Positions 1 to 64,000 of a stretch of DNA of 64,000 bases are shown here, piece after piece. Position 1 is the stretch's first letter; each line of letters begins with the position of its first letter. The stretch is from Tubiluchus corallicola (Eukaryota; Priapulida; Priapulimorpha; Priapulimorphida; Tubiluchidae). The notes under the pieces are model-generated. The model was not told the DNA's origin. It made no database searches and saw only the letters and a list, made by a program, of their open reading frames with translations. The DNA lies in NCBI GenBank assembly GCA_030141605.1, contig JAQGDQ010000009.1:1147001-1211000 (forward strand), in the 5' to 3' direction. The position numbers and the translations under genes were made by a program.

Positions 1-6071
<6,071 letters not shown>

Positions 6072-6076
6072 CATTA

Positions 6077-6082
6077 AATAAA
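6077..6082 (+). terminator. Candidate PRMT3 polyadenylation signal
   Basis: A canonical AATAAA (overlapping ATTAAA) lies five bases after the PRMT3 stop codon, which would give a very short 3' UTR. A second AATAAA is at 6898-6903. Which one is used cannot be told from sequence. Confidence 0.4.
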
Positions 6083-6287
6083 TATTGCAAACAACTTGCA
6101 CGAGAATGATTTGTTTTACAACGTAATCAGTACTACCCAAATTACAGGAGATGATCTGCACGAATACATCTGCTATTGCCAAGGACTATTCCAATAAGTT
6201 CAGCAACACTCATAGATTTAAATACTACACATACCAGAGAGGGTTGCTAGCCTTTTGCGAAAAATAAGGCCATCACATTCTAATACA

Positions 6288-6560
6288 AATTCTATTGTCT
6301 GTTGTATAGCAAACCAGGGGCACCCTGTTCTCTTACCAATTCTACGGTTTGTTGTATGATAAACAATGGTTTGTTGTATGATAAACAATGGGCACCATGT
6401 TGTAATAGAAATTCTATGGCCTGTTGTATGGCAAACAATGGGCACCATGTTCTAATAGAAATTCTATGGCCTGTTTTATAGCAAACAATGGGTGCCATGT
6501 TCGAATGCAAATTCTGTGGTCTGCTGAATTGCAAACAATGGGCACCATATTGTACAAAAG
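6288..6560. repeat. 50-bp minisatellite, about five copies
   Basis: The segment attctatggc…gcaaacaatgggcaccatgt recurs with a 50-bp step: attctatggc at 6411 and 6461 and attctgtggt at 6511, with more diverged copies to the left. One unit near 6338-6410 is longer because a 22-bp block (…aaacaatggtttgttgtatgat) is duplicated inside it. Since 50 is not a multiple of three, the overlapping open frames on both strands are by-products, not genes. Confidence 0.9.
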
Positions 6561-9035
6561 AAAACTACATTCGATTGTATGCCAGAAAAAACTTTTGAGT
6601 GACTCGCCTTTGATCTATTGGTCGATATGCAGGCTAGCAATCTTTGTAGCAATGCACTTTGCATTTGTGTGGCACTTAATCTATGGCAGCAGTGCAGAAG
6701 ATCCATTATAAAACAGTTTCTTCCCCGTGATAATTTTACATGGTCGGCAGATTAACAGCTGGTACCATTTTTATTTTAAAGTCTGGGATCCCTGGATGCA
6801 CTTTTGAACAAGCAACTCCCCTGTAGAGCTACGAGATCCGCTATATAATGCCATCTTTAAACTATTCTTATGGTGTTTTCTAGTTAAATAAGTTGTAAAT
6901 AAAAGATTTGGCTGCTTTCATTCACTTTTAAGCTAATTTGTTAAGAGATTATGTTTTGTTCTGCATTTTAATCGATCATGTGGTACAAATACGAAGTTGT
7001 GAGACATTATCAAATAATTTATGCAATCCACATGGAATTTTGAATTTTTGGTATTTGCTTAATCAATTAAAAGTTGTGTTGCTAAAATATTTAGTTTATA
7101 ATAGAGACATATAATTGAGTAGTTGAAGTTTTTTAATAACATATAATAATTACTATCTTGTATTTTGCCAATTTTCTGCTAAATTGCTACCAATTTGTTA
7201 TTGGAAAATATTTTATTCTTACTTTTCTTAACCCTCAGTTTGCTATATGCTTTATGGTTTTGCAATTATAATAATGCCATTATATTCTGTTCATCTTTGT
7301 ATATATAGTTTTAGATTTAATATGCTGCCTTGCTCTTAATTAAAAGTAATGCCATTGCGTAGATTCTTTGGTAAGATTTTCTCATTTGTGGCTTTAGTTA
7401 AAATATCTGAAGTAGTTTAGCAGTGGTTTTTTTTGGAAAACATTTATGCTTATAGGTTCTTTGAAATGTGTAGCTGGTTTGTATTTTGATCAGTATTTAT
7501 GATAATTATTTTTGTAAGTATAATTTAAATAAATGATTATTCGACTATTGTTATGAATGTTTTGCAGTCGGTTGTATTTTTGTAAAGGCAACATTTTTGT
7601 AGCTTCAGTGCATATATTTCTTCTCATAATTCCTGGCAACGTAGAGCGTTTACTCAAGTCTTGGAGAAAAAGCTTGATTTATGCAGCAAAGCTTTGCCTG
7701 GTCATTTGCATGCCAGCAATTGAACCAGAGATCCGTCTTTTAAAACTGATGAGGCTTTATTTTAGCCAATTATTATTATCTTTACATTACCTTTAGTGGC
7801 ACGTATTGCTTAACTGAAATATGAAGTACTGTTTCCAATAACTGATTCGGTGACACATTTTTGAGACATCCTGAACAGTATATTTTGTCAAATTAAATTT
7901 TTTTGGCATAATTTTTTCTGGGTACATAATCACAAAATAACTGAAATATGCAAGGCTGTAATACAAGATAATACAAACAAGTTTGGCATTGCAAACTAAA
8001 ATAAAATAAACTAAGAGATAACATTTACAGGTTAGTAAAAAACAAAATTACACAAAAAACTGTCAAATGTACACAAAATACAACTAATACGTTGCAAGCA
8101 CGAAAATGAATGTGGCATATTTATACAACAAACATGGCTCTAAATAACTAAAAATGAAAGTAATGTAGATTAAACCATAAACGACATTGAAATACAAAAA
8201 GCAGGGGGATACCAGTTTAAAGTTTTCACATATTTATCACAGTCATGGCTTGTTTCACACAGATTTCTGATTTTCAGAAATTTTATGCTTTATATTACCC
8301 ATCTGCATAGAGATATGCAGTAAATGTACAACTGAACACACAGTACCACAGATATTTGAAGCACCAAATGAACCAAAAACTAATTGAGGCTGAGAAATAA
8401 AACAGTTTACAGTAAATTTTCACTACAAATCCCTTTTTACAACAAAGTTATGTACAATTAAATGAACTAAAAAATGACAAAGTCACACTGTAAGATAACT
8501 GCAAATGGAACAAGTATTAAGGAATAACGTAATATGAGCTGTGTGGTCAGTGATAGTGTAAAATGCTAAAATAACAGCATGGCATAAATGCTTAAAAGGA
8601 CCACAAAAAACTATTCAAAATAATTAACTGAGGAAGAATTGCTGCATAATCTTGTTCATATAATTTTCGCAATAAACAAAAAGACACTACTTTTTTAGCT
8701 TGGACTTCAAACACAAAACCTACTCTCAAAATTGTAGTGATAATATTACAATATTATAAGTATAAAACACTGCAAAAGGATACTTTGCTACAAAAAGTAC
8801 TAATTGTGAATAATTTACTATCAATAAACAACACATTAACATGTTACGATATGATACAGTATCACAAATAAACACAAAGTTTTAAATAACAAAATCACAA
8901 AATATATAAATGGCATAATTTCTATAACAAGTATAATTACATTTAAACAAAGGCTTTAGATGTACAATGTACAACAAAGCATTTTTCCCAATCGTAAAGT
9001 TACCTTAAAGTCATTTTTCACAAAATTAAAAAAAA

Positions 9036-11514
9036 TCAGTCCATATAATCTATAGCTTGATGTTGATGTTTTCTGTTCGTAAGATGCTTGTTGACCTCTA
9101 AGAGACTTTCCATTGTAACGTTGCACAACTCGCACTTGACTGGGTTGTCAATTAACTCTAGTTTTCTGTAACATATGCAACAGCAATAACTGTATCAGAA
9201 ATATCACATCACGACGCAAATGAGCAGCTTAAACGTGTCATGCATGTAATTAGGAAGTGTGAGTTAAAGCCATTTACATCATAAAATTTTCAACAGCTTG
9301 GGTAAAATGAAACAAAATAAATGAAACTTTCATTTTAAAGAGCCTCTAGAATCCATCAAAAAAACATAACTTAAACTAATATTTTTCACAAACTTTGGCA
9401 ACTGCAAACATTGAATGACAAGACCTATTCAATAATCATGACAACACACTGTCACACCAACAACACATTTCCAAATCTACACACCTTGCAATTCCAATTT
9501 CACATTATAGCCGTGCAAAATGGTTCCTTTTTAAAGCTAATCAGTATCACTTTGCAATGACTTTAAACCTAAACAGTAAACACTTTACCTGCTCATTATG
9601 TCTTGCAGCATCACCAGGTTGTCCTTTACCATAGCAGTTCTATCTTCCTCTTCTATACTTTCAGGACCCTCTACATAGATGCCGTTATGATACTGCAGCA
9701 ACACGGATTCCTCGTGAAGGTCGGTGCTGTCCAATCCATGTGGAATCACATCATCCGGATCCACCTAAATCCCAAGGCAATTTTATTAAAGGCTACTATT
9801 CACAGTTGTCATCATTGCTGTAGAACTGTAATTTGAAATTTATCATGAATGACAAGACACTCGATACATCTTGCAATAAAACAAGACATTTTACAAGTGA
9901 GTAGTTCATATTAAAATATTATATGCACAACCTAACATTAATTTTTTTATGTTAAAATCACAGGTTTTTTTCCAATATACATCATTAGAAAATACAGTAT
10001 GCTTTGCTTAGTAAATCCACCTTGATGGGAAGCTAAATGGCCTTATTAAGCAGCTGGATTTACAAACCTATTAAGTAGCATTTTCTAAGTTATGACAGCA
10101 TATATTGTTCATTAAAAAGCCATCACTTTTAATACTCATGTAAGGTACAATAATTTATTGGCATTCGTATTGTTTATCTATGATGCCATTATCATTTATA
10201 GCTGATAAGTTGCTTTCAAAGTTAAGAAAGTTAAGTGTAATATATATAATTTTTAATATCAGCAGTCATTTATTTGAACCACTGACATTCTTGCACAGAA
10301 CAGTTTATTAGTAAGAATTAGCATGTTTGTTTAACTTATCTAAGAGGAGATCAGTTCTTTTGTCTGACTGATGCTTCTACATTGCAAAGAGTAAATTAGA
10401 CTGCTAAAAACAAAGAATTAAGTAGAAAAAATGGTGTAAAATGTGCTTAGAACAAAGATGCTGATCTAGTTCAAGTTAAAACGGGATCTATTATCCGGGG
10501 TCAATTAAGTGAATTCTACTGTAATAGAAACCTTTACTTCTAAACTCTTTCAAAATTCATAAGCTATGTCTAGCTAGTCTCAATATGATTTGCATTGCTA
10601 GAAACTTGCTTGTCAAAATTAAATATATCATGGCTCCCACTAGCTTAACTGCTACATGTTTGTAGATACATTAATATATTAGCACAGATTTGATCTAATT
10701 AATCAAATATTTCGTGTGCCGGTTACCTGGTTCCACCTGTATGGCTTCAAGAACATCGTAGGTTCAACAGATTCTCTTTGCTTGTGCTGGAAAAGTTGGA
10801 GAAGTTTATCACGTGCCTTCTCCTGATGTCTGGTCAGTCGACCCGAACTCCAAGTTGCAATGTTATTGTGACTCTCCATAACTAGATTGATGGCTCCTCT
10901 AACAGCATTAATCTAAAATATTTAAATAAATGTACTGTTTTCAATTAATCTAAGGTATTTTTGAAGTCAATTTTACTCAAAATATTTAACTAAGCTAAGA
11001 AAATCTATTCTAGATATAACTACAGACTACTGCATAAAGCAACTGTGAACTTGTGTAATATTGAATTTAAACACTTTTTGTGTGTTATTCTACAATATTA
11101 GGTACCTACTAGAAGACTTGGTGTTTCAGATACTAGAACATCTACATTAGTATGCAATTTATTAGGCAATGATGATGCTACCTACAGTAAGAGGTGTCCA
11201 GGATCAGTAACAATATTAAGTGAAATGCAAGAAATGTGCAAATCGGGTAGGATTAACTGCATGAACTGCCATTTCTGTAGACATGTTTTATTCAGAATAT
11301 TCTTAAATTTGGCGACAGCAAAATAAAATAGCTTGGTAATATAAGTTCCCAACTGAGTTACACCAAAGTATTAAAAATGGTTCTCCCACAAAGCATGTGG
11401 GTTTATCGAAGTAGCATGCGATAGTGACAGGGCTACTTAAGGTGTTATCCCTGGACCATGTCCTAAACGAAATTATTATTATTGTTGTTGTTGTTGTTGT
11501 TGTTACTGTTATTA

Positions 11515-11610
<96 letters not shown>

Positions 11611-14600
11611 TGTTTCAAAGTGTTTCCATTAAGTTACAGCTATCAGTGAGTTAAATAAGCCTATCTATTAACAAGCAATTGCAAAATTCAGTCATCCACT
11701 TCAGCTCACTCTTTCACTTTTAGCATCGTCATTCTGACAAACATTCACTGTAACAAACATTTTATGTTTTAGTGGTTATACAAGAGTATTACAGCAACAG
11801 TGTACCCTTAACAGATCTTCAATTGTAAACTCCGTATCAAACATGACTTCCAGGTCGTGATCGGGAAACATCGGATGACCAGTTTGAGGATCAGGTCCTA
11901 AACCACAGACAGCACCAATGTAGCGAGTTTTGTCCCTGTCAGTTCTGAAATATAAAAATGCGGAATGTTGGTTACTATACGGCTACACTGTACATTCTCT
12001 CTTTGTCTGCCATGAGTCTGTATGCACACATAACACTCTCATCATTGGTTTCAGACAAAACAAAAATGCAATAAATATCAACCATATAAAACTTTTTTGC
12101 AAGCGCGAAAATGAAATCTAAACAAGTATTTACATACAGTGCTTTTTATAAAGATGACCATGTAAAAGAACAAACCTTAACTCAGCACTTGGTGTAAATA
12201 ATAGGGCAACTATTGCTGGCAGTCCATGGAAATTTGGCATCAGTGAGGTATGGCGAGCCAGAATATTTTTACCTGCAGTAAGTAAACAGTAGTCACAATC
12301 AGGTAAAAATTAAGTTTAGTGTCAGAAATGATGCTGTATAACAATCACTGACACAACAAAAAGTTTTGCCTTAATCGGCAAAATGTAATTATCTTATAAA
12401 CCTACAATTGTTTGGTTCTAGCTAACAAATTAACAAAAGCAGGTAGCAGTTGTCGGTAAATTTATCATCCACTAATTTCTGTACGAAGTTCATGCATAAT
12501 ATGTGCTTGGAAATGAATGAAAAACTATAGATACTACCGTAATGCATTGAAAACGGACACTACACATTCATTTTAAACAAAGTTTTGATGAAATTTGACT
12601 CCAGTGGTGTTAAAAACAGTCACTGCTTGCAATGTGAGTGGAAATACTTACCACAACTGAAAATCTTATTTTTGCATTCTATTTCCGTGTAAGGAAATGC
12701 ATCACACATTTGTAACTTATAAATCAGCCATTCTTCCAAAAAATGAGAACTCTCTCATTTAAAAAATACATGATTATATCTCTTTAAAAACATTGTTTCT
12801 AAGAAAAAAATTGAAAAATATCGACATAACGAATAATAGACTAAGATTTAATTTAAAATAAAAATATTATGGCTGATACACTGAGAGGAATACAGAATTA
12901 ACTGATTATACCTGATGGACTAAGAGAAATGTTTGCTGCCACGATCAATCGTTTATGTTTATCCTGAGGTTCGTCATCCAACAACACAGAATTTATTGAG
13001 TCGCGCTCGATTCGCACTTGCCTGAAAATATATATTCAATTTACTGAAATATGCTGTACTTTTGATAAACAGACAAAATAAAACTTATTATTTATGATTG
13101 TCTTTGCAAACATGGTAGTTAAACACAAGCCACATATAAAAGATAAAAAATGTTGTATTACCAACTCTTTTCTGCATTACTTTTTACAAAGAGTGCCAGA
13201 ACTAAATATAAGGCATCATCTGCAAATTCACAATTTTTATTTTCTTAAAACCCTTAACGAAATTAGATTTGAATTTAGATAATTTTATTTTCACAACATA
13301 TCACATCACAAGAAGTCATTTACAATCAAAAAAGCAATAAATGTTGGAGGAGAAGGGAGGAGCCTAGCTTTCGAGCCCTTCATCCATGTGTGGAGCAACA
13401 TCATATTAATAATAACATTAATATAAATTAAAAGGATTATATAGGCTTAAATGAGGCTTCACAAAATATACAAGTAAAAATATCTAAAGATAATTATTCT
13501 TGTCAAAACAGACATTAATAATGACTAGTAAATGAGTATTAAGCTAACTAAGTGCACTTAGAAAAGACAACATCAGATGAACTAAAATCAACCATAAGAA
13601 AATCATTCAGCAAAGGATCCAAATTGCTTACAATACAAATCTAATTTACAAATGCATATCTCGACAGCAGGATCTGTTTGAAATATTTGAATTTAAAGAA
13701 ATCTTGCTGAACAACCCTTTGCTCATGCAAGCTGCAACACCAGAAGTCAATTGAGCAATACATGTTTGGTTTAGTATAGGAAATGGATAAGTGGACACGA
13801 GCATCTTTACTGCTCTACTAGGCAGACTGTAAAATTCCTCTAAGAAGCATTTACAAAATAAACATGATTGCAAGTTTAAGGCTCTTTAACTACAGATATT
13901 CAAAGACCTTCGACTTACGCAAAGTATATGACTCATTGATTTTACCGCTAGGACCAAACTTAATTAAGCAATTGATTGAACTAAATTACAACTCTCATTA
14001 CCTTCTATTTTTAAAGCAATTTAACTTTACATTGCCAAGTCTCTTAATAAACTCTGGGTGTCTTTGGGTGTCACCACATTTAGGACATTATTAAACACAA
14101 CACTTTGAGTGCAGGAAGCACTACTTTACAAAAAATGCTAGAATTACTTTAGCAGACAGCAGCTTAATGAACATACAGATTTGACTTGCATCCAGGTAGC
14201 CTCATGACCAGTCGATCAGAACCGAATGTGGTTGTAGGTAGATGACTGATCGTAATCCTGTTTTGTTCAGAAGGCTTTAGTGTAATTACATAAATTTTCT
14301 AAGCCTACAGTGGATTTCAATAAATAATTTTCTTTTATTTAAGAAGATAAAATAATGTGCTGCAAGGTATCAGAGTTTTCTCAAAGTCTCAAAGTGTCGT
14401 TAAGCTTAAATGAGGTAAAAAAAGTACAAAGCTAAAAAAACAAATAAGAAATGCAAGCATGTGTGTCTGTTATAACAGTGAAAGTATAACTGCTTAAGAA
14501 AACATACAGACTTGTAGAGATCATTAAGTGGGATCCTTACCTTGTCCGACAAACGCGAGTCATCCCATATAGTTTCATTTCTAGTGGACTGTGAGGACCT

Positions 14601-17600
14601 TTCAGGCCGATGGTACGGCGACGTTGTTTTGCAGTTTGATTGTAATCGACGTCAATATTAACGTCCTGCCAAGCGGTCTCGTCTGTTGAATACGACTTGT
14701 CAGTCTCGTACGCTTCCTCGCGTTGTTTGTGATTAAGCTAGAAAAAAGCTTGTTAAATTTAATAAACATACAGCTATTTACAGTATAGGAAATCCATACG
14801 GTCATTCAAAACGCTATCAAACTCGAGTCGGTCGGACAGTGTGGACATCGAGAATGACAACGAAATTTGAATGTCATTCAAGTTTGATGACAAAAAGCTG
14901 GTCCTGATTTTCATCAGTGTCAGTCGTCATTCTCGGAACGAGCAGCCAGTAATGATGCGGGCAGATGACTCAACCAGAAGAGCTCATTTATATAATGTGT
15001 ACGTAAATGGCACTCTGTCACTAAAAAAATGAATTATTAACAAACAACAGCAGCATAAATCACATATTGTAAGTGCAAAAATTTCAGTGAGTAAACTCTA
15101 CCTCTGTTTTAAAGACATAATAAGCTTATACAGGGAAATGTATGGAACATTTGCCCATACTGCGAAGACCACCCTGCATTATTTGGAGGGGAAAATTTGA
15201 GTCATCGAATATACTTTTGTTTTTTACTTTTACTTCCAAAATATCTGGTAATACTTCTTTTTTGTTTTCTTTTTTCTTTGATTTCGCTTTCGCTTTATGC
15301 TAAAACAAAGCCCCTTTTCGCACAAGCCTTTTAGTGCTGTTTCAGAAGTGAAGAGAAATTAGAAAACACCACTTTAACAAACAGTCATGTGCAAAATAAC
15401 TGTTAGTGATAATTGATCATGTGGCCAGTGCTTTCAATTTCATTCTTTGAAGTACCGTGTGAACCAGGCAGTACATTTGTTCACTACAATTTTCTCTACT
15501 GACAACAGTGAAAATTCTATTCACATTACCTTTTTTCACAAATATGCATAATCAGCATATTAAATGCACTAATAAACCTTGATCTTAGGGGTGCACCGAA
15601 GGCACATTTTGATCAACCAAACGCAGGAGATTTGTTTATGCTTGGACATCATCGAACTAAGGCTTAACCGAATTATCGATCATGTTGCCGAACCAAATAC
15701 CGCATAAAATATCAAGTTAAATTGAAATATCAATTGCAATCGGACGAAAGCCGAACCAAAGCTTTTACCGAAACTGAACAGAATTTTCTTGTAATTCTAA
15801 TTGAAAAGCAGTGGTGATTGTAAGCTTTGTAAAATTGTTCTGATTACTAAAACTGTGTTTATATTTAATGGTTGACGTTATATAGTAAAGCATTAAGTAT
15901 TTTAAAAGCAGCCCTATTTGTTCAATAGCTATTCAAAATAATTTGTACAATCAACAAAACACAATACTTAAGCAAAACTGCAATAGTACAAATGTTTACT
16001 AGCTCGAGTTCTCATTGATTTATATTGTCGTGTCAAATACAGTACCGCCACATTCATGCGCATTGACATAACTTGTATATCGATAGCGCATCACATTCTT
16101 TGAGTTGTCATACAGAAACAGAAAACAAAATGTTGGCTATTGTGCCGTGTTCGATGTTTACTATCAATTTTTTTCGGATAACATTTTATAAGCATTATAG
16201 GGAAATAATCCGTTTCTTTAATATAATATTCACCAAATATGACAATTGTTAGCAAAATAGCTTTGGTATATCAAAGTTCATCGAACCTTTTATTGACTGC
16301 AACCGAAATTTTCCGAACCGGATCTTCATACTGATATTTGGGGGAAAAATTCAGCGAACTGAATATTCGGTGCATCCCTATGCGATCTAGCCCACAGATA
16401 AAAGTATCAATACCAATCATATTACCAAGATAAATTTTCCCATTCTTAGTTTTCTTCATGTTAGTTACTAATTGGATCTAATCTCATCTCAGTACCACAC
16501 CAATGCAATATGTAAAAACACTATTTATACGTGTAAAAATTAAAGTAAAATAGGTAAAAGTTAAGAAGTGGAAGGTAGTTTCAATTTTGGCATCGTGTAT
16601 GCTCTGAATGCTACAATTTTAGTCATTCTTTACTTATGAATGCTGCAAAACACTGCATTCAGTCTTCACAAACTTGGATTGAAGCATATTCTAGGTTTGA
16701 ACTGTACTTAACTTCACAATACATTGTAGCATTTGTACCTGAGACAACAGATTCTCTTCTGCCTTCTCTGCAAGGTTATTTTTAATCAGAGTATCGTTTA
16801 TACTGAATTTAACACCAGATGGATACTGAATAATCAGCTCTCCCCTGACAACGCCATGAAGAATGGAATAAATCTATCAAAGACAAATATCAATCATTAA
16901 TTCAGCAATCAACATACATATTATGATAAACCAATAGAACTATATCAAATTTAGTTTCATAAACAACAAAAATCAAAGTCAATTTAACAGATAATCATAG
17001 CACACATCTACAGCAGAGAAAACTGAAAAAAAGACTGCAGGAAGGTAAGGAATTAGTTGTACTTTAAAGTACTGTCGTGCTTCCTGAATTTGTGCAACCA
17101 TCTTCACAAATTCTTCTTTGGCTACATCATTCCATCGTCCATCAGGATTAGTTTTCGCAGCTGGTTTGACTTCTGACAGCTTGTACTCCATTGCCTGCAA
17201 TTTTATCAAAAACTTCTTTAGTCATTATTAAAAAATGAGCGCGTAAAAGATATATACAATAAAAAACATGAAAATCAAAAAAAAAATGTCCAAACACCAT
17301 AAACACCAGTACTCATCCCATTTCCAGCAAAAATAAAACCTAACTGTATAAAAATGACCTGAAAAAGACGATCATAGCAATGAAAATATAACACACCTGA
17401 AATGGATATTGTCTTACTGCAAGTGGCATCTGCCTGAGATGATGTATCAGCACTGCCTCGGTGTTACCAAAATCAACAAAGAAGATTTTGACAGTCTAGA
17501 AATAAGGCAGAAATTTGACATTGGTACATAAATATATTAAAGTTTTCAAAATACAGTCAAGACAACATTCAATAGTAGTTGGTGTACTGATTTCAACTCT

Positions 17601-20600
17601 CATTTTACCCTAATTTGCTCTTTCTTGCCCTGTTATGCAGATCACAGTTATCACATGAAAACAAAAAAGCAGTTCTGCTAAATGAGAAAAAATGTATTTT
17701 TAGAACTGATGAAATGAATTAATGAATTAAAGGGTAAGAAATAGCTTTAAAATGGTATAAATTAACTAAATAATTAACGAATTATTACTTGCTGGCTTTA
17801 ACACAAGTTTACTGAAAATGTGCTGCAAATTTACAACACATTTTCACAACAAAACTAATAAAGATGTTTTTATTCCACACCTTACTGTCAATCACAGCTT
17901 CAATTCTGGCCCTGTAATATTGGTGACTTTCCCTGACATTTTGGACGGTAGGATCACGATACGGTGCCAAGCATAAGAGACCTTTCTGAGCAGTTCCTGT
18001 AATCAGTGGCTAGAGAAAAAAATGGCAAGTATGACAAGAGTGATTGCAGCAGATAAATATTCAGTCCATTCTGTAGACTGAATCTATAGAACAGACCATT
18101 CGGTAAAGAGTGCATTCAAGCCACTGAATATGTACATACAAACACGCATGTTCAAAACATTATCATGAGTTTTCCATACTATAATGTTAACATATACAAG
18201 TGTTGGAAGTTCCTAATACTCATGGTACAAACATTACAATATTTCAGGATTATTATTTGATTCTGCACACAGAAAAGAAGTGGAGTAAAACCATTTTTCT
18301 AAGCACTCCTAGTCATATAATAAACACTTCAAAGTGCTAATGAAACACTTCAAAATTATCCATTCTTATTTAAAAATCAGCAAGCAGATTTCAAACAGTT
18401 TACAATATAGGTTTTGTTTATGTGACTAAGCAGTATTCATTTTTTACCATGGCCTGAAGTAAACCAGCGAAGTAAACTGTGGAAAATTTTCATACATTTT
18501 TTCTTATAAGTAAACGAAAATCTTATAGCAAAGATATTTAAATGGAAATACTAATATTCAGTCAAACCTGTTCCTAAATCAAAATTAATCATAGAAAAGT
18601 AAAAGAATTCAATATTTAAGTGATGTTCTGTGAATTTGGTACAGAATTAATAGTATCAAAAGCCAAGTCTCTGGGAAGTTGAGTTAACTTTAATATTTGA
18701 GAAAAATGTTAGAAAGTTCCGGCAAAAAGATTATCATAAGCACCGTGTATAATTAGAGCAAAATCAATTTAAAGTCACAATCATTTCATGTTCGGTGTGC
18801 TTATTTTGAACGAGAAATGGCATCATCTGATAACCGTGCAATACAAAAACTTATCCCGTCAGTTGCTTAAGCATTGTTTTTTGCAGGTGCAGTTGCAATT
18901 GGCAACTATAAAAACAACAATGTTCAATTGTAGATTATTGCTACCATTTTTTTCCTTATTGATGAATCTCGTGGCTCACTATGTAATAAAAAACAGTGAC
19001 ATGGTAATACAATAACCAGAACTCTACAAGCAAAATAACCCGCCCCGCACCTACTATATGCTTGCACATTTGCATGACTGCAAAAATCAACACAAATCTT
19101 TAGATTAATTATGTACGCTACTTATACATTTTAAAGTATAACCCTGTGGATTAAAGCTATGTAACCACTTTAAAGTTGTTCATGATTAATCCGATGATTG
19201 ATTCTACATAAGAACAACTAAATACTAATACAGCAGAACTATGGATTTCATATTGGAGGCTTTCAACCCTTTATTGGCCACACCACCATAATACGGTAAG
19301 TCAAAAACGAAAGTCAAAAGTTACACTTCGGTTTTAACGCATGCAAAACAGTCTATTTCTTTAAGCATGTCTTGACCTATAAGTATGTGCAGTGTGTTAT
19401 TCATCGATATTTTTATATACCCAGTAAAACATTATGAGCTTCTATGGCCACTGCAAAAATGCAAACATTTTGGTGTTAACTATGCTGTGCTCACCTCAAG
19501 GTTACTGCCCTCATACATGTTAATAGTAGTTTGAATGTATTGTAAAGCCTTCACATTTTCTTCTTCCATATAATAAGCCCAAAAGTGGCCACAGTGCACA
19601 ACCTAAAGTAAATAAAGCAACTTTAGGTCAGGTGATGCCATTCAATGAAAGTAAAATGCATTTATTTTTACTAAGGAATATGTTACTCAAAACAGATTCC
19701 TTAGTAAATGTAATGAGAAAAGGTGGAATGAGATTTTGGAAGTTACTAAACAAAACTGTGATCACCAATTTTTAATCACGAAAAAATTTGAATGCCTTCA
19801 TAGATGGTGCATTCTACCAGTTTGTGTCAACAATAGAATGCAAAAACAATACATAATCTTTCTCATTTTCTATTTTGCATTAACCAAATCAACTATTTGG
19901 AAACCTGTATCAATCCATTGAACAATGTAATGATAACACTTCATGATATGACAATAGCAAGTATTGTTTAGCAAGACAAAGTTTTGTCAGTTGGTCTTTT
20001 AATAACACAACTTTTTTATCATTGCAAGTAATCAGCATAGGTGTACAACATAAAATAATCTAATACAAAAAAAAAATTACTTTGTACTATTTAAGTGCAC
20101 TGTAGTTTAATCCTGTATAAAATAAATGAACACTAAATGAATTTTTCACATGACTTACAGATGTGATCTGGATAGCAACAATTGTTGTTTGAGTACCCGG
20201 TAACGCAACCTGGCGACTAGCGTGCTGTGGGCCGTCCCCGTCTGCTTTGACATGTGTACTAACAGCTCTCAGTCTAATTAAAAAAAAATTAGACATAAAA
20301 ACTTGTCAAACAATAAGATTAATTTTACAATCATTTAGCAAAACAAAAAAGTACGTGCTTAACAACTTGGGAATTGAGTTTTTTGTACAAAATTCTGCCA
20401 CAATTACATATTAACTTACTGAAACATAGGAGTATCAACAAATCGCAATGCCAAATCTAAGCCTGCAAAACTGCCTAATCCACCAAAACCGATTACCACC
20501 AAAAGATTTGACAAGTTTTTAACTACATTACAAAGTGCAGTAAGACAGACAAATTTCTGCGTATCTAGTATCAATGTTAATAACGAGCCCTGCAAAGAAT

Positions 20601-23600
20601 ATTCATGTATGACATGCTATTTTTTAAGAGACAGACTACCAAAATTAAAAGTTATCATTTTTGGAAAGATTCAATTTGAGAATGTTTAATATGCTAGCCT
20701 AGAATGAAAGCAGAATGTTATGAACACTTATTTACCTTGTATCAGATGAGTACAATATACACACAGTACTGTCAGTGCATGTAAAATAACAGCAGATAAT
20801 GACAATAGATGCTAGTCGGTCCAAGTATATGCAACACCAAATTATAAACTAATATTGGCGTGGTGTATTCTGCATACATCTCTGCCGTTTACATCTTATT
20901 TTTGAAAATAAAATAATTTAGAAACAAAAGTGAATTTGTTAAGAAACTTTTAAAAAACTTGCTTTGCAGCAGAAATATATTCATATTTCAAACAAATTAT
21001 TCATCTGAAATACACGTCTTTGTCACAAGTTTCTGAAAACAGGTGCACATTCACCTGCTGGTATTTTGCACGTTCCTAAGGAGGATCTTACCTGTTTGTA
21101 CGGAGCAGGTGTGTCTCAGCTCTTTCATCCTGTATCTTTTCTAGCTCAGCTAATTTTCTTTCCACAAGTTTTCTGTCAAGCATTTCCAACTGCAAGCCAG
21201 CAACACGAACAGCTCTACACAATACAATAAACTGATTAAACAGAAAATTGGTATTAAAATAATCACTTCCAACATAACAGCAATAGATAGTTTCTGCTAC
21301 AATCACAGAACGATTTTTCATGATTGTGGGAGTGGAACTGACATCATCAAACAGCCACAATGATCGGAGACTAGAATAATTTATACGGTAGAGTGCGTTC
21401 TACAATGACAAGCTGATTGTAAATTTTTTTACGTGACAGTTTCAGCACCAACGCATGGTCTTTAGTTTGTGTGTCTCGTGATGTCTAAAGAATTTAAATC
21501 ACTTTTATTTGTCCGTAGAGTCAGAGACTGTAGTGAAACGTACTAAGTGTGATTCCAATTACAGTGAAGTCATTTTGGAATCAAGAATTTTTCGCAATTT
21601 GGCTGTTTGACTAAGAAAAATTCTCCAATAGAAACACTTGCAGTACAGCAATAATAATAAAGAAAAATGGCTTAAAAAACTCTGTCTCCTTCAAACTGCA
21701 AGAAAAGTAGACTGCTTGTTTCTAACCGAAATGGAAGCCTCCTCGCTACTGATTGAAATTGTTGATACTGTAAAGATGTTAGTATGATCACCCACTCACT
21801 CATTTGACATTTGAAATAATTTAGCGTAACATACATTGAAAAAATGTGTGCAATTACATTACTTCTTCTTGAAATAATCCAATATAGTGTTCACCCAAGA
21901 AAATAATACCTCTGTTAATAGCTTCTATTTTTAATACAAGTGTAGAATGTATATGTAAGCACAAACCACATTAAATGCTAGCAGTATCTAAGTACTATTT
22001 AGAGAATACTATACTCTCAAATTACAAAAATGTTAGTTATCCACAATATCATAATTTCATTCTGATTGTCAAACCTCACCTCATTTTTACAGCAAGATAA
22101 ACAGCTTCATGTATTTTGCTAACAGCTGTATTTGACTCTGATCTCTTTTCTTCAAACTCTACATATGCTCTGCAATACAACAGACATACTTAGTAGATGG
22201 AAAATGGTGTAATATCACCAAGTCATAACGATAATCTTTTTTACAATTAAAATAAGGTAACATTGACACTTACTTTTTACAAATCATAATAAGCAGTTAA
22301 ACAAGACAAAAAATGATCTTGTTGGTTCGAGTTTCATAGTGAAAATAAAGATTAGTAAGGTTAAAGTACAAAAACACAATATTTAATCCCACAGTTCACA
22401 CTCATTCTCAACTGTCGGAATCAGTAACTGACATAGCCAGTGCAGTACATTCAAAGAGAATTCTTCAAACAGTATTCAGTCACTTTTATCCGCACATTCT
22501 TACGAAAGTAAGCTAAACTTAAAACAAACAACCACAGTGGTGATTCTTAATTCTACAGACACCTTATGAAGTATAAATAATATAGCACTACCAATTATAT
22601 TTTTAGGAATTAATTCATTTTTTAAAATAAATTAAATTTTAAGATAATGCCTAATGAAAAAGAAAAAGTTCAAGGAAAGCTTCATCCCTAATAATCTTAG
22701 TATAAAGTGAAAAACTAAAAAACAATAATCTTCATTATAGTATTTTAAGTCAAGATCCTTTATAACATGTGCCAAATTCTTGCCTTCACAAGATACACAA
22801 ATAGTCCCACACGCACGCAATCACCTTCAAGAACTACAGACAACTCGGCCAACCACAGATGTAAGCTTCTTACAATTCAGCATAATTTGCCTTTTAAAAA
22901 GCCTTCTTATATTTTAGCACTTTTTCTAAAAAATGTTACAACAACAAAAAATTAAAGGTTAATGTTTGAAACCTTGTACAACTAAATTATGGTACTCACT
23001 TTGTGCTTTCAAAATGAACTTTCAATGGTGACTCGCAATTCTTGAACAGGTTTTCAATAGCCGATTTGTACAATATTCCCTCTTTAGGTGGCAAACCACT
23101 AAGCTGCAAAAATTTGTTATAGTATTTCGTTATAGTTATGGTGTTACGGTAGATAAATGAATAATCAAAAGAGATGAAAGTGCACCAGCCTAGAAATTGG
23201 TAGTTTGTTAAGGCTGTGACACACTTTCAACCCGTACGAAGCCAACTTCTAGGAAAATTTTTGGCAACTTTTTCATCTGACAGCAGCTTCAGTTAGAATG
23301 GCCACCAAACATTATTTAAATTGCAGCAGTAAATACCAATATGTACTTTTCATAGCAAAATCCCGGATGAAGATTTCCTATTATAGGAATTTTTAAAAGT
23401 GGATTTACATAAAAATTAAAGTCAAGTGATAAAAGTGATACAATTTCAGCTCATTAACATTAAAAACGTACCATCACCGTGTTACACGGATCCATTCCAC
23501 AAAGACTCCGTACTGCATCTGTCTCGTCCACATCACCTTTCACGAAGTAGTAAGGATAAAATGCAGCACACAGCACCAACTGTCAACGAAGCAACAATAT

Positions 23601-26600
23601 TCACATGGTTACAGAAGTAGGTAAAAATACAATACTGGCTGCTGTGTGCCATGGCCCACTTAAACACATTATACATTACCAAAGAAAATTATGTGTTGCA
23701 TAAAATTTTCATACCTAGCTTGTAAACAATTCAGTTTGTTGCAAACTAAAAGATGCTCTACACTAAGAAGCAAAATCACGCGAAAAAAATCAATAAGCTT
23801 AAGTAACCTTCAGGACTAAACTCTCTTCATTCTTCATTAAACGACGTTGACTATCCCTCTGCAATGGACGGATGTTGAAATCTCTTAACCTCATTTCCAG
23901 TTCTTGTTTCAAATCGAAAGTCTAAACAGCAAAACAATGTAGAATGTGATAAAATTAGGGAAGTTATGAGCAAACTAAAACAAGAATACTTCAAAATCAA
24001 CAAAAAGTGAGCATACGTCTTCTAGTTTTTAAACTAAAATAAATTCAGTCTTTTAAAAACAGTTCCGGTGTTGAGAAAAAAGCCAGAAGTAACATATTTT
24101 TACTTCATATAGAATCTATAATGAATTAAATTATTTTAACCTCTTGAATGCGTTTAGCTTGAATCATGTAACTTCGACACCAGTCGTACTCTGTCCTGCC
24201 CCGTCTTTGGAATCCTCCCACAAGTTTCTCATGTTCCCACATCTGCAGGAGATAAAAAAGACAATTTTGGATGCTCTTTCAGCTTAAAATTAATTGCAAG
24301 ACGTTTTTATATTGCTATAAGGAGTGTTCGCTACAATTAGTATCAGAGGCATATGGGTTGATTTTTCCAGGGCATAGTGAGCCACTTTTGCCCAAAAAAT
24401 ACTCTAAAAAAAACTTCGAGTATTTTGATCATGGGATGGGGTGAAGCAATTCCCAATTCGAAGGTAAACTTAGAGTCAGGAATTGCTTCACCCCATCCCA
24501 TGATCAAAAAATGTCCAGATTTTTGGCATTTCATTTGGCGGCACTGAGAAATACTGAGATTTCCTTTTATGAAAAATGTTATTTTATTGTTTCATCATTT
24601 GGCCAGTGCTCGAAAAATTTTGTGATTGCCCGATAAAAATGTGTTTGCCCGAATCTCGGGGAGCTGCAGCCTCACTGGCTCGTACGCCTCTGATCAGTAT
24701 TAATAAAATCAAGATGATTCAAATGACTCACATTATATGCATTCACAATGGCATGAAAATCACAGAACATCATATCAGCAAAACTCATGAGCGATTTGTA
24801 AGCCTCCCATTGAGCTTTGTGAGGTCTTGAGAAAAACGATCGTTGAGACAATGCTGCCGCTGTAATATTGAGAAAATGATTTAAACAGTATTAAAAGCAA
24901 AGCGAAATCAAATTAATATGCACAAAAAAAAGGTAAACAGCAGGTATTACTATCAATGACGTAAATATATTAATATGTTTTATGAAATAAAATAGAAATG
25001 AGTAAAGCAATGAGTAACATTCCCATTAAGTATTTTATAATTATCCTCTCCTTTCTGCTACACTAATTTCTAACTAGGGATATTCTCATTTTAAAATGGA
25101 TGGGTAACTAATTAAAAATGTTTTAATGTATTTCTAATGTAGATGTATATAATAAAGCAAACAAAACAAAGTGAAATAACTGGGAAATATCAGACAAACC
25201 AGATCAGAAATTGAAGAAAGATACGCAAACATTTGCGAAAAATCCTGACAATCTATGTTTAGTGCATAGTCATGCGCAAAAAGGTAGGCACCAAGTAAAA
25301 TTTGCACAACTTTATAAGAAAAATCCAAAAAAGAACGAATGTGTCTAAATTTTTTTATCTACTTTCAAACAGTCATTCAAATTTTAACAAACTCAGCTTC
25401 AGTTTACATTTAGTTTGTCTCCCTTAGCAACATCTAATTAAAAACAATAATTTATATTAAGAGTGAAGAAAGATCTCTTTTGTGAGTGACTTGCGGGAGA
25501 CATACAAACAATTTTTAATACTGCTTACTAACAAAAAAAGTCTTCATGACTCTCAACTACAGCTTTTGTGCTTTCGGCTTACAACACGAAACTAGAAATT
25601 AAGCAAAGTGGATGATGAAATGAGTGAAAATGGAGAAGTATATTTAGACAGAAAAATTTAGAAACTGTATACATTTATGCATGCATTCTACAAAATGGGT
25701 ATCATAAGCGCTGTTCCCAAAACCTGTCAGAATAGGCACAGCCAAACCCACAGATAAACTACTTGTCTGAAAAGATTCTACTAAGGTTTATTACCAATTA
25801 TGAGGCACTCATTTAAGCAACCAAACACGTGTCCCATTAGCAGAAGTTTGCCCAAGCGAACATCAACGGGAAGATGACCCAAAACTCTTCCCAAAAATGT
25901 CAAGTCTCCATCATGGGGATTATTCTGGGAGGCGGTTGAGGTAAACAGCTTTAATGCTCCAATCTGACAAAACGTAAAATAGATTTAAACAAACAGGGTA
26001 AGCACATCTGAGAATTTTTATATCAATAATTGTAAATCATAATTTGTGTTATATTGTATTATATTATGCAATTAAAACAACTGATGACACAAAACTAGGA
26101 CAGCACATGAAAAAAAAATATTTTTTTTAAATAAAAATAGTAAATTATTATAGCACAGCAAACTTTAGTAAGTCTTTGATATAAAGAAGGTATTCGAAAG
26201 AGTTAGAATAGGAGTGTTTAGGAGAGTTTTCTGCTCTGTTTGAAATAAGCTTTCATAATTTTGCAGTTAAAAGAGATCGATGTTCATTATTCATATTCAT
26301 TTATTCACTGACATATTCATCATTCATTGACATTTTGTTTTTATGTTACAATGTGATTTTACTTGCACAAACCTCTTTCAGCATAAGAACTGTTCTCTCA
26401 ATATCGTTCAAGTTTGGAGGCTGCAATGCTAATGCAAGAATTGCTTTTGGTTCACCTAGATCCAGCAACTTCACTTTGAGAACAATTTGTTCCAAAGGAC
26501 ATCTCTGCAAGAAGTACATTCAGTCAATGTCAATATGAAAGTTGCTGTCATTAAAATTTGTTGATAAACATAAACTAATCCACTCAAAATTTAAGCAAAC

Positions 26601-29600
26601 ATTTATGCTAGGAAATTATTTCAATTCAATTTCAATTTATTTATTTCACATCAACAGTATATTCTGCTACAACTGAAAATAAAACAGCACGCAATAATAT
26701 ATGTTGGCTTATACTGAAAAACGGAAAAATTGTGCGAGACAAATCTTTGTAAATTTAGCTTCGAAGACTTGATATTTTTACCATGTACCATTCCAAACAA
26801 ATTACACAGATTAAAGATTGACAGAAATTTATGGTTTCATTTCACAGAAAAGCATATTGTCAAGAAATGTGTCTTGTTATTAATAGTATTACCGTATTGT
26901 TTCATATTTACCTGTGTATGTAGCAACCTACACAATGTACACATTTATCAATGTCCATTGTCACAGGTAATATGTACTTGATGTGTAGCAGTTCTAATTG
27001 AAATGATAAAAGGTCTTCAAAAGTAAGCAGGGTCTTTCATTAATAAATCACTAACATGTGTGCTGACAAATATAACTACCATTATTATAAGGGGTTTTAA
27101 AGTTTGTAAACCGAATGCTTACCATCAAATAAAGCCAAGAGACTCCTGTTAAAGGCCAACAGCAACTTACATACTAGTGTTTAAATGATTTGCCTAGAAA
27201 TTTTCATGCCTGACCTTCCATGCAAAATTCGCAAACATTTCCAGCATGCACAAATTTTATGGTTTACAATTTTTAGTTCCCCCCCCCCCCGTCTTTGAGT
27301 GTTAAATTTCTGTAAGGGTATATTCTACAGTTTGAAGTAATATATTGTGACAAACAATGTTGCTGCTTAGACGTAAGCCGACCCATCATTTGTATTTCTA
27401 AGCAGCTTGCCAATACCAACTAACAGTAAATGTTCAAAGTTGCTTTGGCATTGATTATCTCTATTGAAATTTCACACATTTTAACTAAATATTACAGCTG
27501 CATAAAAGCAAAGTTGCAATATCCATGAACGAAACCTGTTACTATGGAGAAGTAAATGTTACTACTGTGTTATAAGTAAATTGCTCTACTAATACAAAGA
27601 AAAAAAATATCAGACAGATTGCACGCAAAGACGAATTGCATTTTAGAAGTGAAGCTAATCACACTTGTGAAGTATAAAAAAGAATGACCTGAAGCTCTGG
27701 AGTAGCATAATCTGGTAAGTGGTCCTCATAAAATCGCTCAGGAACCATTCTATAGCATCTGCCATTGGAAACACGACCTGCTCGACCCTTTCTCTGTGTA
27801 CAGTTAGCCTTTGATGCCCACACTAACTTTAAACAGGAATAGTTTGTCTGGTCATCTAATACAACAGCTTTAGACAGGCAAAAGTCAATCACTGAAATCA
27901 ATAATCACAATAAAGTTATTACAAATCAAGTCTCACTACAAAATACACCACTTTCAAATTTTTGGAAAGATGTTACTTATTGCCTTGACAAGCTGTTGCT
28001 ATTGTTTTAGTGTAAACTTGTATTGTTAATGACAATACAGCTTTACACAAAAACAATAGTAACAGTATTAAAACATCTAAAAATTTAATTCATGAAGTGT
28101 TTATGCACTGCTGAGGTGAACAGTAATTGCCTTGCTGAGTGTTATGTCTTGTTATTATTAACATTTTATCTGTAATCTAATCTTTTCATTTTTCATTATT
28201 ATCTCATCATTCTCATGACACCTTCACAGGATCTAATTACGTTCTTCTTTTTTATCTACACATCGTTCTGCACTTCCGTTATTCCACGTCGACTGTTCAG
28301 CTCAAATCTTACAAGAATGCTTTTGATCTGTACAAGTAATAATTTAAGCTGCTTATGTAATATTTGTGCTCAGGAGCACATCACAACATTACGACACCCT
28401 AGGCTATTAATTCAGTTCTGCTCATTGTTATGAATATATATGAAGAGTGACAAACAATTATTTGTGGTGTGCTAACAGCACTCTTTTGCTTACATTATTG
28501 TTAATTATAATTATCTACATTTGCATAGTTCTTATGTCTAAGCAAGCTGTACAACTGTTTATAGTGTTTGGCAGTATATGGCATTTATATAACTGCTTGT
28601 GACGTGTTATAAAATAATAAAATACTTGCCATATAATAATAAATACGAAACATACACATTTTCCGAGAATAAGAATTTTTTAACACTGTGCCCCTAAAAT
28701 CTGGTACCTCTCAAAATTTGGCATCCTAGGCTACAGCTCTCGTATATATGCCCCTGTTTATCACTATACCTTACTTAAGTTTATTACGTTTGCTTTATGT
28801 TTTATACTTCTGTAAATATATTGCATGTGTATTTGGCAAAAGGAATAATAAATAAACAAACAACAATAAAAATAAACAATAATGTCACTTGAAAGTCAAA
28901 GCAGTTTTGGGAATGCTGCTCAGTCGCAGTATGTCGTGCACCCAGACAATAAAAAGATACAAAAATTTCATGTTTCCAGCGCAGTCAATTAAAAACCAGT
29001 GATATAATATTATTATACTGAAATACAATTATTATTATACAAGCGTGCACATACATGGCAACTAAATATAGTCCAAACAACAAATCTTAGCTACAAGAGT
29101 AAAATACTCATACAGACAAAATGCTAAACAATACTTTAAAGGCATGTTAACTAGCCCACGGGGCCTCGAACTTGGGTCGGGAAACTTAAGTCAAGATGGA
29201 TTGCTGAACGGGTTGGCGACTCCAAATGTTAAAGAGCAGCAATATTTGTTTAAATTCTAAGGCATTTACAAGCGCAGGAGGGGTCGGTCCGTCCTAAAGT
29301 ACAGAGAATGGGCCAATGGTGATGGTGATACAGTGTGAACGGAAACAGTGAACACAACAAAGTATAAATAAACAAACTGTTTGCCTTAGGTTTAACATTT
29401 TAATTGGCATAATTAATTAATTAATTCAAAACAATAAACAAAAACTTACAACTTGCACAAGAACAGCGGGGTACCCCTCATTTAATAACAGTCTGCTAGC
29501 GTTTCACGTAGCGGGACGTCTCCCGCAAAGTTCCGGGTTTCACACACTTAGGTGGCTGGAATCACTTTGCTAACAGTCTTGTCGACAACGGCGATCGCAT

Positions 29601-32600
29601 CAATGTCCCACTCGCTTGACTGGCTTAATGAGATTAGCGGACGATGACAGACCACCAGGATTCTTCTGACGATGTCTCCTCCTAATGAGTCAGGTACCAG
29701 GCTTTCAGAATATATTAGAAGTCTACTTTTTGTGTCGCCCTGGTAGAAATCTTCACCATCATGGAAGCATGTCCATCACAGGAAAATGTCATTTGCCAAA
29801 TATCCGACGTATGGCTCACGTTCTGTCTACGCAAGATAATGACTGGCAGTGTGAACAATTCAATTCACGTAGCTATTGCAAGTCATGAAGTTGATTATAA
29901 AAGTATCAGAAGCGATGTCTTGTCGGCCAACGCCCCGACAAAGACAAAATCAATTGGCCTTTTAGCTCAGTCGGCCATTTGACCACTATCTCCGTAACCT
30001 CCTGGAATAATCTCCACCTCTCAAGTCGTACCTGCCGTGACCCAGTTAATCATCCAATCACAGCGGTACTATAGGTATGAGATCATGAAGCCAGAATTTG
30101 GTCCAAAAAGTTGAACTGTAACATTTCTTTGTTGAGCTCCCAATAGGTGGAGCCACCAGTTTATAACGTTTACCAAATTCGGTTAATTAGTTATTAATGA
30201 CAGGTTCAATACAATACATTCAGATATAGCTAATAGTTTTTCAAATGCCACGTAAACGTATTACAGTTAAATGGCTATTCGTTTTAATCTGCTAAACACG
30301 ACCGTGACAACATGTTATCAACAAGCTATTCTGCAATGCGTATAAAATTAATACATTGAGCAGCAATTTCAGCCCATTGCATCAAAAAGTGAATGCGCCA
30401 GGAGGCTCTTGTGAATCTGCGTGTCAGCTTAAAAGTGACAGACTAAGACTCCCGCCACGAATAGAGGAAGAATTTTTATTCCTCGAAGACACTCAACTTT
30501 TTCGTTACACACTAAATTTGTATAGCAATAAGCAATATTTTTTGCATAATGGTGCTTATCATGTGTCAACAGAACGCAACCAAATCTTATTCAGTAGCGA
30601 ATATACATACCATATTTGATATCAGGTACAGTAATGGAACTCTCGGCTATGTTAGTCGACAGTATGACTTTACGTTGGCCAGTTTTGGGAACATCAAAAA
30701 CTTTGGCTTGTTCTTCAGCTGTGATTGATGAGTGCAGGGGAAGCACATTCAAACTAAAATTTAAACAAATATTCAGACTTCAAACGTTGCTTAAAGAGGC
30801 ATAATAGAATAGAAAAAAAACGATAATTAGACTCTGGCTTCAATAATAAGAAATAATCATTTTTTTAGACTTTAGATGATATATAATATTATGTTATGAT
30901 ATTTCAGAATTAATGAGTAATCGAATCATTGCAGTTGCAGAAAATTCTTGTAGGGCATTTTAAACTGTGTAGGGCATTTTAAACTGTACAACATGAGAAT
31001 TTTTATAACATGATTACCATCCTTTGATGAAACTTGACTCATGTTGGTATTAGCATCAGGAATTTAGGTCTATTTGATCAATCACCAACATGAAACAGTA
31101 ATAATGAAACACTTCCAAGGATATGCTGATAGTTAATAGTGCTTTCATAAACTCATGTTATCGGTTTAAATTCAAAACAGAATTAACAATACATAATACC
31201 AGTAATCCTGAGCATAATTGTATTTGTGAACACACACAAAAACACTAAATAAATGTCTTCTAATTTCAAGGTTTAAAATTAAATTATTAGGCGTTAAGAA
31301 AGCTGTCAATAATTGCAGTTCAACAAAATGGCTAAGACTGAGTGAATAAATGGGAAAGTTAAATAACTAATAGAGATCTTGATGAGTGAAAGCTAGATAA
31401 TAATAGACAAGATGGCTCATATTTGCTTTGATATAAGTATAAGTACTTCTAGATACCTTTCTGTTGAATGTAGCAAATTTCTACAATGTTCATTCCGGCA
31501 ATATTCTTATTTCTGAATTAAATGTAAGAGAAACCTTTGAGCAAAAATTATTAGAAGACCAGCCACTAGTCTATATACATCAGTTAGTACATCATTTAAA
31601 CATTTTCTCACGTGTCACAAAAGAAAACTGTTCATGCTATTGTATTCTATAAATAAATCACTAGCTGGTTAACTCAGTAATTGAAAGTGAAAAAATGCAC
31701 CGGAAAAATATCGAGAGAACAGTTAACAAAATTTACCAAAGTGATAGATCTTGACTTAACACTTCTTCCATTTTGTTTATCTCATTAATCCCTGGTAAGA
31801 AGATCAGGAGAGACCCGCGTTCAGGAGCAAATTTTCCACCAGCGACACTAAAAAGTGAAGAAATACATAATGCATTACGCAGAAGCTGTAAAGTGTGAAC
31901 TAAAATCCTGTGTTTATAAGATACAAAAATCCCTGTATGCTTTATGCTGTAGAATTAACTTATCAACTATACAAAAACACTCATGTATAAAATGACACAA
32001 AGTACTAACTGGCCCACAGCATACTCTGTTTTAAAAATGTCGTTCATAAACAATAATTCTTCGACACAAACTGAAGTGTAACAATAGTTACTAAATACTA
32101 TTTGTATCATATACAACTTTAAGCTACAAGAAAATGATAACAGGTCCTTGTATATATATGACACATTTATGATTAGCACTGGTAATTTAACGTGTAAAAT
32201 TTTCACTCACAGAGTCAGAATAAATGCATAAAATGAATACAAACTGTTGTTCTCTTTGTTCCATTTCATCAAATTTTAGCACAAGTTTGTAAGTTATTTG
32301 GTAAGCCTCATCTGTAATCCCAGGATCTCCGTAAACCGGATAAGGTACCTGTGAATGCAAATTTGTGGCATGTCTTAGATTATAGACTGGAAGACATAGA
32401 TAATTACCATTTTTTGTAATATGAGCCTGTGGCATCGCTAGGGAGGTGTGTGGAGCACGGGCCGCACCTGGTGACACTATCCCGGGGGTGACACCATAAA
32501 TGTAAGTGTATTTTTTTGGAGGGATAGTCACACAGACTGAGGTACTCGAGGAAACACAGAAACTGTGAAGGCACCTGAAAGCAGCAAATATTGAATCTGA

Positions 32601-35600
32601 AGAAGCAAAAAATGGACAGTATTGGACGTTACGACCTTCACAGCTGAGTGGGACTTTATTGAATTGATGTTGCTTCAATGTGTAAATACTTCATATAAAA
32701 AATTAAAAATATTAAAAGTTTGATTTTAAAACAAACATTGTCAATGCACTAAAGTGTCATTAGCACTTTAACTCAGTACGACAAACAAAACAAAATAACA
32801 TTGTCTAGATGATGTTTTTCCTAATCACCATAGCCAGTGCTAGCTACGTACATAAGATCTACTGAAGGATTTTGCATGATACAGTATATAAGCTTCAATG
32901 CACGTGTGACACCATGAGTACCGCTCCAGGAGACACCAACTCTAGCGATGCCCCTGATATCAGCTTGCAAATGAATGTCTTGCAGAAAAATCCTACCTCT
33001 CCAAGAACTCTCACATGTTCCATGTACCACTCTTGCACGGCAAACGATTTACCCTCCAATCCAACAATGGGAGCAGGTTCAAGATGGCCACCAATAGGGC
33101 AGGAAAAATACTTTGCAAACATGTCAGAGTCAATTGTAGCTGACATCAATATCACCTACAACATGTGCAAAAATTGTCATGCTAGGAAAAATTTATTTAT
33201 ATTCCATAACAGCTGCAGAAATGATACGTTTAAGAAAATTACCAGTGTCGAGCAGGTAAGCTACAGCAAAAAAGTAGCTAACTACAATTACAGTTACTAG
33301 GAAAACCATGTAGCTGTAAAAAAAGCTAAAAGCATTACGTAAGTCTTGTGGTGCTATTTTGTGGTACAATGAAGGTTTTATAGACAGCTGTTTGTGTGAA
33401 TAAACATATTTTACGAACAACAAACGTGAAATTTTTCTACATGTATAAAAGAGTTAAGAGAAATTCCATATTTTTGCTTCACATTCAATTACAAATAGCC
33501 CACAAATAAGAACACACCACTATAACACACAAGTGAAATAATCAAGGGAAAACAGAAGCAGTGGATGCTCACTGTTTGTATGTCCTTCTCACATAGATTT
33601 AAATGCCATGAGTGTGATGCTGATTGTTCGTGTGATGTTGATTGTTCCAAGCTATCAGCTGGCTTTGAAATGGTAATGGTTGTTGTGGCAGACATTTGAA
33701 GGTTAATGTCATTGTTACTACAATAAAATCATTGTAAACCTCACAGAATCTAACAGAATCTGTGTGGTACAAAACGTAGCAAATAATTAAAGTGTACATT
33801 ATGTTACAAAATTGAATTAGTGCACTATGCTAAATGCTACAGAAAAGAACTAGGGCTAAAGTTTACAAATAACCACACACAAAAAATTAATTAGTGAAGC
33901 GGATTAGGGTTTGGGGCTGGGGTTAGGGGATTAGGGTTAGGTTTGGGGCTGGGGTTAGGAGATTAGGATATTCAAAGTGTGTGTGGAATTGTAAACTCCT
34001 TCGAAAACTAGTTAACTGCGCCACAAATACCACTAAGCCATTATGAAATACTGAAATTTACCTTCACATTCCTTGAGTTAGTCCGCAACAGCTTCCGAGC
34101 AACAAGAAGACAAAAATCTGTATCTGAATCTCTCTCGTGAATCTATGTAAATAATAACAATAAATTGAATAACTCAGAAACATTTCAACATTACGTAATT
34201 TTAATACAATGATGAATGGAAGATCATTATCTATACTTATTTACTTGGCAATTTTGAAAAGTGACTTTCAGAACATGTAAAAAATTATATTACATTATTC
34301 TTTCTCAGAAACAATGCCTCCACGACATGATAAAACTACATCACAATATTCAACTGCAGTATTTGACTTAGAAATGCTAAAATTACCCAAAAAATATCAT
34401 TATGAAGAATGTATACAGAAAATGTAATATTTCCTATTCCAAAACACTCTCGAAGAAATACTCTAAACTTGTCACAAAGCAAAAAAAATTATTTGTACAG
34501 TTTAAATGAACTGCTATCAAAATTAAAAAAATTGCAGCCAATGTTACTACCAGTAATAATGTTTACATGCTTTGCCGCAAAAATATGTTTCTATTAGAAA
34601 TTTGGCCAGGAGCATGCCTGTGTAAGTATGCATAGTGTTTATATGCTTGCTGAAAAGTGAAAAAGTCCAAAGATCTTGAAGTCCAAGTTCGAGTTTGAAT
34701 CCAAGTCTGCTGAGATAATGCTGGAAAACGTACATCGCAAATGGCACACTATGCAGTGTATAATAACGCAATGGCAGTTAATTATTTCACAAACGGAGAC
34801 ATTCATTCACAACAATCATTCCATCAAAATGCTTACACTAAAAGTGCTTGTTATGGTACGTCTGGTTTTAAAGTGCACTTGAAACTCGGAGTTTTTAGGA
34901 AACAATTAACAAGCTCTGGTCAATTGGAAATCTTTTGTGGTGGTTACAGTTATTGTTATGTTTATTTTCAATTAAATCAATGGCTTAATAATTTAAAACA
35001 AACGAATTGAACTCACCTCGTCAAGAACAACATGTGTGTATTCAGTCATTGATTTTTTATGTACTAATTTTTCCAAGAGCACTCCTGTAGTGACGTACAA
35101 CAATCTTGTGTCCGGACCAAAATTCTTCTCTAACCCAATCTGTATTAACGTGATTATACAAAGTTGAGAAATAGACGCATTTTGCTAAAAATGTTCACAC
35201 AACACAATCAGCAGTAAAAAATATTGTCAGAAAAAGACAAATCCTTTTTAAAATGTGACGTAACCTTTTTGCTACAGGTAGCACACTAAATCATCTTTGT
35301 ATGCTCGTACTTCTTCACAAGAAAGAAATCTGCTAAAAACAAAACCTACACATTTGCTACAATTATTTCAATGCAAAAGACGTCACAACACATTTCAAAT
35401 CAGTGAGGATGCAGACAATTTCTTTATCATAAAACAATTTAAGCAACAAGTGTATTATATCGTTATGTTAAGGCGTGTACCATAACGTACAGGCTCATGC
35501 CATCTTGCTTAACCTTGTTACATAGTTTCTATGATAGAATCAGTTTACTGTACTTGTTTAAAGTTTTCAACATTATAAACTGCATACGTTAATTTAAACG

Positions 35601-38600
35601 TAGTTACGATTTGAATGCATGTTAAGATCTGATCTAGTTAAAAATAGGTAGATAGGTAACGAACGAGATAAAAGTTTAACTATTTAGACATACACATAAC
35701 ATCCCCATACCTGATAGCCAACAAGTCCACCTAGTTGCCACTTCTGTTCAGCACAGACACGTTTTGCAATGCTCATAGCAGCAATACGCCTAGGTTGAGT
35801 GACGATGATGTTACAATGTCTTTTCTGCTGATAGGCATGCTCTAGGATGTACTGAGGCACTTGTGTAGTTTTGCCACTGCCGGTACATCCTTGAATCACA
35901 GTCACCTGGTTGCTATCAATGGTGCTGACGATCTACAAGCATATGAGAACATTTTAAAGTTCCCACCACTGAGAATGAATTATTAAGCTTCTTCAAAGTT
36001 TTCTGCCAAATAAAAGAATAGTGCTATAATTTAATATAATTCCAGCAAACCTGTTTAAATACTATTAGCTGCCAAAAGAAAATTCATACTAACATTTTAC
36101 AGTTCTGTGTTACACAAAAGATGTAAAAAGCTTACAACAAACTTTAAACGTGAAGAATTATTACAGCTCAGTACGAAAAACATAATTATTTATTTTAATT
36201 TAGCAAATTTAACAACACATCTTGTTTTCTAACCTTTTCGCGATATTTGGAGATGACTAAATCTCTCTTCTGTTCAGTACGAAATACATAATTTTGAAAT
36301 ATTTGCACGGTCTCATCTGTCCTCTCTTCAGCTTCAGCAGTGACTAGTGGTGCGAAGCTGTCAGGCTCCAAGTCTTCTAAACCATGACTAGCCATTGAAA
36401 GAGAAGGCAGCAATCCACTTAGTTCAATCGGTACCTCTTTTGATGTCGACTAAAATAAAACAGCAGTTGTACGATGATTTAAGATGTAAGATGTAAGTGT
36501 ATTAAGATAATGTAAGATGTAAGTGAACTAAACAAACAACAAACGGAAAACACTGACATCACTGCCTGAAGTGTAGTGTGTATAGTCTACAGGAGTATAA
36601 AACCATAGTTTATAGCTTGTTAGTGAATGATTGCATGTACGTCAAAATATAATCCATTCATTGAAAAAAATCACATAATTTCAATAGCAAAATGTGTATT
36701 AAAATTTACAATTATCCTTCAAGAATTCTCAGTGTTTTGTCTTTCCTAGACTATGATTCTTAGAGAGGATGAAAGGTTCTAAAATAATCAATAACGATTA
36801 AGCCCTGCTTTTGTTTACGTAAAGCAATAGCTTTATATAAATCCTTGCAAAAATGTAACAACATTGTGAAGAGAAATATGTCAACTAATAGCTTCAAATA
36901 TTTACAGTGTGCCATGTTGTATGAAAATGTTCAAAATACCAATATAAGGGCAAAACAAGGAAAAGAGAATACCTGAATCAGAGCTCTGTCTTCCGCCTCC
37001 TTGTAAGCTTTTGCATAGTCATGCGCACCTACTTTCCTACAACATAAAATATCAAAAAAGGATTTCTTTTATTCAGAGACAATGGTGAGCTTTTGATAGA
37101 ACATGTGATTCTTTTTGTATTGTTATTTGTATTTGCAAATTGTTAAGCAACTGTTTAAAGCAGTTTAGATTAAAATATACCAGTAGACTCATCGTGTGAA
37201 AGCAAACGAAATGCAACAAAACCAAAAGTTGCAACTTGAAATGATGAGATTTTAATGATTTAGAAACAATTTGTCATTTATGCAATTTTTAACTATCTTC
37301 TTATCAGCATCTGTTGATGGCACCCATTATGAGAGTCAACATAATAAAATGCTATGTCCTTATGTATAAAATCTACATCTTTTGTGAATTTATATGTACA
37401 ATGTATTGGTGTTTTTATCAGGTGCGAAACGTGGCAATTAGAATTTTACAGAAACAATTTTATGTCCAACACTTTGTTGTGATATAATATGGAACAATTA
37501 CTATCTCAAAAATTAAAGTTGTAACTCTTAACCTGTATTGTACTTTGTTTGGTTTTCTGGTAGATTCCACTGACATTTGACTGTTCACTAAAAGTACTGT
37601 TACATCACCTGTACGTAAATTCACTATACTCTATACAAATTTGCATAGAACTGCACATTAAAAATAAAAACCATATCTCGCATGTTGACTATGAAAAGCA
37701 GCCTTTGTTACTAATACTTAACAATGTATGTGAGCTGTACAGTTCTCAGAAGATTAAATTCTAGTTCAAGACTGATTGTTCCGATATGTTAAAGGTGAAT
37801 ATTCAGGTGTTGAGAATACATAACATTCAAAAACACACGAAACATTGCACCAGTCTGATGTTAAAATTTAAGTTAACTAGCAACTTTTTGACTGAGATTG
37901 AAAAGCAATGATTGATCAAATTATAATTTAATAGCAATAAATTCAAAAGAAAAGTTTACTTTTTGAAATTCAGAACACGCAAGCCTCGTCCTCTTCCCCG
38001 GTTTAAAAGAGCAACATCCTCTTCTTCGTCTTCGCCAGGTCTCACAGTTGGACGCCAGCCCACTCTGGCACCTCCTTTAGCAAACGTTGGATTTGTAGTA
38101 GCCACAACGGATTTTACTTTGATGGGAGCTTTTGGTAGCCCAAACCAGCTATCAATCTGTTCTAGTGTGGCTTCGTCGGTTAACCTGCTCATTTTGCACT
38201 CTTTCAGTGATTCAGCAACACCAACATCTACAAAATTAGTCAATATAAGAAAATTAAAAAATATTTAAACTTAGGAAAATGTAACAAAGAAATTGGCAAA
38301 AAAAACATCTATAAATAATAAAGTTAACTTATACTATAGCTGTAAAGAAATTTTCAGGCATGGTACTAGCTATCATTTATTTTAAATTATGGCGTGACTG
38401 GTGGATTTCGTGATTTCCGTAAGCACATTGTGGTTTTCCGTGAGCGCATGGTCCTTAAACTAATTCATACTTCAGCAGCTTACTTAACGTTCACGTAAAA
38501 AATCTTGCAAAACCTCATATTAAATTTTTCATGAAAAACTGACTGTGCACTACCCTTCTACACTTTTCACGAACATTGAAGTAAGCCTATCTTCCCAGAA

Positions 38601-39022
38601 GTCTTGTTTTCCCTTTAAGTTTGCAACCAGTCCTTCGTTTTATTAAGACCTTAGTTGAAAGTTCTTAAATTTGCAATTTGTAGTTAACTACACCCTGTAT
38701 GGCCCCCTGTATGACCATTGAAAAAGTCATCCAAACTGTCCAAAGAATACAGAGTGAAAATAAGTCAAATTAATTAGGTTTTTACAAACTTTAAAAACAA
38801 ATAAGCTGCCTGCAGTTATAAGTGACCTAATAAATGTTAGTAGCTCTTTAATATATTTTTAAATTAAAAGATGAAAAAGGAACTCTATAGTAATTTTTTA
38901 TATTATTGTATATGATTAGTGTTTTTAGCTAATGATTTTACCCATTAGCCATTTACTAAAAATTGCAAGAACAAACGTCACATACCATTAGTAGCCATTA
39001 TTTGCTGATCCATTAAAGCCAT
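9036..39022 (-). CDS. TDRD9: TDRD9 / spindle-E: DEAH-box RNA helicase with Tudor domain (34 exons)
   Basis: Coding exons, 5' to 3': 39022-38986, 38227-37960, 37036-36973, 36449-36234, 35932-35711, 35139-35017, 34142-34062, 33155-32997, 32348-32245, 31847-31737, 30753-30611, 27891-27689, 26504-26373, 25963-25795, 24859-24732, 24242-24141, 23921-23808, 23579-23472, 23103-23000, 22169-22080, 21214-21092, 20273-20159, 19602-19495, 18009-17881, 17495-17397, 17194-17063, 16873-16739, 14737-14541, 13021-12912, 12272-12176, 11944-11806, 10912-10727, 9764-9589, 9165-9036. Total 4554 nt, 1517 aa (human about 1380). Family role: germ-line piRNA pathway and transposon silencing in nuage. Helicase motifs: GCTGSGKTT (~210-218), TQPRR, DEIH (309-312, split by an intron), SATI (~342), LIFLPG, TNIAESS, QRKGRAGR (~542-549); then the HA2 region. 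The Tudor core FVDFGN lies in exon 25, within residues ~1005-1090. An in-frame TAA precedes the start ATG at 39022. Two oddities: RGRGRG near the N-terminus (37983-38000) and a C-terminal CX2C-X12-HX5H zinc finger (residues ~1486-1508). Homology calls are from memory of the human protein; every exon phase is consistent. Confidence 0.95.
11472..11609. repeat. Trinucleotide microsatellite (TTG)n/(TTA)n
   Basis: An ATT run, then about seven TTG/GTT units at 11483-11503, then about 33 TTA units up to 11609, inside the TDRD9 intron between the exons ending at 11806 and starting at 10912. The leucine-rich open frame across it is an artefact of the repeat. Confidence 0.97.
13340..13440. mobile_element. 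Possible retroelement end fragment
   Basis: A GC-richer patch in AT-rich TDRD9 intron DNA. On the minus strand it reads GATGAAGGGCTCGAAAGC followed by CTAGGCTCCTCCC. GATGA…GAAA resembles the conserved half of the hammerhead-ribozyme core found at ends of Penelope-like elements, but the C and U that should precede GATGA are absent. It may be a decayed copy or only a look-alike. Confidence 0.3.
15586..16380. mobile_element. Non-autonomous hAT-like DNA transposon (MITE), 795 bp
   Basis: The left end is taggggtgcaccgaa and the right end, read on the other strand, is tagggatgcaccgaa: terminal inverted repeats matching at 14 of 15 bases, with the GGTGCACCGA signature common in hAT-superfamily ends. 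Flanking octamers cttgatct (15578-15585) and tgcgatct (16381-16388) share their last five bases, consistent with a decayed 8-bp target duplication. The interior has several ccgaacc motifs and no transposase frame. It lies in the TDRD9 intron between the exons at 16739 and 14737. Confidence 0.8.
24342..24694. mobile_element. Short inverted-repeat element (MITE-like), 353 bp, with central perfect hairpin
   Basis: The ends are atcagaggcata and, on the opposite strand, atcagaggcgta (11 of 12 matching). Inside, 24423-24453 and 24479-24509 form a perfect 31-bp inverted repeat around a 25-bp loop, so a transcript would fold into a long stem. It sits in the TDRD9 intron between the exons ending at 24732 and beginning at 24242. 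No coding capacity. The superfamily is not recognised. Confidence 0.7.
27280..27292. repeat. Poly-C tract
   Basis: A run of about 12 C in otherwise AT-rich intron sequence of TDRD9. It is a likely site of sequencing or assembly length error. Confidence 0.8.
29090..30160. mobile_element. GC-richer, probably transposon-derived patch in TDRD9 intron 11
   Basis: Within the 2.7-kb intron between the exons at 30611 and 27891 the composition rises sharply and the AT-rich texture stops. Two motifs look like RNA polymerase III promoter boxes of tRNA-derived SINEs: tagctcagtcgg at 29963-29974 (A-box type, plus strand) and, on the minus strand, AGTTCGAGGCC near 29160 (B-box type). They are not paired at normal spacing, so this may be two elements or a decayed composite. 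No long frame with recognisable protein was found. Confidence 0.4.
30951..30987. repeat. 18-bp tandem duplication
   Basis: tagggcattttaaactgt occurs twice, one base apart, in a TDRD9 intron. A simple local duplication. Confidence 0.85.
32425..32520. mobile_element. GC-rich interspersed-repeat fragment beside TDRD9 exon 9
   Basis: About 95 bp of GC-rich sequence in AT-rich intron DNA. Its minus-strand translation contains GVTPGIVSPGAARAP and LAMPQ, a motif string I recall from spurious repeat-derived proteins of many animals. It extends the open frame of TDRD9 exon 9 upstream of its acceptor and so produces a misleading 163-codon frame (32678-32187). Confidence 0.45.
33899..33969 (+). repeat. 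Interstitial telomere-like G-rich tract
   Basis: Degenerate TTAGGG units are interleaved with two copies of tttggggctggggttagg. Nine or so G-runs of three or more bases lie within 70 bp, so the plus strand could form G-quadruplexes. It lies in a TDRD9 intron and is therefore not a chromosome end. Confidence 0.85.
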
Positions 39023-39309
39023 TTGCAGAATGTCTTGATTAACATATTACTAATGTAACAAACAAGCCCACATATTTACAAAAGTCTAAAAACTCTGCAA
39101 TGTTTCAAAATCAGTAAACACTACTAATTTACTTTTGTGATTCGTACAATAAAGAACAAGCTATAACTTTTTTCATTTTCTAGTGAAAGTAACGATAAAT
39201 GACTGTTAGTCAACTAAATTAAACAAAAGCTTGCATCTTTATAAAACAGTTGGATGTGGAAATACAAAAATAAGCAGCAGAAAGACGACTTGTCAAAAAG
39301 AGAATTACA
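39023..39309. promoter_or_regulatory. Shared intergenic spacer between divergent TDRD9 and GPCR genes
   Basis: Only 287 bp separate the TDRD9 start codon (minus, 39022) from the GPCR start codon (plus, 39310). Both 5' UTRs and both core promoters must fit here unless non-coding 5' exons lie further away. On the plus strand TATAAAAC at 39240-39247 sits 63 bp before the GPCR ATG, a reasonable TATA-box distance. Confidence 0.5.
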
Positions 39310-40263
39310 ATGGATCAGACTTATGAAAATGTCTCATCTTTAACCGATGCTGCTCAGCTATATGCTTCAACTCAAGCAATCATGGGTGCTTGTTTACTGT
39401 TACTTGGAATAGCGATCATTACAGCAAATGGTATCGTTATATTGACTGTAATTAAATCGCACGTTCTGCACACACCACTGTACTACATACTGTGCAGTTT
39501 GTCTATTGCAGATTTGTTTGTCGGAATAATCATTGTTGCAGGGCTAATTGTCTATAACTTGATAGAAGTAACAACAAGTGATATTGTGATTTGCGGAATT
39601 TTACATGGATTTAATCACAATTCTATTGGCATTTCAATTTTCATGTACTCTGACGCCGTGATCGAAAGATTCATCAGTATCAATTACCCTCTTCGTTACC
39701 ACAGCCTGCTGTCGGAACGGAGAGTGATCCTGTGTCTGGTTGCCCAGTGGTTGTTTCTATGTATGACGTTGATCACCTATATCATGTCGTTCATTGACTC
39801 CGCTAGCATTCTGTACAAATGTGTTCCAGAACCAACCAGCATTTTCATGGATGGAATATTTTATGTAGCTACCATTTCATATCCTGTTCAATTCATGTTC
39901 ATTCTTTTTCTTTATGGCATCATCTTAAGAACAGCCTTAAAACAGGTGAAAAGAACACATGCTCTGAATTCCATTTCACGGCAGGTAGAAGAAACCATGG
40001 CTTCACAAATTCGTGCAAAAATGAGACCAATTAAAGCCCTTGGCATGGCCATCATGTTTTTCCTTACTGGATATGTGCCGCTGATATTTACTAATATTGT
40101 ATGGATAAAGACTGGAGAAAACTGGATCATAAATCGATATAATTACTACTGGTTTTATATACCAGCCTACTGTAACTCTTTTGCAAATGTATTCGTGTAC
40201 ATAGCAAGCCTAGATGAATTCAGAAATGAAATGAAAAAGCTTTTCAGCATTCACCGAAGATAA
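39310..40263 (+). CDS. Rhodopsin-family (class A) G-protein-coupled receptor, single exon
   Basis: An uninterrupted 317-aa frame with seven hydrophobic segments. Class A landmarks: Asn40 in TM1 (ANGIVIL), Asp68 in TM2 (SLSIADL), Cys95 before TM3, and ERF at 119-121 in place of DRY followed by NYPLRY. TM6 has FFLTGYVP, without the usual CWxP, and TM7 has NVFVY at 293-297 where NPxxY is expected. A likely N-glycosylation site is Asn7-Val-Ser. The C-terminus is short (DEFRNEMKKLFSIHRR) with a probable helix 8. The pattern recalls the intronless, lineage-expanded receptors of early-branching animals, loosely similar to melanocortin, adenosine or lipid receptors; the ligand cannot be named. It could be a retrocopied or tandemly amplified family member; no second copy is in the window. 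Confidence 0.93.
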   Translation: MDQTYENVSSLTDAAQLYASTQAIMGACLLLLGIAIITANGIVILTVIKSHVLHTPLYYILCSLSIADLFVGIIIVAGLIVYNLIEVTTSDIVICGILHGFNHNSIGISIFMYSDAVIERFISINYPLRYHSLLSERRVILCLVAQWLFLCMTLITYIMSFIDSASILYKCVPEPTSIFMDGIFYVATISYPVQFMFILFLYGIILRTALKQVKRTHALNSISRQVEETMASQIRAKMRPIKALGMAIMFFLTGYVPLIFTNIVWIKTGENWIINRYNYYWFYIPAYCNSFANVFVYIASLDEFRNEMKKLFSIHRR

Positions 40264-41034
40264 TGACTGACACATAGAAGAAATATCAATATATTTAGAA
40301 GAAATGTTCAATTTTTGAGCAACAGCTTGTTGAAGAAGTCTTTTGAAGCACAAAATGATAAATTTAAATCACACAGATGTGTCCAAAACTCATAGTACCT
40401 AATGCCAGGGTTTTATGGGGCTGCGATTTTTTTGAGACAATCGAAAAATTCTTGCGACTGCATTTATGTTGCAGATCATTCTTACAAAGTTCGCACAAGT
40501 TTTAACGGGAATTTTTTGCATTTTTCCTCGTGTCAAAATCGTATGACATGTCTGTGAGTATTTGGTGACTTTTGAAACACTTAATGCGACACATACGTGA
40601 CAAGGCGTATGTTGCAAGAAATTTGTGCGAGTATATTGCAATCATTTCACGAATTTTTGCAGAAAGAAGAGCACGATAACTGAGGCTCACAAAAAAGCTG
40701 CATTGTCAAAATGTTGCAAGATACGCAAAAGTTGCCGGAACACTCTCATAAGAGTCTCACTATCTTTGCCAAGATCTCGCGGATTCTGAAATTGATACTA
40801 ATGTCTGGTGCATGTTATGACAACCTTACAACAGTTTGGCGAAGCTTTGGCGAAGTAGCAAGTTTTGCAATTCCATTGACAAACTTTAAATATTTAAAAA
40901 AAAATTGACTTTTGATGACAATGACAAACAGTGCATGTTTCGCAATTGTTTGGAGAACTTTTGGTGACCATTGGATTTGGAAATTTGCGGATAGTGAAAG
41001 CCTGGTTTAAGCAGTAAACACATACAAATCGCTT

Positions 41035-41235
41035 TATGTCCAGATGTCCTGTGTTAAAATGTCCACTGTGTCCAAATGACCTGTGTCCATAAAGCCTTGT
41101 GCCCAAACTACCTGTGTCGAAATAAATATGGGTCCAAGCTCCAAAGGCCTTGTGTCAAAATTACCTATCTGTCCAAATGTCTATTGACAAAACGTTCCTG
41201 TATCAAAATACCTGTGTCGAAATGTCTGCATACCG
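41035..41235. repeat. Degenerate short-unit tandem repeat
   Basis: Variants of a unit near cctgtgtccaaatg (about 14 bp, irregular spacing) recur a dozen times, for example gtgtccaaatgacctgtgtcc, then cctgtgtcgaaat near both the middle and the end. No coding meaning is inferred. Confidence 0.7.
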
Positions 41236-41673
41236 TTTTTAAATGTTGTGATAGCGCCACAAAAGAAATCAAATTGCAAAGTACAAGTTTAATAATTAAT
41301 ATAACACAAAAGGGCTTTTGACACATCAAAGCTATCCGCATATGAAAGACAACGTAGCTATGTAAGAGGGTAGCCGAGAGGGAAAAGACCACATAGTTAC
41401 ATGCTGTCCCACATTTTTAAATTCAGAATCATCTACATAAGTACTAGACCAGTCTGGAACAATTACCTGTATTTCTAAAAAGTATTTTGCGACACACTAG
41501 ATTACAAACAAGAAATCTAAATACAACGTCTTTAAGTTTGATTTTTATATTATGAAGAACAGAATAGAAAAACAAATCTCTGCATTCGCGAAAAAAGTTA
41601 GTTGAAAAATGTTTTTAGCACAAATTATAACTGAAAAAGTTATAACTATATTTCACAAGCAAATGTAGATATA

Positions 41674-42395
41674 GGGCGCAAAGTACGCCACTAGCCCAAG
41701 CAGGACACTCGTTAAGGCGCTTGTGCTAAATTTGCGGGATAACAGTGTCGTACATGGGCGCCCAAGTAACCGCACTGGCAATTTCTGTTGAAAATCGAGA
41801 ATTATGACATAATGAAACGTAAAACTGAATTTGTTTTAGAAAAAAAGTAACTTTATAATAATGATGGATACTCCTTGACAATTTACAATGTATTTTTTAC
41901 AATAGTATCGTCACTATTATTAGCGCCATTAACATCATCATAACATTAAACTAAGTATCCAATGTTTTAAGGAGAGAAACTATGTAGGGCACATAACTCG
42001 CTAGCCCGTTTATTTAGTAGAAAACAATTATTTGTCCAAGAGGTAGTGGAGCGAATCACCTGTCTGTGAAGCAAGACAAAATAAAAATGATATACCTTAA
42101 GCAAATGTTGGAATCGCCTAAGAAGTGGGCTTATTTCGCTTCAAAAAGATTAATATCGAAGCCAAATTTAATATTGGCCATTTTACTAACTCAAAATAAG
42201 ATTCTTTTATTTGACCAGAATACATATGAATTATTCAACGTTTTTGACGTTTTCAAATAATATTATTAAATAAAAAAGGATAACGGGCGCTGCCAGTAGG
42301 GTTAGCGACTCAATTTGACCAGCCTCTAGTGTCCTACTTGGGGTAGCCCATGTACGCCAATTGTCCTACTTCGGCTAGTGGATTACTCGGCGCCC
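41674..42395. mobile_element. Non-autonomous DNA transposon with 34-bp terminal inverted repeats
   Basis: The two 34-bp ends (plus strand from 41674; minus strand from 42395) both begin GGGCGC, share CCACTAGCC, and match at 28 of 34 positions. A second, inner pair (gtacatgggc from 41751 and its complement near 42345) repeats the theme. The interior is AT-rich with a 64-codon frame (42066-42260) of no recognisable content. No clear target-site duplication was seen. Confidence 0.65.
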
Positions 42396-43330
42396 AACAC
42401 ATTGGACGATGATGATGATTTCACTTCAGGGTTTTGCTATTAAATGTTTTTGAAACTATTATTCTTAGTTACTTGTTGCAGAAGTGCTTATCTCTACTGT
42501 TAGCAAGTAATGAGGTTCCCAATGGTGACGAAGGTGAGAGATCTATGGTAGATGGTTTTCAGGTGAAGAAGTCGAGTAAAGACTAAAGTTAGTATTATTT
42601 ACTTAATGAAAAATATTTAGGCTTAACTACTGTACTAGTAGTGCTACTTAGAGAAAGTGAAAATGGAAATTGTTGGAAAGAAAGGATTCAGGATTTGAGA
42701 AAAGCTATTGGTGCATTAAAGTATACGGCTATCTCTTCAGATTCAAGAAGAAAAGTGGATAGAACTGGATGGAAGGTCCATAATTGAATAGAGTGCCGAT
42801 AATTGTGCCTAAGATAATGTAGAGTTGTGTTTGTAGGATATTTTATCAGAAAAAGGTGAACTTTTATGATAGTATGCAGGATGAATTTGTAAGATAACAT
42901 GAATATAGAAAAAAAGGTGTAGTAGAGCTGCTGTGAGAGGAGAACTTAGATTATGTTTATGGATAATGACAGACTGGTTAAAATGGTAATAGCCTTTGCA
43001 GTGTGTAGCAGAATCGGGTCTAAGTGGGTTAGAAGAATGCCATTTTTAGCTGCCTAACTTAATTTAAAAGTCTTTGGAAACATTTTTGCTCTAGGAGAAG
43101 TTTCGCAGGATGGGTTGATAAAATAACTGACATAAATTCTAGTGAAAAAGGTTGGAATCACTTAATTGAAAAAATGGTGAACGAAAAGGGTTGCAGGACA
43201 AAATTGACTGCTACCGCTGATGTTCTTTGCTAATATGATGTTTTCTATCTGCTACATGTGTTCTATGTAAAATGTTTTACTGCTAATATGTATTTGAACA
43301 ACAACAAGCCAACAATCTTATTTTGAAAGC

Positions 43331-43468
43331 TGGATGAACGATATGTATAATACTAAATTGCTGGTGCGAACAAGCATCGGTGCATGGGAAATTAATAGAA
43401 ATCCACTATTTAGATGGAAGATAACTGACCGTGATAGACTTTGTAAGTGTGGAGAATGCACAAATAAA
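43331..43468 (+). pseudogene. Possible LINE open-reading-frame remnant
   Basis: A 46-codon frame ends at a stop and contains FRWKITDRDRLCKCGEC, which looks like the cysteine-bearing C-terminal region downstream of a LINE reverse transcriptase. Upstream sequence is too decayed to follow. Low confidence; no other element part was identified. Confidence 0.25.
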
Positions 43469-44209
43469 TAATGCACAAACTTTCTACATAGGCTTTCTAC
43501 ATACTATTTTCCTTTAATAAAGGTACATACTGAGGCAGCAGTATATAGCCAAGGTAATGGTACCAATGAAACTAACCCGTTTATGTCGGTTATTTTAAAG
43601 TTGTTTTTAAAAAGACCCATTCCAACTTGAAGCCCACTTTTCCATCTTAGAGTTTTACAGAGAATTATAATACTCCCTCCATGACCAGTAGAAAATAGGA
43701 AACCCTGTGAGAATGGTTTTTTACACCATATGTGGTTAAAATTTCAGAAAACAAATCGAGTGGGTACTTTTGTTAAAATGCTGATGCTAGGAAGCCAATT
43801 ATGAACAATTGATTAGTGTCCAGCAGTTATTTAAGTCTCTCTTGGCAAACACTAAATGGTGTTTGACAAGGGTTGTCTTCTTAGTCAAACAGATTAAAAT
43901 ATCATACTGGTTGGACGACAGACACCAATTAGTTTTTTGAACTGGTAAGGATAAAACCCATTCCATGCTTGTGGATTATGTCCAGAATGATGTACCAAGG
44001 AATAATTGTCCAAGCACAGTGTTGAACCAGCACCAATCATAAAAATGTTGTAAAGATTAAACTTTGAGAAATTCTAGATTCTGATATAAAAAATTCTTTG
44101 CAGCACGGAAATTATCTAAAGTTTTCTGCAGTACTTTTATTACGTTTTCTTCTAGTATGAGTCTATCCATGCCTGTGAATTTGATGTGTGTGCATACATA
44201 TGAGTGATC

Positions 44210-47200
44210 ATGTCAGATAGTCTTACGGATCCTGCTTCTTTCATGAAGCAGTGTAAAGCTGCATTTATTGCTGTGCAGCCATCAACGAAAGAGAATCTTA
44301 TTTCAAAGGATGAACTGTGTAGAGGTAAAGGATTTTATAACTGCTAGTGTTTCTTATTATTAATTACAAATTTATTCATTTTATGTACAAATTACGATTG
44401 CAAGTCAGTCAATTATACTGTGCACTACAATCTGGATGTTATATATTGGAATAGTTTAAGGTAAACTTGTCAGAAATGGTAAATCATGTGACGAAATTGG
44501 CAGAGATTAGAAAAAATTGTATTGAATTTTATCTTGTTCAGAAAGCAGAGTGGTGAATCAAAAATGCAGATCTCAACATTCACTGAATTTATTGTGTCGA
44601 AATTGGCTCGGTGTTGATGTAAAATGTGAAACGTTTGACCTGTGAGCTTATTGTTCACTTTATACTGGGACTAGGTAAACTTTGTCGATTATGTAGGGTC
44701 CTTTTATTTGTCCAGAGTGGTTTAGACCCAGAAATCAAATTGATGGTGGTGTATCACGGCTGTTACTTGAACTTAATCAAGAATGGAATGGTAGCGAGTT
44801 TGTGATTTTGACAAAAAAAGTCCTCTAATGACGAATATCTAGAACAATCGGTTAATGTTTCTTTAACATTACATTTAGCGTTACAACTGGCAGGACGTAA
44901 CCCATCAAAAAAAGAAGTCAGTCGACTTTTTCAGGAAGCAAAAGGTTAGTAGACAGTATTAATATAACTATTACTTCATCTTATAAATTGTAGTGAGATT
45001 TGTGCAGGTATGTATTTAATAGAAATATCGATCCATTATTAGCTTAAGTGACTACTGCTCAGGCACTAAATTATTTTGTATTTATACAGATTTTATTAAT
45101 GAATAAAAGTGCTGTTTCAGCATCTCTCTTGTAGGTTAAATTGCTGTAAAACTAAACTGCCCGGTAAAACTATACTGTGTTTTTCTATTGCAGAGAGTGT
45201 TTCTTTCAGTAAATTTTGCACTATAATGCGTTCTGTGCCTGTTATAAGTGAGAATGAGTTATTGAAAGCTTTCCGGCGGATGGATGTTAATAACGATGGA
45301 GTAATTAGCCATGATGAATTTATACACGTCATGACAACGGTATTATACGTATATACTTTGTATTAACATTTTTTGTTTAGTCTGTTTAAATATAAACATT
45401 GATCGAAGAACGCAGCGAGGGATATTGTCAGAGACGGGGAACAATTGCACCTTGGTCATTATTTTTTCCTTTCATTAGTTAGTTGATTGATGTGTTTCTG
45501 ATTTTCATGCTTGTTTAATCCATTATTCTCGGGCTGGAACAAAAAGACTTCAGAAATGGAGATACTGGCGCATACGAAATTATAGTCTACAGTTTTGGAC
45601 GTGATTTATATCCTTAAATTCGCATTTTTTACAGCTACATCTAGTTAATAAACCCCAAGGACACAACCAATTATTATTAATCGAGATTTTTCTTCTTATT
45701 ACAAGATCTATTATTAGATCTGAAGATGATGGCGTGGCATATGTTAGTATAAATAATATAAATAAAAATTAGAAAAAAACTGACATGCATAGCGTGCGGT
45801 CTCTAATTAAGGTAGCCTTCTACTGATTGATTATCACTTCGAACTTTACTTTACATATAATTAAGTATCTTTCCCCCAATCATTACTTCAATTTATTTAA
45901 GAAATATGGGGCTTTTGGCTTCCTTAATTTATACCCACCATAAAACTACCACACAGGTTTTAATAATTATTAGAATTTTGTATCCCTTCGGAGCTTATGC
46001 ATCCCGCTTGCCTTGGAACTTATTCTTTATAATTTTGAGGTTATTCATTGCAATTACTATCCTAAAAATTCTATTCCTTGCTTTTATGCACTTTCATAGT
46101 CTCCCACTTAAACTCAAGTTTGTTTTTCTGTACTGCACACTAAGTCTTATTCTACATTTGTCTACATTTTTTTCTAAAAATGTTATTACAGCATATGGTA
46201 AGCTTAGGAAAAAATATTAGGAAAACATGATTCCTAATTTAATACCTGTTTTAGACTGGTGAACAAATGACGGTCAGCGAAATAAAGCAGGTATACCAAA
46301 GAGCGGATTTAAATAAAGACAAAGTGCTGGATTACAAAGAGGTATGTAGAACTACAGTTAACATTTACTGAGACTGTTATGAATGAGAATTGAGCTAGTC
46401 ATCTTTCGGTAAGGTGTTGCTGTTAATATTTAAATTATTATGTAAGAAAAAACATTTGTACGAAAACCATTATCTGAGGTTAAGCTTAAAATTTTAGTTT
46501 TGCACCATGATGGAAAACATTGCTAAAGAATGTCAGAAGAGAACCATGGAATTGTATGAACATCCAGAGAGACAAAAAAACTTTACAGTTGAATCAAATA
46601 CTGAGAGACAGTCACCTCAGTCGGTAACAACTCCAGAACCTAAACCTCGCCGGGGATCAAAAACAGGTGAGGGATTGATTGTTTGCAGTAGCAATTTGTA
46701 ATATTACTACCCTATAACATGGTTTGCCTATTTAGTTCAATAATGTCTGTAAAATACTGTTTATTACTACCAGCAAATGGTACATAATTCGGTTACTTTC
46801 TGTTGTGATTGTTAAATAAATTTGTAGGCAATATACTGATGCTTTTTGTGCAGTTCAAATAAGTAAATAAGTCATAGTTTGGACCAGCATAGAAAGTTAA
46901 ATGACCATACGTTTCATTTCCATTTTTGCTAAATAAAAGAGTCGATCCTTTGATTTGCAAAACCATACAAAGCTGAAGTTGCCAAATGCAGTACTTCTGA
47001 TAATATTTAGAGATTGGTCAATTAATGGAGTTTACCCACGTTGCTTGTTGTCCGAATAAGGTTTGACTGTATGGATGGGTGCTCGTGTACTTGAGTGTTG
47101 ACAGTTTGGTCACCAGGTATTGCACTGCAGGATGTTGCGTCATGAAGCAGAAGTGAAGTCTGATATGAGGTGTGAGTCTCGTATGAACGTGGGTGTTTGC

Positions 47201-50200
47201 ATTATTTAATTATTTCATATAAGGTGTGGTAAAGTGCCAATCGTTAATAATTTGCATTATATCACTACATAAATTAAATAAATTAAATGTAAATGAATTT
47301 GAACCATTCCTGTGCCATTACATCGTGGACAAGTTGTTAAAAAGCTAATTTTGTAGGGGCAAGTAGAATTACACCAAGAAAATTACAAGACTCTAGTGAA
47401 GTTGTGGAAAGGCAGTATCCTGCTCCTGCAAGTCAAAAAGTAAAAGTTCCTGTGCCTAGAAATTTGAAGGTATGCATACACGTGCTTGCCCTGTAAACGG
47501 CTTTCGTGATATTTTAATTGCAAAATTGTTCACTGAGCATCATGCTAACGTACTGTTTGAACTTTGTAGTGTTAAACAGTTATGCTTCTTCGTAAACAAT
47601 TATTTTTGTCAAATTGTAGTCATGTTCTCTCACTGAGCATAGCTGAATGTTACAGTTTATTAAATAGTTTCTAAATTCTGCATTATTATTTTTAAGCTCA
47701 TAATTTAACTAAATTCACACTCATCGGAAACATTTGTAATAATTGCTTTTTTAACAATAAGGACTGGTACCATCTGCATAGTAAAGGTGTATTTTACTTG
47801 GACGAAGGTGGGCGTATTTCAAATCACAGGTATCTGCTGAAACTGCCACGTTCGTCAAGCGCATGGCTCACTATACAACCTTACCATGTTGGCAGTCGAG
47901 CAGGTAGGTAGAAAAATTTACGTATAATTGTTTGAAAATTGTGAAAATGAATTTTCTAGCAACTTGTAAAGATTATGAAGAATTAGTTGGATAATTGATA
48001 TGAATATCGTACATTTTTCACAATGGAACTGTAATGAACACTTCCATAGCACTCCAGTGTTAATTACTAAACTCACCAAAAGTAGAGTATTGAAAATTTT
48101 ATCATAACTTGGAATTCCTGCATGGTTTATTACTTTTATCATCAAAGACATTACAAACAAAAGAACTAATAATAAAGAGTATAGTTGCACAAAGGTAATG
48201 CTATAAGCTGTATCATGTTGCAGGAGCTCATAATTAAGCACTGAATGATTATAACAAGTTTCAAAACAAAAAATTTCGATACTGTTGATACTTTTGTCTG
48301 TGATATAACAACATTTACAATGTGCTGCCATTTGTAAAATGGATTCTTTTGTACTAGCACACTGCTAGACAAGTATAGTGATAGCATTAAAAGCTATTTC
48401 GAAAATTAAATTTAACTCTGTCATATACCATGCTTTTAACTTACATGTGAAGTAGATGAAATTAAAAAAGTTAATTCTGAAAGTTTGGTTGGTTAGCATT
48501 TCATCTAATGATTTAGATTTTAGGTAAGAAACTAGCTGCAGCTTCAGTATCCAAAAGTTTGCTCTTATTTAACTTTATATTACTGCTACCTGCAACACTT
48601 ATTTACAGTCGAAATTCACACGTGATATTGTATTTTGTGTTTCTGTCAGGTTCCAGCTTGACACGCAGTTTTAACTCCACTTATGCCAGTTCTAGTGGCA
48701 ACATTCCTGTGAATCCAATAGATACTGCCTTATTTCTATGGAGGTACGACGAAGAAGCTGCTGATAAAGCTCTGGTTACTTTTACCGAAAGCCGAGACCA
48801 AAAGGTAACTGTTGAAATCGCTTGCTATAGCTTCTTGTTTAATGCTTTTTTCTGTCAGTAATATGACATCATTCATCACCAATGTGACTAATTGTAAAAT
48901 GTGAGCTACTTTGTATTTTATGTGGTACACATGTATTTCAATGGAATCACTTTTACACAGTATTATGATTTGTATTTTGACATGTTTGCAAAGTTGTACT
49001 GCTCTAATAAGTGTATATTATCTAAAGTACCTTTATCATTTGTGTCTAATGGCATGTCTATGTCAATTTACTGTTTTAGCAACAGCACTTTTTCGTAAGA
49101 AATATGAACTTTAAGTATAGTTCTGTAAGTCTTTACTTTTGAGAAGTGTAATTCATGAAATTAGCTACATAGCTAACAAATAGCTAAATAACTTCTCTGA
49201 AGGACATTTATGCATTTTATTGTCAGTACTGTGACATGAGCATTTTGATTAATGGATTCGCTCTATGATTATTTCACCTGGATGCAGGAACAAATGAAAT
49301 TCTTTTACGCAAATTTGTTTGAATGGACAGGTGTGATATTATGGTCTCGTCTTTGGACGTATTTAGAAAGCCCTAGTGCACATGTGGTTGTGTTTTATCC
49401 AGAGCTTTTTTCTCATCTGTGCATATGGGCAGAATTCCGTCTGTGACAGTTTACTGTTGTAGCAGCAGATATTGTAAATTGTGTTTGTAACAATGTAAAG
49501 TTTCATTTGAACTTACTTTTACAGCTTATAAATAGGTTTTTGTTATCAAAGTAGTCACGCTGCCTTTTTTGTATCAAATGCAACTATTACTATTAATCGA
49601 TGCTTTAATTAGCTTTTTTAATTTATATTTTTTTGTGCAGGGTATGTATTTTGTTCGGGCAGATCTGGAAGCTGGCAAGTATTTGTTGCTTCCTTTCAGT
49701 ACTGGTTGTCGACTCCGACTCCGTCAGCAACAACCGAAGGAAGAGACTCGGCTCTTACGCAAGGATAGGGACAATCGTATGCAGCTTACAAAGGCATTCA
49801 GGTACATAAAGCTAAAAATCATTTTGAAACTTTGTATCTCTTGCTGATTGTATGTAGCACTTGCGTTAGCATCAACTCTATAAAACTTGAAAACTTGAAC
49901 TCCCACGATGATTGTTGGGCACAACCATTTTAACAGCATGTTGTTTGAAACAAGTTTAGATATCATTTCCTAAAAGTTTGAAAAAATAATCAAAGCATTC
50001 GTAGGAATACTCATCACTAATTAGCAAAAGTCTTAATTACTGTATCTTGTCAATAAGATGAAATGCCATTTATGGTGAATCAGTAATGCACACTGGATCA
50101 GTGACATTTTACCAGTTGGTACAAACTTTTTAAATGACTAAGAATTTTCTTTTCTAATTACAGAACTATTTCAAACAGATAAATGTAATGCTAGGTAATG

Positions 50201-51923
50201 TAACTTTGTGTGGGAAGTTTTTGGGACATACTTAAAAAATTGCCTTTTCTTTCTTTTTAATCATGTGTGATGCTAAAGCTTCAAATTCACTTCAGGTAGA
50301 ATCATGATCAATAATCACTAACAAATCGTCCTCAAAACTGAAACATAACCAAGAATTTCTTTAGACATTGACAACAAAAAAGTTATAAAAAATGAAAATT
50401 TGTCCACGTTAAACTAATAAATTGCAATGTTTCTTGTTTGTTACGTCTTATTGGCTTACATCTTTAATATGTATAAGTAAACAAGCATATAGTGCTCTCC
50501 ATTATCGAGACTAACTTTGAACTGAAGCTGCCCAGCTTGTCTGAGTTTTTGGTCACCTGAATACTGACCTTACTTGCAACCTTAACGTAAACCTCACTTG
50601 CAAACCTGAAACGTGTTGGGCAAATTCTAAAGTGCAATGGTAATTTATTGGTAAAGACATCCAGTTTTTATGTTCTTAACTGTACAATACTTATTTAATG
50701 CTTAATAAATGTGCTTCCTTTTTTGTAAATGCACTTGCATCGTAAATGTCCTTTATTGTTATTACATAAAACACTAATTCGTCCCGCTTTCATGTGATAC
50801 AGTATTTTGCTGATTGTGCTAGTCTGTACTTTATACCTATACCTGCTTTGCTACATTGTTTTTACTACTAGATCTAGTAGTGGTTAATTATAACTGTAGC
50901 AGTCTGAATAGTGGCGGTTTTGGTATTTTTAGGCAAGCATTGTCAGAGATATTTGATATGGTGGATTTAGATGGAAATGAGCTGCTAAGCAGGGAAGAGT
51001 TTAACCTGTTTAATTTGAAAACTAGTGGAGAAGAAGTTGCAGACGATGAATGGAATGTTGTGGAAGGTACATTAGCTTATTGAAAATATTTTTATTTAAT
51101 AATTATATTAACAGAATTTTATGTAACATTGTTTATGTAACGTGGATTTCACTTGTGGATTAAACTGCTGTCTGTAAATTAAAAATGAGTTGTTACACTG
51201 AATGTGAATTTTGTGTTATGTATGTGTTAGATTGCCTTGAACACAGTAATCACAAGTACAAGTTGTTTATCCTGTTAACAAATTATTCTAGTAGTTGGTA
51301 CTCATATAGATAATTCTAGCTATAAGAAAACAATATTTTTTCTGTACAGAAAACGTTCAAATGGAAGGGGATGAACTCACTCTTGAAGGTTTCTTGGAAT
51401 TACATCAAATGGAAGCTGATGATAGTGATGGTGACACTGAAGATTTGTGGATTACTCTTGCTACTATGGGTTACAGCAAGAGCTTAGAACTCGATGAGGT
51501 CAGACACGTTAAGTATAAACACATAAGGAATAATTCTTCGACAAGTCATTAAATAAAAATTATTTTCATTTGGTAATTGGATAGTTGGGTCCTAGTTAAT
51601 GCGACTCCACTGCACTAAACTTGAAACACTTGTTATCTTTTTCTGCTCATCAAATTGCATAAAATTTCATGTAACAGTTTGAAACAAGTTGAATGTTATT
51701 GTACATTGTAGATTATCTGAGCCAATTAGAGAAAGGTATGTTGTGCATTTAAACAGAGTGTAAGAGCCTGAACTTTGTGGTAAATTCTTGTCAGCAATTT
51801 TGAAAATTTATGTTTAAGTGGCTGTGTTGTTATTTGTTATTAACATTTATATTTTTCTAAATCTGTGCCAATTTTTGTAATGTTGTTTATGAACTATAAA
51901 GTTATTATTGTTAATAAAATTCT

Positions 51924-51963
<40 letters not shown>

Positions 51964-53545
51964 CTGCTACTGCTACTATTACTAACTCAGTGATAGCCTT
52001 TGAACTAATGTTGTTTATGTTTAAACATTTAGGCCTGTCCATATAAGATGGATGTATACCTAGATGACTGTAAAGGTGATTTGGTTACTGAAAGCATACG
52101 TCCAACTGATGCGCTGATGCAACAAGCATTGTCTCATTCTATAAAAGTCAAAGGCAGCAGCAACTACATTGAAGGTGACCATTCGATTGTCCTGCACACG
52201 TTTTCTTGTCCAACCCGAGTGTCTTACGTTGTTGAAAATAAGGTGAGATTTCATATAATAGTCCATTTTTTCATTTCTAAGTCAGCATGAGGATAAGGTA
52301 TGAAAGTCATCAATTGATTGTTGCTCTAAACTGACATTGCTCTCCTTTTTGTTATAATTATACTTGCTATATAGGGATATAATGTACATATTTCATCCCT
52401 CATGCATGATTTGAATTGAGGAGTGGTTTCATCTTTTGCTCTTCATAGTATGAAGAAATACAATAATGAAATCCAGCACCTTGTTGTGTCAGTCAAGCAT
52501 TGATCCTTTTCTTGACGATTAGTAAAGACAAATCAACTGTATTTAAAAAGTTGCTAAACGCCAGTAGAAACGGAACAAAAAGGATGTACACGTGCTTCCT
52601 AACATAGCAATGATTTTTTGTGGCACACACACTTGATATTTATTTCTTTTCGTAGTCGCATCACACTATGAAAGTGGAGTTAGATTGCAGTAGAAGTGAA
52701 AACTGTGTGAGCAGCCAACATTCGTCCTTGATTACCCAGATTGCCCTATCGGCAAAATCAATGAAGGTAAGTTGAAGTCACATGTTGTAACTTTTGTGTG
52801 TATGCTCACTAAACCTGCAAACGGTGAAAACTACCGAGTATGTATACGAATTATAATTGCCATCAGCGTGTTTGTTCTTGAACTAAGTTATTTTTAACAA
52901 ATCAAGTATGTGTATTTACAGCATTGCATGTATTAGTTTATTGTGTTTTTATTATTTAGTGAATTGCATTATGCCACTTGATTAGGCTTCCAAGGTTTAT
53001 TGTAGGTTATTTTTTCTGCAACAAGGGTAAATTTAAAAAAAAGCCAGCTAACATGGTCCGTAATAATATAGCATTTGCTCACTTTTTGATTTTTGTCTAC
53101 ATCAAATAATCAATAGAAGCAATACCAGCCCTGGGATGAAAACACACCCCACTGAGTTTTAATCAATATTATAATCAGAGTAAGTGATATGCTTTGCATC
53201 AAATTGCTTTTAGCACACAGATAACCATTGAAAAACAGAAGGGGACAGGTACCCTGTGGCTTCATGACAAAATGATACGCTTAACTAAATGAAAATGTTT
53301 GAGGTGTCTTTAAATCTTTTTTCCAGTGGGTAAGGGTTAAACAAAGCACTTTTTAGGCATTCATAATTTCTATAATATTATTCACTAGTTACTACGTACT
53401 TTAAAAAACATAACATATCCTGAATGTTCCTGAATCAACTTTATGGTTTTAACTTAATGCCTGCATTTAGGTGGCCCTGCATCTTATGCCTTCAGATGAA
53501 ACTTTAGACTGGACAGCTGTTTGTGAAGCAAGCATCATCAAGTAA
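44210..53545 (+). CDS. EFCAB7: EF-hand calcium-binding domain-containing protein 7 (16 exons)
   Basis: Exons: 44210-44324, 44879-44944, 45194-45339, 46255-46341, 46498-46666, 47357-47469, 47762-47903, 48524-48556, 48650-48804, 49288-49332, 49641-49801, 50933-51066, 51350-51498, 52033-52242, 52656-52766, 53471-53545. They join into 636 aa (human 629). An in-frame TGA at 44201 lies just before the chosen ATG. In vertebrates EFCAB7 works with IQCE to anchor the EVC-EVC2 complex at the base of the primary cilium, aiding Smoothened signalling. Three EF-hand loops look calcium-competent: residues ~91-102 (exon 3), 127-138 (exon 4) and 422-433 (exon 12). Other landmarks: GRNPS in exon 2, DWYHLHSKGVFYLDE in exon 7, STGCRL in exon 11, DLWITLATMGY in exon 13 and ACPYKMDVY in exon 14. 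Exon 8 is a 33-nt microexon. The exon 10 donor was placed at 49333, not 49331, because only that keeps the frame. Confidence 0.95.
51922..51981. repeat. (CTG)n/(CTA)n trinucleotide repeat in EFCAB7 intron 13
   Basis: About eight CTG units, then alternating CTA and CTG units, on the sense strand of the intron between exons 13 and 14. A polymorphic microsatellite is likely. Confidence 0.95.
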
Positions 53546-54855
53546 ACAAGAAAGTACTGTGGCACTAAACTGTGATATTTCTTACATTGTATCTATTTGC
53601 AAAGTTACCCTGGCATTGTCCTGATTTATTTATTTTTATTTTTTTATTTGCTTATTTAAATTTATATTACTTAAAGTACTTATTTCTATTGAAAAATCAG
53701 CACTAAAGTACATTGTCCTATGTTGCTAATGTATGGCATTTGCTTGTTCACTTTCACAATGGCACTTACGTTGAAAACTATAAAGGAACTATTGTCACTC
53801 TCTAAAGTTTCTAAACTTTAAAGTCACTGAGTTAGCCACTGTAGTTGTTTCATTGTAGCTGTTGATGAATATAATGGATGTTTCAGTTAAAAATTGTACT
53901 TGATTAAGTTACTGCCCGTGCAGTGTGTTGCTGTAAAACTTTTTTCAAAATCATTGGATAGCTAGTGTTTTACAAATCACAATGTCAATACTATTGTATC
54001 CTGCAAGCTAGAACGCTAAAAACAAGAAGTTTTGTCAGGACATTTGGTGTATAATGCTGTTTATATATTGAAATTTCAACATCTGCATCCAAAACTTGTT
54101 AAACAATCTGTATTTAGACATTGTTCTTGCTGTTTAGCGGCACTTCATCACTGTTGTGAGTGAATAAATGTAAACATGTAACTGATGGTGTAATTTTTTG
54201 TCTTTCTGTTGTCCACGATCGCTGAAGTCCAAGTTGTCTGGTTACGGATGACTCCAACACTAGATTTACAAATGTAGTTGCTATACTCTATGCCTGCAGT
54301 AAGGCTGAGACATGTTGACAATGTACGTGTTCTCACATATTAAAGGCTAGAGTAGGTTCGGATTAGACTGTAGCACTGCTTCGCTTAGTCATTTATTAAA
54401 AAATTAATGGTATTACAGTGTACTTGATATCACATTTGTAAGGCTGTTTAAGGTAGTTTTGTGAAAAAAGTGTTGCGTAACTTGATTACTATTTTAGCTT
54501 GCCATTCTAATGGTGAAAAGTAAAAAGTAGAAAAAGTCTTGATGGTGAAATGCAATTCATTTTTTTTTGCTTTTGTATAAATTCTTGCTATAGAATTATT
54601 GGTCTTTTTGTAGAATTATGGTTGCCGTTAGTAAAGCTGTAATTTTTGTATTCAGACTGTGTAGGAGTAAAAACACAAGTGTTCTTACTGCATTCTTCAC
54701 GCAGGTGAAGTCAGTACGTGCAAACTGACAAAACTTGACAAGTTACGTTAGGCTACAGGTGTTAAAAATTCAAAGCGATGTCAGCACGCTTGTTGACGAA
54801 ATGTGAATTATCAATTTTGAGAAAAAACTGGGTTCAACTTCAGAATATGAGAAAG
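53546..54855. other. EFCAB7 3' UTR and EFCAB7-TIGAR intergenic region
   Basis: No coding content recognised on either strand. Short minus-strand frames around 54148-54336 have no family features. The right end should contain the TIGAR promoter and 5' UTR; no clear core element was seen. Confidence 0.7.
54163..54168 (+). terminator. Candidate EFCAB7 polyadenylation signal
   Basis: AATAAA in tgaataaatg about 620 bases after the EFCAB7 stop. It is plausible but not proven as the site used. Confidence 0.35.
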
Positions 54856-57800
54856 ATGTCAAGTTTCCATTTGATCATTGTACGTCAGTAAGTATTTCAC
54901 GGTTTTTACAAGTATGGTTGCTTTTCTTTTCAGGTACACATAATTTTTCCCCAAGGCTAGGCCACATATTATACTGCAGAATAAATCTGACTAAAAAATT
55001 GAACTATGCCTGTATTCTGCATCAGATGACATCGCATTAATGCCTAGTAATTAATTTATAGTTCCCTAAACCATCACCTGGTTATGTGTAGCCAAGCATG
55101 TCTTTTACAACCATTTATATGTGCACAAACGTATTTATGTATAGGTCTATGTTTTTAAAACAGTTGATTATGTAAAATTGCTCTTAAAATTTTGTCTCTT
55201 TTGCAAATTGTGATTTGTTAGTATTTTTCTACGGTTCAGTTTTTGCCTTGTTGTTTTTCTTGCTTTACTTCTAAATTACGTCCATATCATGAGTTGATGG
55301 AACTGCTGTTGCATGTACTACATACAACTTGTTAAATATATGTATTACCATTACATGTGTTCATCGTAATTATTGTCTTGGACATTTCAGTGGGGAAACT
55401 GATGACAATGCACTATACAAGGTGCAAGGTAAACTAATACTTTATACGTAATATACCTAATATTTTACGTAAATGTACTGTTTTCACATTTTTTACAAAT
55501 ACATACACAAAAAGAAGTGCTAATATTTGCTAATGTGAGTAACTTATTTAAATTAGGCAAATAGCCAAGTTGTTAACAATTTTTCAATATCGCCATGCAA
55601 TACTAGGCAAAAAATACTTTGTGTGTTCTATTTGCAGGACATTTGGACAGCAAGTTGTCACTAGTCGGGCGAAAACAATCTGAAGCTGTAGCTGAGACGT
55701 TGAAAAATGAAGTAATAAATCATGCATACTCAAGCGATCTGTCTCGTGCCATGGATGTGGGTAGTAGATTTGTCTAATATTTTTTTATTTGGGCAGGCAT
55801 AATTAGAGTCATCTCAGACAAAAAATTGCTTAGTGCTTAATTGTATAAAGAATTAACATTATTGGCTTCGATTTCCCAGCAAAAACAGCTAACTGAAACA
55901 TTGAATTGAACTTCAGAAAGTCCTCTTAAACTTCTAGTTGAAAGTAAAACAACATCTCTCAGTGGACTGTTATTGAGCGCTGCAGATTAGAGCAAAATTT
56001 GGTTGCAATTTAATGGGTGCAAGCTAAAGATTGACAGAATTGTCTGCATATTTACCGGTTGAAGAATCACAAATCAGTATCAGAAGGGAATCAGTACTAA
56101 AATTCAATTGGCATCATAAGTGATCAGCATCTACAGTTTAAATAAAGATTATTGTGAATGAAGATTTGCTAGACGATATATAGTACAAATGAAAATTAAA
56201 AGAGAGAAACGTGTGATATGATATGATATAGATTATGATATACTTAAATGTAGTTTTTTTTGACAGACTGCAAATGAAATAATGTCAAAAAACATCTCAC
56301 AGTGTAAGCTTGTGGCTGAACCTTTGTTACGTGAGAGGGTAAGTTCTAAATTTGGATCTCATTTCTATTGTTGTCTTTTTTTAAATAAAAGTCTTGTGTA
56401 ATTAAGGACATTTACTACGTTTCAATTTCTTTTGAAAAGTAAGAGTATGGGTTACTCTAGATTTCATTTGCAACTGTTGTACTGCAGGTTTTATGTTTAA
56501 AAATCCTCTCATCTGCAGTGTAGGTGCTACAAAATGAACAGCTTTCATTTCTATTACAGTCATGGGGCATCTTTCAAGGTAAAACCTATGCTGAGTTAAA
56601 AGCAGCAAAAGGAGCCAAAACTATTGAAGAATTCACACCAGAAGGTGCAGAGTCAATGAAGCAGGTAAAAATGGTGTGTTGTAAACTTACACATTGCACA
56701 TAAGCTTATATAAGGATGATTTTTTGAAGTGAATAAGAACCACACTTTTGTGCTTTTGTAGTTTTCACAAAGAGCCAAAAAATTTCTCAATCAGCTGTGT
56801 GTAAAGTTTGCTACAAACTACACCGAAACAAAGCCAGTTGACAAGGCTACACCAGACTATGACTGTAACAAAAACCTTGAAGATAAAAAAGAAACCACAA
56901 CTGGAAGTAACTCAACGTTGGAGCAGCATAATGGCGACACCAGTAAGAATGTGGTGTTGGTTGTCACTCATGGTGGATTCATTCGTGAACTGATACAACA
57001 TCTTAGAGCTGAATTTAACTGCAGGTTTCCAGAGAACAAAGATAGACATGCTTTAAATATCAGCCCTAATACTGGTAAGCAAATGTTAGATGTACGTATT
57101 ACTAATATATAAATTTAAATATTATTATATTTGTTAAATTAAAGGCTAACCGACACACTTTGGACGGTTTTTCAGAATCAATAGCCAGTGTGGCTGTGAT
57201 TAAGAAACCATTTTTCCGCTAGAGGTGCTTTTTAAGGGAGAAAATCGCCTCCAAAAGTGGTGTTACTCCAACGTAGCCATGTTTACAGAAATTTTTCTGC
57301 ATTTTACATGTATTCGATATAGGCTTGAAAGCTTAGAATTGCCCTGAAGAGTTTTGAGATGTACATTGAGTTTTGATATAGGTTTATTTTATCAACGAAC
57401 CCAAGAATTGTTGATGGCATTGCTTCTTTCATAAGTTTGCGTACTTTAGTATTTACATAACTTAAATTCAAAAGATTTTAAAGTCAAGATTGAGCTGATG
57501 AACTAAGCTGTCAAATAATGTTTTATTTGGTTAGATCAGTCTTTAATTCAAAGAATGCGGACTTAGTTTTTTTCAGAGAGGATAATTAATTTTATGCTGT
57601 TATGGTGACAGCAGGGATGTTTTAATGTACTAAAACAAAACTTTGGGTAACAGAAGCAATTTAAAAAAAAAGATTGGTCATGAGTAATCAAACTGAGTCA
57701 ATTGCATTTCCCTATATTTGAAAATAAGGGTGTTTTTCTTTCATTTTGATATAAGCCTACTTTTGCTATTTTGTCTGTGTTATTGGAAAAAGGATAATAA

Positions 57801-57965
57801 TCATATTCATATTTAGGTGTAAGTAAATTCTCAATCAAACATCCAGTGCCAGGAAGGGATTCTTCCAGAAGGAAGGAAGCTGTGTGCATTCTTCTACATG
57901 ATGCTCAACACTTAACAGATGCTTCCTTAGTACCAAGAAGCACTAGTGTCTACAATGCTGTATAA
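54856..57965 (+). CDS. TIGAR: TIGAR-type fructose-2,6-bisphosphatase (histidine phosphatase, 7 exons)
   Basis: Exons: 54856-54887, 55391-55428, 55638-55756, 56267-56338, 56560-56664, 56762-57074, 57817-57965. They join to 275 aa (human 270). TIGAR belongs to the phosphoglycerate-mutase-like histidine phosphatases; it degrades fructose-2,6-bisphosphate and related sugar phosphates, slowing glycolysis and favouring the pentose phosphate route. Exon 1 encodes only ten and two-thirds residues, with the catalytic RHGET motif split across intron 1 (Arg10, His11, Gly12). SSDLSRA and LLRERSWG carry the phosphate-pocket arginine and the likely acid Glu86; the second catalytic histidine is in VVTHGG (His192). 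ALNISPNTG matches the TIGAR C-terminal region. A loop of about 40 residues rich in K, E and T precedes VVTHGG, as in vertebrate TIGAR. It is tail-to-tail with LTO1. Confidence 0.95.
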
Positions 57966-58763
57966 CCTAGATTGCAAGTATCTTAGTAAATAAAAAATAA
58001 AGCTCACTTCAGTAGTTATTCAAATGAAAAGTTTTAATTAGGTATATCTAGGGTCTGCTGTTATTTATGATCACTTAAATGTTTATTATAGTAATGTAAA
58101 TAACTGAACTATTTATTTGCCTTGCTACGAGATTACTGTTGGATGATTCAGAAAGATGACAATTTTATTGTGCTAGCATTTGGAAAGTCATTGATTTTAG
58201 TAAGTAATTGTTTGAGCTAACGGCTTTCTACATAATGAATGAAATAGTCTTTCTCTTTTGATCTGTATATCCCTTGTTAACAGTCTGACTCTCGAAGTAG
58301 GGGAATATTTCCATAGTTTATCTGTAAAAGAATAATTTTGTGCTAAACTAGCTGCAGAATTTAAGTGACTTTTGTCTTTTAAAGCCAAATCTGTTACTAT
58401 TCACTGCAAGTACCAATACAGGACTAGCATATCAGACCATCAGCAGTTATTTTATGGTAAAAAAATGGTAAACTGAAACATTTATATAATGATATAATAA
58501 TAATAGTGTGTATCATGGTAATGTGTATGTATCATAATAATAATTGCATTAAAATAGCCACTAGAGCTTCTGTGTAGGTATCATGTATTCCTTAGTGTAC
58601 ATCAGCATGCATTGATACTCATTAATTCTTTTATCTGTACAAACAGAACTAGTCAATAAAATGTGATGTTATATTAAAAATTTGATCTTGGAAATTTGCC
58701 TTTACTGAAGCCTTTCACAATTAGGAAAGTACAGCATAAGCATGCAGCACACAATCTAAGATT
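57966..58763. other. Convergent TIGAR/LTO1 3' region
   Basis: AT-rich, with no gene seen. It must hold both 3' UTRs. A small frame on the minus strand (58388-58197) has no recognisable content. Confidence 0.7.
57989..58001 (+). terminator. TIGAR polyadenylation signals (tandem AATAAA)
   Basis: Two AATAAA hexamers (57989-57994 and 57996-58001) lie 24-36 bases after the TIGAR stop codon. Confidence 0.6.
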
Positions 58764-61399
58764 TTAATCAACAAGGTTCTGTTTTTCTGCATTTAATTTG
58801 TTCAGAGTCCACAAACTTCCACCAGTCACTGCAGGAGTCACTCTGTAAAAAAATTGCACAGTTATGTGTTATCCATATTGATTAAAAATGTAATGGAGTA
58901 CCAAATTCCTTTAATTATAAATTATTTTTACACAGTTTAGCGAAAAAGCTTTAGCGCTACCTTTCGAAGCATTCTTTTTCTCAGTTTTGGTCAATATATC
59001 ACAGTTTAGTTGAGGCATTCAAGATTCCCAATTCCCATATCATTAGAATGCTAAAGATTTACTTGACTGTGTTTTACTTGGTGAATTGCTAGCAGCATTA
59101 GATGCATTCAACAACGACGATACCTGTAACATAGATAATTCTACACAACCATTAACAATTAGAACACTGAATCAAGAGATATAAATAATATTATAGGCTC
59201 CACACCTTTCACAGAACAAGCAATGCCATAAATTTAAATAAAAAAATTTAACTTGATTAGAGTAAACACATAAATAAATAGTTATGATCAATCAAAATGT
59301 CTAAATTTGTTACATTGTTTCACCTGTTTAAATTTTGCTTTAATTTTGTTAACATCATCTGTGGTCTGTAGTTGTTCTAATGATGACTCATCTATCATTT
59401 TTAGTAAACCTTGTAATGCCTTGATCTTCCTGTAGAAAATAACAGAGCGGTCTTATCAGTTTCTGTTAGGAAAATCCAAATGTTGCACTCGTGAGTAGTA
59501 AAAGGAATCTAGCAATTATTAACAAAAAGTAACATCTATACAATGCTGGAATTGTTAAATTTTAACCGGGATTATACCAACATCTAAAGTATTAGAACCG
59601 AGTGCCATATTGCATTTTTTACCATTATAAATGCTATTGGACAAATACCTTTCTTTTTTACTTGTGCAGCAATCATTAGTGGTAGACGAATGGGCGTTCA
59701 GTATATTATCAAGTGAAGCTGCAGCAAAGCCTTTTATAAAACCAACCTAGTAAAATGTTATGTCGTTAAAGTGAAACACAAGGATGAAAAATAAAAAAAA
59801 GTAAAAAAAATCTTTTGTATCGACAGCCTCGCCAGGTGGCAAATGGAAAACAACATTATCTGACAAACAAATGGATAACATACTACAATGTTACATGTAG
59901 TAATTTGTTTTCATTAAGTTATTTTTGCTAGAATATTCTCAACAGTTTTACAATATTATAGATGATTTTCTATAAATAAATTCTGTGTTTATGTGAGTCC
60001 TCAAATCTTGTAAATCTATTTGTCAATTGAAGGACTTTTTAAAATAGATGTTTTAGTTTGCTATTAGAAACAAGCTTTTTAATGTGTAAGTAAATTAATG
60101 AATAAAACTTATAAATTATAATTAATAAGTATTAGAAACAAGGATGGGCTCTTTAATACAGGAAACACGAATGCACACAGCAGTGGAATTGTGGAGTTAT
60201 TGATCTACATTAGCACCATTTTGTTGCAAATCTATGGAGTTTGAAAACTGTTTGGATGACTAAATGGAATCAAGAATATGATGATTTCCTTAAAATGTCA
60301 TAGTTTTGCACGTGGCTGCAAAGCTACAATTTTAATATTTGTGACAGTACACCTTTCAGCAGTTTTTTAAATAACTAAAAACAAACAAATAAATAAAATG
60401 TATTTATAAATAAATAAAAAAATCTGCTCATCTCTGTCGAAGAACAAGAAACAAATTTGAAAATGCAATCTAAAACCAAAAGTCACAAAATGATTCAAAA
60501 TTTCAGTTTTACAAAAAACTAGGGGTTTACTGTGTACAATAATAAGAACTCGAGTCGTTGAAATCATTTTGTACAAGTATTTCCAAAAGAAGACTATTTT
60601 ATTTTCACACAAATTAAGCATATGTCTTCAGGCAAGAGTTGTTAGAAGTAATAAATCTAGTAAATTATAGGTCTTCTAAGAAATTAGCTTTAACTATATA
60701 ATACAGATGACATTTACTCTACAGACACATATCTGGAATGTGCAGTGAGTAAACATGTGATTAACTGGCAGGTATGGCTATATGATTGATCCGGCAAATG
60801 TAGCCTTGCAGTTTGTAGCATACAAAGCAGTGCACAAACAGTTTGCATTGCATTTAGTTTAGCAAAAAGTTATAACACATTCAAGTTTTGGCGTCACTTA
60901 ATGCATGTTGCCCTGTTTTACCCATACTTGTAAGCCCAGCTGTATCCCCATCTGTATCGCATCTGAATTTTCTTTTTCCCGCTCAGCCAGGGTTCCATCT
61001 TTGTAGCCTTCGTTGTAACCATGTCGTCTAAACCTACATAGTAATTGCATTGGCAATGAATGCGACCTGTCATTTCAACAGATTAGGCCAATGTTTTTTT
61101 AACAAATTTCCAGTCTTTTACATCAAAATGACTATTATCCAGGAACATAATTCATAAACTAAATTGGACTCCTCATTATACACAATATAGGGATCTTAGT
61201 ACTTTCCAGCAGTTATTAATGCATAAATGTGAACTGACAGAAAATTTGACATCAAACTCTCCCAGACAGTAGGAATTTATTTAATAAGCAAAAAATTTAT
61301 TACAGCAGTCCTGGGTCATATAGTAGTGAAGGGATACCTTTCTTCAGAACATTCTATAGCATCAAATATGTCATTGATATCCGAACCATCAGAATCCAT
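58764..61399 (-). CDS. LTO1: LTO1 (ORAOV1): Yae1-Lto1 adaptor for ABCE1 iron-sulfur cluster assembly (6 exons)
   Basis: Exons, 5' to 3': 61399-61338, 61033-60928, 59746-59649, 59429-59324, 59123-59063, 58840-58764. They join to 169 aa (human 137). With YAE1, LTO1 links the cytosolic iron-sulfur targeting complex to ABCE1/Rli1, needed for ribosome recycling. The start MDSDGSDINDIFDAI matches the family's acidic FDAI opening. Exon 2 holds the deca-GX3 pattern (HGYNEGYKDG…MGIQLGLQ) continuing into exon 3 (VGFIKGFAAASLD). Exon 4 carries KIKALQGLL and IKAKFKQ, followed by VSSLLNAS, matching human KFKQFCSLLN. The last exon was chosen by phase alone (acceptor AGAG, 58841-58842) and ends …LNAEKQNLVD, without the aromatic C-terminal residue known from human and yeast LTO1; that exon is the least certain part. 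Confidence 0.88.
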
Positions 61400-62778
61400 A
61401 TTGTCTAATGGTTGGTATTTGGCCTTCAATCTAAAAAAGAAGTAAAAACAAGAAACTATAACTAGACTTCTGTTTACTACTAAGTCATAAACTTAACGAT
61501 TCTGCAACATAACTAGAACTGCAACATGAACAGTATTCAAAAACTATATTTGCTGACCTTGACCTTTTGCTTCAAGAACACAATTTTGTTTTTACTAAAT
61601 GTATCATGTTTGATTATCAAGGCATTTTCTTTCGTTTTAATGACATTCGAACTTGTCACATTTGGATTCGTGACTCGTGCTAACAGTTAATTTTAGTGTC
61701 CTCATAAACCAAAGAGATTAGCATCAGAGGTACTCGAAATGCAAATAAACAGTGCACATGAAAGGTCATGGTATAATGAAGTAGTTGAGGCTGCAAAAAA
61801 TATACCATAGATGCTAATAAAGAAAGGGTGAATGTCATGAAAAAGTCTGAATGGAAGAAAGAAATAAAGAATACGATTGAATGTTTTATAAAGAATAAAT
61901 ATTCAGAAAAATGCAGGAGCAGCACTAAATTAAGATTTTTAAGGCATACCGAGTGGAAACGACAAAATTACAAAGACACATGCAAGCCGAATATGATTAA
62001 AGTTAAAGGAAACTACAAGAATGAGTTTAACGATCAGTTATTATGCCCAGTGTGTGGGGAAGATGATGATACTACTGAACATATGCTTAAATGTGACAGA
62101 TATGGAGCATGGAAAAAAATGAACTCAGATACATTAATGAACAGTGAAAAGGAAGGATTGCTAGAAATTAGAAATATAGTGAACGAATGCATGGAATACA
62201 GGATAAAGACATTAAACTGGGAAAAGACAACTAAAAGATCAGCGTTATGGAAAAATAGACTTTGCACCCAATAAAGGTGCCCGCTTCTGATAGGTGCAGA
62301 GAGTCGAGTATCGCAATCGCAACATATCGTAATTGCAGTCATGTCACGAGTCCTAAATACCTCAGTTGTTCCGTTAATGTTTACTCTCCATTCCAGGCAA
62401 ATGAAAAATATAAACTTAAGTTTAAGAAAAGTTAACTAATTAAGACTTTCAACAAACGTGTTTTACAATATCGGAAATTTTTACCTTGGTGGTACCAGTG
62501 GTATTGTAACTTACAAAGATTTCCCACATTATTTTACTAAGGCAAGGTGAAAAGGCGTGCAAGACGAATTACACTGTAGACGTTTTTTTGGAAAAGTTAA
62601 TGAAAGTTTGTATCAAAAACAAAACTAAAATTATGAAACTGAAAACGAGGGAGAGGATCAATGAGTAAACACCACCACTGCTCGCTAGTGCAACTCACAT
62701 GATGTAAAATTTACTTCGCAGTTTAAATACTGCTGGTACTGAAAGGCCTGAGATATTGTTCTGTCACTTATATTAGTG
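61400..62778. other. LTO1 / SLX9-like divergent intergenic region with LINE fragment
   Basis: Contains the 5' end of LTO1, a LINE 3' fragment (about 61740-62274) and about 500 bp of AT-rich sequence before the next gene. An acceptor-like CTTTTTTAG just upstream of the LTO1 ATG suggests that LTO1 may have a non-coding 5' exon in this region. Confidence 0.6.
61740..62274 (+). mobile_element. 5'-truncated LINE (non-LTR retrotransposon) 3' fragment
   Basis: The 149-codon frame at 61828-62274, open upstream to about 61801, is lysine-rich and carries CPVCGEDDDTTEHMLKC, a CX2C…HX4C motif typical of the region after the reverse transcriptase domain in LINE ORF2. Just upstream, in another frame, HERSWYNEVVEAAKNI continues the same type of sequence, so there is at least one frameshift near 61800. 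No reverse transcriptase core is present; the copy is dead. The LINE clade is not determined. Confidence 0.7.
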
Positions 62779-63121
62779 ATGGGTAAAGTTGCGAAACTCA
62801 AAAAACAATCTGAAGTACGGTCACATCCTTTAGCAAGTGGACTAACACTGTCAAGAAAATTAGGTAAAACGAAAGCTGCCAAACTTAAACAGAATAAGTT
62901 GCGGCGACTTAAAAGTGTTACGACTGCAAAAAGTGTTGTTGATCAAGCTGATTTAAAAAGTGAATATTCTGTTTTCCTCAAAAATCAGAATGCAACAGAG
63001 CAAGCAAACAAGGGTGATAAGAAGGTTATTAGCTTCGGCAATCTAGCGGAAGGCAAAGTAACTGGTACTCGGACGACAAGAAAGAAAGATAAACAGAGAC
63101 TTCGCCACAAATTACTGTTAA
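62779..63121 (+). CDS. Small basic nucleolar-type protein, possibly SLX9/FAM207A, first exon
   Basis: ATG GGT AAA GTT opens a lysine/arginine-rich frame: MGKVAKLKKQ at the start and RTTRKKDKQRLRHKLLL near the end. SLX9/FAM207A, a nuclear 40S-ribosome assembly factor, also starts MGKV and has a KKEKMKLRRE block in its C-terminal part, so the match is plausible but weak. The exon is closed at a GTACTT donor (63122) after LLL, because the following 40 codons turn abruptly into a hydrophobic, U-rich intron-like stretch before a stop at 63241-63243. The rest of the gene would lie downstream. Alternatively the frame runs on to 63243 as a 154-aa protein with a C-terminal membrane segment. Confidence 0.5.
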
Positions 63122-64000
63122 GTACTTTTAAAATCTGTTTCTTTCTAATTTCGATTGTAACTTTCATTGTCATTGCTTACCATTTGCCTTCCTTCTGCAT
63201 TGGAATTTGTAATTTGGCAACTATTTTGCAGACACTCCTGTGATATACATGAGAAAAAATTAAATTGTACCTATGCTTAATAATGCTAACCATTTCTGTG
63301 TAATAAAGTACATGCTAATTTTGAGCTCATGCAGTTAAACCTCTTTAAACCACCCAGTGGCTAAAAGCTAAAAGGGGGAAGGTGAGCAACCTCGCTACCA
63401 AGCGCATTTTTCAAAATTGGCCCCTTTAAAATATTTTTCTTTTTGGTTCATTTGTGCGATAAAAGTTAAACTTCTGGTACAACACAGAAACCTCATGAAG
63501 GAGTCATTCTACCATTTTGGTAAAACTTTATGTTCACTCAAACATAATCGATGCAACATATATTTATTTTGAGAATTAATTATTTGTTGATATTGTGCAC
63601 TGCAGAGTTGTTAGCTGTGTGTTTTCAAAGACATTTGAAGATATTTAATGAGCTACCTTTAAATCACTTAGGCAACAGTGGTCTGCGTAACACATATTCA
63701 AATGAAAGCGAGTAATATAGATCATGCAGCATGCATTACGGATTAGCAATCAGGTACAAAATATGTAAATACAAACTGTTGTAAGCGCATTGTGGATCAC
63801 ACATTATCCACACGTGGTGTCATACCTTTATACTGTCATGATTAATTGTTAAGCGAGTACACTCATGTTTTTCCACAGAGTAATCGTTGTCAGTTAAAGG
63901 TTTAAACTTTCCTAGAGTAGGTGCATCAATCAGCAGCTCACCATAGTTACATTTGCTCACTACTCTCGCAATAAATAAATATTTACGAAAGTCAAGATAT
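63122..64000. other. Right end of window; probable intron of the SLX9-like gene
   Basis: No further exon could be supported. A possible second copy of the dispersed repeat lies at 63661-63816. A GC-richer stretch at 63345-63425 (…ctaaaagggggaaggtgagc…) has no recognised identity. Confidence 0.5.
63661..63816. repeat. Possible dispersed repeat, copy 2
   Basis: Shares aaatcacttaggcaacagtgg (four changes) and an exact taaatacaaactgttgt with 5233-5400. Spacing between the blocks differs (104 versus about 150 bases). Confidence 0.35.

Follow-up and report, generated by a model that had tools for sequence, protein, structure and literature searches.

Tail-to-tail TIGAR and LTO1 genes in the priapulid Tubiluchus corallicola, a possible remnant of an ancestral gene pair

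In the genome of Tubiluchus corallicola the genes for TIGAR and LTO1 (ORAOV1) adjoin each other tail-to-tail, TIGAR on the forward strand being followed by LTO1 on the reverse strand within positions 54856-61399 of the 64,000-nucleotide stretch analysed here (the window; C679:1147001-1211000). Both are intact, ordinary genes. We give an even chance to the reading that they retain an adjacency of early animals which vertebrates split by reciprocal loss after genome duplication. The initial annotation had presented the pair as a relic of a larger cyclin D-FGF block; the exon structures confirm its adjacency, orientation and coordinates, whereas the relic interpretation is plausible, unproven and was overstated.

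Results

TIGAR, a fructose-2,6-bisphosphatase-type phosphatase, is encoded at 54856-57965 (+) by seven coding exons (54856-54887, 55391-55428, 55638-55756, 56267-56338, 56560-56664, 56762-57074 and 57817-57965), whose joining yields an open, uninterrupted frame of 275 aa with GT-AG borders in all six introns. Its product retrieved 3dcy as the top PDB match (E 1.7e-28), an entry labelled 'REGULATOR PROTEIN' that we take to be human TIGAR, followed as next distinct sequences by two forms of Zgc:56074, presumably zebrafish Tigar (3e9c, 9.1e-25; 3e9e, 2.3e-23), while the best-scoring phosphatase other than TIGAR reached 2.5e-13; Pfam returned His_Phos_1 (E 1e-36). The residues presumed to form the catalytic site, assumed in human TIGAR to be the RHGE motif, His11, Arg61, Glu102 and His198, are all present in the PDB alignment, within the motifs IVRHGE, SSDLSR, LLRERSWG and VVTHGG. 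As judged from its sequence, the predicted protein is clearly a branch-1 histidine phosphatase that stands nearer to TIGAR of vertebrates than to different enzymes of its kind, as annotated initially. A search of the whole assembly (343.5 Mb, 2344 contigs) gave seven matches. Five correspond to exons of this same gene; the remaining two, on C1761, are weak (36% and 26% identical). The better of the latter was rejected as a second TIGAR, lying in an intronless phosphatase frame in which RHGC replaces RHGE. Since a single TIGAR locus was found in the 343.5-Mb genome, no recent duplicate is seen. Comparison with viral contigs produced 13 stretches, with four partial phosphatase matches.

LTO1, which works with YAE1 in cytosolic iron-sulfur delivery, is read from the reverse strand in four consistent coding exons (61338-61399, 60928-61033, 59649-59746 and 59324-59429) with in-frame joins and GT-AG introns. 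A possible final exon at 58764-58842 (-) is in frame and has an AG acceptor, and is doubtful, its peptide being unlike human LTO1. The product is identical to a provisional human LTO1 sequence at 41 of 121 positions (34%) over most of its length, with a Smith-Waterman score of 166, whereas none of 2000 shuffles exceeded 55. The Pfam Yae1_N match, confined to positions 24-39 of the 39 in the profile, scored 18.2 bits (E 0.002), under the curated threshold of 27.5, and two other Pfam families matched weaker still; therefore, LTO1 is identified by its resemblance to the human protein. No LTO1-like chain was retrieved from the PDB at E values up to 10, the Yae1_N profile search, with no match in this genome or in the control genomes, carries no information, and none of 50 pattern-matching stretches in a collection of prokaryote genomes was confirmed as a relative. 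We are nevertheless sure of the LTO1 identity, which upholds the initial call, but not of the predicted 3' end of the gene.

The sub-threshold Yae1_N match, the doubtful last exon and the use of a provisional human sequence for comparison could be taken to suggest a false neighbour, created by a wrong gene call or an assembly join. Against this, the sequence is continuous across both genes, with no N in the window, the LTO1 alignment lies far above its shuffles and the TIGAR call is clear, so that we regard such an artefact as very improbable. The coding ends of the two genes are 798 bases apart with the doubtful exon and 1358 without it. In the convergent gap (57966-58763) two AATAAA hexamers, at 57989 and 57996 (+), are candidate signals for TIGAR, and three TTTATT hexamers, at 58082, 58112 and 58164 (AATAAA on the reverse strand), are candidates for LTO1; these signals could serve the two genes.

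The 5' neighbour of TIGAR is an EF-hand gene at 50823-53545 (+), with approximate borders and perhaps starting further left, two joined pieces of which matched EF_assoc_2 (PF08356; 28.1 bits, cut-off 23.7); by eye we take it to resemble EFCAB7. Beyond LTO1, a frame at 61789-62271 (+) carries a CPxC...H...C motif and resembles by eye the terminal part of a protein from LINE-type retrotransposons, its top Pfam match being not significant (E 0.13). It separates LTO1 from an SLX9-like ribosome biogenesis gene that starts at 62764-63120 (+) and continues past the window at L022:968-1102, with a match to PF15341 (SLX9) below the cut-off (E 1.8e-4, 22.5 bits as compared to 27). A WD40 gene, IFT80-like by eye, also lies beyond LTO1. 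To our knowledge, none of the EFCAB7-like, SLX9-like and IFT80-like neighbours is a gene of human 11q13 or 12p13, and this counts against an ancestral pair.

The larger CCND-TIGAR-LTO1-FGF block proposed initially was not recovered on C679 (1,572,605 bases), a negative outcome for the first check suggested with the annotation. A genome-wide search with the Cyclin_N profile gave 21 matches, none of them on this contig. Two cyclin D loci were detected in the genome, on C2001 and C2137. The former (contig of 213,746 bases, ~35.5-42.7 kb) matched cyclin D3 (2.6e-54) and cyclin D1 (4.8e-46), a viral cyclin being next (1.7e-21); a CFAP61 domain (PF23150, E 2.8e-21) was observed upstream of it. The latter (contig of 649,352 bases, 554,981-555,683) comprises two Cyclin_N matches and resembles cyclin D1 (4.5e-39), again with a viral cyclin next (2.3e-18), and the 4 kb beside it showed no recognisable feature. 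The FGF domain search gave eight matches genome-wide, none being on C679; six exceeded the cut-off (C264, C1186 and C1829) and two fell under it (C264 and C1496). A motif scan for FGF that covered 264 kb of C679 together with 17 kb of C2001, by a crude pattern that would miss some FGFs, was likewise empty. TMEM16A of the human 11q13 block is a member of the anoctamins; the anoctamin search returned 27 matches in the genome, on C639, C464, C1078, C2042, C1080, C1987 and C669, and none on C679. Neither cyclin D contig has an FGF or anoctamin match. The searches for cyclin, FGF and anoctamin gave matches in none of the 14 control genomes and are thus to be read as lacking a positive control.

C679 carries no cyclin D or FGF match in the ~1.2 Mb that precede TIGAR on the left, nor in the 364 kb that follow LTO1 on the right. 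Each cyclin D must therefore lie on another chromosome or, if on the same one, farther from the pair than ~364 kb on the right or 1.2 Mb on the left. That neither cyclin D locus and none of the eight FGF matches shares a contig with the pair weighs against an ancestral adjacency.

Discussion

The layout of the two vertebrate regions is already largely published. In humans the order is CCND1-ORAOV1(LTO1)-FGF19-FGF4-FGF3-TMEM16A-FADD, with CCND1-ORAOV1-FGF19-FGF4 conserved also in chicken and fish (excerpts of PMC1903365, 2007), and the neighbours of mouse Fgf23 are Fgf6, Tigar and Ccnd2 (excerpts of PMC5842943, 2017); the initial statements that human LTO1 lies beside CCND1/FGF19 and TIGAR beside the second cyclin D-FGF set, the latter in mouse, agree with these sources. 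The priapulid arrangement departs from both blocks, as LTO1 adjoins cyclin D in the first and TIGAR here, and TIGAR sits amid cyclin D and FGF in the second and has neither neighbour here. The human 12p13 order is CCND2-TIGAR-FGF23-FGF6. The initial annotation had overlaid the two human blocks to predict a single ancestral order, with TIGAR(+) ahead of LTO1(-). The overlay predicts both genes to lie between CCND and FGF on the strands stated there, but it does not fix the order of TIGAR and LTO1 relative to each other; tail-to-tail and head-to-head arrangements consequently fit equally well, and a match in orientation had a one-in-two chance of occurring.

That human and mouse each place one of the two genes beside cyclin D and FGF favours an ancestral pair, as do the adjacency itself, its orientation and the single TIGAR locus. 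The TIGAR-LTO1 pattern was, on the other hand, chosen after the fact, which counts against this reading. By a rough calculation, with approximate or assumed inputs, 0.0006-0.03 coincidences of this kind are expected per window (~7 gene pairs) before orientation is considered, and we count this low expectation in favour of the ancestral pair. A plain coincidence, without common chromosomal ancestry of the two genes, would suit the failure to find the wider CCND-FGF block and the flanking genes, which are not known to map to a single human region; its rough expectation is nonetheless confined to 0.0006-0.0025 per window before orientation, and we hold it to be unlikely. The upper values (0.0076-0.03) assume a 12-fold same-chromosome enrichment, with both genes on one ancestral chromosome. 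They pertain to a coincidence inside a conserved linkage group, in which TIGAR and LTO1 would have shared the ancestral chromosome whose duplicates are 11q13 and 12p13 and would have been paired by later shuffling. The cyclin D, FGF and anoctamin matches, all off C679, indicate that local order is largely scrambled and fit this explanation, and 0.0076-0.03 pairs per window before orientation are not negligible over many windows; yet the expectation per window remains well below one, and the overlay admits only two of the four possible arrangements, tail-to-tail among them. We consider such shuffling a genuine possibility, although on the less probable side. When the scan of many windows is taken into account, true ancestral adjacency and coincidence are about evenly matched.

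Pairs of genes that have stayed together since early animals are known. In those compiled by Irimia and co-workers, the two genes reportedly adjoin each other in more than a single species and frequently include or accompany a developmental regulator. These conserved ancestral microsyntenic pairs (Irimia et al. 2012) were reused in a study of the sponge Amphimedon, an excerpt of which gives 80 ancient metazoan pairs as reported, 60 of them unambiguous (PMC5429095). The small number surviving for so long, as given in that excerpt (60 of 80, Amphimedon, PMC5429095), speaks against adding another. TIGAR-LTO1 resembles the metazoan microsyntenic pairs in that its adjacency may date from early animals, and differs from them in being split in human and mouse, in consisting of two metabolic genes and in having been seen in one genome. 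Titles and abstract openings of the literature searched make no mention of the adjacency, and TIGAR and LTO1 occurred together as whole words in only one of the papers listed, on a prognostic signature in breast cancer.

It is tempting to speculate that TIGAR and LTO1 constitute a hitherto undescribed ancient pair that stood beside cyclin D before the vertebrate genome duplication and then underwent reciprocal loss, a scenario that we place a little short of even. An early animal would have carried the TIGAR-LTO1 pair next to cyclin D, and genome duplication in early vertebrates would have copied the block. One copy would then have lost LTO1 and kept TIGAR, giving rise to the CCND2 region, and another would have lost TIGAR and kept LTO1, giving rise to the CCND1 region. 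In the invertebrate lineage represented here, TIGAR and LTO1 would have stayed paired as cyclin D and FGF departed. What is seen of this mechanism is its end states alone. No shared function or regulation of TIGAR and LTO1 is implied or needed.

The CCND1 and CCND2 regions are amplified in some tumours. Should TIGAR and LTO1 prove adjacent in other invertebrates, the pair would offer a clear-cut example of reciprocal loss following the vertebrate genome duplication, and would account for the presence of two unrelated genes beside CCND2 and CCND1.

Other genes in the window and related loci elsewhere in the assembly

Within the window, a long open frame on the plus strand (39274-40260) encodes a rhodopsin-type G protein-coupled receptor (Pfam 7tm_1, E 3.8e-22). 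On the minus strand lie a DEAD/DEAH helicase-like exon, whose Pfam match falls under the cut-off, and a piece judged by eye to resemble the start of TDRD9 (35717-35932 and 37971-38228); if this resemblance holds true, the window would also carry a gene of the piRNA pathway.

To the left of the window, the same contig (C679) contains a large inverted duplication of fibronectin-III-type sequence, pairing approximately 1,047,006-1,076,320 with 1,107,835-1,130,715 in 13 aligned blocks of 437-4610 bases each. Since these blocks are 77-95% identical, the duplication has diverged, and a simple assembly palindrome is thereby ruled out as its source.

The phosphoglycerate-mutase-like frame on C1761, a contig of 873,888 bases with weak matches to TIGAR, is intronless and 219 residues long (within 751500-752300); by eye it looks bacterial, and it is therefore possible that C1761 derives from a symbiont or a contaminant.

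As for the partners sought for TIGAR and LTO1, FGF matches above the cut-off are spread over three other contigs (C264, C1186 and C1829), a finding that would point away from a typical sponge and towards some other animal. This single invertebrate genome holds two cyclin D loci, one on contig C2137 and the other on C2001. The latter (35541-42680) is found near CFAP61 (28142-28390), a closeness that provides a further adjacency open to comparison across animals.
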